DNA of 64,000 nt from Okeania sp. KiyG1 (lineage in GTDB: Bacteria > Cyanobacteriota > Cyanobacteriia > Cyanobacteriales > Microcoleaceae). Below the pieces are notes generated by a model. It was not told where the DNA came from. It worked only from the letters and a program-made list of their open reading frames with translations, and made no database searches. Position numbers and translations under genes: made by a program. Position 1 is the stretch's first letter, and each line of letters starts with the position of its first letter. Below are positions 1 to 64,000 of this stretch, piece after piece. The stretch is taken from positions 22,139 to 86,138 of the forward strand of contig NZ_BLZO01000113.1 of the NCBI RefSeq assembly GCF_014132355.1, in the 5' to 3' direction.

Positions 1-1
1 T

Positions 2-1021
2 GGTCTTCAGGAAGGAATATTAACAGAACCATTTTTCAATGGCGTAATTGTTTTAATGTTAGTAACTTCTATACTCGGACCTTTAACTACAGCCAGATTT
101 GCTCCCTTATTATCCCAACCTTTGAGTCTATTTAATGGTGGTAATAAATCAGGAATTTGGTGGGAAACTCACGAACAAGAATTGGAGGCAGAAAGTGATG
201 AACATAAGTTTACTGTTTTAGTTTCTATATATAATCCTGTAACTGAAAATTATTTGCTAGAAATGGGAGCAATGTTAGCCAAACATGAGTCTGGATTAGT
301 TGTTCCTTTATCAATTGTTAAAGCTAATTTTCATTTGGATGAACCAGTTTTAAGTACAGCAATTCACCATAGCGAACGACAGCTAAAACGAACCCAAGAA
401 ATTACTCAACAATTTAATGTTGAAGCTCAACCAGAACTACGAATTTATAATGATATTTCTCAAGGAATAAGCTGCACTGCTAGAGAAAAAAATGCTAGTT
501 TAATTATTCTGGGTTGGAGTCAACAAAGTGGTTTACGGGCACGTTTATTTGGAAGTATTATTGATAGTGTTTTTTGGTCTTCTCATTGTCCGGTAGCAGT
601 GACAAGATTACTGGATGATCCGATTGATATTCATAAAATTTTAGTACCAGTAAAAAATATTACTCCTCAAGCATTACGAACTGTACGTTTTGCGCAACTT
701 TTTGCTGATACTAATCAAGCTTATGTGACTTTATTACATATATGTTCTAGTATTAGTTCTCCAGAACAAATTGATGAATTTAAGTCTAAACTTTCAGAGA
801 TTATTTCTGTTGATGAATCTGAGGTTAAATTGAAAATCAAAGTTATTGCCAATGATAATGTTGCTCAAGTAATTGTTAGAATGGCTAGGTCTTTTGATTT
901 AGTTATTTTGCGTTCTATGCGTCGCCGTACTGCTGGTGGTTTGGCTGTTAGTGATGTGACTAATGAGGTTTTGAAAGAGTTAAATTGTTCTTTAGTGTTG
1001 TTTGGTGAACCTCATTCTTAA
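2..1021 (+). CDS. Cation:proton antiporter C-terminus with two USP domains (partial, 5' end outside window)
   Basis: The reading frame is open from base 2, so the gene starts upstream of the window. The first 40 residues (GLQEGILTEPFFNGVIVLM and onward) look like the last membrane helix of a CPA-type Na+/H+ antiporter. A soluble tail of about 290 residues follows, with two universal-stress-protein-like repeats: one ends around LIILGWSQQSGLRARLFGS, the second starts at HKILVPVKN and ends at LVILRSMRRRTAGG. Antiporters with USP tails are common in cyanobacteria and exchange Na+ or K+ for protons across the membrane, with the tail thought to be regulatory. The transport core is not visible here, so the cation is unknown. 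Domain order is seen; transport function is inferred from the family. Confidence 0.8.
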   Translation, partial: GLQEGILTEPFFNGVIVLMLVTSILGPLTTARFAPLLSQPLSLFNGGNKSGIWWETHEQELEAESDEHKFTVLVSIYNPVTENYLLEMGAMLAKHESGLVVPLSIVKANFHLDEPVLSTAIHHSERQLKRTQEITQQFNVEAQPELRIYNDISQGISCTAREKNASLIILGWSQQSGLRARLFGSIIDSVFWSSHCPVAVTRLLDDPIDIHKILVPVKNITPQALRTVRFAQLFADTNQAYVTLLHICSSISSPEQIDEFKSKLSEIISVDESEVKLKIKVIANDNVAQVIVRMARSFDLVILRSMRRRTAGGLAVSDVTNEVLKELNCSLVLFGEPHS

Positions 1022-1692
1022 GTTAAGGAAGAAGGAAGAAGGAAGAGGGAAGAAGTACTACCATTTCTTAAAAACTTTTCTACAGTAGGGGAGTAGGGAA
1101 GTGGGGGAGATTAAACCTACATTCCGCACGACAAAATGCAGCATAAAAATATAAGTCAAAAGTCAAAAGTCAAAAGTCATGCATTAAGAATTAAGAAGTA
1201 AGAATTAAGAAGAAAATTATAGTGGTCAATAGGAGTCAATAATTCAGTAAGTATTTATGCTTAATATTTAACTGAAAATTTGACTTTTGAGAAGTAATTT
1301 ATGACGAACTCACAATATTTAGCATTTTAGTCAAAGTTTTTTTTACTCATTTTGTAGGGTAATTAGATTGACAAGCATTTGTATTAGCTCAAACTCCCAG
1401 ATTAATGTGAGTAATATTAATTGCTGGAAGTTTATTCAAGATATTAATACAGTATCTAGCCGATTCAGAAAATCAGCTAGATTCCATTACAGTGATATAT
1501 CAAATAGCTGCAAAAGTAAACCTTATCCTATTTATATGTATTTAGACTTCAAAATTTTAACTTTATTAAGAATAAATGCTTGAAATATATTAGATTTATT
1601 TGTATTAATTTACCATAATGAATTGAGGAAGTAATTACTCTAAGATATGATTTTTAATTTTTGCTTCAATCACAAATAAACAATACCTCGTT
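1022..1692. repeat. Intergenic repeats, no convincing gene
   Basis: Holds short heptanucleotide tandem repeats (GGAAGAA-type near 1025-1050, AGTCAAA-type near 1155-1180, AAGAATT-type near 1185-1215) and a stretch near 1123-1300 that matches parts of the repeats at 19.6-20.5 kb and 58.5-58.8 kb (CCTACATTCCGCACGAC, and AGTAAGTATTTATGCT). A 71-codon frame at 1368-1583 has no ribosome-binding site and no recognisable feature, so I leave it out. Confidence 0.6.
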
Positions 1693-2133
1693 TTATTGTT
1701 CTTGATAAGTAATTTCTTCTCTCTTCACGACCATACCATTGATTGCTAGACTAAAAGAACCATCATTCACTCTGAAAGTTTTATTACCATCAATTGCAGC
1801 ATATCCTCGATCAAATTCTACAGGTAACTCTAAAACTTGATTCGGATTAGATTTTCTACCTGCAATTAACATTAATTGACCATTTGGTAGACGACAAATG
1901 TTAGCAAAATAGTTCTTGGATTCAAAATAATTTACTTCAGACCAGTTGTCTCCACGTTGAAGACAAATACGCCGATTATTCCGGGGCAGTTCAGCTAATA
2001 ATATAGTTCCTTGTTCTGTTTCTAGATTGTTGCTATATGCTAGAACTTTTGCTGAAAATGTATATAAAAAGAATGTAGTCATTGTTAACAGTCCTAACTT
2101 TAAGAGCTGTTGATTAGTCTTAACAAAATTCAC
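1693..2133 (-). CDS. Small secreted protein of unknown function
   Basis: 146 residues. Residues 1-32 form a signal peptide: basic start (MNFVKTNQQLLK), hydrophobic core LGLLTMTTFFLYTF, then a plausible cleavage site near AKVLA. The mature part has the pattern NYFANICRLPNGQLMLIAG followed by a polar, beta-rich region with paired Gly/Asp turns. It is clearly related to the shorter protein encoded just upstream at 2290-2562 (shared ICR.PNGQL.....G, GYAA.DGN.T), so the two are tandem paralogues. I do not recognise a named family. Export to the periplasm or outside is inferred from the signal peptide only. The gene is preceded by TCCTCCG on the complementary strand, that is CGGAGGA before the ATG, a good ribosome-binding site. 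Confidence 0.6.
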   Translation of the reverse strand: MNFVKTNQQLLKLGLLTMTTFFLYTFSAKVLAYSNNLETEQGTILLAELPRNNRRICLQRGDNWSEVNYFESKNYFANICRLPNGQLMLIAGRKSNPNQVLELPVEFDRGYAAIDGNKTFRVNDGSFSLAINGMVVKREEITYQEQ

Positions 2134-2289
2134 AGTTTAGTCCTCCGATAAATAAATTAATGGCTTACATGATACAACATAAAAGCAAAATTTAATTATT
2201 AAATTTTTCTAATTAAATAAAAAGCATCTCTGGCAAGGGAAGTAAGTTAAACTTTCTGGAAATAAAAATCAATAGAGCTACTACCTCTA

Positions 2290-2562
2290 TTAACATACTT
2301 TTTCAGAAAATTCACTACACATGTATGTTACTTGTTCTTCATTGATAGTCCTACCATTTTCTGCAATACTTAAAGTAGCACCTGTTACAAGATAGGTAGT
2401 ATTTCCGTCTTCAGCAACATATCCAGTTCCCTCTTCAGTTATTACAGGTATCTTAATAGCATTTTCAGGACGATTTTTTTGCCCACGAATATAAATTAAT
2501 TGACCATTTGGCCTTCGGCAGATGTTGACAAAAAAATCAGATGTTTCTACATAAAAAGACAT
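2290..2562 (-). CDS. Truncated paralogue of the neighbouring secreted protein
   Basis: 90 residues, aligned by eye with the C-terminal two thirds of the 1693-2133 protein: ICRRPNGQLIYIRGQ, then GYVAEDGNTTY and a C-terminal ITYMC-like segment here ending in two cysteines. No signal peptide is present, and an in-frame TAG lies a few codons upstream of the ATG, so the N-terminal export signal seems lost. It may be a decayed duplicate or a cytoplasmic variant. Function unknown. The start is the only Met before the conserved block; no strong ribosome-binding site is visible. Confidence 0.4.
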   Translation of the reverse strand: MSFYVETSDFFVNICRRPNGQLIYIRGQKNRPENAIKIPVITEEGTGYVAEDGNTTYLVTGATLSIAENGRTINEEQVTYMCSEFSEKVC

Positions 2563-2698
2563 AATTAAAGACTAATTTTGCTGAGGGCACATCTGCAAAT
2601 CATCTCGCGATCGCTAAGTTAATAGTAATAGAATTTGTCAAAGGGAACCCTTAACAAAAAACATAAAATCTAAAAGCATCCTAGCTTATATCAGCAAG

Positions 2699-3835
2699 CT
2701 AACCAAAAATCACTTTCAGTAAAGAAAAATCATCACTAAAAGCATTACCACAATTCAAATCTCGCACATAGTTTAAGATCTTATCTAGATGAAAATAACC
2801 GTATTTATGGTACTCTAAAATTAGATTGATAAAGTTATCTATACCCCAGATTTCTCCTCCTGGTTGAGGAATTTCATAAACACCATCACTAAAGATATAC
2901 AGAGAACTAAACTTCTCAACTACACAAGAATGATCGACATAAGTCACATCTGGAAACATACCAATAGGCATTCCTGGAGTTTTCAACTTATTCACTTGAC
3001 TAAGCTGACCATTACCTAAAATTAAAACAGCCGGAGGATGACCAGCACTTGCATATACCAGTTGATTCTCAGAGCGATTATATACCCCATACCAGATTGT
3101 AAAGTATTTATCATTTTGATAAGTCATCTGGTAAGTGTTATTTAAAGCTCTAAGTACATCACTAGGTTGATGGTAATCTATATTCGGTATTGCCTTCGAT
3201 CTTAATAAATTCAAAACTGAAACAGAAGGAAGTGCGGCCCGTAAACCATGTCCTGCTACATCCAGTAAATACACAGCCAAGTAATTTTCGTCCAACCAAT
3301 AATAATCAAAGCAGTCTCCTCCTAATTTGCGAGAAGGAATAAACTGTGATTCAACTTTTACTGGTTCCATTAAAGGTTCTGGCAGAAGGGAGCGCACATA
3401 ATCAGCAGCTTCAGCTAATTCTGCTTCTAGTAGTTGCTTTTGGGTTTGTAAGTCTTGAGATAGCTGATGTAATCGCAACCCAGCTCTGACTCTGGCTGTC
3501 AATTCACTCATTTCTATTGGTTTAGAAATAAAATCATCAGCACCTGCGTCCAAACCTTTAACTTGATCTTGAACCGTTCCTAAAGAAGTTAATAAAATGA
3601 AGAAAGTAGTAGATAGCTCAGAATCTGCTTTAACTCGGCTGCATACTTCTATTCCTGTGAGTATTGGCATGATCCAGTCACAGATAATCAAAGCAGGTTG
3701 TAAATTTTGTGCCTGTTGAAAACCATCTTCACCATTACTTGCTACTGTCACTTCATAACCCTGTTTCTGGAGAGCTCTTTTGAGCAATTCCTGAATGGCA
3801 ATATCATCATCAATAACCAAAATTTTATACATCAT
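2699..3835 (-). CDS. Response regulator with C-terminal PP2C (SpoIIE-type) phosphatase
   Basis: About 378 residues. An N-terminal receiver domain (YKILVIDDD with the acidic pair, IICDWIMPILTG with the phospho-acceptor Asp, LLTS, and the Lys of DDFISKP) is followed by a short coiled linker (LSQDLQTQKQLLEAELAEA) and a PP2C/SpoIIE Ser/Thr phosphatase domain (GGDCFDYY, YLLDVAGHGLRAALPS, GHPPAVL, LYIFSDGVYE). This is the RsbU-like layout: phosphorylation of the receiver controls dephosphorylation of an anti-sigma antagonist. The HATPase gene at 4184, divergent and about 350 bp away, is the likely partner pathway member. The frame extends upstream to 3877, but homology begins at Met 3835 or 3832, so I use 3835. 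Phosphatase role is from family knowledge. Confidence 0.85.
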   Translation of the reverse strand: MMYKILVIDDDIAIQELLKRALQKQGYEVTVASNGEDGFQQAQNLQPALIICDWIMPILTGIEVCSRVKADSELSTTFFILLTSLGTVQDQVKGLDAGADDFISKPIEMSELTARVRAGLRLHQLSQDLQTQKQLLEAELAEAADYVRSLLPEPLMEPVKVESQFIPSRKLGGDCFDYYWLDENYLAVYLLDVAGHGLRAALPSVSVLNLLRSKAIPNIDYHQPSDVLRALNNTYQMTYQNDKYFTIWYGVYNRSENQLVYASAGHPPAVLILGNGQLSQVNKLKTPGMPIGMFPDVTYVDHSCVVEKFSSLYIFSDGVYEIPQPGGEIWGIDNFINLILEYHKYGYFHLDKILNYVRDLNCGNAFSDDFSLLKVIFG

Positions 3836-4183
3836 GCACTCAGTTAAACAATTCACTGTTTCGGCTAAAGCCAACATAAAAGTGAGTAGACCAACAGGAG
3901 TTTTTATTTCAACTCGCTTCGTTCAAAAGCAGCAGGAGGAAGGATATAAGTAAAGTGTTAATATTTTTTTCTTTTCTTACTTCCTTCATTTTGCAGATAT
4001 TGGGTTTAATTCTCCCACGCCTTTTAAAAATTGGTGGTCTTCAATCTTACATTGGGATCGAATCCCTTTTTTGATCGACCTTCTTCCTTCTTTTAAATTA
4101 TTTACATAAATTTTATACATATACTTTACAATATAGCTTAGGATATACCTAAAATATTATGTAATAAATTTAAGAAAGTAAGT

Positions 4184-4678
4184 GTGGATAAAGTAAAAAG
4201 ATCTGATAAATTACCTACGAAACGTAGTGCTTTTTTACAAGTTAGTTCAGACCTTAGAGAAAACGACAAAGTTTTGTCATGGTTTGAGCAATTGTATCAA
4301 CCAACTATTCCGAAAACAGTTTGGCTACAGTGTGAGCTGGCTTTGGCTGAAGGTTTTACTAATGCAGCCCGTCATGCCCATAAAGATTTATCTAGAGAAA
4401 CACTTATAGACATTGAAGTTACAATGTTCAGCGACCACATAGAAATTAGAATTTGGGATTTTGGTCTGCCTTTTGACTTAGCAGAATGGTTAAAAGCACA
4501 ACCAGCTCAAACAGATATATTTGCTCCTGGTGGACGGGGTATAAAACTTATGTATGCGATAGCAGACAATATTAGTTATACCCGGAGTACTTCCGAAAAT
4601 CGGAATTGTTTGTTAATCAGTAAAAGTTATTGGCCATATCCCAAAGAAAAAAATGAAACTTCTGATAGTGACAGCTAA
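4184..4678 (+). CDS. HATPase-type serine kinase, anti-sigma factor (RsbW-like)
   Basis: 164 residues starting at GTG. Contains the GHKL ATPase motifs: N box in [17 protein letters not shown]1 box in [10 protein letters not shown] (DFG.P), and G2 in [19 protein letters not shown]. This is the RsbW/SpoIIAB/BtrW family, small ATP-dependent kinases that hold a sigma factor or a target protein until their antagonist is dephosphorylated by a PP2C phosphatase. The divergent RR-PP2C at 2699-3835 supports a partner-switching module. No antagonist (STAS) gene is next to it, so that protein must lie elsewhere. The stop codon overlaps the tail of the TnpB fragment on the other strand. Start choice: GTG 4184 precedes the conserved region; no alternative nearby ATG. 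Confidence 0.8.
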
Positions 4679-5012
4679 ATATGACATACTCCCACACGTT
4701 CGTTGGCACTATTATAGTGTGGGCTTCTCGTTTCGTAGCCCTGCCATTGCATCGGGCAAGGGCGTGCTTTAAGAACGGAATGCCCTACCGCCCTATTCTT
4801 TATATTTATTGCCGCGTTAACATCGCGGTCAATCCCAACACCGCAATGTGGGCAAGAATGAGTTCGTATATTTAATTCTTTATCGACTTTTTCACCACAA
4901 TTTGAGCAATCTTGGCTAGTATTTTTGGGTTTCACCCTATAGTTTTCACCTCCAGCATTTCCGGCTTTGACAGTCAAAATAGAAAGGAATTGTCCCCATC
5001 CTGCATCTTTTA
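4675..5012 (-). pseudogene. tnpB: 3' fragment of IS605-type tnpB
   Basis: Encodes only the zinc-ribbon tail of the same TnpB as at 31832 ([34 protein letters not shown]). Upstream homology stops near GWGQFLSIL and gives way to repeat sequence. The end at 4680 carries the same right-end signature as the other copies: GACATACTCCCACAC on the + strand, followed by the partner GTGTGGG of a hairpin. It is a 5'-truncated remnant lying tail-to-tail with the HATPase gene. Confidence 0.8.
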
Positions 5013-5312
5013 TCAGTACCGCTCTTGACAGAGCAGCTCTACTAACGCCATCTCTCGACCGCTTTTTATCCCCTTAAAAGGGGAGGCTTTATAAACATCT
5101 TTCTTAACATAAAATTTGACAAAATAGACAAGTTATGTATAAGTCTTTGAAAGGCTTTTTCTTGAGAAAAGTGTATGAAAAATACATTTTTTGAGAACTG
5201 TAGACAAGATTCTGACTCCCCACACCTCCCACAATCCCTACAGGGTTTTCAGGAGTTCCTGATCGGGGAAAGCTTAAAAGGGGAGGCGCATACCCACAAT
5301 TTTTCGGTAAAG
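5013..5312. repeat. Repeat debris between tnpB fragment and DUF1350 gene
   Basis: Contains a truncated copy of the dispersed hairpin repeat H1 (CTCTCGACCGCTTTTTATCC then CCTTAAAAGGGGAGGC near 5052-5090) and, at 5279-5311, a 30-base stretch (AGGCGCATACCCACAATTTT) repeated exactly at 55610-55636. The small reverse frame across 5104-5343 is non-coding in appearance. Confidence 0.5.
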
Positions 5313-6083
5313 CTATGATATTTGTGCCAATGGGTTCAGCCAAAGCAAAATTTCATGTTTAAGTTGATTGAGGTCTCGATAAATTTCTTGTTTTAGCCAT
5401 TGACCGATCGCATCTACAGGAGTATATATTTTTCCGACAGGCCAACTTATATCTTGACCCAAAGGTGTTAAATGGTTTCCATTTAATCTTTTAACTGTCA
5501 CCATATCGGGAAAACGTAATCTTAACAAATCACTCAAACGAAGAGTTTGATCTATATCATCGTCTTTAAATTTAATCAATAAATTACGCCGAATTTGATA
5601 ACGCTTTTGAATTAGGCGGTTTGTGATCTTAGGAGATGGAGTAAATTCTACTTTCATAACAGGAGATATCTGCTCCACCAAGGGTATTGCATCACGAGCT
5701 GCGGAATTATTAAAGGATATCAAAATATTTCCAGCTCTTTCTAGAGAAAATAAGCTACCTATTAGTAAATGTAACTTACATCCCATGCTATGCCCAATGC
5801 CATATATAGGTAGACTTTTTTTTCGCAGTATTCTTTGAGCATAAATAAGATTGAGACAGTTATCAAAACTGCTAAGAACATTTTTAGCCATTGCTAAATG
5901 ATCTAAAGTATTGACAAAAGGAGTGGCTATTACTGCATATCCTTGATTTGCTAGCATTTCCAATAACCACCGATAAGTTACATTGGGTGCAGTTGCAACA
6001 AACGCTCCCCCCAAAAAATGTATGACTGCTTTGGGGCGAGAAGGTATTAGTACCCAATTACCAGAATTTTCTTGCCATTCCAT
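5313..6083 (-). CDS. DUF1350 family alpha/beta-hydrolase-like protein
   Basis: 256 residues, the usual length for DUF1350 proteins of cyanobacteria and plastids. The start reads MEWQENSGNWVLIPSRP, followed by AVIHFLGGAFVATAPN, with the oxyanion-type HFLGGAF strand turn, and the nucleophile elbow GIGHSMGCKLH with the candidate catalytic Ser. The C-terminal NHLTPLGQ may carry the catalytic His. The fold is that of alpha/beta hydrolases; the substrate is unknown. Stands alone, transcribed towards the tnpB fragment. Start chosen at the only Met before the conserved WE...W.L.P block. Confidence 0.8.
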   Translation of the reverse strand: MEWQENSGNWVLIPSRPKAVIHFLGGAFVATAPNVTYRWLLEMLANQGYAVIATPFVNTLDHLAMAKNVLSSFDNCLNLIYAQRILRKKSLPIYGIGHSMGCKLHLLIGSLFSLERAGNILISFNNSAARDAIPLVEQISPVMKVEFTPSPKITNRLIQKRYQIRRNLLIKFKDDDIDQTLRLSDLLRLRFPDMVTVKRLNGNHLTPLGQDISWPVGKIYTPVDAIGQWLKQEIYRDLNQLKHEILLWLNPLAQIS

Positions 6084-6349
6084 AATTCAAAACTATAAAA
6101 GTTTTTTTTCTTGACAATTACAATATTTAGTGATAATAAAGTTGAAGCATTATTTTGTGTTTAAAAGAAAAAAATTAGAACACAAAAATCTAAAACGGTA
6201 TTATTTTTTTATAAAATTGTAATAGCCATTAATAAAATTTTAAGGGAAATTGGTAGGATTTGACAGGTTTAATTAGTTAATCCGTATATTTATTTTTAAT
6301 TTTTATTTTTAAATACTCTCAGATAATTGATTTCTGGGAAATTCCTAAG

Positions 6350-6592
6350 TAGGGTTTGCTGAAAAAGTCTTTTGGAAAAGGGAGGAGTCAGGAGTCAGGA
6401 GTCAGGAGTCAGAATGAATGGGAATTACAAAAGATGTAGTTGGAAGAATTATCCCTTAATTTTTCTGCCCAACTCTTGCACAAAATTTTAACTTTTTGAG
6501 CTTTCTTGACCGAAAAGCTGGCACTTTTTTGCAATCTAATAAGGCTGAAACCTTTATCTGTCAATCTTTTGATAGTTAATCAGCAAGCCCTA
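6350..6592. mobile_element. MITE family M2, full copy
   Basis: Starts TAGGGTTTGCTGA and ends with the inverted equivalent TCAGCAAGCCCTA. About 243 bp, with a (GGAGTCA)n heptamer block inside and a core (AACTTTTTGAGC, CTGGCACTTTTTT, AACCTTTATCTGTCAA) shared with copies at 14745, 43558 and 59670. No reading frame. The flanking 6084-6349 and 6593-6746 hold AT-rich sequence and the right end of a tnpB element; I see no gene there. Confidence 0.6.
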
Positions 6593-6975
6593 AGTAAAAA
6601 CTTCTATTGCGACATTCGCAACAAAACTACCGACTGCTCCATAAAACTGATACAAAGCGTTACATAACCTAACAACCCGATAGCGTAGCTCCGACCTAGG
6701 AGACTGTTTACTTCCTGCTTCTTGTGAGGCCGTCGGCGGTTACTCATCAACAGGCATTCATGCACAGGCATTCACGGTCGAGCCGACCGCATTTCTTAAA
6801 TTTATACTGGCGTTTAAATCTCAATAAGATTGACAACCCACACTTCTTGCAGTCATAAGTTCTCAGATGCAAGGGCATGTCTTGAACATGACCACAGTTA
6901 GAACAAGTCTTTGATGATGGAAAGAATCTATCTACTACTACTAGCTTACAACCGTACCATTGGCACTTGTATTTA

Positions 6976-8022
6976 CAGCGGTTTTCATATGAATAAACCA
7001 CAATGTTCAAACCAACCCACGGCATCATCTTCAGTTATTTGAGCGATCGCTAAACTAATAACTCGATCCAATTGTTCTGAAGTTCGGGCCTCATAAGAAC
7101 GGAGGAAATTTTTAAATTTTGACCAGCATAATTCTATAGGTGACAAATCTGGAGAGTAAGCTGGTAAAAATATTAATTTTGCTCCTGCTGAGTTAATTAA
7201 TTCTTCAATTCTTGGCCCTTTATGAATACTTAAATTATCCATCAATACAATTGCTCCAGGCCATAATTGAGGTACTAAAATTTGTTCAATATATACTTCA
7301 AATATTTTTTTATTTGTACTGCCAATTACTGTCATTGATGCAATTAAACCATCTATACTTAATGCCCCTAATACACTTGTATTGCGACCTCGATTTCTAG
7401 GAGTATTTGTGACTACTCTTTCTCCTCTTGTTCCTCTGCCATAAGCACGAGTCATGCCTAAATTAACCCCTGATTCATCAACAAATACTAAATTATGTAT
7501 ATCTATTAAATCCAACCATTTTCGATATTCGTAGCGTTTTTGCTTAATATCTTCTCTCTCTTGTTCCGAAGCACAAATACTTTTTTTTTCTAGTTATATT
7601 GAGTTTTTTCACGCGTTCGATACATTGTTGATACACTAACTTTTACTCCTGTCTTACTTTGAAAATACTGGCATAATTCACAAAGTAAAATATCTGGTTT
7701 TTGTTGAATTTTCTGCGCTCATTAAAAAATCAAAATAATTTTCAATTTTAGTCTTGGGTCCTCCTCCATGTTGTTTTGGATTCACAGTTCCTGTGTTTCG
7801 ATAATGCCGCTCTGAAATTACGGACAAAAGTCAAACTAACTTGAAATCTTTGTGCTATTTGACGTTGAGAACCTTCTTTGTTTTGATAGGCTCTAATCAC
7901 ACGAAGACGTAAATCTGGTGAATATGGTCTGGCCATTTTTTCGTTTGGCGATCGCTCTAGATAACTATTTTGTCTTTAGTTACATTTTACACTTTTGTGG
8001 TTCACTCATCTGAAAAGCGCTG
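6976..8022 (-). mobile_element. IS630-family element, complete ends, inserted at TA in tnpB
   Basis: 1047 bp bounded by imperfect 28-bp inverted repeats beginning CAGCGNTTTTCANATGA (6976-7003 and, inverted, 7995-8022; 4 mismatches) and flanked by TA on both sides (6974-6975 and 8023-8024), as expected of the IS630/Tc1-mariner group. Its boundaries coincide with the break in the surrounding tnpB, so the insertion is later than that gene. Confidence 0.85.
6985..7936 (-). pseudogene. IS630-family transposase, frameshifted
   Basis: The N-terminal helix-turn-helix is readable at 7748-7936 (ARPYSPDLRLRVIRAYQN, then GSQRQIAQRFQVS), and the DDE catalytic part at 6985-7515 (LVFVDESGVNLGMTRAYGRG with Asp, IVLMDNLSIHKG with Asp, LPAYSPDLSPIELCWSKFK with Glu). 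Between 7515 and 7748 the frame contains several stops and shifts, so no full transposase is made. All three catalytic acids are intact, so decay is recent. Confidence 0.85.
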
Positions 8023-8371
8023 TAAGCTGTCTGGTGAAATTCATAAAATCCTTGGTTGGCTATTGATTTAGCTAGTTTATGATTAGCTAAAATTCCTCTG
8101 ACATTCAAATCTTCACCCACCCCTCTAGCTCCCCTCCCGGGAGGGGATGGGGGTGGGTTGTGGTTCTTGGCTAAATATGTTGTCAGTTTATGAAGTGCGT
8201 CTTGACGGATGTTTGCTACTTTTCTATGCAACCTAGCTATCTTAAGTTGTGCTTTTCTCCAATTAGCAGAGCCCACCTGTTTATGACGATTTAGGTATTG
8301 CAGCCTAGACAACTTGGCTTCAAATTTTTGATACGCTTGTAAGGGAACACCTTCTTGAAAACTAGACAAAG

Positions 8372-9972
8372 CTAGACATTTGCCATCGGTGAGTGCAAAT
8401 GATTTCGTGGCTCACCCGTTTCAATGTGTACTTGCTGTGAAAGTTGATGTTCCACCCACAAGCTATGGGTTAGGATACCCTCAAGGGCTTTCCGACCTTG
8501 AAAAAGTTGAGTCCGGCGAATACGATGTAGTTTCATAAAACTAGCAACTCGCCTCCAATGACTCCAATCATGTTTGTTGACATCCTCCGGTCTCAACAAA
8601 CACTGCGGGATTTTTTCTGATAACTTTAAGGCTCTACGGCCAATTACTAAAGCTGCAGCAGTGCCACTATTCAGGCCATATTTAGCCATGTAATTAATCA
8701 TTCCTATCACGCTAGTAAAAGCAGGGTTAACTTTTATTAATTCAACTCCAAATCTTCTACAACGTGACTCTAAAGCTTCTCTAAACATTCCTGTAGACAA
8801 GTTGGAAAGCATTGCATTATAAATTTTACTTTCCTCACTCATCTTTGCTTTTTTCTTGGTAAAATCCAGAGACTCAATAGCAATAGCGCACTCAAAAAAA
8901 TCTGCTAATTTGACAATAGTCGCGACAATATTCCTCATAGTTGCTTGTCGTTGCCCTGTAGTTTGATTTTTCCATTTATACGGAATTTCTTCGGGCATAT
9001 TCAATGTTACCATCCCACTTCACATAAGTAACTGAAATTGAATCAGCATTAAAATCAATACCAAGACAACCATTTTTTCTTGTATGAACTACTGGTATTT
9101 CTGGTACATAAGTTGAAAGATGTACATACCAATTATCCTGTTTGTGTTCTCTACGAAAAATAGAAATTGTGATTGGTTTTAAACTATTTATGGCATAATC
9201 TAAATCTGTTGCTCTATATCTGCCATTTCTATCTGAAACAGAAAATTCTAACTGTATTTTTTGACCATATTTATCCTGTAATGGTCTCGGTAGTTGAACT
9301 TGTAATTGATATAACCCATCCTCTTTTAATGGGAAAACTTTGATCATAGTTCCACCCCCTGGCTGAGATTTTCCCACACAGAAAAATCTGCCTGACCGTT
9401 TCTTACTCCAATCTACACTCCATTCCTCTTGGGTTTCATATCCATTTTCTGCTAAATTATGTTGAGCGTTAAATAATTTCTGTGAACCAAAACAAATATG
9501 TAAACGTTCTGTAGAATTTAACTTCTTTAATTTTCGTTTCAGACTAGCTATTTTCTGAATTTTACTTTTTAAACCCAGTAATTGATGACAAAATTTCTTT
9601 CGAGCTTGTATATGTGGAAAACCTTTTTTTGTTGCTAATTTTAATGTTTTTTCTAGTTTAATGATGAGTTTTTTGTCGCAGTTGTTTTAGCTTGGATTTG
9701 TAACTCTAATTTAGAATAATGGTTTTTTTAGCTGTTTTTAATTGGTTTAAACATGTTCGTGCTTCAGTAGCGATTGAGTCAGCCCATGCCCATTGAATGT
9801 TAAACTGCTTCATCAGACGCTTTTCTAGTTCTGATTCTGATAATTTCTCAGTTTGCATCCAGTTAACAGCAGAACGTTTCCAGGATTCATATAATGCTCC
9901 GAGTTCCTCAAATGCAGGATGGTATTCAATTTTAGCTTCTATTCCTGTCAAGGAACCGTGAGATTTGGCCAT
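8372..9972 (-). pseudogene. Large TnpB-like (IS605 OrfB-type) protein gene, at least two frameshifts
   Basis: Three overlapping frames give one protein of roughly 530 residues: 9706-9972 (SHGSLTGIEAKIEYHPAFEE start), then about 8976-9700 (ARKKFCHQLLGLKSKIQ through FPLKEDGLYQLQVQLPRP and the RuvC-I-like GIDFNADSISVTYV), then 8372-9013 (PYKWKNQTTGQRQA, IAIESLDF with the RuvC-II-like Glu, VNPAFTSVIGMINYMAKYGL). This matches the longer, cyanobacterial TnpB-like family with the TSVIG motif rather than classical TnpB. Frames break near 9700 and 9005. It directly abuts the truncated tnpB at 8390. Confidence 0.65.
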
Positions 9973-10294
9973 TACTCACATTGAATTACTTTACTCAAAG
10001 TTAGCACAGCTTGTCTTTTTGTGTCAATAATATTTGCGCTTTGCTTTGACATGAACTCAAGTTTCGTGTCTGGTTCCTAATTTTTCTACCTATTTGCCAT
10101 TGTGTAATATCCTAGACATTTTGTAGATGTTTGTCTAGGATAGTCCATATTTTTTGGTGTTAGCAAGCAACAGTAGGAAAAACATTTTCCTGTCTTAGGG
10201 TTTATCAAGGGAAAGAGGGAAGAGGGAGGAGAGCTAAAAAGTCTGAAAAAAACTTAAATTTCCTCTAGATATTCACCCTTATGACCAAAGATTT
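9973..10294. other. Intergenic, no gene seen
   Basis: AT-rich spacer upstream of the TnpB-like pseudogene and downstream of queC. It contains short A/G-rich heptamer-like repeats (10208-10235) but no reading frame or structured RNA that I can support. Confidence 0.4.
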
Positions 10295-10966
10295 TTAATA
10301 AGACAATGGATCTTTTAATCCCAACTCCTGGAAAGCAGCTAACCGCAACCGACAAGAATCACATATACCACAAGGTTTTTCTTCACCTGCATAACATGAC
10401 CAAGTTTTTTCCCAAGGTACTCCTAAACTATTCCCCAGTTGAATAATTTCGGTTTTTTTCATATCAATAAGTGGGGAAACAATAGCGATCGCCTCTCCCT
10501 CTCTCCCCTGTCTAGTTCCCAAACGAAAAACTTCTTGCATTGCCTGAATATAGTCTGGACGACAGTCAGGATAACCCGAATAGTCTAAAGCATTTACCCC
10601 AATATAAACCCGACTCGCATTGACAGCTTCAGCATAAGCGAGGGCAAAACTCAGAAAAATAGTATTACGCGCTGGAACATAAGTAATAGGGATATTTTGC
10701 GACATTTCATCGACAGAGCGATCGCTTGGTAAATCAATTTGATTATCAGTTAATGCGGACCCTCCCCATAGTCTGAGGTCAAAACTGACAACATGATGTT
10801 CTACTACACCCACACTTTCAGCAATTTTTTGGGCTGAGTCTAACTCTCGACGATGGCGTTGTTGGTAGTCAAAGGAAATAGCATAACATTCACAACCATC
10901 TGCTTTTGCTTGGTACAAAACTGTTGAGGAATCTAATCCTCCTGATAATAAAATAACTGCTTTCAC
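10295..10966 (-). CDS. queC: 7-cyano-7-deazaguanine synthase QueC
   Basis: 223 residues, normal length. ATP-dependent conversion of 7-carboxy-7-deazaguanine to preQ0 in the queuosine pathway, in the cytoplasm. The PP-loop ATP pyrophosphatase motif LLSGGLDSSTVL is at residues 6-17; FDYQQRH, ITYVPARNTIFLS and GVNALDYSGYPDCRP are family signatures; the zinc site is formed by the C-terminal cysteines of SCYAGEEKPCGICDSCRLR. It lies 35 bp downstream of the DUF2808 gene on the same strand and might be cotranscribed, although the functions are unrelated. Start ATG 10966 directly precedes KAVILLSGG. Confidence 0.95.
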   Translation of the reverse strand: MKAVILLSGGLDSSTVLYQAKADGCECYAISFDYQQRHRRELDSAQKIAESVGVVEHHVVSFDLRLWGGSALTDNQIDLPSDRSVDEMSQNIPITYVPARNTIFLSFALAYAEAVNASRVYIGVNALDYSGYPDCRPDYIQAMQEVFRLGTRQGREGEAIAIVSPLIDMKKTEIIQLGNSLGVPWEKTWSCYAGEEKPCGICDSCRLRLAAFQELGLKDPLSY

Positions 10967-11001
10967 TATTCTTCTATATTTTTTGGTAATGGTAATATCT
11001 T

Positions 11002-11769
11002 TTAATCATAACTATTAGAACTGTCGTAAAAATGAAGTCTACCATAGCCAAGAAAATGACCAGATGATTTTTCTCCAACCGGAAAAGCAGTTACTCCAAA
11101 TAAATATATACCCCCATACTTAGGAGTCCGCACTGGACGCAAACCTATGGTAAAAGTTTTGCCTGGGGGTACTGGAGGGTCAAAGGTTACTGACACAGTA
11201 TTAGTTTCCTGATCGACTGCCACTTCCCCAACTGCCAGTTGCTGTCCTTTCTGGCGATGGGTTCCTTCAAAGGCAATAATTTTCTTTGGGTTATATCGGA
11301 TATTGCCAGATCCTTCAGTTTCGGTAATTGTTACTCGTTCTAGTGGCACACCAGCATCAGGCAATAAACTGAGAGTAAAGTAATAGGTTGCACTCCAAAC
11401 ATAGGTTTCACTGCGGGTAGTGACTGCTTTAAGTAAGCGAGGTGGTTGAGCAAAATAAACTGTACCATCTTTTGTCTGAATTGCTAAAGTAGGAGTCACC
11501 AAGAAGTAACAAAGAACAAAGAAGAAGGAGACAATTTTCAATTTATACCAGGGAACAGTGAACAGGGAACAGCGGTGCGACCCCGCGTCGGTGTCAGACG
11601 CAAGCGGTCGGAACCCGCGACGACGCCAGCTCGCTTGCGGAACGCCGACCAAGAGAGGGAACGCCGACCAAGAGAGGGAACGCGCACTAAGAGAGGGAAC
11701 AGGAGGAAAAATATTTCCCTGTCTGAGGTTCATCATCAGCATAAGTCCTATTAATAATTGAAGTGTCAC
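11002..11769 (-). CDS. DUF2808 secreted protein, N-terminus fused to repeat sequence
   Basis: The conserved DUF2808 body runs from about residue 97 (IQTKDGTVYFAQPPRLL) to the end (FGVTAFPVG, GYGRLHFYD), a cyanobacterial secreted or envelope domain of unknown function. A signal peptide (KLKIVSFFFVLCYFLV then TPTLA) begins only at codon 76, near 11544. The preceding 75 codons are translated dispersed repeat (heptamer GGGAACA-type blocks and a GC-rich segment at 11575-11690), not protein-like. So the original start has probably been displaced by repeat insertion. The true start may be a non-ATG codon near 11544, or the gene may be silenced. Confidence 0.65.
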   Translation of the reverse strand: MTLQLLIGLMLMMNLRQGNIFPPVPSLSARSLSWSAFPLLVGVPQASWRRRGFRPLASDTDAGSHRCSLFTVPWYKLKIVSFFFVLCYFLVTPTLAIQTKDGTVYFAQPPRLLKAVTTRSETYVWSATYYFTLSLLPDAGVPLERVTITETEGSGNIRYNPKKIIAFEGTHRQKGQQLAVGEVAVDQETNTVSVTFDPPVPPGKTFTIGLRPVRTPKYGGIYLFGVTAFPVGEKSSGHFLGYGRLHFYDSSNSYD

Positions 11770-12125
11770 CTAAGTTAAGCACTCTTTTTTATAAATTATC
11801 AATTATTTCCTCCTATTGCCTATTACTTATTCCTTCTTTTATGAAAATGTCTATTGCCTGTTATACATTATCTGTTTTACCAAAAAATGAGGCGTTGCAC
11901 AGTGACGAATGATTCTAGATTTTGGATGCCTGAATTTGGAATTGGTGAATTACTAAAATGATTAGTTAATAGTTTTTAGTCAAAGTCCAAGCCAATTTTT
12001 TGCAGCATTATTCCATAATGTGCAACCCCAAAAATGACTTCTAAAGCCTCCCCTTTTAAGGGAATGAAAAAATATTCAATTCAGTATTTAAAGCCTCCAG
12101 CTTTAGTCGGAGGTACTGATAACTG
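11770..12125. repeat. Intergenic with MITE-like inverted repeat (11891-12029) and H1 tail
   Basis: A 139-bp element begins GGCGTTGCACAGTGACGAAT and ends with ATAATGTGCAACCCC; its inner ends are also complementary (CTAGATTTTGG versus CCAATTTTTTGC). The ends resemble those of cyanobacterial insertion sequences. After it, 12040-12120 holds AAGCCTCCCCTTTTAAGGG and a related AAGCCTCCAGCTTTAGTCGG stretch, pieces of the H1 repeat family. No gene. Confidence 0.45.
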
Positions 12126-12716
12126 TTAACTGATAACTGAAATGACGCCATTTTCTGTACAAACGGCAGTTAGAGGTCTATCCCAAGGATCTATTGGTAA
12201 TTGTTGTAAGTAAGCAAATTCAAATACAATTCCTATAGTAGGTTTTGATGCCCATTCTTCAGAACTTAACATCCGGTCATAAAAACCACCACCATAGCCT
12301 AAACGATAACCATTTAGGTCACAAGCAACAGCAGGAATTAAAATTAAATCTACTTCTGATGAATGTAATAATGGTGCATTTGATTCTGGTTCTAAAATAC
12401 CATACTTGCCTTTTTGTAAAGAACTTTCAGGTTGCCAAATATGCCAAAATAAATCTTTTTTTACACACCTTGGAAGTCCCCAAATTTTATTAGAAACTGT
12501 TGAATTTTCTCGATTATTTGTAAATAATAAACTAAGGTCTACTTCTTGACGAAAACTAAAGTAAGCTAAAACAGTTTGAGCTTTTTGAAATAGGGAGTAA
12601 TTTTGTAAGTGATGGCAAAGGCGATCGCTCTTTTCTCTCCATTCAGTTTCTGACATAGACTGACGTTTTTTCAACAGCGAGCTTCTTAGTTCTTTTTTGA
12701 GCATTAATCTATTCAA
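12126..12716 (-). CDS. 5-formyltetrahydrofolate cyclo-ligase
   Basis: 196 residues. Catalyses ATP-dependent conversion of 5-formyl-THF to 5,10-methenyl-THF in cytoplasmic one-carbon metabolism. Seen: the basic N-terminus LKKELRSSLLKKRQSM, FSFRQEVDLSLLF, the substrate-loop region KYGILEPE, VDLILIPAVACDLNGYRLGYGGGFYDRML with the conserved GYGGGFYDR, and a C-terminal LPIDPWDRPLTAVCTE typical of the family. Stands alone. An in-frame second Met at codon 5 is an equally possible start. Its 5' flank immediately enters a (GAATTTA)n heptamer repeat. Confidence 0.9.
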   Translation of the reverse strand: MNRLMLKKELRSSLLKKRQSMSETEWREKSDRLCHHLQNYSLFQKAQTVLAYFSFRQEVDLSLLFTNNRENSTVSNKIWGLPRCVKKDLFWHIWQPESSLQKGKYGILEPESNAPLLHSSEVDLILIPAVACDLNGYRLGYGGGFYDRMLSSEEWASKPTIGIVFEFAYLQQLPIDPWDRPLTAVCTENGVISVIS

Positions 12717-13196
12717 GAATTTAGAATTTAGAATTTAGAATTTAGAATTTAGAATTATCTCTTGTTATAAATAAGAGTATTGGATCAAAGGATTTTTTTT
12801 CTTCTCTTGGTCTCATGGATATGGCGCAGGTTTCCTCGCTATCCCACCCTAACGGGAAGCTCCGCTTTTTCCTAGGTCATGCTGCGCAAACATGTCGCGT
12901 AGCGTTAACGTAGTTATGCGAAGCAAAACGACCGCTGTCTTGGTCGATTGGATATGGCGAGGTCCCCTCGCCATCCCTCGACCGCTTTTTTCTCCATGAA
13001 TGGAGAGGCTTTATACCTGAATTTTTTGGTTAAATTAAATTTAAAATCTTCAAGTGGATAAATATTAATTAGGACTTACGGAACGTTATTGGTAGTAGAC
13101 TGACACAGCTAAAACTGTGCAATAAATTTTTATTTCTAGGTGTCTTTATCTCCCCTACTCCCCTACTCCCTACTCCCCTACTCCCCTACTCCCTAT
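12717..13196. repeat. H1 hairpin repeat with heptamer tracts
   Basis: Opens with (GAATTTA)n at 12718-12755, continues with CTTCTCTTGGTCTCATGGAT, a GC-rich palindromic insert (CTAGGTCATGCTGCGCAAAC near 12872), then the H1 core at 12940-13012: TTGGTCGATTGGATATGGCG, a short GGTCCC loop, CGCCATCCCTCGACC, and GGAGAGGCTTTA. It ends with CTCCCCTACTCCC-type repeats at 13150-13195. Core arms would form a long hairpin in either strand. No gene. Confidence 0.6.
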
Positions 13197-13844
13197 TTAG
13201 AGCATCCAAGGGGGAGCTGGTTCCAATTCCATTTCTATTTGAGCCTCATCTCGAGTTTCATCAATATTAAGTATGACTAACTCGTTATCTGGGGTGCGGA
13301 TTTTTATATTTAGCGATCTTAAACCTATGGTTGAATTAATATAACCTTCGTATTTAGAGCCTATAGGTAATTGTGATAAAATTTCGTCAATTTTTTCTAT
13401 TAATTTTTCAGAATTACGATAATACTTTGTTGCGTCTGCAACTATTTTATTCACCTTTTCCTGACTAATTTTTAGAGTACTGGCTAACCCTATCACAAAA
13501 CTATTTTCTTCTTCTGTTACTTTATCATCTGCTATGGCTATTTTTACTGCTAAATCAAAAGCATTTTCTATTTCTTTTTCATCTTGAAGTGCTTGTTTAG
13601 CGGCAGAAAATAATGCTTCGTTTTTTTCTGTACGAATAATTCTTAAAACTTTTTCTCTAGCTGCATCTACTTCTTTAGCATTGAATCCTTTTCTTAGTAA
13701 AAAACCTTCTAAAATTTCTACTTCATTCATATCAATATCACCATCAACTGCCATGACCATTAAACCAATAGCAAAGATGGCTTCATTAGGGGTTAATTCC
13801 TCTGAACATTTTACTTTACTGTTAAAAATATGTTCATACGACAT
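13197..13844 (-). CDS. TerB-like (tellurite resistance B family) protein
   Basis: 215 residues. The central region has the all-helical TerB signature: ELTPNEAIFAIGLMVMAVDG, DIDMNEVEILEGFL and a second half LAVKIAIADDKVTEEENSFV with acidic residues in the D.(K/V)T..E pattern. About 60 extra residues at the C-terminus (LNIKIRTPDNELVILNIDE onward) do not match anything I know. TerB-type domains bind metal and act in stress or membrane-linked complexes; the role here is unknown. No ter operon neighbours are present. The start ATG is the only Met before the domain. Confidence 0.75.
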   Translation of the reverse strand: MSYEHIFNSKVKCSEELTPNEAIFAIGLMVMAVDGDIDMNEVEILEGFLLRKGFNAKEVDAAREKVLRIIRTEKNEALFSAAKQALQDEKEIENAFDLAVKIAIADDKVTEEENSFVIGLASTLKISQEKVNKIVADATKYYRNSEKLIEKIDEILSQLPIGSKYEGYINSTIGLRSLNIKIRTPDNELVILNIDETRDEAQIEMELEPAPPWML

Positions 13845-13960
13845 AGATTTTTTGAGAATATCAAATTTTAATTATATATGGATATATTCAACAATTAATA
13901 ATTAATAATTAATAATTAATAATTAATAATTACCTCTTCTTTTAAAGGAGAGAATCGACT

Positions 13961-14145
13961 TATATCGTGTCCGCTTAAACAGTGATAAATAAATAACTAC
14001 GGAGTCCTCAGGAGTCAACCCACTCCCTAACCCCTCCGGTGGAGGGGAGGGGAAGTCAGGAGTCAGAAGGAAAGAGGGAAGAAAGAAGAACAACAGGAGA
14101 AGAAGGAAAAAGTTTTTTTATAACTAATTATCCGGACATGATATT
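13961..14145. mobile_element. MITE family M1, copy 1
   Basis: Left end TATATCGTGTCCGCTTAA, right end TTATCCGGACATGATATTA: inverted terminal repeats of about 15 bp. The interior has GGAGTCA heptamers and a T-tract before the right end (GTTTTTTTATAACTAATTA), as in the other M1 copies. Preceded by an (AATAATT)n tract at 13893-13930. Confidence 0.65.
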
Positions 14146-14149
14146 AAAG

Positions 14150-14450
14150 GAAAATTTTTTCTTCTCTTGGTCTGATGGATATGACTCCGATACCTGAAGA
14201 GTGACATAGCTGCTTTCCTTACGGAATGCTACCGCAAACGCTTTATATGTTGCGGAGCAAAACGCCATTCCATCCTTCGGGAAGCTACGAAGATAGAACT
14301 CCGTTCCGCTGACGCGAAACGCGACAGCGTTGCGTTGCGCCAGCTTTGCGTTGCGCCAGCTTTGCGTTGCGCCAGCTTTGCGAAGCAAAAGCAAAAGCAA
14401 AAGCAAACGACCGCTTGTTTCTCCTTTAAATGAGGGGCTTTAAACCTTAA
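14150..14450. repeat. H1-type repeat with GCGTTGCGCCAGCTTT tandem units
   Basis: Left H1 end TTCTTCTCTTGGTCTGATGG and right H1 end CGACCGCTTGTTTCTCCTTT surround a GC-rich middle with three tandem units of GCGTTGCGCCAGCTTT (14326-14382) and AAGCAAA repeats. A 92-codon reverse frame here is purely repeat-derived (QSWRNAKLAQRNA-type pattern) and is not a gene. Confidence 0.55.
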
Positions 14451-14451
14451 T

Positions 14452-14583
14452 TATATCATGTCCGGTTGAATACTTACACTTTGGAGAAGGTAAGGCAGCT
14501 ATGCTGGAGGCTGGAGGCAGAAAGAAAGAAAAGATTAGAAGGGAAAAGGTTTTTTATAACTGATTATCCGGACATGATATTAT
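14452..14583. mobile_element. MITE family M1, copy 2 (reference-like)
   Basis: 132 bp: TATATCATGTCCGGTTGAAT at the left, GATTATCCGGACATGATATT at the right. Internal segments (ACTTACACTTTGGAGAAGG, GGCAGCTATGCTGGAGGC, GGTTTTTTATAACTG) recur in copy 3. The closest thing here to a complete, undegraded M1 unit. Confidence 0.7.
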
Positions 14584-14744
14584 TCGGTTATCAGTACAGA
14601 ATCTGTCATTTCAGTTATCAGTACCGACCACTAAAGCCAGAGGTTTAAAATACTGAAGTTTACTTTTTTCATAGCCTGGAAAGGAGAGGCTTGAGACCAT
14701 CTTTTTGGTCAAAAATTTAAAATTATAGATAACTAATAACTAAT

Positions 14745-14999
14745 TAGGGTTTGCGCTCAAAAGTCTTTTTAAGGAGTAGGGGACCCACCCCTCGCCCCTC
14801 CCAGGAGGGGAAAAGGGGAGTAGGGGAGTAGGGTAGGGACGTTGCATAAGGGCGTCCGTACGGGAGAATTTTTTGCCCTACTCTCGCCCAAAATACGCTC
14901 TTTCTTTGAGCATGAAGGGCTGAAAACCAAGGTATTTCAGACCTAAAAAGTCTAAAACCTTTACGTGTAAATGCTTTTAAATTTATTCAGCAAGCCCTA
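14745..14999. mobile_element. MITE family M2 copy
   Basis: TAGGGTTTGCGCTCAAAAGT at the left and TTATTCAGCAAGCCCTA at the right, 255 bp. The core reads GGGCTGAAAACCAAGGTATT then TCTAAAACCTTTACGTG, shared with 44350-44461. The interior carries GGAGTAGGG repeats and a CCACCCCTCGCCCCTCCC palindrome. The remainder to 15208 has no gene. Confidence 0.6.
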
Positions 15000-15208
15000 A
15001 TTAAAGTCTAAAAATATTAGCACTTTTCCCTACTTCAGTGTTTGTTAATTCCAAAACATTTTCTACACAACCTAAATAGACTGCTTTAACGAAGTCAGAA
15101 ATCAGAAGTTGTTTTTGTAACGGTTATTTTGAGCAACCCTCCAAAAATATTTCGTCTTAAAAAGTGGGGTTTTAGACCCAATCCTGTTTGATAAATAAAA
15201 TAAATAGA

Positions 15209-16393
15209 CTAACTTTTAGATAAACGTTCCACTGGCTTTCCTCCTAATAGTTGATGAGCATCTTGAAGAATATCTGGAATTTTTTCGGCATGGGGACTAT
15301 TGGCAAGACATTTACTCAGGTCATATTTTTCTAATTGTTCAGCATTTGCACCAGGAAACCAGTGGCTACCATTACCTAGTAAGTTATAGCGCATTTTACT
15401 GTATTCGAGCATATCGTAGGCGATCGCTAGATTGCTTAACCATAAAATCACAGGGATATTGATATTTCCAGGAGTCTCTTCTACAGAGGGCAAACCAATG
15501 TCCCAAGTATTAAACCAATTTTCTCCTAGTTGAGCGATCGCTTCTTGCTCTAGTCTTGCCAATATTGATGGTAATATTTCATCAGCTCGATCTAACAATT
15601 CGATTGTTTTGAGATGTTCGTCAAAATCTTTTGGTTGTGATGCACCTAAACTCAATGTATGCACTTGAGGATGACTCAAACAAAATAGATCGTTAAACAC
15701 CATCGGGCTGAGTGGATAGCATAAATCGACTAATTTCTGTGGTGGTTGATACAATTTACCTCCTTTATCAGAGGGGCTAATAATAAATACTCCCATATCA
15801 AAACGATTAGCGGCCTCTATTGCTGGCCAATTATTTTGATTAATGTAGTACCAGTGTAAGTTAACATAATCAAATTCATTTGTTTCTATAGTTTTAACTA
15901 TGACATCAGTAGGCCCGTGAGTGGAAAAACCAACAAATCTGACTTGGCCTTTCCTTTGTAATTTTCTCGCTACATCCAGACAACCTCCTGGCCTAATTGA
16001 CTGATGGAGTATTTCTAACGTGTTAATCCCATGTATGCCTAGCAAATCTATATATTCTAGTTGTAAAAATTCGAGGGACTGCTGAAACTTACTTTGGAAT
16101 TCTTGAGGATCGGCGCTTGGGCTAACTTTTGTCTGGACAATCAGTTTTTCCCTTGGTAGCTTGGGTAAAATTTCTCCGAGCTGCATCTCGGATGTACCAT
16201 AACCACGGGCAGTTTCTATGTGGTTAATTCCGCATTCTAGGGAGCGGCGAATTGTATTTTCTAAGTTTTGTTGATTATTTGGTGGGATTTGATTTTTGGG
16301 AACATCTTGCCATTTATATTGATACCTCATTCCACCGCAGGAAAATACTGGCATTGGTAATTCTGTTCGCCCAAAGCGTCGATACTGCATCAT
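15209..16393 (-). CDS. Aldo/keto reductase with C-terminal ferredoxin-type-less extension
   Basis: 394 residues. NADPH-dependent oxidoreductase fold: RRFGRTELPMPVFSCGGMRY start, catalytic Asp/Tyr region INHIETARGYGTSEMQLGE (Tyr in RGYG), Lys in LIVQTKVSP, and LLGIHGINTLE where the catalytic His is expected. The cofactor region HPQVHTLSLGASQPKDFDEH follows. Related cyanobacterial proteins end with a [4Fe-4S] cluster segment; here I see no CxxCxxC in the last 100 residues (EKYDLSKCLANSPHAEKIPD), so that part is either absent or diverged. Substrate unknown. It starts 18 bp after the HNH-AP2 gene on the same strand. Confidence 0.85.
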   Translation of the reverse strand: MMQYRRFGRTELPMPVFSCGGMRYQYKWQDVPKNQIPPNNQQNLENTIRRSLECGINHIETARGYGTSEMQLGEILPKLPREKLIVQTKVSPSADPQEFQSKFQQSLEFLQLEYIDLLGIHGINTLEILHQSIRPGGCLDVARKLQRKGQVRFVGFSTHGPTDVIVKTIETNEFDYVNLHWYYINQNNWPAIEAANRFDMGVFIISPSDKGGKLYQPPQKLVDLCYPLSPMVFNDLFCLSHPQVHTLSLGASQPKDFDEHLKTIELLDRADEILPSILARLEQEAIAQLGENWFNTWDIGLPSVEETPGNINIPVILWLSNLAIAYDMLEYSKMRYNLLGNGSHWFPGANAEQLEKYDLSKCLANSPHAEKIPDILQDAHQLLGGKPVERLSKS

Positions 16394-16411
16394 TAATTAA
16401 TCTTTCTGAAC

Positions 16412-16912
16412 TTACATTGAGGGGTCTTCTACTACTTCTACATTATTCATAGTAAAATTAGTTCTGGCTAGGGACCCGTAATATTTTCTTGCTGCTTCGT
16501 CATAAGCAACAGCAGCATCTTTTTCTACATCAAAGCGGCCTAAACGTATTTGTTTTTTGTACACTTTGATTTCAGCAATCCATTTTCGTTTATCCTTACA
16601 CCAGTATACTCCCCGATATTTAGATGAATGTTTGACGCTTGGTCTCCTGTGCATTCGCGCACTTCCTTTGACTAGGCGTAAGTTCTCTCGTCGATTATCT
16701 AGCTTGTTGTGGTTAATATGATAGACAGATACCCCTATGGGAGCATCCATAATCACTCTGTGCATATAAACTGTGGTTCTTTTGCCATCTTTTTTAATTG
16801 TTCTGGCAGCAAACCCGTCTATCAAGTACCACTTATGTTTTGATAATTCCTCATAGTCTTGTTCATCAACTATTACTATCTGCCCTCTAGTAATCAAGAT
16901 TTCTTTTGACAT
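16412..16912 (-). CDS. HNH endonuclease with AP2 DNA-binding domain
   Basis: 166 residues. The N-terminal half has the HNH core: KHKWYLIDGFAARTIKKDGK, VYMHRVIMDAP, then VYHINHNKLDNRRENLRLV (His-Asn-His arrangement typical of homing-type HNH). The C-terminal half is an AP2/ERF-like domain: SSKYRGVYWCKDKRKWIAEI, RLGRFDVEKDAAVAYDEAAR, KYYGSLARTNF. Such HNH-AP2 proteins are free-standing homing endonucleases in cyanobacteria and phages. It lies only 18 bp upstream of the aldo/keto reductase gene on the same strand, which suggests insertion into that gene's leader. Start ATG is followed by SKEILITRGQ, as in relatives. Confidence 0.85.
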   Translation of the reverse strand: MSKEILITRGQIVIVDEQDYEELSKHKWYLIDGFAARTIKKDGKRTTVYMHRVIMDAPIGVSVYHINHNKLDNRRENLRLVKGSARMHRRPSVKHSSKYRGVYWCKDKRKWIAEIKVYKKQIRLGRFDVEKDAAVAYDEAARKYYGSLARTNFTMNNVEVVEDPSM

Positions 16913-17916
16913 TTTTGTGGCCTTCTTATTACTTCAATTTAAAGTTATAATTCTCCCTTGTTTTTTTAGATCAGAGAGTAGAATGCAAAACATTTGAGGC
17001 CAGTACACAGTATGCATGTTTTTTTAGAACGTTTTATTTGACTTTTTGTCTTCCTAGCTACAGCTGTCTTACTGCACCCCATTTGTTATTAATAAATCAA
17101 TTTGTGTTGATTTATTTTTTTCATTGCCTATGGCTATAAGTCGATAAGTTAAGTTATGACTTTTATGGTGAATTTTTTTGCCTACTGAATCTTGGTTTAT
17201 CGATCCTTTAGTAGGTATAGTTTGATTTTCTTTATTCATCACCCCCCGAATTATAGCTCCTTTTAAACTATCTATAATTTTGTGCTACTAATCAAGACTT
17301 CATCTATAAATTAATGATAATCTCACCTTAATTTTTTTGCCACTTTCTAGATATAAATTAAGTAAATTAGCGGACTCATAGAATTATATTTCATAAAAGT
17401 AGAAATATCCTAACTTCTGTTAATAGTCCTTATCACCTTTCTATATTGATGTCAAATCAATAGAAGTTTACAGTTGGCTACTGTCCATCAGGCTGCATAA
17501 ATTATTCTTCAGATACTATAGCACAGATAAGAAGGATGAAACGTAGTTAAGCCTATTACTTTATGGTTAACTAAACCATCTATAACCCATTTTTCCTGAA
17601 GTTTTTGACTGTAAAATTAACTTGTTATTTTTTTAAAAAATGAAAAAATATGAATTTTGAAATTTATGAGATTAAGTACTTTTGCTCAATATGAACCTTA
17701 ACTTCATACTCGATCTCCTGAAAAATATTGAGTTTAATATATATGGTAGGTTGAGTAATCAATAATCTCATAATTATATATTGTTTGATATGTCATAATT
17801 TATTTAATATTTTTGGTAAGCATTTCCTGCGGAATGCGGAGCTTGCCAGCCGTCAGCTAGCCTCCTGTGGTCGGAACTGCGGACTTCAGGCATGAGCTTG
17901 TTTATATCCAGGAAGT
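16913..17916. other. Gene-poor AT-rich stretch
   Basis: No recognisable gene. One 56-codon reverse frame (17069-17239, MNKENQTIPTKGSINQDS start, preceded by a GGGGGG run) is the only candidate and is listed separately. At 17820-17900 lies a left end of MITE M3 (TAAGCATTTCCTGCGGAATG) fused to a GC-rich insert (CGGAACTGCGGACTTCAG). Confidence 0.4.
17069..17239 (-). CDS. Possible small protein, unknown
   Basis: 56 codons, start ATG preceded by a G-run that could serve as ribosome-binding site. The sequence is polar, with KKIHHKSHNLTYRLIAIG in the middle and a hydrophobic end (IDLLITNGVQ). No family recognised. It could equally be a transposase remnant, since the area is full of element debris. 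Low confidence. Confidence 0.2.
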   Translation of the reverse strand: MNKENQTIPTKGSINQDSVGKKIHHKSHNLTYRLIAIGNEKNKSTQIDLLITNGVQ

Positions 17917-18047
17917 TATATCATGTTCAGTTGAATACTTACACTTTGTAGGAAGGAAGGCAGCTATGCTGGAGGCAGATGGCAGAAGGGAAGAAAAGGT
18001 TAAAAGGGATAAATTTTTTTGATCACTGATTATCCGAACATGATATT
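17917..18047. mobile_element. MITE family M1, copy 3
   Basis: 131 bp: TATATCATGTTCAGTTGAAT left, GATTATCCGAACATGATATT right. Internal match to copy 2: ACTTACACTTTG, AAGGCAGCTATGCTGGAGGC. The two ends carry the same C-to-T/G-to-A change relative to copy 2 (GTTC/GAAC instead of GTCC/GGAC), so both termini changed together. Confidence 0.65.
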
Positions 18048-18067
18048 AGATTGAAATACTAAAATTC

Positions 18068-18213
18068 GGCGTTGGTGAAGCGCGTGTATGATATTAACCT
18101 TAATTATTAAGGAGTCAGTAGAGAAGACAGAAGAAGAAAGAGTAGTAGAAGGAGAGAGTTTTTTGTTCGCGCTCTTATCCGGACAAGATATCATACCTCT
18201 TTTCACCAACGCC
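18068..18213. mobile_element. Small element with IS1-like ends
   Basis: 146 bp with ends GGCGTTGGTGAAGCGC and TTTTCACCAACGCC, plus inner ATGATATT/GATATCAT. The termini resemble those of the IS1-like element at 28453 (GGGCGTTGCTGAAT...GTATGAT). The interior holds M1-like GTTTTTTG....TTATCCGGACA, so this may be a hybrid of two families. Confidence 0.5.
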
Positions 18214-19117
18214 TAAAATTCTTACTTCAGTATGGTTGAAATAGCACTCAGCACTCAGCACTTAGCATTAGGACTTTTTTTGACGTTGAGGAGGAGATGA
18301 GCAACCCCGACTCAACTAGCAGGCGCTTGGGGTTGCCGGGGTATAAAGCCAAGGTCAAAAAGCAAAAAGCTCAAATGCTGAAGCACCGATCGCTAGTTAA
18401 AGCAAATATAAAAACCTTAATTATCCATAATAAATGTGTTTAATTCCTTCACAAAAAAAGCTGATTTCTGAGTGCTAATAGCTGTTTGCGCAGCATTCCA
18501 CAGGAAATGCTTACTATTTTTGTTTGACCAGATGATATAGCAATCAATATTGATTAGTTGATGAAAAAGAAAATTGTGAAAAATACGCAAATTTAGCAAT
18601 TATTATAATTTAATAAAAAATAAACTTGATTAACCCTATCAAAAAGTAAGCATTCAGCAGTCAGCCATCAGCTAGCCTCCTATGGTCGGAACTGCGGACT
18701 TCAGCTATTGCTTTTAGTTTAGGATCAAAGCAATATTTAATTATCTTACTACAAAAATTACTTCCCTTGCCCTTAAAGTCAGTTGTTAATTTAAACACTG
18801 TCCTTAAGGAGAAAATTTTGTTGCTGATAGCTGACAGCTAATAGCTGTTTGCGCAGCAGTCCGCAGGAAATGCTTACATCAAAAATACAGAATAATAGTA
18901 AAATACAGCAAATTTGTCACATGATTTTGATATTTTTGTGTTACTCAATAAATAATGTCTGATATTTATTTCGGTTAAATTTGTTATCTAGTAAGTAAAA
19001 TAAATAATGAGCCAAGTCAGGTAAATTTAGAGATGATTTTTTTGTAGCTGTGGTAGCTGCTAAAAGGTATTAGATAAGAAGAATTAAAGTTATTAATTTG
19101 AAAAAATTTCAAGTTAT
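18214..19117. repeat. Repeat-rich intergenic; full MITE M3 at 18647-18876
   Basis: M3 copy: TAAGCATTCAGCAGTCAGCC at the left, GCAGTCCGCAGGAAATGCTTA at the right (about 230 bp, terminal TAAGCATT/AATGCTTA). Inner left segment TTTTAGTTTAGGATCAAAGC recurs at 28410. A G-rich stretch at 18285-18345 (TTGACGTTGAGGAGGAGATG, CTCAACTAGCAGGCGCTTGG) is likely another small insertion. No convincing gene; a 60-codon reverse frame at 18417-18599 is rejected. Confidence 0.5.
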
Positions 19118-19284
19118 ATGAAAAAGCAGAGTACAAATAAATATTCTCAAAAACAGGAACTGTCAAAACCCATAGGACAGTTATTACAACAAGCTGGTTT
19201 AATCACAGGAAACCAAGTAGAATAAATTTTGCAATATCAACGTAGTAACTTTCATCTACGATTTGGAGAAATTGCTGTCAGTTA
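19118..19284 (+). pseudogene. Remnant of a GspE/PilB N-terminal-like protein
   Basis: Starts MKKQSTNKYSQKQELSKPIG, then QLLQQAGLITGNQVE, an in-frame TAA, and ILQYQRSNFHLRFGEIAVS before a second stop. The pattern (G.LL..AGLIT..QVE..L..Q....RFGEI) is that of the small helical domain found at the N-terminus of GspE/PilB-type and several cyanobacterial proteins. The 3' end runs into (AAGAAGT)n repeats. A broken gene, function lost. Confidence 0.5.
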
Positions 19285-19623
19285 AAAGTAAGAAGTTAAA
19301 AGTAAGAAGTAAGAAGTAAGAAATAAGAAATAAGAAATAATACCAATTCTCAAAAGCAATGCTATACTTCAGTTCTACTTCAACAGTCAAATATTTGCCA
19401 AGATTCAAAGTCTTTTTTTGACAATTATTAATCGGTTAGTATAGATTTTTCCTACTTTTAACCCCTCCCCCACCTCCCACACTTCCCACACTTCCCCTCC
19501 AGCGGAGGAGGGGCGAGGGGTGGGTCCCCACCCCATCATACATAGCATTCTTTTTGAGAAATGGTATAAGAAATAAGAAATAAGAAGAAAATTATAGCGA
19601 TCAATAGGAGTCAAGGATTCAGT
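19285..19623. repeat. Heptamer tracts and spacer before the tandem array
   Basis: Holds (AAGAAAT)n and (AAGAAGT)n tracts at 19285-19340 and again 19565-19590, a CCCTCCCCCACCTCCC / GGAGGGGCGAGGGGTGGG inverted pair (19460-19530), and the palindromic ATTCTCAAAAG/CTTTTTGAGAAT pair (19347, 19550) that bounds a 210-bp insert. No gene. Confidence 0.5.
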
Positions 19624-20485
19624 AAGTATTTATGCTGCCATAAGTAATCTGAGAATTTGACTCCCGATCTAGGTAAATGAAGATAATTTATATAGTATAA
19701 ATACCTACCAAGCTACGTATTTTTATACTACTTTTGATGTTGCAAATTGAAGTACGAAATGTGGGTTTTAAGTACCTAAAATATAACTTTTAACTTTTAA
19801 CTTTTGACTTTTGACTTTTAACTTTTGACTTTTAACTTTAAGTATTTATGCTGCCATAAGTAATCTGAGAATTTGACTCCCGATCTAGGTAAATGAAGAT
19901 AATTTATATAGTATAAATACCTACCAAGCTACGTATTTTTATACTACTTTTGATGTTGCAAATTGAAGTACGAAATGTGGGTTTTAAGTACCTAAAATAT
20001 AACTTTTAACTTTTAACTTTTGACTTTTGACTTTTAACTTTTGACTTTTAACTTTAAGTATTTATGCTGCCATAAGTAATCTGAGAATTTGACTCCCGAT
20101 CTAGGTAAATGAAGATAATTTATATAGTATAAATACCTACCAAGCTACGTATTTTTATACTACTTTTGATGTTGCAAATTGAAGTACGAAATGTGGGTTT
20201 TAAGTACCTAAAATATAACTTTTAACTTTTAACTTTTAACTTTTGACTTTTAACTTTTGACTTTTAACTTTAAGTATTTATGCTGCCATAAGTAATCTGA
20301 GCATTTGACTCCCGATCTAGGTAAATGAAGATAATTTATATAGTATAAATACCTACCAAACTACGTATTTTTATACTACTTTTGATGTTGCAAATTGAAG
20401 TACGGAATGTGGATTTTAAGTACCTAAAATATAACTTTTAACTTTTAACTTTTGACTTTTAACTTTTGACTTTTGACTTTTGACT
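19624..20485. repeat. Four-copy 216-bp tandem repeat
   Basis: Units start at 19624, 19840, 20056 and 20272 (each AAGTATTTATGCTGCCATAA) and are nearly identical; the fourth differs by a few substitutions (GAGCATTTGACT, CAAACTACG, TACGGAATGTGGATTTT). Each unit ends in a variable run of TTTTAAC/TTTTGAC heptamers. The array reaches the tldD stop codon (20484-20486), so tldD has no independent 3' flank. Related single copies: about 1240-1310 and 58610-58760. Confidence 0.9.
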
Positions 20486-21881
20486 AATGTCCTCCAACTA
20501 CTACATTTTTAATCATCAAGTGAGGACTGCCAATACTTACAGGCAAAGGTGCTTGACCTGCTTTACCACAACTACCACTACTGTAAGTAAAATCATTACC
20601 GATCGCTTCAATATCTTTGAGAGTTTGAAATACATTCCCTGTCAAAGTAACATTACTGACAGCTTCTGCAATTTTTCCATTACGAATCATATAACCTTCT
20701 GCCGCAGCAAATGTAAACATTTCTCCGTTGGTTTGGCCACCTAGACTTCCTATGGCATAAACCCCTCGATCGATATCTTTAATCATTTCCTCAACAGGGC
20801 GATCGCCTGTTTCAATAGCTGTATTGGTCATTCTGACAATAGGTGGATACATTGCATTTATAGCTCTAGCATTTCCTGTAGGTGCTTCTCTCATTTTTCC
20901 AGAAGTTTCTCGATTATGCAGATGAGTTGTTAATACTCCATTTTTAATTAAATATTTGCGCTGTCCAGGAACACCTTCATCATCATATTTGATAGAACCA
21001 CTTAAACCATCAATAGTGGCATCATCTATTACATTCAACTTTTCTGTACCTATTGGTTTACCTAATTTCAGTAACTCTTCCATCTGGGAGTTCTCATAAA
21101 TAGAGTCTGCCTCAGAAAGATGGCCAAAAGCTTCGTGAATAAATACACCTGCCAGATGAGGGTCTAACAAAACAGTATATTGTCCACCTTTAACGGGTTT
21201 TGCCTCTAGTTGACGGATGGCCTGTTCTGCTGCTCTGATAACTTGTTTGTCAATGTGGCAGAGAGTGTTATAATCTGTACGAGAACTGATAGATTTGATG
21301 CCCTGTTTAACTAAACTGCCTTCTCCACAAGTCATGGCTCTAAATTTGCCATTGACATCTAGGCGTTCTTGTGCTATGTAACTGCCGATAGAATTCACAA
21401 AATAAGTAATGGCAAAGCGATCGCGATAATTGACATTTGTGGCCTGAATTCGAGGGTCGAAATCTAGCAATAACTGATTGTAGGTTTCAATTAATTGTCG
21501 TTTTTCTGCTAAAGATATGCCACGGGGGTCGTGGCCAAATTTGACTGCTACATAATCTTGAATAGGTTCAATGGGAGATAATTGAGTAGTTTTTTTTCCT
21601 ACTAAATAAGCGTGAGAAATTGCTTCTTCGATTCTATTTGATAGTTCTGAAATATTGTTGAAAGTAACGAAGCTCCATCCTCCTTTGTGGCAAGCGCGAA
21701 TACCTCCGGCAAGGGAAAAATGAGAGTTAATTGTATTTAATTGTAGGCCATAAAATGAAATAGTAGTTGATTCACTTTGTTCTAGGCGAATTTCTAGATA
21801 ATCGACATGGTTATGGTAATTATAAATTTTATTTTGTAATTGCTCTAGAAGAGAATTATTTTTTGTGAGTTTTATAGCCAT
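20484..21881 (-). CDS. tldD: Metalloprotease TldD
   Basis: 465 residues, normal length for TldD, the zinc metallopeptidase that with TldE/PmbA digests unstructured peptides (and matures some RiPPs). The zinc motif HEAFGH (HExxxH) lies in the middle of LAGVFIHEAFGHLSEADS, with the further ligand expected near SSGSCGKAGQ at the C-terminus. Other signatures: DDEGVPGQRKYLIKNGVL, LHNRETS, IYENSQMEEL. The partner tldE is not in the window. The stop codon abuts a tandem-repeat array, so 3' regulation must be unusual. Start ATG 21881 is followed by AIKLTKNNSLLEQLQ. Confidence 0.93.
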   Translation of the reverse strand: MAIKLTKNNSLLEQLQNKIYNYHNHVDYLEIRLEQSESTTISFYGLQLNTINSHFSLAGGIRACHKGGWSFVTFNNISELSNRIEEAISHAYLVGKKTTQLSPIEPIQDYVAVKFGHDPRGISLAEKRQLIETYNQLLLDFDPRIQATNVNYRDRFAITYFVNSIGSYIAQERLDVNGKFRAMTCGEGSLVKQGIKSISSRTDYNTLCHIDKQVIRAAEQAIRQLEAKPVKGGQYTVLLDPHLAGVFIHEAFGHLSEADSIYENSQMEELLKLGKPIGTEKLNVIDDATIDGLSGSIKYDDEGVPGQRKYLIKNGVLTTHLHNRETSGKMREAPTGNARAINAMYPPIVRMTNTAIETGDRPVEEMIKDIDRGVYAIGSLGGQTNGEMFTFAAAEGYMIRNGKIAEAVSNVTLTGNVFQTLKDIEAIGNDFTYSSGSCGKAGQAPLPVSIGSPHLMIKNVVVGGH

Positions 21882-21907
21882 TATCTATTGTTATGCTGAT
21901 ATTAGTT

Positions 21908-22125
21908 TAAGCATTTCCTGCGGAATGCTGCGCAAACAGCGGTCAGCTATCAGCTATTCCTAGGTCATGCTGCGCAAACAGCTTTATTACCTTTAGTGGA
22001 CAATTTAAGCTCGTTATTCTTTTGCTTCAATTCTTTGTTTAAAAATGTAGTAGTAGAAGTTAAGCAAGTGCTTGCTTCATTCATTTTTATTGCGCTCGAG
22101 CTGACTGCTAATAGCTGAATGCTTA
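21908..22125. mobile_element. MITE family M3 copy
   Basis: TAAGCATTTCCTGCGGAATG at the left, GCTAATAGCTGAATGCTTA at the right, 218 bp. Carries two GC-rich inserts ending TGCTGCGCAAACAGC. The region 22126-22354 up to the next gene holds no feature beyond its presumed promoter. Confidence 0.55.
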
Positions 22126-22354
22126 TATATTAGTTGTTATTGAATCAAATAAATTTGATGAAAATTTGTAGTTATTATTCACTTTCTTACTTGAAAATGT
22201 TACTTCTGGCTTATAGTAGCTCGTTCGGCGATTATTTATAATAATAAATGTTTGTATAGAACACCAATGGAACCTAATTATAGAATATCTTAAAATCTTA
22301 ATTTCATCTTAGTTAGGATTGTAGAATGCTTGTATATACATTTTTGAGTTATAA

Positions 22355-23182
22355 ATGAAAGCTGAAATAATCAATTTAATAAACACAGCTTGGCTATTTC
22401 TAGAAGGTAATAGCAGATTCATGTCTTGGAATTTATTTTTAGCTTTATTTCCTTTGGCCATGAGTTTTTGGTTGTTTTCTAAACCTCGCTCCATTTTTAT
22501 ACGATGGGGAGTGTTATTACTACTGGGCGCTAGTTTATTGCCAAATATAAACAGAGTTATGGCCTATGGCAGTAAATTGAATATTGAGGCGGCGATCGCT
22601 ATTACTTTAGTATTAATAGTTTTAGGTATATATTTATTACGTCGTTCCCAGCATTCTTCTTTATTGTGGTGGTTTGGTTTATTAATTTTTATCGCTTTTT
22701 TACCTAATGCTCCTTATGTATTAACTGATATTATTCATCTCTATCAAGATATTCGTCAAAGTAATTCTGTATGGGTTTTGACTTTAGCAGTAGTTCCCCA
22801 ATATTTGTTATTTATGTTTATTGGGTTTGAAGCTTATGTTCTTTCTTTAATTAATTTGGGCTACTATTTACAGCGACAAGGTTGGAGTAATTTTATTCTG
22901 GGAATAGAGTTAATTATTCATTGTCTTTCTGCTATTGGTATTTATTTGGGAAGGTTCAAACGTTTTAATAGTTGGGATATAGTTACTAACCCTGATGCTT
23001 TGGTAAAAAGTGTTTATAATGACCTGTTCGACCGACGTCCTATTTTAGTAATATTGATTACTTTTATAGTTATTTTGAGTTTATATTGGCTAATGAAATT
23101 AGTAACTTTAGCTCTACTGCAACAATATCAAATAAATCAAGAAGAGTCAGAAAAAATTTCTAGAGCTTCACCAAAATTTTAG
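22355..23182 (+). CDS. DUF1361 integral membrane protein
   Basis: 275 residues with about seven hydrophobic helices (for example WNLFLALFPLAMSFWLF, AAIAITLVLIVLGIYLL, WWFGLLIFIAFLPNAPYVL, VPQYLLFMFIGFEAYVLS, ILVILITFIVILSLYWL). The LFLALFPL start and the FLPNAPYVLTDIIHL motif are hallmarks of DUF1361, a bacterial membrane family of unknown function found in Firmicutes and cyanobacteria. No operon partner. The ATG at 22355 fits; a second Met at codon 23 precedes the conserved SWNLFLALFP, so the first 22 residues may be lineage-specific. Confidence 0.8.
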   Translation: MKAEIINLINTAWLFLEGNSRFMSWNLFLALFPLAMSFWLFSKPRSIFIRWGVLLLLGASLLPNINRVMAYGSKLNIEAAIAITLVLIVLGIYLLRRSQHSSLLWWFGLLIFIAFLPNAPYVLTDIIHLYQDIRQSNSVWVLTLAVVPQYLLFMFIGFEAYVLSLINLGYYLQRQGWSNFILGIELIIHCLSAIGIYLGRFKRFNSWDIVTNPDALVKSVYNDLFDRRPILVILITFIVILSLYWLMKLVTLALLQQYQINQEESEKISRASPKF

Positions 23183-24001
23183 TGAGATATTTCAACAATT
23201 AATAATTAATAATTAATAATTAATAATTAATAATTAATTAGGGCGTGACCGATCAAATCTCAAGGCATTGACATATAAAGGTATTAGCCTTTTTTAGCTG
23301 GAAATACCTGGTTTTGATCCCTTCACGCTCATGAATGGAGCCCATATTTCAAGCCTCTTACTTTCCTCCGGAATGCTGCACAAACAGGCAGAGGTACTGA
23401 TAACTGATAACTGAAATGACTCTTAACTACTCCCTACTCCCTACTCCCTACCTCAACAAAAAGACTTTATTCAGCAAACTCTAATTAGCGGGACTTACAC
23501 AAAAAAGCAGCAAAAAATAGGCTCAAATATAGATAGCCAGAGGCTTTTACGTCGAAAAGGTATAATTCCTTTATTACCAAGGGTTTTAGCCATTTTTAGG
23601 GCTTTGACGTAATTCCCTTGCCTTAGAGTGACTTTTCCTGCGGAATGCTGTGCAAACAAGCATTTTTCTGCCCAGAAAATGTGTAAGTCCCATTAGTAAA
23701 TTTTGGGCACTATGTATCAGATTGTAAATTAGTTCAAAAGTTTATATTAATTGCCTTTAGGTTGTTTTTTTGATTAAAAAAACAACGTCTTTTTTTGAGC
23801 TTGCCCTACTTAAAAATATCGATCTGCTTTTAGGAAACTTCATTACTTATTTAGTAAATATCAGTAGCTTGAATTAGCTATAGATGGACATAGTTAAAAT
23901 TATCGATCATCATGTTTTTTTATATGCATAATTACCGTATATTTACAGATGAAAAATCATAGGTTATGATTGATATTAGTTGACCTTTAGAAAATTCAAG
24001 A
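23183..24001. repeat. Intergenic with diverged MITE M2 (23239-23483) and T-rich hairpin
   Basis: (AATAATT)n at 23195-23235; then TAGGGCGTGACCGATCAAAT to TTATTCAGCAAACTCTA, a diverged M2 with GCATTGACATATAAAGG. At 23640 a CTGCGGAATGCTGTGCAAAC insert. At 23760-23790 GGTTGTTTTTTTGATT/AAAAAAACAACG forms a hairpin. No gene. Confidence 0.5.
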
Positions 24002-25987
24002 ATGAATAAATTTAACAGTAAACTTTGGAATAGTTTTTTGCAGATTGCTCAACCATATTTTTACCCGTTAGAACCGGGAGGAAGCAAAGTATTTTTAGGA
24101 TTATTATTTCTACTTTTGATATTTTTATTTGCTGCTGTTTTTTTAGTTGTTAGTTTGATTTGCATAGTTAGTGCAGCTATATTTGGCGAGTCATTTAATA
24201 ATATTGCTCCTGGTTTAGTCAATATAATTCAAAATATTATTAATTCGCACTGGATATTTGTTATTGCTTTAATGATTGTAGTTCCTGCCATTGGTTTTTG
24301 GTACTATAAAAGACAACTTATCCCACGTTGGCAACCTTGGGCATTATTAAGTTTGTTATTATTATTATCTCTATCAGTTAGTGGTTTAAATGTAATTATT
24401 AGCTATGTAGGCAACTTTTTTACAACTGCATTATCTGAAAAAGACCAGCCTACATTTTGGCGGTTTTTATTTGTTTATGCCGGGGTTTTTATTATTGGTA
24501 CTCCTATAGTTGTTATTTACGCATATACAAGGCAAAAATTAGGACTGTACTGGCGAGAGTGGATGACAAATAAGTTTCTAGATAACTACTTAAAAAATAG
24601 GTCATATTATGAAATAGACTCAAAAGGTGCAATCGATAATCCAGACCAAAGAATTGCAGAGGATATTAAATCTTTCACTAACCAAAGTTTATTTTTTCTT
24701 CTCACAATTCTCAATTCAATAATTGACGTTATTTCCTTCACAGGAATTTTATGGTCAATATCAATACCACTCTCAATATTTCTCATTATTTATGCTGTAG
24801 CGGGAACATTAGTAGCAGTAATTTTTGGCAGAAAATTAATTCCTTTAAATTTCTACCAACTCAAACGAGAAGCAGATTTTCGTTATGGATTAGTTCATAT
24901 CCGCGACCATGCTGAATCAATTGCTTTTTACCGAGGAGAAGAGCAAGAATTATCTCAAATTAGGCAAAGATTTACTCAGGTTTTTAATAACTTTAATTTA
25001 CTGATTGGCTGGCAAAGAAATGTAGATTACTTTACCACAGGTTATCGATATGCAGTAATTATTTTGCCTTCTTTAATTATGGCTCCTATTTACTTTGCAG
25101 GTGAGATTAAATTTGGAGATATTAGTCAGGCAGGTTTTGCTTTTAGTCAAGTTTTAGGAGCTTTTTCTTTAGTAGTTAGTCAAATTGACAACTTAACTAA
25201 TTTTGCGGCTGGTATTAACCGTTTGGATAAATTTAGAGAAACATTAGAAGAGACCACAAAAGTATCAGAAGAAGGAAATAGGGAAATTGACATCACAGAA
25301 AGTTCTAGATTAGCCTTAGAAAAGATTACTTTAAATACTCCTCTAAACCACGAAGAAATTAATGAAAGTCAAAAGACTTTGGTAGAAAATTTATCAGTAG
25401 TAGTAAATTCAGGTCAAGGATTATTAATTGTTGGAAAAAGTGGAGCAGGAAAAAGTTCTTTATTAAGAGCAATAGCAGGTCTATGGACATCGGGTACGGG
25501 TCGTTTAGTACGCCCTAATTTGGAGAAAATGTTATTTCTACCTCAGCGCCCTTATATGATTTTAGGAAGTTTACGAGAACAGTTGTTATACCCTCAAGTT
25601 AACCAAGATTTTGATGAGTATGAATTAAGAAAAATTTTGAAACTGGTTAACTTAGAAGATTTACCAGATAGATTAGATGGTTTTGATGTGGAGTTACCAT
25701 GGGAAAATGTTTTATCTTTGGGGGAACAACAACGTTTAGCTTTTGCAAGACTATTATTAATTAAGCCTAATTATGCAATTTTAGATGAAGCTACCAGCGC
25801 TTTAGACCTACAAAATGAAGCGGAACTTTATCAAAAATTACAAGCAACTCAAACAACATTTGTAAGTGTAGGACATCGTTTAAGTTTGTTGAAATATCAT
25901 CAACAAGTTTTAGAATTAACAGGTAATGCTAATTGGCGAGTATTATCAGCAGAAGATTATCAAGCAGAAGCTAGTTCTTATAATTAA
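24002..25987 (+). CDS. ABC transporter, SbmA/ABCD-type half transporter (TMD-NBD fusion)
   Basis: 661 residues. The N-terminal 400 residues are the ABC_membrane_2 domain (long hydrophobic helices, then PTFWRFLFVYAGVFIIGTP, LYWREWMTNKFLDNYL with the EAA-like segment, and NPDQRIAEDIKSFT characteristic of the ABCD/SbmA/YddA group). The C-terminal NBD has Walker A GKSGAGKSSLLRAIAGLW, Q-loop FLPQRPYM, signature LSLGEQQRLAFARLLL and Walker B YAILDEATSALD. Cyanobacterial members carry peptides, vitamin B12 or acyl compounds across the membrane; the substrate here is not deducible. Works as a homodimer. Start ATG preceded by GAAAATTCAAGA, a weak ribosome-binding site. Confidence 0.9.
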   Translation: MNKFNSKLWNSFLQIAQPYFYPLEPGGSKVFLGLLFLLLIFLFAAVFLVVSLICIVSAAIFGESFNNIAPGLVNIIQNIINSHWIFVIALMIVVPAIGFWYYKRQLIPRWQPWALLSLLLLLSLSVSGLNVIISYVGNFFTTALSEKDQPTFWRFLFVYAGVFIIGTPIVVIYAYTRQKLGLYWREWMTNKFLDNYLKNRSYYEIDSKGAIDNPDQRIAEDIKSFTNQSLFFLLTILNSIIDVISFTGILWSISIPLSIFLIIYAVAGTLVAVIFGRKLIPLNFYQLKREADFRYGLVHIRDHAESIAFYRGEEQELSQIRQRFTQVFNNFNLLIGWQRNVDYFTTGYRYAVIILPSLIMAPIYFAGEIKFGDISQAGFAFSQVLGAFSLVVSQIDNLTNFAAGINRLDKFRETLEETTKVSEEGNREIDITESSRLALEKITLNTPLNHEEINESQKTLVENLSVVVNSGQGLLIVGKSGAGKSSLLRAIAGLWTSGTGRLVRPNLEKMLFLPQRPYMILGSLREQLLYPQVNQDFDEYELRKILKLVNLEDLPDRLDGFDVELPWENVLSLGEQQRLAFARLLLIKPNYAILDEATSALDLQNEAELYQKLQATQTTFVSVGHRLSLLKYHQQVLELTGNANWRVLSAEDYQAEASSYN

Positions 25988-26889
25988 TAATTAATAATTA
26001 ATAATTAATAATTAGGGCTTGCTGATTAACTATCAAAGCATTGACAGATAAAGGTTATAGGGAACAGGAAGGAGGAATAATGGATAATAATTGATTTACA
26101 GCACTTTTTAGGAAGGGTGAGGTACAGTTTATTAATTCTCTGTTGCCTGTTGCTTTCCGGAGCTGTTGCCTAAAGTCCTAAAATTTTGTACCTCACTAAC
26201 TCCGAAACTGCTGTAATTTTTGATTTTTGGAGATAGTTATTATATCATGTTCGGATAATCAGTTATAAAAAACCTTCTGCCTTCTGCCCTCTGCCTTCTG
26301 CCTTCGGTCCGCAGATATTATAAGTATTCAACCGAACATGATATTAGACTTCTCCGAAAATAGTCAAACAAATACTATAACTATCTTTTAAGGAGCGATC
26401 GCTATTCTACCAAGATGGTTAATTTCTACAGTCTCATAGATATTAGACATCTCCAAAAATCAAAAATAAAATCAATTATACTACAGAAATTATCAATTAT
26501 TTCCCCCTCCATACCTATTCCCTATTCCCTCCATACCTATTCCCTCCATACCTATTCCCTCTTTTCTGGAGATGTCTATTAGAGATAGTTAGTATTAATA
26601 TTTAGAGATAGTTAGTATTAATATATAGCAATCAGGAATCAGTTGTGAGAATTGAGGTGTTCCTTAAAAGTATAGAATATAGCAATTATTATATTCATAT
26701 GATGCGTTTTTTTATTCTTCTCTGTTCCCTGTTCCCTATTCCCTAAAAGTTTTCAATATCTCACAACTCAAATCATATTGCTATATAGTCCTTTTTATTT
26801 AAATCAGGGGAATAAGGAGGCTAACTGAAATGACTATTCCCTCCATACATTTTTCATGCCACTTGGTCTCCACATCCCAGGTAAAAACG
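25988..26889. repeat. Intergenic repeat cluster: M2 end, inverted M1 (26241-26345), M4 (26444-26578)
   Basis: (AATAATT)n then an M2 left end TAGGGCTTGCTGATTAAC at 26013 without a right end. M1 in inverted orientation: TATATCATGTTCGGATAATC ... TATTCAACCGAACATGATATT with (CCTTCTG)n inside. M4: TAGACATCTCCAAAAATC ... TTCTGGAGATGTCTA, about 135 bp, with TATTCCCTCCATACC repeats inside. A related, diverged M4 lies at 29310-29410. No gene. Confidence 0.6.
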
Positions 26890-28239
26890 CTATATATTAT
26901 TTTGAATAACTTGCCGATATTCACTCTTACGCTTCACTCCTTTCAACTGTTCGACCAAACCCTTATTCTTAAAAAACTGAATCGTTGGTGTAGACATTAC
27001 CCCTGCATTCTGAGCAATTTCGGGATCTTGCTCAATATCAATCTCTACATAATGAATTTTTCCCTCAAACTCTTGTAGAACCTTCTCCAAAATAGGCTTC
27101 AAAGTATGACATGGAGCACAGGTAGGAGCAGAATACTTAACTATAATTAGGCGATCGCTCTGGTGGTAGAGTTTCCGCAAAGCATAACCGCCAAGATGGT
27201 GAGTAGAATTCTGGTCAAAACTCTCAACAGTATCAACAACTATCTCCTCATCCGACTTCTTAGTTGCTTTTTCCTGAGCAAACTCCTGTACCAAACCTTT
27301 TTCCGACAACCATTTCTCTACCAACATTGCCCCCATACAACCACTACCAGCAGCAGTTATTGCCTGACGAAACTCACTATCTTGGACATCACCTACAGCA
27401 TAGACACCTTCAACGCTAGTTTTCACCATATCTCGAGTAAGCACATAACCCTTCTCATCCAACTCCAACTGTCCTTGAAAAATTTGAGTATTTGGGGTAT
27501 GACCAATAGCATAAAACAAACCTTCCACTGGTAAGTCCTGCTGTGTACCAGTCTGATTATTTCTCAGTTTCACACCTTCCAACACACCATTACCATATAC
27601 ATCTATAACTTCAGTTTGCCAATGAACAGTAATTTTCGGATTTTCTAACACTCTCTGCTGCATAGTCTTACTCGCCCGCATCCGGTCTCGACGTACCAAT
27701 AAATGAATATGAGAACCATACTTAGTTAAATAAAGAGACTCCTCCGCTGCAGTATCCCCACCACCAATAACTGCTAATTCCACTCCCTTAAAAGCTGGGT
27801 TGGCTCCATCGCAGACAGCACAAGCAGAAATACCACTATTCCAAAATTTTTCTTCACTAGGTAGTTTGAGTTTCTTGGCAGTCGCCCCAGTAGCAATGAT
27901 GATGCTATAAGTTTTAATTTCTCGTTCCTCTGACTTAATAGTAAATGGGTACTGAGTTAGGTCTACAAAAGTAACATCTTCTGTGTATAGTTCTGTCCCC
28001 CAGCGAACTGCTTGATTTTTCATTCGTTCCATTAATTGCGGTCCAGTAATACCTTCGGGAAAACCAGGAAAGTTCTCTACTTCAGTCGTTGTCATTAATT
28101 GACCCCCTGGTATACCTCCTATTTGATAACCTTCAAAGACTACTGGTTTGAGGTTAGCACGTCCTGCATAGATCGCCGCAGTATAGCCTGCTGGTCCTGA
28201 ACCTATAATTACTAAGTTTTCTATTCTTTGTTTTGTCAT
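26890..28239 (-). CDS. NADPH-thioredoxin reductase C (NTRC: TrxR-Trx fusion)
   Basis: 449 residues. The N-terminal FAD/NADPH module has [16 protein letters not shown], the redox pair CAVC in SACAVCDG, and the NADPH site [17 protein letters not shown] linker of about 25 residues joins it to a thioredoxin domain ([20 protein letters not shown]). The reductase-thioredoxin fusion in this order is NTRC, which reduces 2-Cys peroxiredoxins with NADPH in cyanobacteria and chloroplasts. The thioredoxin active site reads CAPC, whereas the usual NTRC site is CGPC. Single gene, with repeats both sides. Start ATG before [17 protein letters not shown]. Confidence 0.93.
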
Positions 28240-28372
28240 AATATTAAGATTTCGTGGTAGATAGTAACGTTTTTGTACTGTACTTTCTTCCAGTTAAAAG
28301 TTCCTGATTTTTTGTAGACATTGTTTGCTTGTTCAATCGTACTAAAGCTTGGTTAAAATTTCTCTCTTTGCA

Positions 28373-28452
28373 TAAGCATTCAGCAGTCAGCTATTAGCTA
28401 TTACTTTTAGTTTAGGATAAAAGCTTTATTTAATCGTCTTACTACAAAATTT
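28373..28452. repeat. Left part of MITE M3, cut by the IS1-like element
   Basis: TAAGCATTCAGCAGTCAGCT followed by TTTTAGTTTAGGATAAAAGC and ATCGTCTTACTACAAAA, matching the left 110 bases of the copy at 18647. The right half is not found after the IS1-like element, so it is a truncated M3. Confidence 0.5.
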
Positions 28453-29297
28453 GGGCGTTGCTGAATTAAGGTATGATTTGGAAAAAGAGCGATCGCGCTC
28501 ACTATAAAATAATTTATATTATTTGAATAAGGAGTTGGCACATCTCTAAATTTTAGAAGCGTGAATTAATAATTGAATAGAATATTTGAGCATTTCTTCA
28601 GACTTAGAATAGCAAAGAGTTTGACGATGTAACCTTGCTAAATCATGTCTTAATAAGCGTATTTTCACCAACAAAATCGAACCATGTATGTTTTACTAAT
28701 AATTTGATCTCCATCACTGTTTAAAATTTGGGTAAACTTTCCATCCATCTGTCACATAAAAATAACATTTCCATTTACTAATAACTTCCCACCCTGGGAG
28801 CAAAAGTTTTGGCACTATGGTCTCCTAAAACCCATCCCAAAATACCCTGTTTAAAGTGGTCTACTGCAGCTCCTGTGCCAAATTTTGTTTTTTTTGAGCA
28901 TACCATAGTTTCTAATTCATCTAATTCTCCTACTTCAGGAGTTTCCAGTGGATCATAACAATCAGGTAAGAGTTTCCCTACTTGTTTGACCCAATTAATA
29001 ATTGTGGTATGATGCACTTTCTTAACTCTTTCAATACCTCGCTCATCCCATACCATTGACATACATTTTTAGACATTCTTGTTTAAGAGCTTGAGAGTAA
29101 CCTCTACCAGGTTCATAACATTCTATGAATTGTCGGCCACAATGGACACAAATATAGTTTTGCTTTCCTTTTTTATGACCATTTTTATTGATATGATCTG
29201 ATTTACATTCAGGACATTGCATAATTTTGAATTCTAATAAGTTGACTTTTTTGGCGATCGCTCTTTTCCCAAATCATACCCTAATTCAGCAACGCCC
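28453..29297 (-). mobile_element. IS1-family element with about 44-bp terminal inverted repeats
   Basis: 845 bp. Ends read GGGCGTTGCTGAATTA and continue through GTATGATTTGG to AGAGCGATCGC in both orientations, with about two mismatches over 44 bp; a HIP1 octamer forms the inner edge of each arm. The flanks share only TTT, so the target duplication is uncertain. Confidence 0.8.
28547..29222 (-). pseudogene. IS1-family transposase (InsAB type), frameshifted
   Basis: Readable in pieces: the N-terminal zinc-binding InsA part (MQCPECKSDHINKNGHKKG, then ICVHCGRQF), the helix-turn-helix GIERVKKVHHTTIINWVKQV, the catalytic region LDELETMVCSKK and TAVDHFKQGILGWVLGDHSA equivalent (here GAAVDHFKQGILGWVLGD), and the C-terminal TLCYSKSEEMLKYSIQLL. 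At least three frame shifts or stops (near 29060, 28790 and 28690) separate them, so no active transposase. Confidence 0.8.
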
Positions 29298-29517
29298 TTT
29301 ATCCTCAAAAGACATCTCCAATCATTAAAAATAAAATCAATTATCCTAGAGCGTGTCATCAATTATTTCCCTCTACTCCCTACTCCCTACTCCCTCTTTT
29401 CTGGAGAGAGCTAAAAGATACGATCAGGGGTTCTATATGATTATATCTATGTAGAACTTTTGCTATACTTGCTCATGAAGTTATACCAAATTTACGCAAA
29501 GCTACTTACATCTTAAT

Positions 29518-30110
29518 CTATAGCAGATACATCAAGCCCGGCAATTCCCGGCAAAAGTCGGGAAAACTGTTCATAGCAACGTGACGGCAGAACCATCGAC
29601 ATTGGCGGTATCGCGCTAACGCGCCGCAACGCTTACGCAATGCTTTGAGAAAAATGCCCAAAGCGCCATTCCAATCTCTCGGCATTGAATGACCGCAATG
29701 CGGACATTTAAAATGCTTTGACCCTCCTAAGTTTTGATGAACATTACCGCAATGAGTACAAGTTTTGGAAGTATATTCCTCAGTTACATCTATTACGGTT
29801 GCCCCTCGTTTTAAAGCCTGAAACTTAAGAGTTTGTTTGAAACGGTAATGTGCCCAATTTAACATTTGGCGAACTGACGCACGAGTTAAGTTTGCGTTTC
29901 TTTTTCCCTGACTAGGCAACCATTTGGGATGACTCAAAAGTAGGGAGAAAGATGACACGATACTCAGTTGTTAACCATTTTGCTACTTTTTTATGGACTT
30001 CATCTATGAGGTTTTTTATCCTAATCAACAAGCTATTAATTTTTTTGTTTAACCTCTGTCTTTTGTACTTATTTTGACGACCAGCGTAAAGTGCTATATG
30101 TTTTCTGGTT
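29518..30110 (-). pseudogene. tnpB: tnpB fragment, C-terminal half, frameshifted
   Basis: Frames join to YAGRQNKYKRQRLNKKINSL, VHKKVAKWLTTEYRVIFLP, then after a shift LNWAHYRFKQTLKFQALKRG, EEYTSKTCTHCGNVHQNLGG, FKCPHCGHSMPRDWNGAL. This is the IS607-type TnpB (LNWAHYRFKQ motif, CTHCG/CPHCG ribbon, final Asp in PRDWNGA), different from the copies at 4.7, 31.8 and 35.2 kb. The 5' half is missing. Right-end sequence lies at 29460-29520. Confidence 0.7.
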
Positions 30111-30501
30111 TACGTTTAATTTTGCCGACTTACTGTTGTTTATATTATTAAAACAAATATTTATGAAGAGATAATTTTAAAATTGTCATGTTAAGTAAAT
30201 TATGAATAAATGTAAAATTTGGCATTTATTGACATTATTCTCAATTATTTGACGAATTTACTTAATTTGCAGTCCATGATATGATTTTTAAAGTCACAGG
30301 ATTGGTGTAATTAATTTGTAAAAACTCTGGAAACTATATTGAAATCGTATTATGTTAAGTAATTTTAATTTTCATTTGTTGGAGGAAAAAACAATTTTTC
30401 TAGAGACAGCTTAACAATAAAAGCCGAAAATTTGACAAAAAACTAGATTTGTGTATTTTCGTTTTGGTTATTGGTAGAAATTTCAATGAAACAGAAAAAT
30501 T
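30111..30501. other. Intergenic, presumed promoter region of the methyltransferase
   Basis: AT-rich, no repeats of the families above and no gene. This is one of few unmodified spacers in the window. GGAGGAAAAAAC at 30380 resembles a ribosome-binding site but no start codon follows in range. Confidence 0.4.
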
Positions 30502-31167
30502 ATGGAAAGAATATTAGAACCAGAAGTCATGGACACATGGGAAGAAGCAGAAGAATATGACTCAATGGACTTTTTGGAAGTCAATCAAGCCTTTGCAGAA
30601 AGTTCTATAGAAATCGGCCCAAAAAAAGGATTGGTTCTTGATGTTGGTACTGGTACTGCCAGAATACCGATATTAATATGTCAGCAACAACCAGAATGGC
30701 AAATAATTGGTATTGATTTATCAAAAAATATGCTGACTATTGGAGAGAGAAATATTGAAAAAGCACAATTACAATCCCAGGTCAAATTAGAGTTAGTAGA
30801 TGCCAAAAAATTACCCTATTCAGAACATAGTTTTGAGATGGTAATTTCTAACAGTATTGTTCACCATTTATCAGAGCCATTACTATTATTTCAAGAAGTT
30901 AAAAGAGTTTTGCAGCCTCAAGGTGGAATATTTATACGAGACTTACTTCGTCCAGAAACTCCAGAATTAAAAGAGGAACTTGTAGACAAATACGCTAGAG
31001 ATTGTAATCAACATCAACAGAAATTATTTAGAGATTCTTTGCAAGCTGCTCTGACTATTGTTGAAGTAGAGAAAATAGTTAAAGATGCTGGTATTAAAGA
31101 AGTAAAAATATATCAATCATCAGATAGGCATTGGACTGCAGAAAGAAAATGGTCAAAAACAGAATAG
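30502..31167 (+). CDS. Class I SAM-dependent methyltransferase
   Basis: 221 residues. Motif I GLVLDVGTGTARIPI binds SAM, followed by the acidic end of beta-2 in QIIGIDLSKNMLTIG, KLELVDAKKLPYSEHSFEMV, and IVHHLSEPLLLFQEVKRVLQ (motif of Methyltransf_11/25 type). The N-terminus MERILEPEVMDTWEEAEEYD is acidic and matches small cyanobacterial methyltransferases annotated only by fold. Substrate unknown; no operon partner gives a hint. Start ATG 30502 follows AAACAGAAAAATT, with AGA as a weak ribosome-binding site. Confidence 0.85.
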   Translation: MERILEPEVMDTWEEAEEYDSMDFLEVNQAFAESSIEIGPKKGLVLDVGTGTARIPILICQQQPEWQIIGIDLSKNMLTIGERNIEKAQLQSQVKLELVDAKKLPYSEHSFEMVISNSIVHHLSEPLLLFQEVKRVLQPQGGIFIRDLLRPETPELKEELVDKYARDCNQHQQKLFRDSLQAALTIVEVEKIVKDAGIKEVKIYQSSDRHWTAERKWSKTE

Positions 31168-31656
31168 ATATCTCCTTCAAGAATTTAGAATTTAGAATGC
31201 GCGAATTTAGAATTATCTCTCCTTGAAAATAAGAGGATTAGGTTAGTTTAATAGCTGATTAATTCCTATATTTAATAACCTTGAATTTAATACTCTAAAA
31301 TAACTCAGAACATTACCTATAAATAGATAGATGTTTTTATAAATCAAAAAATATTGAAAAATTGTATCTTTGATTACTTTGATTTCTGACGAATAATCTT
31401 GAGATATCTATTAGCTGGATTCGGTCAAAAAGACATCGCTTCTATATGCAGGATATGATGTCATTATTGAGGCATTATCTGTAGTCGAAGTTTAGGAAAT
31501 TGGTATAAAAAAGCAAAGCCACAGTATGTAGTAGATTTTCTGGAAAAATTAAGATACATGATTTTCATTAAAAATTTTCTGTCATAACACTATACAGAAT
31601 TGAAAAGTGATCATAAGCTGTTAATAGAAGGTTAAAAAAATCATAAGGAAGGAATT
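31168..31656. repeat. Intergenic with degenerate repeat also found at 44.49 kb
   Basis: Begins with (GAATTTA)-type repeats and an H1 fragment (AATTATCTCTCCTTGAAAAT). At 31380-31480 a degenerate segment (ATTAGCTGGATTCGGTCAAA, then GAGGCATTATCTGTAG) matches 44530-44600, probably a decayed transposase gene. No intact gene. Confidence 0.45.
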
Positions 31657-31831
31657 TAGCTAAACCGTCGATAAGCCTCACACCATAATTTTAAATTTGG
31701 TGTGAGATGAATTCGTGGCCAATTGAATAGGTTCGATGCCAATTCAATTTGCATGCCATCCCAGCAGAAGCTTTCGCCCTAGTTGAAAAACTTGTATTAT
31801 TATCTTGCAATAACCCCGGAAATTTTCCACC

Positions 31832-33088
31832 ATGCGGACTGCCTACCAATATAAATTAAGGCCAAATAAAGAACAGTTAGCCACAATAGAAATGTGGTTA
31901 GAATTGTTGCGTCGGCAGTACAACTATAGGTTAGGCGAGCGGTTCTCGTGGTGGTCAGAAAACAGTTGTCCAGTTAACGCCTGCCCCTTGGTGATGCCCA
32001 TTCCTCAACTAAGAGATAATCCAGATTATTACTCTCAAAAACGAGATTTGGTCAATACCAAAGACAAGTTTCCTGACTACAAGCTAATTCATTCTCAAGT
32101 ATTACAAGATTGCATAAAACGGGTAAAACTTGCCTTTGATAGGTGGTTTAAGGCAGACAAAAATGGACATAAATTAGGGAAACCAAGATTTAAAGGAATT
32201 GGACGTTATCGCAGTTTTACTTATCCTCAAATCAAGCAAAACTGCATGGAAGGAAACAAGATCAACTTGCCAAAAATAGGCAATATCAAGTTAATTAAAC
32301 ATCGACCATTACCGGATGATTTTCAAGTAAAAACTATTACGATTAGTCGTAAAGCAGATGGTTATTATGTGACTTTATCCCTAGAAGACAGATCGGTTCC
32401 AGCTTTAACAACTAAAGTGGAACCTACATTAAAAAATACTCTGGGAATTGACATGGGGTTGAAGGAATTCTTAGTAACAAGTGAAGGAGAATCTATTCCC
32501 ATCCCTCAATACTATCGAAAATCTCAGCAGCGATTAAAGATTCTACAGAAACGTTTATCTCGTAAAAAGAAAGGAAGTAAAAGGTGGCTCAAAGCTCTTT
32601 TAGCTGTAGCGAAACAACATAAAAAAGTAGCCGATAAACGTAAAGATTTTCATTTCAAAACAGCCAATGAATTGTTATCAAAAGCCGAAGTTATTGCCCA
32701 TGTAGACGCGGAGCGCGGCGTGCCGGAGGCAAACTTAAATATAAAAGGGCTAGCAAAGACTCATTTGAGTAAATCAATTAACGATGCAGGATGGGGACAA
32801 TTTCTGTCTATTTTAACTGTCAAAGCCGGAAATGCTGGACAGAAAACTATAGCAGTGAACCCCAAAAATACCAGCCAAAATTGCTCAAACTGTGGGGAAA
32901 AAGTTCCCAAAAAATTAAACATACGAACTCATTCTTGTCCGCATTGCGGTATTGTGATAGACCGCGACTTGAATGCAGCGATAAATATAAAAAATAGGGC
33001 GGCAGGGCATTCCGTTCTTAAAGCTCGTGGAGCCCGACGGAATACCGGGGCTACGAAACGAGAAGCCCACAGTATAGCGCCAGCTTAG
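31832..33088 (+). CDS. tnpB: TnpB, RNA-guided nuclease of IS605-type element
   Basis: 418 residues, full length. RuvC-I Asp is residue 207 in NTLGIDMGLKEFLV; the zinc ribbon uses the cysteines of NCSNCGEKV and SCPHCG (351, 354, 369, 372); RuvC-III Asp is in [12 protein letters not shown] (377-379). The RuvC-II site is abnormal: the expected (A/Y)EDLNIKG is replaced by [17 protein letters not shown], because a GC-rich palindromic repeat (near 32703-32730) is inserted in frame. A Glu remains (PEANLN) but is shifted by one residue, so nuclease activity is doubtful. The related copy at 35188-36443 has the same insertion. Start ATG 31832 follows TTTTCCACC; no strong ribosome-binding site. Confidence 0.88.
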   Translation: MRTAYQYKLRPNKEQLATIEMWLELLRRQYNYRLGERFSWWSENSCPVNACPLVMPIPQLRDNPDYYSQKRDLVNTKDKFPDYKLIHSQVLQDCIKRVKLAFDRWFKADKNGHKLGKPRFKGIGRYRSFTYPQIKQNCMEGNKINLPKIGNIKLIKHRPLPDDFQVKTITISRKADGYYVTLSLEDRSVPALTTKVEPTLKNTLGIDMGLKEFLVTSEGESIPIPQYYRKSQQRLKILQKRLSRKKKGSKRWLKALLAVAKQHKKVADKRKDFHFKTANELLSKAEVIAHVDAERGVPEANLNIKGLAKTHLSKSINDAGWGQFLSILTVKAGNAGQKTIAVNPKNTSQNCSNCGEKVPKKLNIRTHSCPHCGIVIDRDLNAAINIKNRAAGHSVLKARGARRNTGATKREAHSIAPA

Positions 33089-33103
33089 TGTGGGAGTATG
33101 TCA
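33000..33103 (+). ncRNA. Putative omega RNA / right end of TnpB element
   Basis: In IS605-type elements the guide (omega) RNA overlaps the 3' end of tnpB and ends at the right element boundary. Here the segment from the tnpB tail through the hairpin (CCCACA ... TGTGGG) to AGTATGTCA at 33103 is conserved across all four copies, including copy B which lacks almost all coding sequence. RNA production is inferred from family knowledge only; the guide would begin at base 33104. Confidence 0.4.
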
Positions 33104-33120
33104 CGACAGAAGTTGGAAAT

Positions 33121-33391
33121 ATTTAGCTGAATCGCCTCAAAGCCTCACGCCATAATCTTTGATTTGGCGATCAGATGAATCGGCAGCAAATTGAATTGGT
33201 TCGATGCCCATTCAATAAAGGGCTAGCAAAGACCAGTTTGAGTAAATCAATTAACGATGCGATTTGGGGGTCAATATAAAAAATAGGGCGACAGCCCAGA
33301 CATCCTTAAAGCAAGCGCTTGCCCGATGCAATGGCAAGGCTATGAAATGAGAAGCCCACACCATAGCACCAGCTTAGTGTGGGAGTATGTT
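33121..33391 (+). mobile_element. Internally deleted IS605-type element, copy B
   Basis: About 270 bp: left end TTTAGCTGAATCGCC with GCCTCACGCCATAATC, then a jump to the tnpB 3' region (GGGCTAGCAAAGACCAGTTT, AACGATGCGATTTGGGGG), another small deletion, and the intact right end AGTGTGGGAGTATGTTA. Both ends and the omega-RNA region are kept while the gene is gone. It sits 17 bp after copy A in the same orientation. Confidence 0.7.
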
Positions 33392-33454
33392 ACTCAACCT
33401 TCTTCCTTTTTCCTTATTCCTTCAAGTTTATTTTTTCCACAGGAGCAATAGATT

Positions 33455-34858
33455 ATGACCACAACTACAAGGTTTAATTCTTATCTGATGGGCAACTTCG
33501 CCCCAGTGAGTGAAGAAATTACCTCTGATAACTTAGAAATCAAAGGCGAACTTCCTAGAGATTTGTCAGGAATGTATGTTCGTAATGGCCCTAACCCTCA
33601 ATTTACCCCTCTAGGTAAATATGACTGGATGGATGGTGATGGAATGCTGCATGGAGTGAGAATTAGTGGTGGTAAGGCAGAATATAGAAATCGTTATGTG
33701 CGGACAGGAGGTTTTGAAGTTGAACGAGATTTGGGTCATGCGGTCTGGAGTGGAAGATTAGAACCGCCTCAAGTTTGTAATCCTTACGGGCCGTATAAAA
33801 ATGTATCTAACAGTAGTGTAAGTTATCACAATGGCAAATTATTAGCTTTTTGGGAAGCAGGGTTGCCTTACGCAGTTGAAGTTCCTAGTTTAGAAACAAT
33901 TGGTCCATATTTGTGCGATGGTTACTTGGATTCTACTTTCACTTCTCATCCGAAAGTCGATCCTATGACTGGAGAATTAATATTTTTTGGTTACGCTCTT
34001 GATGCGCCTCCTTATTTAAAGTATGGGGTGATTTCTAGTAATGGTGAGTTGCTACAAATAGTACCTATTAATATACCCGTGGCCAGCGGGCCACATGACT
34101 TTGCCATTACAAAAAATTATACTATTTTGATAGATTTACCATTGAGATTCCGTCCAGAACGAGTAGAGCAAGGTTTACCTGGTTGGATTTTTGAGAAGGG
34201 AGTGCCAAGTCGGTTTGGTATTTTGCCTCGGTATGGAAATAATGAAGATATTCAATGGTTTGAAGCTCTTCCTTGCTATATCAATCATGTTTTGAATGCT
34301 TATGAAGATGGGGATGAGGTAATACTGTATGGTTGTCGGATGAGTTCAACTCATTCCTATGCTAGTAACTTTAGAGGTAGAGACCCTGATGAGAATATTC
34401 CTCGAATGTATGGTTGGGCATTTAATCTCAAGACTGGTGCTGTGAGAGAGGGAATGTTAGATAAAAGACCATCGGAGTTTCCTTCTATTAATCATCGTTT
34501 TGTCGGACGAGAGATGCGTTATGGTTACACTTCTAGGATGGCTTCACTGCAACCCTTGTTTGATGGGATTATTAAGTATGATTTTTATACTGGTAGGTCA
34601 ATAACCCATGATTTTCAGGAACAACGTTACGGGGGTGCTGTAACATTTGCGCCGAGAATAGGTGCTATTGATGAGGATGATGGTTGGTTACTAACGTTTG
34701 TGTATGATGAGAAAGATAAACGTTCTGAGTTATTGGTAATAGATGCTCAGAATATGAGAGAAGATCCTGTGGCACGAGTTATGTTACCTCAGAGAGTTCC
34801 TTATGGTTTTCATGGCACTTGGATATCTGAGATGCAATTGATAAATAGGGCTTGTTGA
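33455..34858 (+). CDS. Carotenoid oxygenase (RPE65/CCD family), C-terminus altered
   Basis: 467 residues. Non-haem iron dioxygenase that cleaves double bonds of carotenoids or apocarotenoids. The four iron-binding histidines are in FTSHPKVD, SGPHDFAI, CYINHVLNAYEDGDE and PYGFHGTWI; conserved MYVRNGPNP and WMDGDGMLHGV are near the N-terminus. The final residues INRAC and the stop come from a MITE M2 end (AATAGGGCTTGTTGA), so the native last few codons have been replaced; the fold should survive because the last His lies upstream. Which carotenoid is cleaved cannot be told. Start ATG after AGGAGCAATAGATT, a good ribosome-binding site. Confidence 0.92.
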   Translation: MTTTTRFNSYLMGNFAPVSEEITSDNLEIKGELPRDLSGMYVRNGPNPQFTPLGKYDWMDGDGMLHGVRISGGKAEYRNRYVRTGGFEVERDLGHAVWSGRLEPPQVCNPYGPYKNVSNSSVSYHNGKLLAFWEAGLPYAVEVPSLETIGPYLCDGYLDSTFTSHPKVDPMTGELIFFGYALDAPPYLKYGVISSNGELLQIVPINIPVASGPHDFAITKNYTILIDLPLRFRPERVEQGLPGWIFEKGVPSRFGILPRYGNNEDIQWFEALPCYINHVLNAYEDGDEVILYGCRMSSTHSYASNFRGRDPDENIPRMYGWAFNLKTGAVREGMLDKRPSEFPSINHRFVGREMRYGYTSRMASLQPLFDGIIKYDFYTGRSITHDFQEQRYGGAVTFAPRIGAIDEDDGWLLTFVYDEKDKRSELLVIDAQNMREDPVARVMLPQRVPYGFHGTWISEMQLINRAC

Positions 34859-35174
34859 AAAAGTTTTTTTAAGGAGTAGGGGAGTTAGGGGAGTGAGGGA
34901 GTAGGGGAGTGGGGTCAATTTATCGTCAAGGGAGAAAAATTGTATCCTTTGAAATTTTGAAATTTCGTACATCTTGCTAGAGTTAGTTAACCAAAAAGAT
35001 AGAGTTTTAAATATTTTCTGGCGACAATGAATTAGCCCTGCTCTACAAAAGTGACTCCTAAATTCAGCAATTCTGACTTCTGGCTACTGACTCCTAATTT
35101 GAGGCAGACAAGAGCCAAAAAATCACTCTGACAATTCTTCCTACCACCTACTCTATAATTCTCCGTCCTTCGTG
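34846..35174. repeat. M2 left end and heptamer tracts
   Basis: TAGGGCTTGTTGAAAAAG at 34846 is an M2 left end overlapping the carotenoid oxygenase stop; GGAGTAGGGGAGTTAGG repeats follow. No M2 right end is seen. The rest up to 35174 is featureless AT-rich sequence. Confidence 0.5.
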
Positions 35175-36615
35175 ACATACTCCCACACTAAGCTGACGCT
35201 ATAGTGTGGGCTTCTCGTTTCGTAGCCCCGGTATCCCGTCGGGCTCCACGAGCTTTAAGGACGGAATGCCCTACCGCCCTATTTTTTATATTTATTGCTG
35301 CATTTAAGTCGCGGTCTATGACAATACCGCAGTGTGGGCAAGAATGAGTTCGTATGTTTAATTCTTTCGGGACTTTTCCACCGCAATTCGAGCAATCTTG
35401 GCTGGTATTTTGAGGATTCACTGCTATAGTTTTCACCTCCAGCATTTTCGGCTTTGACAGTTAAAATAGTTAGAAATTGTCCCCAGCCAGCATCATTAAT
35501 TGATTTACTCAAACGAGTCTTTGCTAGCCCTTTAATGTTTAAATTTGCCTCCGGCACGCCGCTCCGCGTCTACATAGGCGATAACTTCGGCTTTTGATAA
35601 TAATTCATTAGCTTTTTTGAAATGAAAGTCTTTACGTTTATCGGCTACCTTTTTGTGTTGTTTCGCTACAGATAGAAGAGCTTTTAACCATCTTTTGCTA
35701 CCTTTCTTTTTACGAGATAAACGTTTCTGTAGAGTCTTTAATCGCTGCTGAGATTTTCGGTAGTATTGAGGAATCGGGACTGATTCTCCTTCACTTGTTA
35801 CTAAGAATTCCTTCAACCCCATATCAATTCCCAGAGTATTTTTTAATGTAGGTTCCACTTTAGTTGTTAAAGCTGGAACCGATCTGTCTTCTAGGGATAA
35901 AGTTACATAATAACCATCTGCTTTACGACTAATTGTTACTGTTTTAATTTGAAAACCATCAGGTAACTGTCGATGTTTAATCAACTTAATGTTGCCTATT
36001 TTTGGCAAATTAATTTGATTTCCTTCAATACAGTTTTGTTTGATTTGAGGATAAGTAAAACTACGATAACGTCCTTTTCCTTTAAACCTTGGTTTTCCTA
36101 ATTTCTGCCCATTTTTGTCTGCTGTCAACCATCTATCAAAGGCAAGTTTAACCCGTTTTATGCAATCTTGACATACCTGAGAGTGAATTAGTTTGTACTC
36201 AGGAAACTTGTCTTTGGTATTGACCAAATCTCGTTTTTGAGAGTAATAATTTGGATTATCTCTTAGTTGAGGAATTGGCATCACTAAAGGGCAAGCGTTA
36301 ACTGGACAACGGTTTTCTGACCACCATGAAAACCTTTCACCCAACCGATAGTTGTACTGCCGACGCAACGATTCCAACCACAATTCTATTGTGGCTATTT
36401 GTTCTTTGTTGGGCCTTAATTTATATTGGTAGGCAGTGCGCATGGTGGAAATTTTCTGGGGTTATTGCAATATCATAATACAAGTTTTTCAACTAGGGCG
36501 AAGGTTTTTGCTGAGATATCATGCAAATTGAATCGGCATCGAACCCATTCAATTGGCCGCCGATTCATCTGGTCGCCAAATCACAGATTATGGCGTGAGG
36601 CTCAAGGGCGATCTA
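35175..36615 (-). mobile_element. IS200/IS605-type element, copy C
   Basis: Inverted relative to copy A and very similar to it. The right end GACATACTCCCACACTAAGC is at 35175-35195; the left end, read on the minus strand, has TTAGCTAGATCGCCC and GCCTCACGCCATAATC near 36590-36615. With copy A it flanks the carotenoid oxygenase gene in opposite orientation. Confidence 0.7.
35188..36443 (-). pseudogene. tnpB: tnpB copy C, two frameshifts
   Basis: Three frames: 35532-36443 (N-terminus to RuvC-I LGIDMGLKEFLV, ends in the palindromic insertion after VIAYVDAER), about 35430-35557 ([25 protein letters not shown]) and 35188-35445 ([24 protein letters not shown]). The insertion near 35550-35575 is the same GC-rich repeat as in copy A but shorter, so it breaks the frame; a second shift lies near 35445. 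Confidence 0.85.
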
Positions 36616-36645
36616 GCTAACTCCTGAGGACTGACTCCTAATTAT

Positions 36646-36682
36646 TTAGTCCAACGATTTTGACTTTGTTCTAGATGTTCTA
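36646..36682 (-). pseudogene. Stub of a third copy of the DUF255 gene 3' end
   Basis: ATTATTTAGTCCAACGATTT and the following bases to 36682 repeat the last 12 codons of the DUF255 gene (38039) before being cut by a tnpB element right end (TATTGACATCCTCCC). Shows that the duplicated 3' end once existed in at least three tandem copies. Confidence 0.6.
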
Positions 36683-37075
36683 TTGACATCCTCCCGACGC
36701 TGCACTTGCGTGACAGCGCGGGATTCCCTAGCATCACTGTTAGGGGCTTTCTGCTTCAATGCACCCGTATATGCGAGATTTACTCTCAGAAGGTCTTACG
36801 GTCGCTCCACAGACTGACACTGCGAGTCCCGCAGCCTTCTTGGTGGGCGTTCCCTTGCGTCTGACGCCGACGCGGGTTCCCATCCGCAAAATATTTATAC
36901 TTGCGTTGATATCCCGGTCATGGTGAGTAGCACATTCAGGACAATCCCACTCTCTAATATTGAGAGGCAATTTTTCTACTACATGACCACAATTAGAACA
37001 GCGCTTGGAACTAGGGAAGTATCGGTCAATTTTGACTAACTTCCGTCCATACCAATCAGCCTTGTATTCTAACAC
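36683..37075 (-). pseudogene. tnpB: tnpB C-terminal fragment, third tnpB type
   Basis: Encodes LEYKADWYGRKLVKIDRYFP, KRCSNCGHVVEKLPLNIREW, DCPECATHHDRDINASINIL: the zinc ribbon and RuvC-III region of an IS1341-type TnpB distinct from the copies at 31.8 and 35.2 kb. A GC-rich tail extension (GTRVGVRRKGTPTKKAAG) comes from a repeat insert. Truncated at its 5' side by a repeat beginning ACACTTTGGAAAAAGTAAGG. Confidence 0.7.
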
Positions 37076-37331
37076 TTTGGAAAAAGTAAGGCAGAAGGCA
37101 GGAGGCAGCTATGCTGTTTGCACAGCATTCCGTAGGAAAGGCAGAAGGAAAGAAAAGGTTAGAAGAGAGAAAGTTTTTTGATTGCGCTTTCCATTCAATG
37201 CAGGCATAAAATTCTGGAATATCCCCAGATAATTCCCACTTTCTTCCTACTGACTCCTGACTCCTAACTCCTAAATTATTTAGTCCAACGATTTTGACTT
37301 TGCTCTAAATGTTCTAATAATTCTTGTTTAT

Positions 37332-37868
37332 TCAAAGAAGGTTTTTACAAATCAAGCCTTGGCAAACTAACCCTACAGAATTTTTGGGTAAATCTGTTTC
37401 AACTTTATAAATAGTAGTAGGAAAATACTGAGTAATTAAACTAGATATTTCTGCTTCAGAGGTTCTAACTAAGGTTTGATTTCTATACCAGTCAAGGGCA
37501 ATAAATAAACTTGGGCAAGCTTGAGGAGATTGTTTCATTATGCTGCTAAAAGCTGTTAAAGCTGACTCAGCTCGGTCGAGATAATATAATTCTTCGGTTA
37601 GCAAAGATAGACGTACTAAATTAGCAACTGCTATGCCATTTGCTGCGGGAATTGCATTGTCTATATAGTTCCGTTCTCGTAATATTAATTCTCCACTAAC
37701 GTCGCTCGGTGAATTGTAATAACCTGCTGCTTCTAAACTCCATAAAAATTTATCAAATTCATCTTGTAATTTTACGGCTGTTTCTAGCCAATAATTAGTA
37801 TTTGATGAAGTAATAGAAGCCTGTTGTAAGTCTAGCAAAGCTTTTATAAATAAAGCACAGTCTTCCAC
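37332..37868 (-). pseudogene. Duplicated 3' part of the DUF255 gene
   Basis: 178 codons nearly identical to codons 330-510 of the gene at 38039-39625 (ALFIKALLDLQQASITSSNT, LRERNYIDNA, ALTAFSSIMKQSPQACPS). One T fewer in a T-run near 37345 changes the last codons. It has no start region. The spacer on its 5' side (37869-38038) is also repeated at 37076-37262, so a unit of roughly 780 bp has been duplicated in tandem. Confidence 0.8.
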
Positions 37869-38038
37869 TTTGGAAAAAGTAAGGCAGAAGACAGAAGGAA
37901 AGAAAAGGTTAGAAGGGAGAAAGTTTTTTGATTGCGCTTTCCATTCAATGCAGCCATAAAATGCTGGAATATCCCCTGATAATTCCTACTTTCTTCCTAC
38001 TGACTCCCAACTTCTGACTCCTGAGGGCTGACTCGTAA

Positions 38039-39625
38039 TTATTTAGTCCAACGATTTTGACTTTGCTCTAAATGTTCTAATAATTCTTGTTTATTCAAAG
38101 AAGGTTTTTTACAAATCAAGCCTTGGCAAACTAACCCTACAGAATTTTTGGGTAAATCTGTTTCAACTTTATAAATAGTAGTAGGAAAATACTGAGTAAT
38201 TAAACTAGATATTTCTGCTTCAGAGGTTCTAACTAAGGTTTGATTTCTATACCAGTCAAGGGCAATAAATAAACTTGGGCAAGCTTGAGGAGATTGTTTC
38301 ATTATGCTGCTAAAAGCTGTTAAAGCTGACTCAGCTCGGTCGAGATAATATAATTCTTCGGTTAGCAAAGATAGACGTACTAAATTAGCAACTGCTATGC
38401 CATTTGCTGCGGGAGTTGCATTATCAATGTAATTACGTTCTCGTAATATTAATTCTCCACTAACGTCGCTCGGTGAATTGTAATAACCTGATGCTTCTAA
38501 ACTCCATAAAAATTTATCAAATTCATCTTGTAATTTTACTGCTGTTTCTAGCCAATAATTAGTATTTGATGAAGTAATAGAAGCCTGTTGTAAGTCTAGC
38601 AAAGCTTTTATAAATAAAGCATAGTCTTCTGACTGTGCCATTACTGCCACTTTACCTTCATAATTTAATCGATGAAAACGTTGGTCAACCCACTGATTTT
38701 TGATGATGAAATTAGCAGCATTAACGGCTAATTCTAGATATTCTGAATTGTTAAATACTGTGGCTGATCGTGCTAACCCAGAAATCATTAAACTATTCCA
38801 AGCAACAATCATTTTAGTGTCTGTTACTGCCGGAATTCTACCAGGCCAATTATTATTTTTTGCTTCTTGATTATTGGTTGCTGGTTGGAAAGTTTCTACA
38901 GAAAAAGGTTTGGCTCCATACCGTAATTCAAACAGTTTAGATAGGGAATTTTCTAGAGTTTCACTTAACTCTCCTACTTGCTTTCTTTGTAAGACAATTT
39001 TTCCCTCGAAATTTCCTGTAGATGTTATGAAAAATTGTTCTGATAGTTCAGATAATTCTTCTGAGGTTAATAATTTTTCTAATTCTTGATAATTCCAAAT
39101 ATAGAATGCACCTTCTTCCGGTTCAGCTTCATCTGGAGTGGTAAAACTATCAGCATCTTGAGCAGCATAAAAAAATCCGTCTGGTGCAGTCATTTCTCGT
39201 TTTAGCCAATTTATTGTGCCAATAATTCCTCGTTTAAAAGCTGGTTCTTGATGTCCTGCACTCCATAAATTAGCTAAATATTCAACAATTTGACCGTTAT
39301 CGTAGAGCATTTTTTCAAAGTGGGGAACTGTCCAAGTTGCATCTACTGTATAACGATGAAAACCTCCGGCAACATGGTCATAAATTCCTCCTAATGACAG
39401 ATGTAATCCTCGTTGTAAACAAATTTGATTACCATCATATTGAGATTCAAAATTAAACTTTGTTCCTTGTAATGCTGCTTGTCCATAAGGTATCATGGGA
39501 AAGCTTTGTTGAGAGTAGCGATCGCTGATAATTGCGGTACTAACTTCTAAACCTTTTTGCAGTATTTCTTGGCTTAAATCTTCTGCTTCTGGTAATAAAA
39601 CTGATTTTCTTAATCCCTCTAACAT
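38039..39625 (-). CDS. DUF255/YyaL thioredoxin-domain protein, C-terminal part
   Basis: 528 codons forming the (alpha/alpha)6-barrel-like part of the spermatogenesis-associated protein 20/YyaL family: HLSLGGIYDHVAGGFHRYTV, WTVPHFEKMLYDNGQIVEY, FYAAQDADSFTTPDEAEPEEG, MIVAWNSLMISGLARSA. It continues the frame of the gene at 39634-40101 after a single-base shift in an A-run near 39640, so both parts are one ~685-residue gene. The family is thought to be a cellobiose-epimerase-like fold with a thioredoxin domain; function not established. Whether the protein is made depends on whether the shift is real. Confidence 0.85.
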   Translation of the reverse strand: MLEGLRKSVLLPEAEDLSQEILQKGLEVSTAIISDRYSQQSFPMIPYGQAALQGTKFNFESQYDGNQICLQRGLHLSLGGIYDHVAGGFHRYTVDATWTVPHFEKMLYDNGQIVEYLANLWSAGHQEPAFKRGIIGTINWLKREMTAPDGFFYAAQDADSFTTPDEAEPEEGAFYIWNYQELEKLLTSEELSELSEQFFITSTGNFEGKIVLQRKQVGELSETLENSLSKLFELRYGAKPFSVETFQPATNNQEAKNNNWPGRIPAVTDTKMIVAWNSLMISGLARSATVFNNSEYLELAVNAANFIIKNQWVDQRFHRLNYEGKVAVMAQSEDYALFIKALLDLQQASITSSNTNYWLETAVKLQDEFDKFLWSLEASGYYNSPSDVSGELILRERNYIDNATPAANGIAVANLVRLSLLTEELYYLDRAESALTAFSSIMKQSPQACPSLFIALDWYRNQTLVRTSEAEISSLITQYFPTTIYKVETDLPKNSVGLVCQGLICKKPSLNKQELLEHLEQSQNRWTK

Positions 39626-39633
39626 TTCGGATT

Positions 39634-40101
39634 TTAAGTCGTTAAGTTTATTTTTTCAATGTCATAAAATCCCCTAATTTTTTGCAAAACTTCTAAAAAT
39701 CCTGGTCGTCCATAACGAGGTTCAACAGGGAAATAAGTTCCACCAACAAAAGGTGTTAAATCATCAGGAGTTAAGAATATATTTAACGGCCAACCACCCT
39801 GTCCTGTTAACATTTGTAATGCTTGCATATAGATACTATCTACATCAGGTCGTTCTTCTCGATCTACTTTTATTGGTAAAAATTTTTCATTCAAATATTG
39901 GGCGATTTTTTCATCAGAAAAAGCTTCTCCTTCCATAACGGTACACCAATGACAACTTGAATAACCAATTGATAGAAAAATTGGTTTATCTTCTCGCCGT
40001 GCAGTTTCTAAAGCTTCTTCACTCCACGGCCACCAATCTACAGGATTTTCTGCGTGTTTGCGGAGATAAAGACTTTGAGATTTAGCTAAACGATTGGTCA
40101 T
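39634..40101 (-). CDS. DUF255 thioredoxin-domain protein, N-terminal part
   Basis: 155 residues: [20 protein letters not shown], the DUF255 thioredoxin-like domain with [17 protein letters not shown] (CHWC in place of CGPC), [32 protein letters not shown] and [16 protein letters not shown], the family signatures. It ends at ...[10 protein letters not shown] where relatives continue into the region encoded at 38039-39625. One base missing from the A-run (GAAAAAATAAAC) accounts for the break. The start ATG is preceded by GGGAGTAAG on the coding strand. Confidence 0.85.
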
Positions 40102-40567
40102 TTTTTCTTACTCCCTAGTTATTGTTAATACTGTCAATTATTCTGGTACTTTGAAAAGTAGATGATTAACATTTCCGCAGATTATAACGTATTTATGATT
40201 TTTGGGGCTTGATTTGGATAAAGTATTATGATTAAATTTCAATATTCATTCTTTATTTACTAAACAAAATTCTTTGAATTAATTGATATTTCATTCTTTT
40301 TTATTGTCGCTTGAAAAGGTGGATGAAAAAGAATTGATTCACATTTTTTATTTTATTCAATAATTAATTATGAATGTTCAATTGTCACTTATACCTAAAA
40401 GGAAGAGGATTATTATAATCAAATAAATTGTTGATTTTTTGTTTGAAAAACAATATTAATTACCGAATAATTAATCATTAATCATTATTAATTAAATAAT
40501 TAGGGTTAAAAGCCTCCCCTTTCAAGGGGAAAATAAAGAAATAATATTTCCTTATGTTCAATTCCGT
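40102..40567. other. AT-rich intergenic, no gene
   Basis: Promoter side of the DUF255 gene. 40450-40500 contains a palindromic TAATTAATCATTAATCATTA tract. The H1 repeat begins at about 40505 with AAAGCCTCCCCTTTCAAGGG. Nothing else is supported. Confidence 0.4.
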
Positions 40568-41400
40568 ACGGAATTAAATAAAAGGAAATATCCTAGCACT
40601 TTTCTCTTGGTCGATTGGATATGGCGAGGAGACCTCGCCATCCCTCGACCGCTTTTTTCCCTTAAAAGGGAGGCTTCAAGGCGCGAATTATTTAATTATT
40701 AATTATTAATTATTCGGTAATTTGAGTTATCAGTTATCCGTTGTAATCCAGGAACTATACCCTTTTGACGTAACAGCCTCTTTCTATCTATATTTTAGTA
40801 ATCGTAATTTATCTTTCTATTTACTCTCAAAAATTATCAATATTTCATTAATTGATAATTGATAATAGATAATTGATAATTACCTCGGGTTTTAACCGCT
40901 ACGGAATTGAATAAAAGGAAATATCCTAGCACTTTTCTCTTGGTCGATTGGATATGGCGAGGAGACCTCGCCATCCCTCGACCGCTTTTTTCCCTTAAAG
41001 GGGAGGCTTCAAGGCGCGAATTATTTAATTATTAATTATTAATTATTCGGTAATTTGAGTTATCAGTTATCCGTTGTAATCCAGGAACTATACCCTTTTG
41101 ACGTAACAGCCTCTTTCTATCTATATTTAAGGGTATTTTTTGCTGCTGTTTTGTCTAAGTCCTGATAAGATAAATCAAATCTTAACTATATATTAGTAAT
41201 CGTAATTTATCTTTCTATTTACTCTCAAAAATCATCAATATTTCATTAATTGATAATTGATAATGGATAATTGATAATTACCTCTGGTTAAAACCGCTAC
41301 GGAATTGAAAATAAGGAGATATTATTTCTTTATTTTCCTCTTAAAAGGGTCGGCTTTAAACCAGAATTATTTAATGATTAATAATTAATAATTCGGTAAT
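40568..41400. repeat. Tandem triplication of the H1 hairpin repeat
   Basis: Units begin at 40568, 40901 and 41299 (ACGGAATT). The first two contain the complete H1 core, with TTGGTCGATTGGATATGGCG, GAGGAGACCTC and CGCCATCCCTCGACCGC, then GGGAGGCTTCAAGGCGCGAA, an (ATTAATT)n block and CCAGGAACTATACCCTTTTG. Unit two has a 65-base insert near 41125-41190; unit three is shortened and lacks the hairpin. The first two cores are nearly identical. Confidence 0.75.
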
Positions 41401-41821
41401 GCCAATGACCAAAAGCAATGCGATACTTGTGAAACACTTCAATTATTAAGTAAATGATGCAAGAAAAATCATTTTTGTAATTATTATTAGCTAGTTAGCA
41501 TTGATTATTATGATGTTAACTTCTCCCTGTAAGGACGTTGTATGCAACGTCACTACCTACTTATCCTTCTGGAAGTCTACCCTTTTAAGGAGATAAAAAA
41601 AGAGGGTGCATCTCATATTTACAAAAATACTTTTTCCTATATATTCTCTGTTGTCTTTCGGAGCTGTTGCCTGTTGCCTAAAAGCGATAAATTTTTGGCT
41701 TTATTCAGAATTGAGATGCACCTAAACAAAGATAATTTCGTATTTTCTTGCCTCCTTATTGCAGAGGTACTGTTAACTGATAACTGAAATGACTTCCAAT
41801 TTTTTCCTTCCTCAATAATTT
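41401..41821. other. Intergenic, repeat fragments
   Basis: Contains a segment (CTGTTGTCTTTCGGAGCTGT through AGCGATAAATTTTTGGC, 41645-41702) repeated at 45590-45655 in inverted orientation. An 81-codon frame at 41542-41787 spans it and is not considered a gene. Confidence 0.4.
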
Positions 41822-43393
41822 ATGAATTACTCAAGAAGAAACTTCCATAAAATTGCTATCCAATTTTCTTTAGGAGCAGGAATAGCTCCAATTTTATCAA
41901 AATATCTAAATCTGAACTTGTCAGAAAATTTATTAGAGAATAAAGTCAAAGAATTTTTTGCTTATCTCGACCCAGAGATTGATTTATTAATTCCTACATA
42001 TTTGGGAAATGACCAAAGAAGATTCTATGGTCGTGGTACACCAGATAATTTTCAAGTTCTAGATAAGTTTAAATTAGGAACAGGTGTAACTTATGTAGGT
42101 AAAACTAGAAAAGTTTGGAGTGGAGCTGGATGGACTGGACAACCAACTGTTACTAAAGACCGTGGAAAAACTTATTTAGTTATTGGAGGTTATGACTATA
42201 TTTTACGCAAAATAGATGCTGCTAATAATCAGGAAGTTTGGCAATATAAATTTGATGATGTGATTAAAGGTTCGAGTACGGTTTATATTGATGAAACTGC
42301 CAATGAAGAGAATCGTATTGTGATTTTACAAGGCAGTAGAACTGGGAGACCAAAAAAAGGAATTGCTCCTAGTTTTCGTGCTATTTCTTTTAGGACAGGG
42401 AAAGAAATTTGGCAACTAGATATTAGAAAAACTCGTAGTTATAGTCGCGATAATGATAGTTCTGCTTTGTTATTGGAAAATAATTTAATTTTCAATGCTG
42501 GGGAAAATGCTATTGGTTATTTTATAAATAGTTCTGTTAATAGAGCTAAAATCAAATCTGCTATTCTACAGCCAGAAGTATTATCAGAAATTAAACTTTA
42601 TGTAGATAGCGATGTTAAAAGACAAGGGGGAAATATTGTCTCTGAATCATCTCCTGCTAGATTGGGTAATAGAATTTTTTTAGCAGCAGGTTCCGGGCAT
42701 ATTTATGGTATTGATATAGAGAGTAAAAAGATAGTTTGGGATTTTTATACAGGTTCAGATTTAGATGGTACTGTTGCTATTTCTAAAAGTGGTAAATTAT
42801 TTTGTGCGATTGAAAAACAATTTATTCCTGGAAATGGTGGGGTGGTGAAATTAAACCCTAATCAAAAAAATCAGGAAAGTGTAGAATGGTTTTTGCCTAC
42901 AGGTAATATTAAATTTAATAGTTGGTTAGGAGGTATTATTGGGTCGGTAGCTTTGAATGATGAATATAATAATTATGGTGAATTTCCGGCTTTATTTGCT
43001 ACTAATGCTATTGATGGATATCTATATATTGGTTCCCAAGATTTAACTACAGGAAATAAAGTTAAAGGACCTTTGAAAAAGTTTAGTTATGATACTCCTC
43101 TAATTGTGTTTAAGCAGAAAATTGGTCCCTCAATTTCAACGCCAATTTTTACTGATGGAAATAAACTGGTAACTGCTGGATATAACGGGGTTTATATATT
43201 TAATTTGAATTGGGAATTTGCGAAACCTGGTGAGCAAAATGTTTTACCTAATGCTCAAGGAGAATTTTTCCGTTTAATAGTAGAGGAAGCTGGCAAATTT
43301 ACGGGTAAAGTGTCTTTTGAATCTACCCCTGTTGTATGGGATGGAATTATTAGAATTTGCGGTAGGGATGGTTGGTTATATAGTTTTGGTTAA
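41822..43393 (+). CDS. PQQ-like beta-propeller protein with Tat-type signal
   Basis: 523 residues. N-terminus MNYSRRNFHKIAIQF has a twin-arginine pattern (SRRNF) before a hydrophobic stretch (AIQFSLGAGIAPILSKYL), so export of a folded protein across the plasma or thylakoid membrane is likely. The rest shows repeated beta-propeller blades (IGGYDYILRKIDAANNQEVW, RAISFRTGKEIWQLDI, GSGHIYGIDIESKKIVWDFY, DGWLYSFG) as in PQQ-dependent dehydrogenases and BamB, with the characteristic G...ALD...G...W pattern but no clear PQQ ligands. Function unknown. Start ATG is 60 bp after an H1-type fragment and follows CTTCCTCAATAATTT. Confidence 0.75.
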   Translation: MNYSRRNFHKIAIQFSLGAGIAPILSKYLNLNLSENLLENKVKEFFAYLDPEIDLLIPTYLGNDQRRFYGRGTPDNFQVLDKFKLGTGVTYVGKTRKVWSGAGWTGQPTVTKDRGKTYLVIGGYDYILRKIDAANNQEVWQYKFDDVIKGSSTVYIDETANEENRIVILQGSRTGRPKKGIAPSFRAISFRTGKEIWQLDIRKTRSYSRDNDSSALLLENNLIFNAGENAIGYFINSSVNRAKIKSAILQPEVLSEIKLYVDSDVKRQGGNIVSESSPARLGNRIFLAAGSGHIYGIDIESKKIVWDFYTGSDLDGTVAISKSGKLFCAIEKQFIPGNGGVVKLNPNQKNQESVEWFLPTGNIKFNSWLGGIIGSVALNDEYNNYGEFPALFATNAIDGYLYIGSQDLTTGNKVKGPLKKFSYDTPLIVFKQKIGPSISTPIFTDGNKLVTAGYNGVYIFNLNWEFAKPGEQNVLPNAQGEFFRLIVEEAGKFTGKVSFESTPVVWDGIIRICGRDGWLYSFG

Positions 43394-43557
43394 AATTTAG
43401 GAAGATAGAAAAAGTGAGAGAGAAAAAGAGTGAATTTATACTTACCGAAAAATTAGGATTTAAGCATCGCTTTTCTAGGTCTACTTTTTATTAATCGAAA
43501 TAGTAATTCATTTCCTATCATATGATTAGTTTAGATAAGAATTATGAAAGTTATATT

Positions 43558-43780
43558 TAGGGTTTGCTGAAAAAGTCTTTTGGTAAGGGGAAGAGTCAGG
43601 ATAAATGGGAATTATAGAGGAGGTAGTTGGATATTTTTTCCCTTGATTTTTCTGTACTTGTCTGCCTAAAATACTCACTTTTTGTAGCTCTGAGGCACCG
43701 AAAACCAGGCACTTTTTTCGACAGTAAAAAGACTAAAGCCTTTATCTTTCAATGCTTTTAAATTTAATCAGCAAGACCTA
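43558..43780. mobile_element. MITE family M2 copy
   Basis: 223 bp, TAGGGTTTGCTGAAAAAG at the left, TTAATCAGCAAGACCTA at the right; the core CCGAAAACCAGGCACTTTTT and AAAGCCTTTATCTTTCAATG match the copies at 6350 and 59670. The region 43394-43557 before it has no gene. Confidence 0.6.
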
Positions 43781-43784
43781 TTTA

Positions 43785-44150
43785 AGTATCGTATCGATCC
43801 GTAGGGAAACTAGAATTGGATTAAAAACTATTACAGGTAAAGTTATTACTGCTTGTGGAGTTAAACCCATTGGTTTATATCAATGCTTATTTGAATATTT
43901 ATGGCTTTATAGTTTAGTTAAACCAAAAATAGGAGATTCTTTTTGATGAATTTAGTCATTTATATGAAATACAAAAATTGTGCAAATATACGAATCTCCC
44001 CATCTCCCCATCTCCTAATTTACCTATCAATCTTTGGTAGCAAACATTAAAGTATTTCATATTAGATACCCCTTGCGTTGAAAAATTTTTAGAGATTTTT
44101 TCTCAAATTTATCCTGATGAAATACACATTCTTCAGCTAGATAACGGCCT
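43785..44150 (+). pseudogene. IS630-family transposase middle fragment, interrupted by a small element
   Basis: RRETRIGLKTITGKVITACG, KPIGLYQCLFEYLWLYSLVK and KPKIGDSFFDEFSHL, then (after removing 43963-44064) LDTPCVEKFLEIFSQIYPDE and IHILQLDN, the DDE core around the second Asp. The C-terminal end is missing, cut by an M1 left end at 44153. A related fragment at 59240-59601 carries the missing C-terminal part of a similar transposase. Confidence 0.7.
43963..44061. mobile_element. 99-bp MITE (family M6) flanked by TTA duplication
   Basis: TATGAAATAC at the left and GTATTTCATA at the right form a perfect 10-bp inverted repeat. Flanks are TTA at 43960-43962 and 44062-44064. Removing the element plus one TTA restores the transposase reading frame exactly (AGT CAT TTA GAT ACC, SHLDT). 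Confidence 0.8.
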
Positions 44151-44152
44151 TA

Positions 44153-44461
44153 TATCATGTCCGGTTGAACAGTGATAAATAAATAACTACGGAGTCCTCA
44201 GGAGTCAAACCACCCCTAACCCCGACCGTGGAGGGGACCCACCCCTAACCCCGACCGTGGAGGGGACCCACTAACCCCGACCGTGGAGGGGAGTAGGGGA
44301 GTAGGGGAGTAGAGGAACAGGAAAGTAATTTTTTTGCCCAACGATGTGCCTAAAATGGTAACATGCATGAGCATGAACAGCTGAAAACCAAGGTATTTCA
44401 GACCTAAAAATGCTAAAAGCTCTATCTGTAAAAGCTTTTAGATTTATTCAGCAAACCCTAA
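44153..44461. mobile_element. Chimeric MITE: M1 left end, M2 right end
   Basis: Begins TATATCATGTCCGGTTGAAC and AGTGATAAATAAATAACTAC as in M1 copy 1, has three tandem CTAACCCCGACCGTGGAGGG units, and ends CTGAAAACCAAGGTATTTC then TTATTCAGCAAACCCTA as in the M2 copy at 14745. No M1 right end and no M2 left end are present, so two elements have recombined or nested and lost their inner ends. Confidence 0.6.
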
Positions 44462-45076
44462 TTAAAAAAATATTGAAAAATTGTGTCTTTAATTCTTTTG
44501 ATTGATCACGAAAAATCTTGATAAATATATTAGCTGGATTTAGTAAAAAGACATTGATTCTATTACTGAATATGATTTTATTATTGAAGCATTATCTGTA
44601 ATTTGAATTTATAAAAATGCTATAAAAACACCAATTATGAGCTACAAAAACTGTTGATAACTCAAGCTAAAATACTTCATATATAGAGCAGTTTTCAGAA
44701 GCTTATAACATACCATTACAACAGTCATTTCACGATTTAAATCAGACATATAAAAACTTTTTAAATCAACTAAAAGGCAAGATGAAAGGTAGAGCCATTA
44801 AACTGCAAAAATAGGTAGTAACTTATAATATTGGAGAAGTTCTTTGTAAGCATAATTTTCAGCTTTTTTTTGTACCATTCTTATTAAAAAAATGGTATAA
44901 TAATTAACATTTTTCCTACAAAATGCTCCGCAGATAGAGGAGCTTTACTATCGAAAGTTAAGTAAGTTATTATCTAAGACAACTCAAGATTTCCTTGGTC
45001 ATGCTACCCAAACAAAACGATATGAAAAAGCCAGGTTTAGAATAGCCAAACTTTCCTACGGAATGCTGTGCAAATG
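44462..45076. pseudogene. Decayed transposase region with tnpB N-terminal remnant
   Basis: 44490-44640 matches 31360-31510 (GATTTAGTAAAAAGACATTG), probably a rotten transposase. At about 44690-44815 a frame reads EQFSEAYNIPLQQSFHDLNQ, TYKNFLNQLKGKMKGR, the N-terminal LQQ...L..AY.NF pattern of TnpB, followed by a stop. No intact gene; GC-rich inserts occur near 44925 and 45058. Confidence 0.45.
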
Positions 45077-45284
45077 TAAGCATTCAGCTCTTAGCAGTCA
45101 GCTATCAGCAAATAATGAATAATTTCTTATAAGCTTAAAGAAGCATAATTTAACAGTAAGTTTTAATTCTATCCAAATTTATCAATTGCATTTTTCAATT
45201 GCTTTTACCTCTTCTGATCGTCAATAGCTGAAGTCCGCAGTTCCGACCTAGGAAGCTAGCTAAAAGCTGACTGCTGAATGCTTA
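45077..45284. mobile_element. MITE family M3 copy
   Basis: TAAGCATTCAGCTCTTAGCA at the left, AGCTGACTGCTGAATGCTTA at the right, 208 bp. Contains a CTGAAGTCCGCAGTTCCGAC insert like the one at 18680. The solo right end at 60012-60034 (CTGACTGCTGAATGCTTA) belongs to the same family. Confidence 0.6.
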
Positions 45285-45417
45285 CGTGCAAATATGTCAA
45301 ACTGAAAGATATAAAGACAGATTTTCTATATAAATTGTCTACTAAAATTATTAACGAAAATCTATCAAATCTGCTGTAAGTTTCATAGCTTCATTCAGCA
45401 ACGCCCTAGTTTAGTTT

Positions 45418-45600
45418 CTATTGGGATGCTAGGAGCCATAATTTATTAACAGAGGAATTTATATAAATTTGGGAACTATAAGTATATAAACGTTCAGACT
45501 GTCGTCGTTGCAGATTTTTTAATTTGTGAAATGTGACAAAATTTGAATAACTTAAACATACCAAAATTCCTAATCCTATAGCAAATATCTTTTTTGAATA
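45418..45600 (-). pseudogene. Duplicated fragment of the GT39-type gene
   Basis: 45482-45595 encodes KKIFAIGLGILVCLSYSNFV and TFHKLKNLQRRQSERLYTYS, identical in sequence to a segment of the broken gene at 46276-46400. Upstream it fuses to repeats (TTCGGAGCTGTTGCC-type and AGAGAAT heptamers). A rearranged fragment, not a gene; the IS1-like end TTCAGCAACGCCC lies just 3' at 45393-45408. Confidence 0.7.
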
Positions 45601-45963
45601 AAGCCAAAAATTTATCGCTTTTAGGCAACAGCTCCGAAAGGCAACAGAGAATAGAGAATAGAGAATAGAGAATAGAGAATAGGGAATAGGGAATAGGGAA
45701 TATATAGGAAAAAAGTATTTTTGCTTGCTATGAGATGTACCCTGGTTAAAATTCAGAAAAAGGGAAGAAGCTAGAGATAAAAAGAGTGAATTTATACTGA
45801 AAGAAAAATTAGGATTCAAGCCTCGCTATTTTATATAATTGATATTACCGAAAAATTGTGATATAAAGCCTCTCCTTTTAAGGGGATAAAAAGAAAAAAT
45901 TTCCTTTGAGTCAATCCTATCCGTTTTAAAGGAGAGGTAATTCTAAATTCTAAATTCTAAATT
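45601..45963. repeat. Heptamer tracts and H1 fragment
   Basis: (AGAGAAT)n at 45648-45700, AAGCCTCTCCTTTTAAGGG and CCGTTTTAAAGGAGAGG (45868-45936, inverted H1 arms), and (CTAAATT)n at 45938-45970. No gene. Confidence 0.5.
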
Positions 45964-47521
45964 CTAAATTCTTGAATGACTCAGTCTTAAATAGTAATAA
46001 AAGTTTCTGTCTTGGTATTGCAATATATAACGGTTATCTAATAGCTTGATATTATTATAAACTTGTAAATTTTCTTGAAACATTGGGTCAGAATCTTTGA
46101 GTTCTATCAATTCTATTCTCACTTTTTTTCTACTTCTCGTAATTCATTTAATGTTTGGGGTAATTGCCAAATTACTTGAGTTGGATAATTAGCGATCGCT
46201 AGATAAAAGTTTTTTTCTGATATTACTACTTGTGGTTGAATTTGCAATTTTGAAATAACTTTTTGCACCCGCGAACTATAAGTATATAAACGTTCAGACT
46301 GTCGTCGTTGGAGATTTTTTAATTTGTGAAATGTGACAAAATTTGAATAACTTAAACACACCAAAATTCCTAATCCTATAGCAAATATCTTTTTAGTTGG
46401 TAATTGTGAAGTTAATAACCATAAACTTGCCACTGATAATATTGCCATTAATGGAGAAAAAACTGCCAACCCTCGAATCCCCATATCAATATATTGATAA
46501 AGTAAAAACTGCTAATAAAGCTGGCATAAAACTAATTATACTAAAAATACATAAATTTCTATAAGCTGTAAAATATGTCAATTTATGTCGTTCAATTGTA
46601 GGAGTAAATACCGCTAAAGAAATACCCCATAGCAGCAACATTGATAGAGTAATTGTTGAATAGACTGGAAACTTTTTAAAGTTAATGATCAGGCTGCAAT
46701 TGAATAAAAAATTTTCGCCCATCATTCTGAGCATATTCGTAAAACTAGATTGGGATAAAATTCTTGTTGCTGCATAAGGATAAATTTCTTGATTTTGAGA
46801 AAGAGGAATTAACACCGTGATTGATAATAATGTCAAAGAAAATAATAAACTCAATAAAGTTTGTTTGTAATCTTGATTTTTACTTATCCATAAAATAGCA
46901 ATACTAGCAGGAAGTAAGGTTAACATAAATGGTTTAATTAGATATGCCAAAGCTATTACTAAACTCAAAAATATACCTTTTAACCAACCTTCTTTTGTAT
47001 AAATAATAGAACTACAGCCACCATAATTACAGCAGCAGCAGATATTTCAGTCATTACCGAATGAGTCAAAACTAGAGTGTAAGGATAAATCAAGTAAATC
47101 AAAGCAGCACCAAAACCAACCCATTGATTAAATATATTTTTGCCAACTATAAATATAAGAAAAATAGTGATAATCAGTAGCAAATAATTTACAAAAATGG
47201 TGTTCTTTCATTAATGCCACCAATCAAAAAACCAACAGCTAAAATTAAAGGATAACCAGGCAAATGAGTATCCTTAGTAGGATAGCCTTTTTCGATAATA
47301 CTACTAGCTAAATAATGATGACTATTAAAATCAAAATTACGCACAATATTTTGAGCAACAGTATAGTAAAGTGTTTCATCATTCCAGCGAATTTGTAAAG
47401 AAACTGGTCTCGTAGAATAAAGAGCGATCGCTATCATCATCAAAAGCAATACATAAGGATAAATATTTGTCAATAAGTTTTTACAAATTTTCATTTTTGC
47501 ATAAATGAACAAGAAAAACAT
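45964..47521 (-). pseudogene. GT39/ArnT-like membrane glycosyltransferase, multiple frameshifts
   Basis: Five frames join to one ~515-residue polytopic protein: 47189-47521 (IYPYVLLLMMIAIALYSTRP, RWNDETLYYTVAQNIVRNFD, THLPGYPLILAV), 46980-47183, 46486-46968 (MSLVIALAYLIKPFMLTLLP), 46119-46484, and a C-terminal tail to 45964 (LKDSDPMFQENLQVYNNIKL). The early Asp-Glu in the first loop and the HLPGYP motif are typical of the GT39/PMT-type family that uses polyprenyl-phosphate sugars. At least one break is a one-base loss in an A-run (near 46120), another a one-base gain near 46500. Divergent from the NRPS gene. Confidence 0.7.
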
Positions 47522-47768
47522 CTAAAATTTACAAATTTTGGTTGCATATTAGTAAGTATTCAGATATTCTAATTCAGCATTCAGCTTTTAACTTTAGATA
47601 ATTATCTCTATGTTTTTTTACCTTTTTTTCAATGTAAATCCTGATCTTGAAAAATGTTTAAAATAAATAAGCTTTGTAGTGAAGAGGCTATAGAATATAT
47701 ATAAAAGCAAAAGTAATGCAAAAGCTCAACAGGATGAACTAGCTTGTAACTTAGGTTTTGAAAGCAAA
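47522..47768. promoter_or_regulatory. Divergent intergenic region, presumed promoter of the NRPS cluster
   Basis: About 250 bp between the broken GT39 gene and the NRPS start. A TTGAAA (47649) and a TATAGAAT (47687) could form a promoter but the spacing is too long for a standard sigma-70 pair, so this is weak. No strong ribosome-binding site precedes ATG 47769. Confidence 0.25.
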
Positions 47769-50255
47769 ATGACAGAATCAATAACGAAATTTAATAGCGC
47801 AGTGTTTGCCCTCAACCTGCCAGTAGATAGTTCATACTCACAGCAATGCCAGAATCAACCGGCAGAGGATGAAATAATCTTCCCTGATTCTCTGAGTCAG
47901 TCACTTGATTTATTTTACAACCTCCTAGAACCATTTTGCAGTCGTGAAGAATCTCTACTGACCATATTTTTAGCTATATACAGCATTATTTTAAGCCGCT
48001 ATACTGGGCAAACAGATATTGTCATTGGCACATTGCCTATATACGATTGTCAGACACAAGAACAAGCAATGAGTTCGTGCTCAAATAGTATAGGGATTCG
48101 AGTTAGCTTTGATCCCTTAATAACGTTTCATCAGCTTCTAAAGCAGGTGCAAACAACCATTAAGCAGGCTTATACTCACCAAGACCTTTCATTTGAGAAA
48201 TTCACAGATATCACAGTGAATGGCCAAAATAATCTCCTATCAAGGCCTGAGGTATTTCTAGGGTTAACAAGTTCATTTGAGCAAAGTGTTTCTGCTGAAA
48301 TGAACTTGTCCCAGGCATTGTTGAATGCCAGTACAAATTATAAGATGGCGCTGTGGATGTCAAGACATCAAGAGAGACTATGTCTCCGTATAGTCTACAA
48401 CAGTGTACTTTTTTCTAGCTTACGCATTAAGTCTATGCTAGACCAATTTCATACACTATTGAACCAGGCTGTTATTAAGCCAGATGATGTTATCGAATCA
48501 TATTCATTAATTACATCTGAATCCCAAAAGCTTCTACCTAACCCTGGTCTTCAGATTTCGTCGCCTACGCAGAACCTAGTTGGTCAGCAATTTCTCAAGC
48601 AAGCATCTATCCATCCGAACGATCTGGCTGTTCGGCAACATGAGAAAAGTTTTACCTATGGTGAGCTTCGGCAGCGTGCTGAAGTTGTGGCGCGTGTTCT
48701 TCTGTTCGAAGGTCTTGAACAGGGAGAGGTTGTAGCGGTTTATGGAACGAGTAGCTTCGGGCTAATCACTACGGCACTAGGAGTGTTGTTAGGTGGAGGC
48801 GCTTTTTTGTTTGTTGATCCGAACCTTCCTTTGGATCGAGTGCAGGTCATGCTGCAACAGGCAACTGTTAAGTATGTGATTTTACTCTCTGGTTCCCCAA
48901 TGCCTGACCTGGCTGACCTCAGCCTTCCTTATCTTTATGTAGACGCTAAAAGTGGTGAAATAGATTCATCTCACTTAACTGAACTAGCATGGACAAGAAG
49001 CCTTCCAGAAGTGCAAGCTGATGATCCTGCTTATGTGTTTTTTACATCAGGAACTACAGGAACGCCAAAAGGCATTCTTGGACTCCAAAAGTCCCTCGCC
49101 CACTTTATAAACTGGCAGCGAGAGGAGTTTTCAATTGATAAGTCAGATCGTTGCGCTCAACTAACGGCTATTTCCTTCGATGTCGTGCTTCGCGATATTT
49201 TTCTACCACTGACCAGCGGAGCTGCTCTGTGCATACCTAAGCAGTTGCAAATGTCCCCGGTTCAAATCCTAGATTGGCTGCAAGATGAACAAATTACTGT
49301 CATTCATATTGTACCTACGTTGGCACAGTTCTGGCTTGACTATGCGCCTGCAAACTTTGAATTGAACTCCTTGCGATGGGTCTTTTTTTCAGGTGAACCG
49401 CTGACTGATAAACTCCTAAGGCAATGGCACGAAACCTTAACAACTGAAGCAAAGATTATAAACCTTTATGGCCCCACAGAAACCTGTTTAGTAAAGTGTT
49501 ATCACCAAGTCTCTGAAGACATCTATGCTGGAATTCAACCTATAGGAAAACCACTACCCGATGCACAAGCTCTAGTTCTATCCTCTAACGGTCGTCTCTG
49601 TGGCATCAGTGAAATCGGTGAAATTGTTATTCGTACTCCATTTAGGACGTCTGGTTACCTTCCTCTTAGTACTGATAAGAAATGTTTTGTCCCTAACCAC
49701 TTCACCAAATATCCTGATGATCTGATTTACTACACAGGGGATATCGGACGTTATCATCCCCTTGGTATCCTTGAGATTTTAGGTCGTTCTGACGATCAGG
49801 TAAAAATCAATGGAATTCGGATAGAGCCAGCAGAAGTTACGGCTGTGCTTTCAAGACATTCAGATGTGCGAAATTGTGTAGTTATTCCTATTAGTTCAAC
49901 TGAGCATTTACCCTATCTAGTTGCATACATTGTTACCTCAACCGAAAAGGAAGAGAGTGAATTTCAAGGCGAATTAAAGGCGTTCTTAACTCAAAAACTT
50001 CCAGCGGCATTTGTGCCCTCGGTTTTCATCTTTTTACCAGAATTACCCCGGAAGAGCAATGGTAAGGTTGATCGGCATGCGCTTCCAATTCCCAATCGAC
50101 AGACTCAAGTGGCAGTGGATGAAGCACTTGCTCCCCGGAACCTTGCCGAACGTCGTCTGGCTTTGATTTGGAAAAGCATACTCAATAGAAGCTCCATCAA
50201 TCTTCAGGATAACTTTTTTGACCTAGGGGAACTTCGCTGCAAGCTTTGTATTTAG
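47769..50255 (+). CDS. Non-ribosomal peptide synthetase: half C domain, A domain, start of PCP
   Basis: 828 residues. Residues 1-255 match only the second half of a condensation domain (YTGQTDIVIGTLPIYDCQTQ, AYTHQDLSFEKF); the HHxxxDG active site is absent. The adenylation domain has A3 FTSGTTGTPKG (about residue 423), A5 NLYGPTET, A7 YYTGDIGRYHPLG, A8 GRSDDQVKINGIRIEPAEV and A10 Lys in SNGKVDR. By eye against GrsA the pocket reads D-V-R-H-F-S-L-L-V-K, close to the serine code but with Arg at the third position. The PCP begins NLQDNFFDLG and then shifts frame; restoring one G in the GGGG run gives LGGTSLQAL with the phosphopantetheine Ser, continuing into the next frame. Base composition is more GC-rich than the neighbourhood. 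Confidence 0.9.
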   Translation: MTESITKFNSAVFALNLPVDSSYSQQCQNQPAEDEIIFPDSLSQSLDLFYNLLEPFCSREESLLTIFLAIYSIILSRYTGQTDIVIGTLPIYDCQTQEQAMSSCSNSIGIRVSFDPLITFHQLLKQVQTTIKQAYTHQDLSFEKFTDITVNGQNNLLSRPEVFLGLTSSFEQSVSAEMNLSQALLNASTNYKMALWMSRHQERLCLRIVYNSVLFSSLRIKSMLDQFHTLLNQAVIKPDDVIESYSLITSESQKLLPNPGLQISSPTQNLVGQQFLKQASIHPNDLAVRQHEKSFTYGELRQRAEVVARVLLFEGLEQGEVVAVYGTSSFGLITTALGVLLGGGAFLFVDPNLPLDRVQVMLQQATVKYVILLSGSPMPDLADLSLPYLYVDAKSGEIDSSHLTELAWTRSLPEVQADDPAYVFFTSGTTGTPKGILGLQKSLAHFINWQREEFSIDKSDRCAQLTAISFDVVLRDIFLPLTSGAALCIPKQLQMSPVQILDWLQDEQITVIHIVPTLAQFWLDYAPANFELNSLRWVFFSGEPLTDKLLRQWHETLTTEAKIINLYGPTETCLVKCYHQVSEDIYAGIQPIGKPLPDAQALVLSSNGRLCGISEIGEIVIRTPFRTSGYLPLSTDKKCFVPNHFTKYPDDLIYYTGDIGRYHPLGILEILGRSDDQVKINGIRIEPAEVTAVLSRHSDVRNCVVIPISSTEHLPYLVAYIVTSTEKEESEFQGELKAFLTQKLPAAFVPSVFIFLPELPRKSNGKVDRHALPIPNRQTQVAVDEALAPRNLAERRLALIWKSILNRSSINLQDNFFDLGELRCKLCI

Positions 50256-51067
50256 TTGCCGAAATTGAGCGGCAATTTGGCTTGACCTTTTCTGTGGACG
50301 TTTTGTTTGAAGCTCCTACATTAGAGCAATTAGCTGCAAAAATTTCGACTGGAGGTGTTTCTACTGGAGCATATGTCACCTTAGTCAATGAAGGAACAAA
50401 GCCACCACTATTTTGTGTTTCTGGAACAGGTGGTCATGTTTTTCGCCTGCGCCCATTTGCTGTTCATCTAGAAACAGACCAACCTGTTTATGGTTTGCAT
50501 TTCCCAGGCATTGATAGTCACGAACAACCTTGTGAGTCTGTTGAAGATGTAGCCATCGATATGATCGAAAAGATTCGGTCAAAACAACCTTATGGCCCAT
50601 ATTATTTGGCTGGTTACTCATATGGTGGGCTTGTCTGTTACGAGATAGCACAGCGTTTGACTAAAGCAGGCGAAAGTATAGGTTTACTTGTACTGCTGGA
50701 TACATCACCTCACCTGCCGATTGTTGCAGATTACAACGAAAAACTCTTAGCCATGATTAAAGCTGAGCAAGAAGAGGAAGTCTTTGTATTTGCTCATCTC
50801 AGGAAGATTCTTGAAGCTAATGAAAATGCTGAAAGAAGATATTCTCCTCCTCTAGACATCTGTGGAAAAGTTGCATTATTTAGAACAGATCAATCCCACA
50901 CAGTCCACAACTCTCCGACATTAGGTTGGGATCGTTTAGTACCTTCAGGTTTAGCAGTTTATCCAATAGAAGGAACCCATGACACTATGCTTGAAGATCC
51001 TTATGTTAAAGGACTATCAGAGAAGCTTCGTATGGCACTTTCAAAGGAGTTGAAGTGTGTAATTTAG
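50246..51067 (+). CDS. NRPS C-terminal part: PCP remainder and type I thioesterase
   Basis: 273 codons in the frame that continues the NRPS. It starts inside the PCP (YLVAEIERQFGLTFSVDVLF, EAPTLEQLA) and goes on to a thioesterase domain: PPLFCVSGTGGHVFRLRPFA, catalytic Ser in YLAGYSYGGLVCYEIAQ, VLLDTSPH, and His in EGTHDTML. Thioesterases of this type release the finished acyl chain by hydrolysis or cyclisation. The break to the 47769 frame is -1, in GGGG at about 50226-50229. As an independent protein the start Met 50246 has no ribosome-binding site, so the pair was one ORF of about 1100 residues. Next gene starts 24 bp later. Confidence 0.88.
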   Translation: MYLVAEIERQFGLTFSVDVLFEAPTLEQLAAKISTGGVSTGAYVTLVNEGTKPPLFCVSGTGGHVFRLRPFAVHLETDQPVYGLHFPGIDSHEQPCESVEDVAIDMIEKIRSKQPYGPYYLAGYSYGGLVCYEIAQRLTKAGESIGLLVLLDTSPHLPIVADYNEKLLAMIKAEQEEEVFVFAHLRKILEANENAERRYSPPLDICGKVALFRTDQSHTVHNSPTLGWDRLVPSGLAVYPIEGTHDTMLEDPYVKGLSEKLRMALSKELKCVI

Positions 51068-51091
51068 TAGGAAATGTACAGGAACTGATAT

Positions 51092-51805
51092 ATGCTTAAA
51101 GGTTTCGTAGATTACAGAGTAGATGCAACAGTAAAGTTTGGAGGAAGTTTACTGGCCGACGAGCAAGCTTGTCGAAATACGGTTCGTGCCCTCCAATCTG
51201 CTGCACAACAAGGGAAAAGGCTCTTAGTTATACCTGGTGGGGGGCCAACAGATAATACGATTGAAGAACTTGATGCACGGACACCTTTCGTTCCAGATAC
51301 CCATCATCGAGCTTGCGCCCGAGCCCAGGATCAAACCGGACTAATGATTTCTGATCCTTGTTTTTCTGACGGACTCCGGGCTGTTGAAACATTGGAGGAG
51401 ATGAGACACACGTTAGAGGAAGGATTAGTTCCGGTACTTTTGCCGTCACGCCTCATCTTTGCTCTCGATCCGTTTGAACGGACATGGGAGATTACTTCTG
51501 ATGCAATGGCTGTTTGGTTTGCTTGGTTGGTTCGCTGTAATTTGACACTGATTTTGACTAATGTTGATGGTGTTTATCGAGACGGCAAGATTGGCTCGGA
51601 GACTCATTTACTTCACGAAATCTCTGCCTCTGAGTTGGCACAAATGGGGCATACAGCTGTAGATGCATGTACACCAGCGTTCCTAGTTGAGAATTGTCTT
51701 GATTGCTGGATTCTCAATGGAAAATATCCAGACCGCATTACCCAACTTCTAGTTGATGAAATTAAGCCAGTGGGGACTTTTGTCAAAGGAGGTCAGAATG
51801 GTTAA
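51092..51805 (+). CDS. Amino-acid-kinase-fold kinase resembling MfnE
   Basis: 237 residues. Substrate and ATP motifs of the amino-acid kinase superfamily: ATVKFGGSLLADEQ, LLVIPGGGPTDNTIEEL, HHRACARAQDQTGLMI, EITSDAMAVWFAWLVRCN, LTLILTNVDGVYRDGKI, and a C-terminal TAVDACTPAFLVE and ILNGKYPDRI. The W.(I/V)TSD...AW and VD....L patterns are those of the MfnE branch, which makes the diphosphate of aminomethylfuran methanol in methanofuran synthesis; FomA and isopentenyl phosphate kinase are more distant relatives. Likely phosphorylates a phosphate or hydroxyl of the cluster's intermediate. Start ATG is preceded by CAGGAACTGATAT. Its stop overlaps the next start by 8 bp. Confidence 0.8.
   Translation: MLKGFVDYRVDATVKFGGSLLADEQACRNTVRALQSAAQQGKRLLVIPGGGPTDNTIEELDARTPFVPDTHHRACARAQDQTGLMISDPCFSDGLRAVETLEEMRHTLEEGLVPVLLPSRLIFALDPFERTWEITSDAMAVWFAWLVRCNLTLILTNVDGVYRDGKIGSETHLLHEISASELAQMGHTAVDACTPAFLVENCLDCWILNGKYPDRITQLLVDEIKPVGTFVKGGQNG
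51785..51793 (+). promoter_or_regulatory. Strong ribosome-binding site inside the kinase gene
   Basis: AAAGGAGGT, 4 bases before ATG 51798. This fixes the start of the next gene at 51798 rather than the longer frame from 51753 and implies translational coupling, because the kinase stop (51803-51805) overlaps it. Confidence 0.75.
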
Positions 51806-52727
51806 GCCTCTCTTTGATTCTGATGATTTAGGGCTAGTTGTATTCTCACCAGACGCGGCCAGAAGCCGTTTGATTGGCTCGCTGGAAAGGGAAATTGCTT
51901 CCCTAACAGGATGTGTACCCGTCTTACGTCGGTGGTTTTGCCATACACCTGCTAGTATTGAAGCCTTTTACAGAGTAAGCATTCCAAACAATACTCCCCA
52001 CTGGCATCTAGTTTCGGCCTTGTTTAACTCAGGGCCTTCTCTAGCAGTAATTTGGCGAGGAGAAGATGCCATATCCAAGCTAGGTGCAGTAAAGGGTAGT
52101 AGCCATCCTGCCGAGGCAAAGTCAACTTCTATTCGTAGCCGTTACTGGTGCGATAATCCAGTGATGAATTTAATTCACGTCAGCGATGATCGAGAAACTG
52201 CCATCAATGAGATTGGGATTATTCAGACCTGTGCAGGAGAATTGGAAATCAATGATCAGCTGCTTGAATGTCTTCCGGAAGATCACACTATAACTATTTC
52301 CCGTGTCGAACATTCTGGAGTTCTAGTATTTCTCCGTGTAGTGCAATACCTTGTTGAGTCCTATACCAATATTAGACTAGAAAAGATTGAGCTTCCTGAG
52401 AGTGGTTCAGCTAAACTATCCCAATCTATTGCACGGACTAAGCTAGAAGAATATGCTGATGCTTATCAGGATGTATCTGCATGTATTCAGCTTTTTCTAG
52501 AGGGATCATCCGATACAATTAGTCACCTAGAATCCCTAGTTCCCTTGACTGCATGGGACAAATTAGCGGTTTCTTGCGGTGTTGTTGCCCGTAGGCAATG
52601 GAATCGTTCTTCACTTTGGGAAACGATTGAAAGCATCCGTTCAATATTATTGGCAGAGCATCAATGGATATTTAGCGGCAGTGCTGCACTGCAATACATG
52701 GTTTTAAATGTAAGCCGAATGATATAG
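51798..52727 (+). CDS. NDK-like domain protein, N-terminal part of an NDK-nucleotidyltransferase fusion
   Basis: 309 residues in this frame. Residues 8-145 resemble nucleoside diphosphate kinase: LGLVVFSPDAARSRLIGS (usual K.DAV becomes S.DAA, losing the NDK Lys), PSLAVIWRGEDAISKLGAVK, SSHPAEAKSTSIRSRY, and NLIHVSDDRETAINEI with the catalytic-type His. A middle helical region of about 140 residues (RVVQYLVESYTNIRLEKIEL onward) is unknown. The last residues FSGSAALQYMVLN are the start of a nucleotidyltransferase core (GSxAL). This frame ends VSRMI at 52727; the domain continues in the -1 frame at 52709. NDK fold assignment is by motif. Confidence 0.75.
   Translation: MVKPLFDSDDLGLVVFSPDAARSRLIGSLEREIASLTGCVPVLRRWFCHTPASIEAFYRVSIPNNTPHWHLVSALFNSGPSLAVIWRGEDAISKLGAVKGSSHPAEAKSTSIRSRYWCDNPVMNLIHVSDDRETAINEIGIIQTCAGELEINDQLLECLPEDHTITISRVEHSGVLVFLRVVQYLVESYTNIRLEKIELPESGSAKLSQSIARTKLEEYADAYQDVSACIQLFLEGSSDTISHLESLVPLTAWDKLAVSCGVVARRQWNRSSLWETIESIRSILLAEHQWIFSGSAALQYMVLNVSRMI
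52703..52709 (+). promoter_or_regulatory. Candidate -1 ribosomal frameshift heptamer T TTA AAT
   Basis: In the 51798 frame the codons are GTT TTA AAT GTA. T TTA AAT fits X XXY YYZ exactly. A -1 slip moves the next codon to TGT at 52709, precisely entering the frame that encodes CKPNDIDIWCS. Without a slip, translation ends six codons later. Equally explained by one lost A in a short A-run. No strong downstream hairpin is obvious by eye. Confidence 0.4.
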
Positions 52728-53140
52728 ATATCTGGTGTTCCAGAAAAGCATTTCAGACCATTAGTAATTTACTAGGTATCGAGAAAACACCCTATTCGGT
52801 TGCAGGCTTACATGGTGAAGCGATCAAGTGGCTGCATTGTGGCTGGGAAGTTGAGATTGTGAGTCCTCTCATCAACGCTGAAGGGATCGTTATCGGTGTT
52901 GATGATCGAATGTTGGTAAAGGCAAGCCCAAATAGACAAACTGAATCTATTGAAGACTTAGTAGCAGAGTTGTTATTGCTGCGACGTCCAGAGCCCAAGG
53001 CCGACTTAAAAAGAGCATTAAGTATACTTACTGTCCATGGAAAAATGATTGACCATGATTATCTATCTTGGCGCTTAAACGAGTGGAATGTACCGGAAAG
53101 CTTAATCAAGCTAACTCACCAAAATAAAATAATAAATTGA
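52709..53140 (+). CDS. Nucleotidyltransferase part of the NDK-NTase fusion
   Basis: 143 codons open from the slip site: CKPNDIDIWCSRKAFQTISN, LLGIEKTPYSVAGLHGEAIK, the third strand WEVEIVSPLINAEGIV, then VDDRMLVKASPNRQTESIED and the end LSWRLNEWNVPESLIKLTHQ. Together with GSAALQY in the previous frame this gives the GSxAL...DxD...(E/D) layout of minimal nucleotidyltransferases (the AbiEii/DUF1814-like or MNT-like group), which move a nucleotidyl group to a substrate or protein. An independent start is not visible (first Met 52859 is inside the domain), so a fused protein of about 447 residues is likely. Next gene lies 134 bp downstream. Confidence 0.65.
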   Translation, partial: CKPNDIDIWCSRKAFQTISNLLGIEKTPYSVAGLHGEAIKWLHCGWEVEIVSPLINAEGIVIGVDDRMLVKASPNRQTESIEDLVAELLLLRRPEPKADLKRALSILTVHGKMIDHDYLSWRLNEWNVPESLIKLTHQNKIIN

Positions 53141-53274
53141 CCAAGGAAGTAAATCCTATGAAAGTCAAGCTCAACAGCTTATTAAAGAGTATTTTTACCT
53201 GATAAACTCGTGATTTCAAAGACCATTTAATGTCACTGATAAAGTACACTGAAAAATAATAGGAGAAACAGAAA

Positions 53275-54543
53275 ATGGCACACCAAACCTTATTCAGAAG
53301 CGAAGAAGTATCAAATATAAAGATGGTCAGCGGTGACGGGATATATCTTCTTGATGAAAAAGGCAAAAGATATATAGATACGGCTGCAGGAACGTTTAAT
53401 TTGTCTTTAGGATATAGTAACCAAGAAGTTATTAAAGCAGCTTTTTCCCAAGCCAGCCATCTATTGCATTGCACCTCTTCTTTTACCACTGATCCAATCG
53501 ATAATCTGGCAATCAAGCTAGTTGAGACAAGTCCCACTAACTTGAAGATTGCTCATACAAAAGTATCAAGCGGTTCTGTAGCTATAGAAGGTGCGATCAA
53601 GTTAGCACAATATTACACTGGCAAAAAGGAAGTAATCTGCTTTCATCGATCTCATCATGGTCAAACTATTCATACAATGGCTATGTCGGGATTTAGTTTT
53701 AGGAATAAGCCTTTTCAATTTTCTAAAGATGGAATTCATCACGTACCGTACCCCTATTACTATCGTTCTCCTAATAAAACGCTAGAACAGGTCGATGATG
53801 AGGTACTTGCCTATATTGAAAATACAGTTGAATACTCATCACATGACCAAATTTCTGCAATTGTTATGGAGCCTATATTAGGTCTCGGTGGTAATGTGAT
53901 CCCAAGCAGACAGTTTTTAGTCAATCTCAGAGACTACTGCAACAAGAAGGGTATTGTTCTGATATTTGACGAAATTCAAACTGGCGTTGGTCGCACTGGC
54001 TTCATGTATGCTAGCGAGCATTTTGGTGTACAGCCGGATATCATGGCGGTATCTAAAGGTCTTGGAGGTACAGGATTTCAAATTTCGGCTATCCTGATGG
54101 AAGAGAAATTCAATGGAATGCCAGCAGATCATCACTCTTTCACCTATGGCTCAAATTTGATGAGCAGCGCTGCTGCAGTAAAAACGCTTGAAATAATTAG
54201 CCAGGCATCATTTTTGGAGAATGTTCAAGTTCAGGGACTTTATATTAATCAACGGCTGAACAAAATGCGGGATAAGTATGATTTTATTGGTGATGTTAGA
54301 GGAGTAGGCTTGATGATAGGTGTTGAAGTCGTGAAAGATAAGGCAAGCAGAGAGCCAGATGTAAGCTTAACGAATAGGATTAAGAAAGTGGCTCTAGCCC
54401 ATGGTTTAATCGTGAGAACCTCTGGATATGGAAGAGGCAATGTATTTAAAATCAGACCTTCACTGAATATCACCGGATCTGAGTCGAAAGAAATCTGTGA
54501 TATTCTAGATTCTGTAATGGCAGAAATAGATTCGAGCTTGTGA
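53275..54543 (+). CDS. Class III PLP-dependent aminotransferase
   Basis: 422 residues, normal for the family. N-terminal MVSGDGIYLLDEKGKRYIDT, GTFNLSLGYSNQEV, the SHHGQTIHTMAMSG region, FDEIQTGVGRTG with the Asp that contacts the PLP ring, and the Schiff-base Lys in AVSKGLGGTGF. Relatives act on GABA, diaminobutyrate, ornithine or amino sugars, and some are glutamate-1-semialdehyde-type mutases; the substrate cannot be fixed. In this cluster it could install or remove the amine of the activated amino acid. Start ATG 53275 has the ribosome-binding site AGGAGAAACAGAAA. The 53141-53274 spacer has no gene. Confidence 0.92.
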   Translation: MAHQTLFRSEEVSNIKMVSGDGIYLLDEKGKRYIDTAAGTFNLSLGYSNQEVIKAAFSQASHLLHCTSSFTTDPIDNLAIKLVETSPTNLKIAHTKVSSGSVAIEGAIKLAQYYTGKKEVICFHRSHHGQTIHTMAMSGFSFRNKPFQFSKDGIHHVPYPYYYRSPNKTLEQVDDEVLAYIENTVEYSSHDQISAIVMEPILGLGGNVIPSRQFLVNLRDYCNKKGIVLIFDEIQTGVGRTGFMYASEHFGVQPDIMAVSKGLGGTGFQISAILMEEKFNGMPADHHSFTYGSNLMSSAAAVKTLEIISQASFLENVQVQGLYINQRLNKMRDKYDFIGDVRGVGLMIGVEVVKDKASREPDVSLTNRIKKVALAHGLIVRTSGYGRGNVFKIRPSLNITGSESKEICDILDSVMAEIDSSL

Positions 54544-54667
54544 GAAACAGGATCGAATGTACAGAGACTATTCTCCGTCACAAGCTATGAAAAAAAATGT
54601 TAGCTATAGACAAGAAAGAGTCCTTGAAATTTTGCCCTAACCTTAAATGATATTGGAGGTTACTAAA

Positions 54668-55330
54668 ATGGGATTGGTTATTTTTGACTTAGATGAAACA
54701 ATAGTCAGTCTTGATACGGATGTGGCTTGGAGTGACTACCTCATCAAACATAACCGCGTAGAGGATATAAACTCATTCAAACAAGAAAAAGAAACCTACT
54801 ATCAAGCTTATTTGAGTGGAAATTTAGATATTCATCGATATCTCAGCGAGTTTGTTCTAAAAAATCTCAAGAAACATTCCCTCGATACACTACTTGAATG
54901 GCGTGAGCATTACATAAAGGAGATGATCCAGCCATTTGTGCTCTCCAAAGCGATTGACTGTATGCATAAACATAGTGAAAGTGGGGACTATACGATGATC
55001 CTCTCAGGGACTAACGATTTTCTCGTTGCAGGCACAAGTGAGCTGTTTCCTGTGAATTTTTGGGTGGCAACACGATTAGAGAAAGTAGGGGAGCGTTTTA
55101 CTGGAAATGTAATCGGCGAGCCTTTATCTGGAATAGTTAAGTTGCAATGGCTCAAAAGTTGGTTGTTAGAACATTCGGAATTTTGCTTAGAAGAAACAAC
55201 CTACTATAACAATTCTCATAATGACTTGACTTTCATGAGTACAGTGGGCTACCCAGTGGCTGTTGACCCAGATAATAAGCTTCAAGCCCATGCGGAAACA
55301 CATAAGTGGCCCATAGTAACTTTTCGTTAA
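54668..55330 (+). CDS. HAD-IB family phosphatase
   Basis: 220 residues. Motif I LVIFDLDETIVSLDTDVAW (nucleophile and acid Asp), a helical cap, motif II in TMILSGTNDFLV, motif III Lys about GIVKLQWL, and motif IV YYNNSHNDLTFMSTVGYPVA with the metal-binding Asp. This is the HAD-IB branch containing phosphoserine phosphatases (SerB). Removes a phosphate from a small molecule, probably a cluster intermediate. GGAGGTTACTAAA before ATG 54668 decides this start over the earlier ATG 54647. Follows the aminotransferase by about 125 bp. Motif III placement is less certain than the others. Confidence 0.88.
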   Translation: MGLVIFDLDETIVSLDTDVAWSDYLIKHNRVEDINSFKQEKETYYQAYLSGNLDIHRYLSEFVLKNLKKHSLDTLLEWREHYIKEMIQPFVLSKAIDCMHKHSESGDYTMILSGTNDFLVAGTSELFPVNFWVATRLEKVGERFTGNVIGEPLSGIVKLQWLKSWLLEHSEFCLEETTYYNNSHNDLTFMSTVGYPVAVDPDNKLQAHAETHKWPIVTFR

Positions 55331-55436
55331 TTCATTACGAGAGTATACTCATGCCATCATCCCTAGTCTGCTTGAGCTGTTTGATAAGGCCACCCACCTT
55401 GTGCAATTTTTCTACCAAAGAACACCAATCTTCAAC

Positions 55437-55640
55437 AATTAATAATGAATAATGAATAATGAATAATTACCTCTCCTTGAAACGGATAGGATTGACAAAG
55501 AGATGAAAATTTTTCTTCTCTTGGTCGATTGGATATGGCGCAGGTTTCGGAGCCATCCCATCCTAACGGACTGCTCCGCAAACGACCGCTTATTATCCCC
55601 GAGCAAGGGGAGGCGCATACCCACAATTTTTCGGTAAACC
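55437..55640. repeat. H1 hairpin repeat inserted in the gene cluster
   Basis: (AATAATG)-type repeats at 55440-55465, then CTTGAAACGGATAGG, CTTCTCTTGGTCGATTGG, ATGGCGCAGGTTTCGG, AGCCATCCCATCCTAACGGA, CGACCGCTTATTATCC, AGGGGAGGCGCATACCCACA. Same family as at 12.8, 14.2 and 40.6-41.3 kb. It lies between the HAD and IMPase genes, ending 14 bp before the IMPase start, and separates that gene from the preceding operon. Confidence 0.7.
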
Positions 55641-55654
55641 TGTCGTACTCTCTT

Positions 55655-56452
55655 ATGGAATACAGTAATTATCAGAGCTTTCTTTCGTTCGGTGACGAAC
55701 TTATCTCTCAAACCCGTGAGCTAGTTTTATCCTTATGGAAACAGGATAGGATTCAGGCAGATTTAAAAGCGGATGCTACTCCAGTAAGTGAAATTGACCT
55801 TAGATGCGAAGAGTTTGTCCGCACCCGTATCCTAGAGCATTTCCCACACCATGGTGTGATCGGAGAAGAATTTGGTAGCGAAAACGAAGATGCTGAGTTT
55901 GTCTGGACGATTGATCCCATTGATGGCACGCAAAACTTAATCAACCGTATTCCCACGTTCGCGACTATCCTCGGGGTCATGTACCGCCGACGTCCGGTTT
56001 TTGGTTGGATAGACCATCCCGTCTTGGGAGAATCGTTAAGGGGTGGAGTTGGCGTCGGTACTTTTCATAACGGCAGGAGGGTCTTCCTCGATGATAATCT
56101 AGAGACGCTGACACCTAAAGATATCATCGGAGCTAATTGCCCTGCCACTTTTGAGCAAGGCGGTCATTTAGAGGTTCTTTGGAAAATTCTCAAGTTTCAT
56201 CCCCACGTCCGAATGTACTATGACGCTTATGCTCACACCCTTTCAGTGTTAGGCTCCCTCGCCGTCATGGTGGAGTATAACGTCAAGGTTTGGGACATCT
56301 CAGCTACGCAGGCGCTGATTGAAGGAGCTGGTGGGGTTTACCGTCAGCTTGGACGAGACCTAGACGCTAAACCTCACACTTTGTATCATGCAGCGTTTGG
56401 AAAGAAGCGTGCGGTAGAGTTGATCTCAGAAGCAATTTTAGGAGGTTGTTAA
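55655..56452 (+). CDS. Inositol-monophosphatase-family phosphatase (HisN/SuhB-like)
   Basis: 265 residues. Metal and active-site motifs: HGVIGEEFGSE (Glu), FVWTIDPIDGTQNLI (Asp-Pro-Ile-Asp-Gly-Thr), and the C-terminal VKVWDISATQALIEGAGG (W.D). Mg2+/Li+-sensitive phosphomonoesterases of this family act on inositol phosphates, histidinol phosphate, fructose bisphosphate or PAP. Here it is probably the second phosphatase of the cluster. The open frame reaches 55529, but those 42 codons are H1 repeat sequence, so ATG 55655 is the start. The native ribosome-binding site appears lost to the repeat. Confidence 0.88.
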   Translation: MEYSNYQSFLSFGDELISQTRELVLSLWKQDRIQADLKADATPVSEIDLRCEEFVRTRILEHFPHHGVIGEEFGSENEDAEFVWTIDPIDGTQNLINRIPTFATILGVMYRRRPVFGWIDHPVLGESLRGGVGVGTFHNGRRVFLDDNLETLTPKDIIGANCPATFEQGGHLEVLWKILKFHPHVRMYYDAYAHTLSVLGSLAVMVEYNVKVWDISATQALIEGAGGVYRQLGRDLDAKPHTLYHAAFGKKRAVELISEAILGGC

Positions 56453-56679
56453 CGAAATCAGAAGTCAGAAGCGAGTGTGTAATTCTGAGGTCCCCTACGG
56501 GGCGCCTACTGTGCGGAAGTAATTCCGCACACAGCCCCTCCATAATGTAAGACACACTTCATTACAGTCAGAAGTTATTTTTGTAACGGGGATTTGAGCT
56601 CCGCTCCAAAAATATTGCGCCTTAATAAGGTGGGTTTTATACCCATGTTATTTTGATAAAGGATAGTGTAGTTCTCAAA

Positions 56680-56855
56680 TATGTTCAAACTGTGGGCATC
56701 AACAGAAAATGCCGTTGCACTTGAGAACTTATGTTAGCGCAGCTTTGCGGAGCGCAAATGTAGTGAATGCGGCTTTGAAGCTGATAGAGAGTGCGTTTAC
56801 GGAGCATGACCTAGGAAACGCTGCTATCAACTTGAAACACTATGTGAATCAGTAG
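56680..56855 (+). pseudogene. tnpB: Remnant of a tnpB zinc ribbon with GC-rich inserts
   Basis: After removing two inserts (GCGCAGCTTTGCGGAGCGCA at 56738-56757 and GTTTACGGAGCATGACCTAG near 56798) the frame reads CSNCGHQQKMPLHLRTY, CSECGFEADR and NAAINLKHYVNQ. Only the last 45 codons of a TnpB remain. The intergenic 56453-57164 otherwise holds AGTTGTTTTTGTAACGG-like repeats (compare 15105) and no gene. Confidence 0.6.
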
Positions 56856-57164
56856 CTTGAGTTTCAAGGAATTTTAAGCCTGCTCTCGAAGATAAGTTAC
56901 AGACTGCGGTCGGTGGTCTTCAGTGTTTGCGCAGCATTGCGTCAGCAAAGCAGGAAGCTAGCTCCAAAGCTTATGTAACCATGTATGGGTAAGTTTGGGT
57001 AAGTTTAGTATAACGGCGATTCTTCCAACTACATCCTCTATAATTCCCATTTCTCCTGACTCGGTCTTCCTGACTCCTCCCCTTACCACTCATACTTTTT
57101 CAGCAAATCCTAAGTATTTCAACAATTGGCTTCATTCAAACAAACCTTTCAAACATCCTCTTCC

Positions 57165-58172
57165 ATGGAAAATCCCTTATTGACTAACGAAAGAGAAGTA
57201 ATAGTAGAACGTGATGAATTCAGTTATTGGTTAGCAATCACAGCGCTGATACTTAGTCTAATATCCTTTTCTTTTGTGCCATTACTGATTCGATGGTGTG
57301 AAATCGAACTAAGCCCAGAAGCCACCATTTTCAATCGCTGCTGGATTACGACTTTAATCTTGGCAATTTGGCAAGGATTTCGTATCATCATCTGTCACTT
57401 TAAAACTCAGCAATCTGTCCCTGAACGACAACAAATTCCCAGAAACTTGCTATCGCAGATCCCCAACAAAACTCAAACTTATCAAATATATTTGATTTGG
57501 GGGGTTACTATAACTTCTTTTACAATTAATCTTGTTATATTGTGTTGGGCCCTGACTCAGACAAGTGTGGCAAATTCCTCCTTGATGCATAACCTTACAC
57601 CCATGTTCACTACTTTAGGAAGTTGGTTGATTTTTAAAACTCAATTTAACCGCAGATTTTTGATCGGAGTAGTTATTGCTGTAGGAGGAGCAATCATCCT
57701 CAGTATCAATGATTTTCAATTGGATCCTCACAAGATACAAGGTGATATTTTAGCCCTGATTTCAGCAGTAGCCCTCGCCACTTATTTAATGGTTGTAGAA
57801 AGGCTGCGGTCTCAGGTTAGCAGTCTAACAATCTTGTTTTGGTGTTCCTTGGCTGGGACTATTCTAACATTAATAGTGACGCTTACGTTGGGGGAAAAAC
57901 TGTTTCCAGTCTCATCCCAGGGTTGGTTCACTGTGGTCGCATTGGTAATCGCTGGTTCTCTGCTTGGTATGGGCCTCATGTCCTATAGTCTTCGTACAGT
58001 TTCAGCAAGTTTAGTGGCCTTAATATTTTTGCTCGATCCAATATTAACAGCGAGCGCTGCCTGGTTTGCCTTTGGAGAAACACTGAATTTCTGGAATGGA
58101 GTGTCATTTGCTATTATTATATTTGGAGTTTATCTAGGCTTAAAAGCAAAACCAGATAGAACCGACAATTAA
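57165..58172 (+). CDS. DMT superfamily transporter with two EamA domains
   Basis: About 335 residues, ten hydrophobic helices arranged as two EamA repeats (AITALILSLISFSFVPLLIR, SPEATIFNRCWITT; then GDILALISAVALATYLMVVE, SASLVALIFLLDPILTASAA, FGETLNFWNGVSFAIIIFGV). Members export amino acids, nucleobases or drugs. As the last gene of the stretch it may export the product of the cluster, though a TnpB remnant and repeats separate it. The frame begins earlier with TTG at 57126; the ATG at 57165 before ENPLLTNEREV is preferred. Confidence 0.85.
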   Translation: MENPLLTNEREVIVERDEFSYWLAITALILSLISFSFVPLLIRWCEIELSPEATIFNRCWITTLILAIWQGFRIIICHFKTQQSVPERQQIPRNLLSQIPNKTQTYQIYLIWGVTITSFTINLVILCWALTQTSVANSSLMHNLTPMFTTLGSWLIFKTQFNRRFLIGVVIAVGGAIILSINDFQLDPHKIQGDILALISAVALATYLMVVERLRSQVSSLTILFWCSLAGTILTLIVTLTLGEKLFPVSSQGWFTVVALVIAGSLLGMGLMSYSLRTVSASLVALIFLLDPILTASAAWFAFGETLNFWNGVSFAIIIFGVYLGLKAKPDRTDN

Positions 58173-58495
58173 TTCCTCGTCGCTAATTCTACCCACACCA
58201 TATTTACCTCACGGGGTGACAAGCACTTCAAAGCTATTGTGGGATAAGGATTTCAGCCTACATTCCGCACTTAAAAATGTAGTACAAAATAGGCGTAAAA
58301 CTAGAGAAGCTGTAATGAGCGTGCCAACTCATCTGTAATGTAGTCTAGGAGTAAACTTGAGCATATCCAACCCCCTTCATTCACCCCAACATCTCTTCGA
58401 CTTCAATCTTCAATCCCACATTCCGCAGATATTGAAGCAGATTTTATAATTATGAATTTTGTTAAGTATAAAGGCTGAAATGATTGTCTGGTAAT
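58173..58495. other. Intergenic with CCTACATTCCGCAC-type repeats
   Basis: Contains two truncated ends of the element nested at 58523 (CCTACATTCCGCACTT near 58258, CCCACATTCCGCAGAT near 58417). No gene. Confidence 0.4.
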
Positions 58496-59224
58496 TAGGG
58501 CTTGCTGATTAATTATCAAACCTACATTCCGCACGACAAAACGTAGTATAAAAAATTAGGAGTCAGAATCCAGAATTCAGAATTCAGGAGAAAATAATAA
58601 CGTAGAAATTGAGTATTTATGCTTAATATTTTCCCAAAAATTTGACTCTTAAGAAAGGTTAATGAAGATAATTTATACAGTATAAATACTTAGCAAAGCT
58701 GTTATTTTTATACTACTTTTAATGTTACAAATTGACGTGCGGAATGTGGGATTAAAAGTAGTATATAAATCCGTAGTTTTGTAAGTATTTATACTATGCA
58801 AATCATCTCAATTACTTTTTTCGTTGATCAAATTCTGATTAAAAATTTACGCATAAATACTTGCTATATTTGATTACTCAATCACGGCAGCTATGATTTT
58901 CTTCTCAAATTCTGTCTCCTGTCTCCTGTCTCCTGACTCCTTCTTCGGTTGCTACATTTTGTGGTGCGAAATGTGGGATCAAACCATTTACAAGTAAAAG
59001 TTTGAGCCTTCTTAGATTCCCAAAAAGTGCGCTGGTTTTAGTCTAAAACCTTCAAAAAGTTAGCATAAAGGGCAAACTAAGGACAGAAAAATTGAGGGAC
59101 AAAACTTAGCTCCTACCTCCTTGCTCATTCCCATTTCTCCCCTCCACGGTCGGGGTTAGGGGTGGGTTGTCTCCTGTCTCCTGTCTCCTACCTCTACTAA
59201 AAGACTAGTGAAGCGCAAACCCTA
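58496..59224. mobile_element. MITE family M2 copy carrying a nested element
   Basis: Left end TAGGGCTTGCTGATTAAT, right end TAGTGAAGCGCAAACCCTA. At 58523-58977 a different element is inserted. The remaining M2 core (AAAGTGCGCTGGTTTTAGTC, AAAAAGTTAGCATAAAGG) matches 59670-59947. A CCCTCCACGGTCGGGGTTAG block near the right end is shared with 44153-44461 and 59670-59947. Confidence 0.65.
58523..58977. mobile_element. Nested element with ATCAAACC flanking repeat
   Basis: Ends CCTACATTCCGCACGAC (58521) and GTGCGAAATGTGGG (58964-58977), inverted, about 26 bp with 4 mismatches. ATCAAACC occurs at 58515-58522 and again at 58978-58985, a target duplication of 6-8 bp (the CC may belong to the element). 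Internally it contains a single copy related to the 216-bp tandem repeat (AGTATTTATGCTTAATATTT, ATTTATACAGTATAAATAC). Confidence 0.7.
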
Positions 59225-59239
59225 ATTATTTCAGGCTAT

Positions 59240-59601
59240 TGAAGAGAGTTTTTTTTTTGAATTTACTCATCTTAACAGTATTTGTTTCGATAAATTTTTA
59301 GAATTATTTGCAGAAAAGTAACAGTAATGAAGTTCACATAATTCAGCTAGATAATGGTGCTTTACATAAAGCATTAACATTAAATATTCCTGAGAATATA
59401 GTTTTACTATTTCAACCCACTTATAGCCCACAAGTTAACCCAATAGAAAGGTTATGGCAATACATTAAGGAAGATTTTAAGTGGATTAATTTTGGCAGCA
59501 TAGAGGATTTACAAAATGCTCTAACTAAAAGTTTAAACAAATTAACCCAAAAAGTAATAGCTCGAATAACTGGCTGGGAATTTATTGTTGATGCTTTATA
59601 A
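59240..59601 (+). pseudogene. IS630-family transposase C-terminal fragment
   Basis: A short shifted frame FFEFTHLNSICFDKFLEL precedes the readable part: SNEVHIIQLDNGALHKALTL (second catalytic Asp), LLFQPTYSPQVNPIERLWQYIK (final Glu), EDLQNALTKSLNKLTQ. The N-terminal half is absent. Same transposase type as the 43785-44150 fragment, but carrying the opposite end. Confidence 0.75.
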
Positions 59602-59669
59602 ATGGCCAATATTTAGGCAGCGTTCGCGGAGCGTTGCGGAGCGCAAATCGCCTTTCAGTATCCAATATT

Positions 59670-59947
59670 TAGGGCTTGCTGATTAAATCTCAAAGCATTG
59701 ACATATAAAGACTTTAGCCTTTTTGTGGCCTTTAAAAAGTGCCTGGTATCACGTCTAAAACGCTCAAAAAGTTAGTATTTTAGGCGCATAGTTGAGCAGA
59801 ACAATCTTTGGACAAAACTTAGCTCCTACCTCCTCTATAATTCCCCGTTCCTCCTGTCTCCTGTCTTTCCCCTCCACGGTCGGGGTTAGGGGTGGGTTGT
59901 CTCCTGTCTTCTACCCCTACTAAAAGACTAGTGAAGCGCAAACCCTA
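59670..59947. mobile_element. MITE family M2 copy
   Basis: TAGGGCTTGCTGATTAAATC at the left, GTGAAGCGCAAACCCTA at the right, 278 bp. GCATTGACATATAAAGAC and AAAGTGCCTGGTATC are M2 core; (CTCCTGT) heptamers and CCCTCCACGGTCGGGGTTAG inside. Flanked by GC-rich TTCGCGGAGCGTTGCGGAGC at 59625. Confidence 0.65.
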
Positions 59948-60057
59948 TTTAAAAAGTGATCGCACCAAAGTATTTGTAACATTCTTTTTTCAAAATGGTA
60001 TAACAGATAAGCAGTCGCTGACTGCTGAATGCTTACATACAAACTAAATACAATATC

Positions 60058-60225
60058 ATGGGAAAGGCTAAATCTAAATCTGACTTACCAACCAAAATAT
60101 GCCCTGTATGTAATCGTCCTTTTACCTGGCGAAAAAAATGGGCTGAGTGTTGGGATCAAGTCAAATATTGTTCTGAAAGGTGTCGGCGACGCAAATCAAA
60201 TATTGACAAACAAATTGACATATAA
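60058..60225 (+). CDS. DUF2256 zinc-ribbon small protein
   Basis: 55 residues: MGKAKSKSDLPTKICPVCNR, PFTWRKKWAECWDQVKYCSE, RCRRRKSNIDKQIDI. The CPVCNRPFTWRKKW and VKYCSERCRR motifs with four cysteines define DUF2256, a small family widespread in bacteria, often next to photolyase or pigment genes; function unknown. It lies 45 bp before the asparaginase gene on the same strand. The start ATG follows AATACAATATC, without a clear ribosome-binding site; the conserved motif begins soon after. Upstream is a solo M3 right end (60012-60034). Confidence 0.85.
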   Translation: MGKAKSKSDLPTKICPVCNRPFTWRKKWAECWDQVKYCSERCRRRKSNIDKQIDI

Positions 60226-60270
60226 CCTCATACCTAAGTTTAATGATTCTGTAATTAATCACAACAAAAA

Positions 60271-61194
60271 ATGCAACCAAAACTAATTATTCACGGCGGT
60301 GCAGGTAGCTCCCTTAAGCAAAAAGGAGGATTAGAAACAGTCCGTAAATCTCTCCATAAAATAGTAGATGAATTACATAACTTGCTTCTGAGCGATACAA
60401 AAGCCATTGATGTAGTTGTCCGTGGTTGTCAACTATTAGAAGATGACCCCATATTTAATGCTGGGACTGGTTCAGTCCTACAATCTGATGGCCAAATTCG
60501 GATGAGTGCTTCCTTGATGGATGGTTTAAATAATCGGTTTAGTGGGGCGATCAATGTCTCCCGGATTAAAAACCCCATTGAGTTGGCCAAAGCACTGCAA
60601 ACATCACCTGATCGCGTATTATCAGACAATGGAGCTGCTGAGTTTGTGCGGGAACTACAAATGCCCGTTTACAACCCCCTCACAGATAAACGATTAAACG
60701 AATGGCTAGAAGACCGCAAACAAGGCTTTAGAAGAAAGATGGCCAATGTCGTGGCAGAATCTGCAGGTACTGGCACTATCGGAGTGGTAGTCTTAGATAA
60801 AGAAGGAAGATTAGCTGCGGGTACCTCTACTGGTGGGAAAGGTTTTGAAAAGATTGGTCGTGTAAGTGATTCGGCCATGCCAGCCGGAAATTATGCCACT
60901 GGCAGTGCTGGAGTTAGTTGTACCGGCATTGGAGAAGATATTATTGATGAATGTTTGGCTGCCAAAATTGTGATTCGGGTGACAGATGGTTTTTCACTCA
61001 AAGCAGCTTTTGAACGTTCATTTGCTGAAGCACACGAACATCAGAGGGACTTAGGAGCGATCGCTATTGATGCCAACGGCATAATTGCTTGGGGAAAAAC
61101 TTGCGATGTCATTTTGGCAGCTTTTCACGATGGGCAAAAAATTGGTGATAGCTTAGAAGCAGCAAAAGGGACATTAATTTTTACTGCTGAATAA
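60271..61194 (+). CDS. Isoaspartyl peptidase/L-asparaginase (Ntn hydrolase, plant type)
   Basis: 307 residues, the proenzyme of the plant-type asparaginase family. It self-cleaves before Thr to give alpha and beta subunits; here the cleavage site is SAGTGTIGVVVLD, with the catalytic Thr at the start of the beta chain. Substrate-binding and family motifs: PKLIIHGGAGSS, EDDPIFNAGTGSVL, MDGLNNRFSGAI, AGTSTGGKGFEKIGRVSD and GNYATGSAGVSCTGIGEDI. Hydrolyses isoaspartyl dipeptides and L-asparagine in the cytoplasm. Probably cotranscribed with the DUF2256 gene. A HIP1 site lies in its 3' part. Confidence 0.94.
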   Translation: MQPKLIIHGGAGSSLKQKGGLETVRKSLHKIVDELHNLLLSDTKAIDVVVRGCQLLEDDPIFNAGTGSVLQSDGQIRMSASLMDGLNNRFSGAINVSRIKNPIELAKALQTSPDRVLSDNGAAEFVRELQMPVYNPLTDKRLNEWLEDRKQGFRRKMANVVAESAGTGTIGVVVLDKEGRLAAGTSTGGKGFEKIGRVSDSAMPAGNYATGSAGVSCTGIGEDIIDECLAAKIVIRVTDGFSLKAAFERSFAEAHEHQRDLGAIAIDANGIIAWGKTCDVILAAFHDGQKIGDSLEAAKGTLIFTAE

Positions 61195-61261
61195 TTCATA
61201 ATTGGGGGCAGTTGCCCTACGCAATCTAATATTTATTTGAAAAATACTCTCTAACTCCTTT

Positions 61262-61866
61262 AGGTCGCCAAAGATAATGCTTCATAGTCTGACTCTGAAG
61301 CAATTATTTATTCAGTATTTAACCAGACATGATATGACGATTAGCTAAACCTTATATAACAAAATAAATAAGTATATTCCCCTGGTTGAAACTGATTAAG
61401 TAGTTGTATATAAACTAGCATTGAGCGATCGGCTTTTGTAGGTAGCCAAAGATAATGCTCTCTAGTCTGGCTCTGAAGCAATGATTTATTCAGTATTTAA
61501 TCAGAAATGATATGACGGTTAGCTAAACTTTCATATAACAAAATAAATAAGTATATTAGGCTTTTGTAGGTAGCCAAAGATAATGCTACCCAGTCTGAAT
61601 TTGATATAACAAAATAAATAAGTATATTCCCCTGGTTGAAACTGATTAAGTAATTGTATATAAACTAGCATTGAGAGATAGGTTTTTGTAGGTAGCCAAA
61701 GATAATGCTCTCTAGTCTGACTCTGAAGCAATTATTTATTCAGTATTTAACCAGACATGATATGACGGTTAGCTAAACTTTATATAACAAAATAAATAAG
61801 TATATTCCCTGGTTGAAACTGATTAAGTAATTGTATATAAACTAGCATTTAGCGATAGGTTTTTGT
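61262..61866. repeat. Degenerate tandem repeat, four units of about 175 bp
   Basis: Units begin with (G)GTAGGTAGCCAAAGATAATGC at about 61262, 61437, 61565 and 61687, contain CAGACATGATATGACGGTTA and ACAAAATAAATAAGTATATT, and end TGTATATAAACTAGCATT. Units 2 and 3 are shortened by internal deletions. No coding potential; the small reverse frame is repeat-derived. 61867-62251 is AT-rich and contains the promoter of the next gene only by position. Confidence 0.8.
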
Positions 61867-62251
61867 TTGTTTATTTTTAAAAATAAGTAAAGCATAAATT
61901 TTATATTCTATGCTTTTTGGAGTAAAATTAATAGTGTATATTATGAATTTCTATATACTTTACTCTGAAAATTAGCATTGAAAAACTAAATATGAACACA
62001 AGAAACTTTAATATTTGTAAATAATCATCAGGTGTGAATATCATAATCACCCACTTGGAGGAAGCATTCGAGTTGTTGTCTGTCTTAAGATTAAAATTTA
62101 TAAATAATTGAGAAGAGGCTAGTACTTTACTCTCTAATATATTTGGCTTAGTAATGCTGATAAACATTACAGTTAAAAAATTTGTCTATATAATAGAAAA
62201 GGCTAATAAATCAACATCTATCTACGATCCAAATTTAAGGAAAAAATTCCA

Positions 62252-64000
62252 ATGTCTACCATCAATATCTACCAATCCTTATCTACCAAAAAATCTATCG
62301 AATTCTTTGATTTTTCGACAGAGCCAAAAACAGAGCAACAAATAGTCTTTATAGACTCTCATGTTGAGAATTATCAGGGTTTAGCTACAGGAGTTTTGTC
62401 AGGGACAAAAGTAGTTATTCTTCAGCCCAATGACAATGGTATTGAGCAGATTACCAAAGTTATCAAAAAATATCCTCAGATATCATCCATACATATAGTT
62501 TCTCATGGTTCTCCAGGCTGTTTAGAATTGGGTAATAGCCAATTAAATATTGAAAGTATTAATAATAGTTATGCTGAAGAGTTAGAAACTTGGTCCGTTA
62601 CTAATATATTGCTCTATGGTTGTAGTGTCGCGGCCTCTGATGTAGGTAGAAAATTTTTGGAAAAGCTGCATCAGCTAACAGGGGCAAATATTGCGGCTTC
62701 TGCTAGACCTACAGGTAGTGCTGCTTTGGGTGGTGACTGGGAGTTAGAGGTTACTAGAGGGAATATAGATGTAAAATTGCCGTTTGAGGTGGAGGCGATC
62801 GGAGCTTACAATCACGTTTTGCCGATCTTTGATTGGAATGACATTGACTGGCCAGCTCCCAACACTCCAGGTTTACCTGGTACAGATCCCAATAACTACG
62901 ATCATACTGAAGTTTATACAAATGTTAATGGCAGTGGTGTTGATGTTACAATTCGGATTGTAGCTGATGATGGCATTATCATGGAAAGTACAGGTCTGAC
63001 TGGCCCGAATCCGGTTCCGACTCCTGATGACTTTCCTTTTTTTGAAGGTGGTACGGGCACTACTCAAAATGCATTAAATTTCACGATTAATCCCGAAGAT
63101 GGTAGCAGAGGTGATGGTGTTACTCTGATAGCAACATTTTCTGAAGCAATAAATAACGTTCAATTACAAGTTCATGATATAGATGAACAATCTGAGAGGA
63201 TACCACAATGGATAGATGAAGTAGTACTTGGTGGAACAAGTGCTTCTGGTGCAAGCATAATACCAGAGCTAATCAGCGTAGATCCTGATCCAAGTTATAG
63301 GATAGATCAGAGCTTAGGTGTAGTAACAGGTGAAGATGTTTCTCCAAGTACAGGACCAGGTTCAGGCAAAGGAACTGTTACTGGTTATTTTGATGAACCA
63401 ATAACAGAGTTTAGACTAACATTTCGTGATAATGAGAATGCAGCGGTTGATCCACCCCGTCATACTATTGCCTTACTAAGTAATTTTAGCTTTGACACTA
63501 ATATCAGCATTACTCCGCCTACCATTACATTAGTTGAAGGAGACAGTGGAACTACAAACTACGAGTATACAGTTACTTTATCCGAAGCAGTCTTTACTCC
63601 TGTTGTCGTTGACTACAGTGTTAATGATGGCACAGCTACTGTTGCTGATAGTGACTACATAGATAATGATGGTTTTTTAACCTTTGCGCCGGGAGAGACA
63701 AGTAAAACTATAACTGTACAATCTCAGGGTGATACAACACCAGAACCTGATGAACAGTTTACTGTGATTCTTAATGATGCTCAGTATAGAGACAACATAA
63801 GTAACGCTTCTCTTGGAGGGGTGACAATTACGACAGCTTCTGCTATTGGTATTATTGAGGATGATGATAATAACCCCCCCACAGCCCAAAACGACAGTGA
63901 AACCACAGCAGCTGACACAGTCCTCAACAGCGAAAACGTACTTTTAGACAACGGCAACGGAATAGACAGCGACCCAGACGCCAACGACACCCTCACAGTC
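62252..64000 (+). CDS. DUF4347/Calx-beta surface protein (partial, 3' end outside window)
   Basis: 583 codons open to the window end. The N-terminal 190 residues are a DUF4347 domain: QQIVFIDSHVENYQGLATGV, ISSIHIVSHGSPGCLELG, ILLYGCSVAASDVGRKFLEK, a caspase/gingipain-like fold with candidate His (SHG) and Cys (GCS). Then a Gly/Asp-rich domain (about 200-420), a Calx-beta repeat (ISITPPTITLVEGDSGTTNY, VNDGTATVADSDYI, EPDEQFTVILNDAQ) and the start of a cadherin-like/VCBS repeat (NPPTAQNDSETT). Such giant cyanobacterial proteins are exported adhesins or filament proteins with calcium-binding repeats. Start ATG has AAGGAAAAAATTCCA before it. Confidence 0.85.
   Translation, partial: MSTINIYQSLSTKKSIEFFDFSTEPKTEQQIVFIDSHVENYQGLATGVLSGTKVVILQPNDNGIEQITKVIKKYPQISSIHIVSHGSPGCLELGNSQLNIESINNSYAEELETWSVTNILLYGCSVAASDVGRKFLEKLHQLTGANIAASARPTGSAALGGDWELEVTRGNIDVKLPFEVEAIGAYNHVLPIFDWNDIDWPAPNTPGLPGTDPNNYDHTEVYTNVNGSGVDVTIRIVADDGIIMESTGLTGPNPVPTPDDFPFFEGGTGTTQNALNFTINPEDGSRGDGVTLIATFSEAINNVQLQVHDIDEQSERIPQWIDEVVLGGTSASGASIIPELISVDPDPSYRIDQSLGVVTGEDVSPSTGPGSGKGTVTGYFDEPITEFRLTFRDNENAAVDPPRHTIALLSNFSFDTNISITPPTITLVEGDSGTTNYEYTVTLSEAVFTPVVVDYSVNDGTATVADSDYIDNDGFLTFAPGETSKTITVQSQGDTTPEPDEQFTVILNDAQYRDNISNASLGGVTITTASAIGIIEDDDNNPPTAQNDSETTAADTVLNSENVLLDNGNGIDSDPDANDTLTV

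Follow-up and report, generated by a model that had tools for sequence, protein, structure and literature searches.

A set of three genes or domains, encoding an AAK-fold kinase, a divergent NDK and an NTase, recurs between a biosynthetic cluster of the large-genome cyanobacterium Okeania sp. KiyG1 and rhizobial, Roseibium, and Acinetobacter plasmids. In the cyanobacteria and Acinetobacter a single fused protein carries both NDK and NTase; rhizobia and Roseibium encode them in separate genes. This recurrence on plasmids, with the NDK and NTase fused or split, is a new result, and no description of the AAK–NDK–NTase cassette was found in the literature searched on these enzymes. In Okeania the three activities are part of a block that is probably a horizontally acquired accessory biosynthetic island, and the cluster is under purifying selection. 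We tentatively propose, at somewhat less than an even chance, that the island is built on an organophosphate-activation triad, in which X-P would be converted to X-PP and X-PPP, followed by NTase transfer to yield a phosphodiester, combined with an NRPS-activated amino acid.

Organization of the cluster

The window analyzed here is a stretch of 64,000 nucleotides from contig NZ_BLZO01000113.1. Every activity named in a preliminary description of this DNA is present on the + strand between positions 47769 and 58172, but two frame breaks, not noted in that description, interrupt the NRPS and NDK-NTase genes, one in each. The features are as follows.

47769..50255, + strand: NRPS 5' piece, with the C-terminal lobe of a condensation domain, an adenylation domain, and the start of the PCP (PF00668, PF00501, PF13193)
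50246..51067, + strand: NRPS 3' piece, with the remainder of the PCP and a thioesterase (GYSYGG; PF00550, PF00975; dN/dS 0.094 vs Symploca)
51092..51805, + strand: AAK-fold kinase, MfnE-like, 237 aa (PF00696; NF040622, 121.7 bits; dN/dS 0.067)
51798..52727, + strand: divergent NDK domain with a helical extension, frame breaks near the 3' end (PF00334, 57.6 bits)
52697..53140, + strand: nucleotidyltransferase-like half of NDK-NTase (GS...PNDIDIW), in another frame (dN/dS 0.127; start approximate)
53275..54543, + strand: class III PLP-dependent enzyme of the aminotransferase, racemase, or phospho-lyase fold (PF00202; dN/dS 0.092)
54647..55330, + strand: HAD-IB phosphatase, histidinol-phosphatase-like (NF052360, 194.6 bits; dN/dS 0.098)
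55529..56452, + strand: IMPase-family phosphatase, HisN-like (TIGR02067, 158.3 bits; dN/dS 0.133)
57126..58172, + strand: EamA/DMT exporter, possible member (PF00892; 44% identical to an inverted EamA in Symploca)
47561..60008, no strand: extent of the island, absent from the site in two genus mates (comparison with G610 and G250)
59308..59601, + strand: transposase-like fragment inside the right edge of the island (ORF), which we take from its sequence to resemble an IS630-type DDE transposase fragment

The one-module NRPS with half a condensation domain, as first described, is borne out by the Pfam matches as a truncated C-lobe–A–PCP–TE. Only the C-terminal lobe of the condensation domain is present in the window (PF00668 positions 249–455 of 456), and its homologue in Symploca sp. 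SIO1C2, a single open frame of 1106 aa, covers only positions 196–455. A complete condensation domain, as in a canonical C-A-PCP-TE module, was not found by Pfam in the window or in Symploca, and the HHxxxDG motif belongs to the N-terminal lobe that is missing here. The Symploca protein continues with an A domain (PF00501), a PCP (PF00550) that retains its serine (LGGTS, within GGTSM), and a TE (PF00975) with GYSYGG; in the window the PCP is interrupted by the frame break, located at the site of this serine (~50226) within a G run. The A-domain codes, weak readings made by eye at presumed anchor positions, are D-V-R-N-F-A-F-L-A-K in Symploca and D-V-R-H-F-S-L-L-V-K in the window.

MfnE (NF040622) is the best NCBIfam model for the AAK proteins of the window, Symploca, S. 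garamanticum, and Acinetobacter (121.7, 118.8, 112.8, and 142.2 bits, respectively), and the UMP kinase model scores 43.1 at best on the same four proteins. MfnC–MfnE of the methanofuran/methylofuran pathway offer a parallel, in that an aminotransferase takes part there and an AAK-fold kinase has an aminated phosphomonoester as its substrate; the difference is that both cyanobacterial AAKs are below the NF040622 cut-off of 300 bits. Profile searches of the cluster genes gave no match to the partners MfnB and MfnF, and the methanofuran pathway is not known to include an NRPS, NDK, or NTase. No AAK relatives were found in a profile scan of viral contigs.

Both phosphatases also score below the cut-offs of their models, the HAD-IB protein at 194.6 bits (200.7 in Symploca) for NF052360 with a cut-off of 280, and the IMPase-family protein at 158.3 bits (168.8 in Symploca) for TIGR02067 with a cut-off of 275.15; the start of the latter in Symploca is equivalent to ~55655 in the window. 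The enzyme first described as a class III aminotransferase indeed has the class III PLP fold, but it could also be a racemase or a phospho-lyase, and racemase/epimerase chains are among the best PDB matches of its Symploca counterpart. An EamA/DMT protein is likewise present, but its membership in the cluster is less certain, since it is only 44% identical to the Symploca protein, the gene of which is inverted relative to the cluster.

The NDK and NTase domains

The listed ORF of the NDK starts with TTG at 51753, and an ATG is found at 51798; the gene overlaps the end of the AAK gene. Ten NDKs were aligned, and those of L018 (truncated) and L014 (frame-broken) were left out; the ten are not independent, as the window and L004, and L015 and L023, are close pairs. 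In the numbering of canonical NDKs, R105, N115, and H118 are kept in all ten, and K12 is absent from all ten, so that the canonical active-site set is incomplete; R88 is absent from eight and kept in L011 and L016, and a lysine precedes a conserved glycine in every sequence. In the core of the NTase-like domain, GS...PND.D, the G, S, PND, and second D are invariant in 9/9 sequences. The assignment of the NTase fold rests on these motifs, since the best Pfam match, DUF7277, scores 25.7 bits against a cut-off of 27, no PDB sequence match was found, and a third catalytic carboxylate is not clear in the alignment. An AlphaFold2 model of the NDK-NTase protein, made from two sequences, has a pLDDT of 37.

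The invariance of NDK H118 and of the NTase GS/DxD residues across divergent relatives suggests that these residues are catalytic. The loss of K12 might, on the other hand, reflect an NDK with little or no catalytic activity. This invariance bears on another reading, which the preliminary description had raised as a possibility, that phosphate acts as a leaving or protecting group only: the AAK would make a leaving group, the phosphatases would deprotect, and the NDK-NTase would be regulatory or binding. It agrees with the presence of a kinase and a pair of phosphatases in the same run of genes, and in methanofuran/methylofuran synthesis MfnE is taken to produce a pyrophosphate, F1-PP, as an intermediate (PMC8141765); with the apparently catalytic NDK-NTase residues set against these points, we consider it distinctly unlikely.

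The island and its counterpart in Symploca

The site of the island spans 12.4 kb in the window and less than 1 kb in two genus mates, where the two flanks are separated by 0.92 kb (G610) and 0.48 kb (G250), and the AAK kinase is absent in five genus mates. Among other cyanobacteria, the cluster was found only in Symploca sp. SIO1C2, where the order NRPS–AAK–NDK/NTase–AT–HAD–IMPase is syntenic. Strong blastn similarity extends over 47801–56406 and stops at the IMPase; the AAK kinase is 92% identical, and the NTase half of the window is 82% identical by tblastn to residues 313–454 of the Symploca protein. Co-transfer of a flank was considered and rejected, as the only blastn matches outside 47801–56406 are short repeats and one weakly matching part of EamA. 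The preliminary claim of a real, conserved cluster with an unusual enzyme set is thus supported by synteny in Symploca. The outcome that it named as counting against this claim, genes not co-located in any other genome, does not hold, because the block is syntenic in Symploca and the kinase–NDK–NTase core recurs in Proteobacteria.

The frame breaks

In addition to the break in the PCP, the NDK-NTase frame breaks near 52700, with the NDK and helical part running to 52727 and the NTase half continuing in another frame to 53140; in Symploca sp. SIO1C2 this protein is a single open frame of 457 aa. Both breaks could be real, and the window copy would then be a decaying, non-functional acquired cluster, as the two breaks hit key enzymes and the kinase is missing from the five genus mates. 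Three observations make this improbable. Over 12.8 kb of aligned flanks, 13 window-specific homopolymer deletions were counted against 3 insertions (counted where alignments reached 700 bases and 92% identity or more, in nine stretches from four genus mates: G610, G602, G596, and G250); a neighboring gene lies in four open stretches in the window and in a single open frame in two genus mates; and dN/dS against Symploca is 0.067–0.196 in eight measured pieces, remaining low in the sequence beyond each break. Because of the excess of homopolymer deletions in the flanks, the frame breaks in the window are probably sequencing under-calls.

Recurrence on plasmids

Matches to the AAK were found in 45 plasmid records, 21 of them with at least 37.9% identity and at least 86% coverage, and 16 of these 21 were examined (left out were NZ_CP120369, NZ_CP149874, NZ_CP127894, NZ_CP032687, and NZ_CP032692). 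One of the 24 weaker records, L028, was also examined and is excluded from the counts, and L029, being the same record as L010, is counted once. Within 10 kb of the AAK, 10 of the 16 loci have an NDK relative and 9 have an NTase relative; the AAK occurs without NDK or NTase in 6. The Acinetobacter locus includes an extra thymidylate-kinase-fold protein and a second NTase-like protein (a weak match, 18.2 of 21 bits). The class III enzymes of rhizobia and cyanobacteria are only ~25% identical over the aligned parts, so the products of the rhizobial and cyanobacterial loci are not necessarily related.

Nine of the 16 loci have annotated PEP-mutase-family genes close to the AAK, and the R. jaguaris PepM is above its cut-off (340 bits vs 319.55) with EDKxxxxxNS. 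These genes would agree with a phosphonate pathway in which the AAK phosphorylates a C–P phosphonate in the manner of FomA, the kinase that phosphorylates fosfomycin. However, the other six rhizobial motif-region matches listed carry changed PepM motifs, and neither cyanobacterial genome (the window assembly being ~92% complete) has a PepM above the TIGR02320 cut-off, their best hits lacking EDKxxxxxNS; a phosphonate pathway is therefore disfavored in the cyanobacteria, and we regard this reading as very improbable. The fosfomycin enzymes FomA and FomB resemble the present system in an AAK-fold kinase acting on a phosph(on)ate and a subsequent second phosphorylation, and differ in that these genomes have no PepM above the cut-off; FomB is not known to be an NDK. 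Of the literature searched, only the paper on argolaphos from Streptomyces monomycini (PMC8976061) has an NDK and an NTase together. Its cluster includes AlpE, a divergent NDK of 291 aa, the NTase AlpM, an aminotransferase, and PepM, a combination that also favors the phosphonate reading; cytidylylation is proposed for AlpM, and AlpE appears only in the gene table. It shares with the island the combination of NDK, NTase, and aminotransferase, homology of AlpE and AlpM to the island proteins not being assumed, and differs in that its phosphonate pathway runs through PepM and Ppd, its ligases are of the ATP-grasp and GNAT types in place of an NRPS, and no AAK is listed.

Proposed chemistry

The triad could alternatively follow nucleotide logic, with the AAK and NDK raising an NMP to NDP and NTP, the NTase nucleotidylating the amino acid or product, either for activation or for self-protection of the producer, and the phosphatases later releasing the product. 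The three-step order would be identical, bacterial UMP kinase is also AAK-fold, and NTases of the GS...DxD motif type usually use NTPs; the thymidylate-kinase-fold and weak second NTase-like proteins of Acinetobacter and the two NDKs that keep R88 point the same way. PntC exemplifies nucleotidyl activation in phosphonate biosynthesis. The phosphonate NTases have MobA-like or CTP_transf_like domains and use CTP, whereas the NTase-like domain here is of another type and is either joined to the NDK or located after it. Nucleotidyl activation is common in phosphonate clusters, and NTases, with FrbH, PhpF, and Fom1 as examples, are enriched in, and fused within, organophosphorus clusters (PMC6697681). 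Against nucleotide logic, both cyanobacterial genomes already carry a canonical NDK, the cluster NDKs lack K12 and mostly R88, and the best model of the AAK is MfnE rather than UMP kinase, leaving this alternative unlikely.

For the organophosphate-activation triad, every chemical step, as well as X and the product themselves, is inferred. The AAK-fold kinase would phosphorylate a phosphomonoester, X-P, to X-PP, by analogy with MfnE and isopentenyl phosphate kinase, and the divergent NDK would relay a phosphate through its active-site histidine to give X-PPP. The NTase domain may then treat X-PPP like an NTP, transferring X-P to an acceptor with release of PPi and formation of a phosphodiester. 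In the cyanobacteria, the C-lobe–A–PCP–TE protein would activate an amino acid, whose side chain is perhaps acidic, and the TE would pass it on to a nucleophile. An amine or amino acid may be formed or epimerized by the class III PLP enzyme, phosphate would be stripped late by both of the histidinol-phosphatase-like enzymes, and the DMT protein would export the product. A phosphodiester product would fit with three plasmid loci (L009, L011, and L012), which pair a phosphodiesterase with a sugar-type ABC importer. The first suggestion, a small product derived from an amino acid by way of phosphate, diphosphate, or nucleotidyl intermediates, fits, but the role of phosphate as a leaving or protecting group stays a guess; the pattern of the triad points more specifically to stepwise activation, from monophosphate through diphosphate to triphosphate, and then transfer.

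We can speculate further, though this broader view is doubtful, that the triad is a previously unrecognized mobile cassette. Its starting material would be a phosphate other than a nucleotide, or possibly a phosphonate in rhizobia, which it would convert to an "X-triphosphate" used like an NTP to make phosphodiesters. In cyanobacteria it would serve a metabolite linked to the NRPS, and on the symbiotic plasmids of rhizobia a phosphodiester resembling an opine. Building blocks for phosphodiesters are in most cases activated in cells as nucleotides. A triphosphate built on a non-nucleotide phosphate and then transferred would, if true, represent a new activation logic, and the presence of the cassette in a cyanobacterial NRPS island and on rhizobial plasmids, in some cases next to a phosphodiesterase and an importer, and an Acinetobacter plasmid provides a genome-mining handle on little-explored phosphorylated natural products.

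Organization of the cluster and its enzymes

In the source genome (11 Mb, ~92% complete; contig NZ_BLZO01000113.1), sequence and family searches matched every domain that the preliminary description had listed, and that list is correct for the following feature:

47769–58172, + strand: cluster of seven activities, from domain and family matches

The genes follow the order truncated NRPS, amino-acid-kinase-fold kinase (AAK), NDK-like/NTase-like protein (nucleoside diphosphate kinase-like and nucleotidyltransferase-like domains), class III PLP enzyme, HAD-IB phosphatase, IMPase-family phosphatase, and EamA transporter, with frame breaks at the PCP serine site of the NRPS and at the border of the NTase half. 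Cyanobacterial clusters with an NRPS are of a known kind; searches of the open-access PMC literature found no paper describing the AAK-NDK-NTase cassette.

The top NCBIfam model for the AAK is MfnE (121.7 bits, under the cut-off of 300), and among solved structures its best sequence match is 7qrh (87.6 bits, with the copy from Symploca sp. SIO1C2, the other cyanobacterium carrying the cluster); given these matches, a phosphate would be the natural guess for the acceptor. In the ten aligned members of the NDK domain (canonical NDK numbering), the phosphorylated histidine, R105, and N115 are all retained (10/10) and a lysine directly precedes the conserved glycine (10/10), while K12 is missing in 10/10 and R88 in 8/10, R88 being still present in the plasmid loci L011 and L016. 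Since both cyanobacterial genomes separately encode a canonical NDK (194–196 bits), the cluster NDK is not the housekeeping copy. The GS...PND.D core of the NTase half is invariant in nine members, and family and PDB sequence searches gave no family match over the cut-off and no PDB match for this half.

The nearest solved relatives of the class III enzyme include isoleucine 2-epimerase, other racemases, and aminotransferases; as racemases are among them, the label "aminotransferase" is left tentative, and the protein may be an aminotransferase or a racemase-type enzyme. Histidinol-phosphatase models score best for both phosphatases, all below their cut-offs. In both species the A domain has D235 and R239 at presumed pocket positions, as read by eye; aminoadipate-activating domains share R239, and the pocket hints at an acidic side chain. 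Because four other positions in this by-eye reading differ between the window and Symploca, the substrates may differ as well.

Frame breaks and genomic site

The window was compared with nine stretches from four genus mates (alignments of at least 700 bases and 92% identity; 12.8 kb of flank, within 30320–61204), counting as homopolymer indels changes of 1–2 bases in runs of at least four. In the window 13 runs are shorter and 3 longer, which calls for caution with any frame break in this assembly; the same 12.8 kb contain 33 non-homopolymer indels, 18 of them deletions. The gene adjoining the cluster (46119–47521) forms four open stretches in the window, as opposed to a single open frame in two genus mates (513 and 586 codons, stop to stop). 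On account of this window-specific split and the homopolymer shortening, both cluster breaks are most likely under-called bases; inspection of the second (NDK-NTase) revealed no clear homopolymer run. Past the breaks dN/dS is still low (PCP-TE 0.094, NTase 0.127). A partly duplicated stretch (45418–45819 and 46119–46484, common KKIFAIGLGILVCLSYSNFVTFHKL) lies where the membrane-protein gene adjoining the island ends.

Matches to window 45979–47560 and 60009–61217 are separated by just 0.92 kb in the genus mate G610, as are the flanks (window 47518 and 60033) by 0.48 kb in G250, and the AAK was not found at E 1e-20 in any of the five genus mates searched (0/5). Thus, an island of ~12.4 kb is missing from the same site in G610 and G250, through gain here or loss there. 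Close to its right end is the following feature:

59308–59601: transposase-like fragment

Elsewhere, a ~1.45-kb element is present as inverted copies (31655–33104 and 35172–36620), with dozens of copies in this genome and its genus mates (83–90% in most rows listed); it is an expanded insertion-type element.

Distribution in cyanobacteria and on plasmids

When genome_contigs (84,980 species) was scanned by pattern with the NDK-NTase protein as query, a method that detects close relatives only, one relative was confirmed, in Symploca, a member of the same order. In order, phylum, and class samples, which overlap and all count the window's own genome, the NDK protein is present in 2/291 genomes, the AAK profile matches 1/386, and two further searches gave 2/389 and 1/388. 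PMC7825088 lists the Symploca MAG and, in the available part, does not name the cluster. In this MAG the genes are open and ordered as in the window from NRPS (1106 aa) through AAK, NDK-NTase (457 aa), class III enzyme, and HAD to IMPase, the NRPS and NDK-NTase both being open frames. DNA identity is 73% for the NRPS and 81–85% for the remaining cluster, and apart from short repeats and one weak stretch in EamA nothing of Symploca matches beyond 47801–56406. Across eight pieces dN/dS is 0.067–0.196, a rough range since dS is ~1 or >1 in several.

A tblastn search of 72,556 plasmid records with the AAK gave relatives in 21 (identity 37.9–48.3%, coverage at least 86%), chiefly from Rhizobium and Sinorhizobium, but also Neorhizobium, Roseibium, and Acinetobacter. 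Of these, 16 loci were examined, and in 10 of them (L009, L010, L011, L012, L014, L015, L016, L018, L019, L023) the AAK has an NDK relative no more than 10 kb away, nine of which loci also have an NTase relative, the exception being L018 with a truncated NDK; the L014 copy is frame-broken. The NTase has a gene of its own in rhizobia and Roseibium; Acinetobacter and both cyanobacteria carry it fused to the NDK. The Acinetobacter locus, which looks biosynthetic, is unusual and contains several transposase genes:

L010:964–20849: fused NDK-NTase locus, Acinetobacter sp. SAAs474 plasmid

Its neighbours are split DXS-like genes, a DegT aminotransferase, two D-Ala-D-Ala-ligase-like ATP-grasps, a thymidylate-kinase-fold protein, a stand-alone adenylation domain, and an ACP.

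Six R. tropici-type loci (L013, L017, L024–L027) carry the AAK with neither NDK nor NTase; on R. tropici and similar plasmids it adjoins altered-motif PEP-mutase-like genes and nif genes. In 9/16 loci (L013, L015, L017, L019, L023–L027) the annotation places PEP-mutase-family genes close to the AAK. Of the seven scanned for motifs (all but L017 and L027), six have altered motifs, and the one copy with EDKxxxxxNS, from R. jaguaris, also scores over the PEP mutase cut-off:

L025:12296–14173: PEP mutase (340 bits, EDKxxxxxNS) and phosphocholine cytidylyltransferase-family gene near the AAK, Rhizobium jaguaris plasmid

A phosphonate version of the pathway is attractive in rhizobia and given argolaphos, whose cluster, in the available part of PMC8976061, lists a divergent NDK and an NTase together with PepM; against it, no PepM scored over the cut-off in either cyanobacterial genome (0/2 searched).

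Proposed role of the triad

Cells make and use NTPs through a mono- to diphosphate kinase, a di- to triphosphate kinase, and then a triphosphate-spending transferase. Since the enzymes of this NTP-like series form a dedicated set here, and the NDK site is altered, the favoured reading is that the triad would act on a non-nucleotide organophosphate, which the AAK would take from mono- to diphosphate and the NDK to triphosphate, to be spent by the NTase in a transfer giving a phosphodiester. The main rival keeps a nucleotide as the substrate, the same order of enzymes then serving NTP regeneration and nucleotidylation.

A phosphodiesterase occurs in some of the plasmid loci: in L019 a metallophosphoesterase (with a HAD phosphatase plus an ATP-binding fragment), and in L014 a short metallophosphoesterase. 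In L009, L011, and L012 (S. garamanticum, Roseibium, and S. americanum plasmids), the triad genes share the locus with a phosphodiesterase and with a sugar-type ABC importer, PLP enzymes being present too in L009 and L011. These neighbours are consistent with the phosphodiester reading, though not proof of it, and by analogy with rhizopines or agrocinopines the three loci look as though they serve both to make and to eat a phosphodiester.
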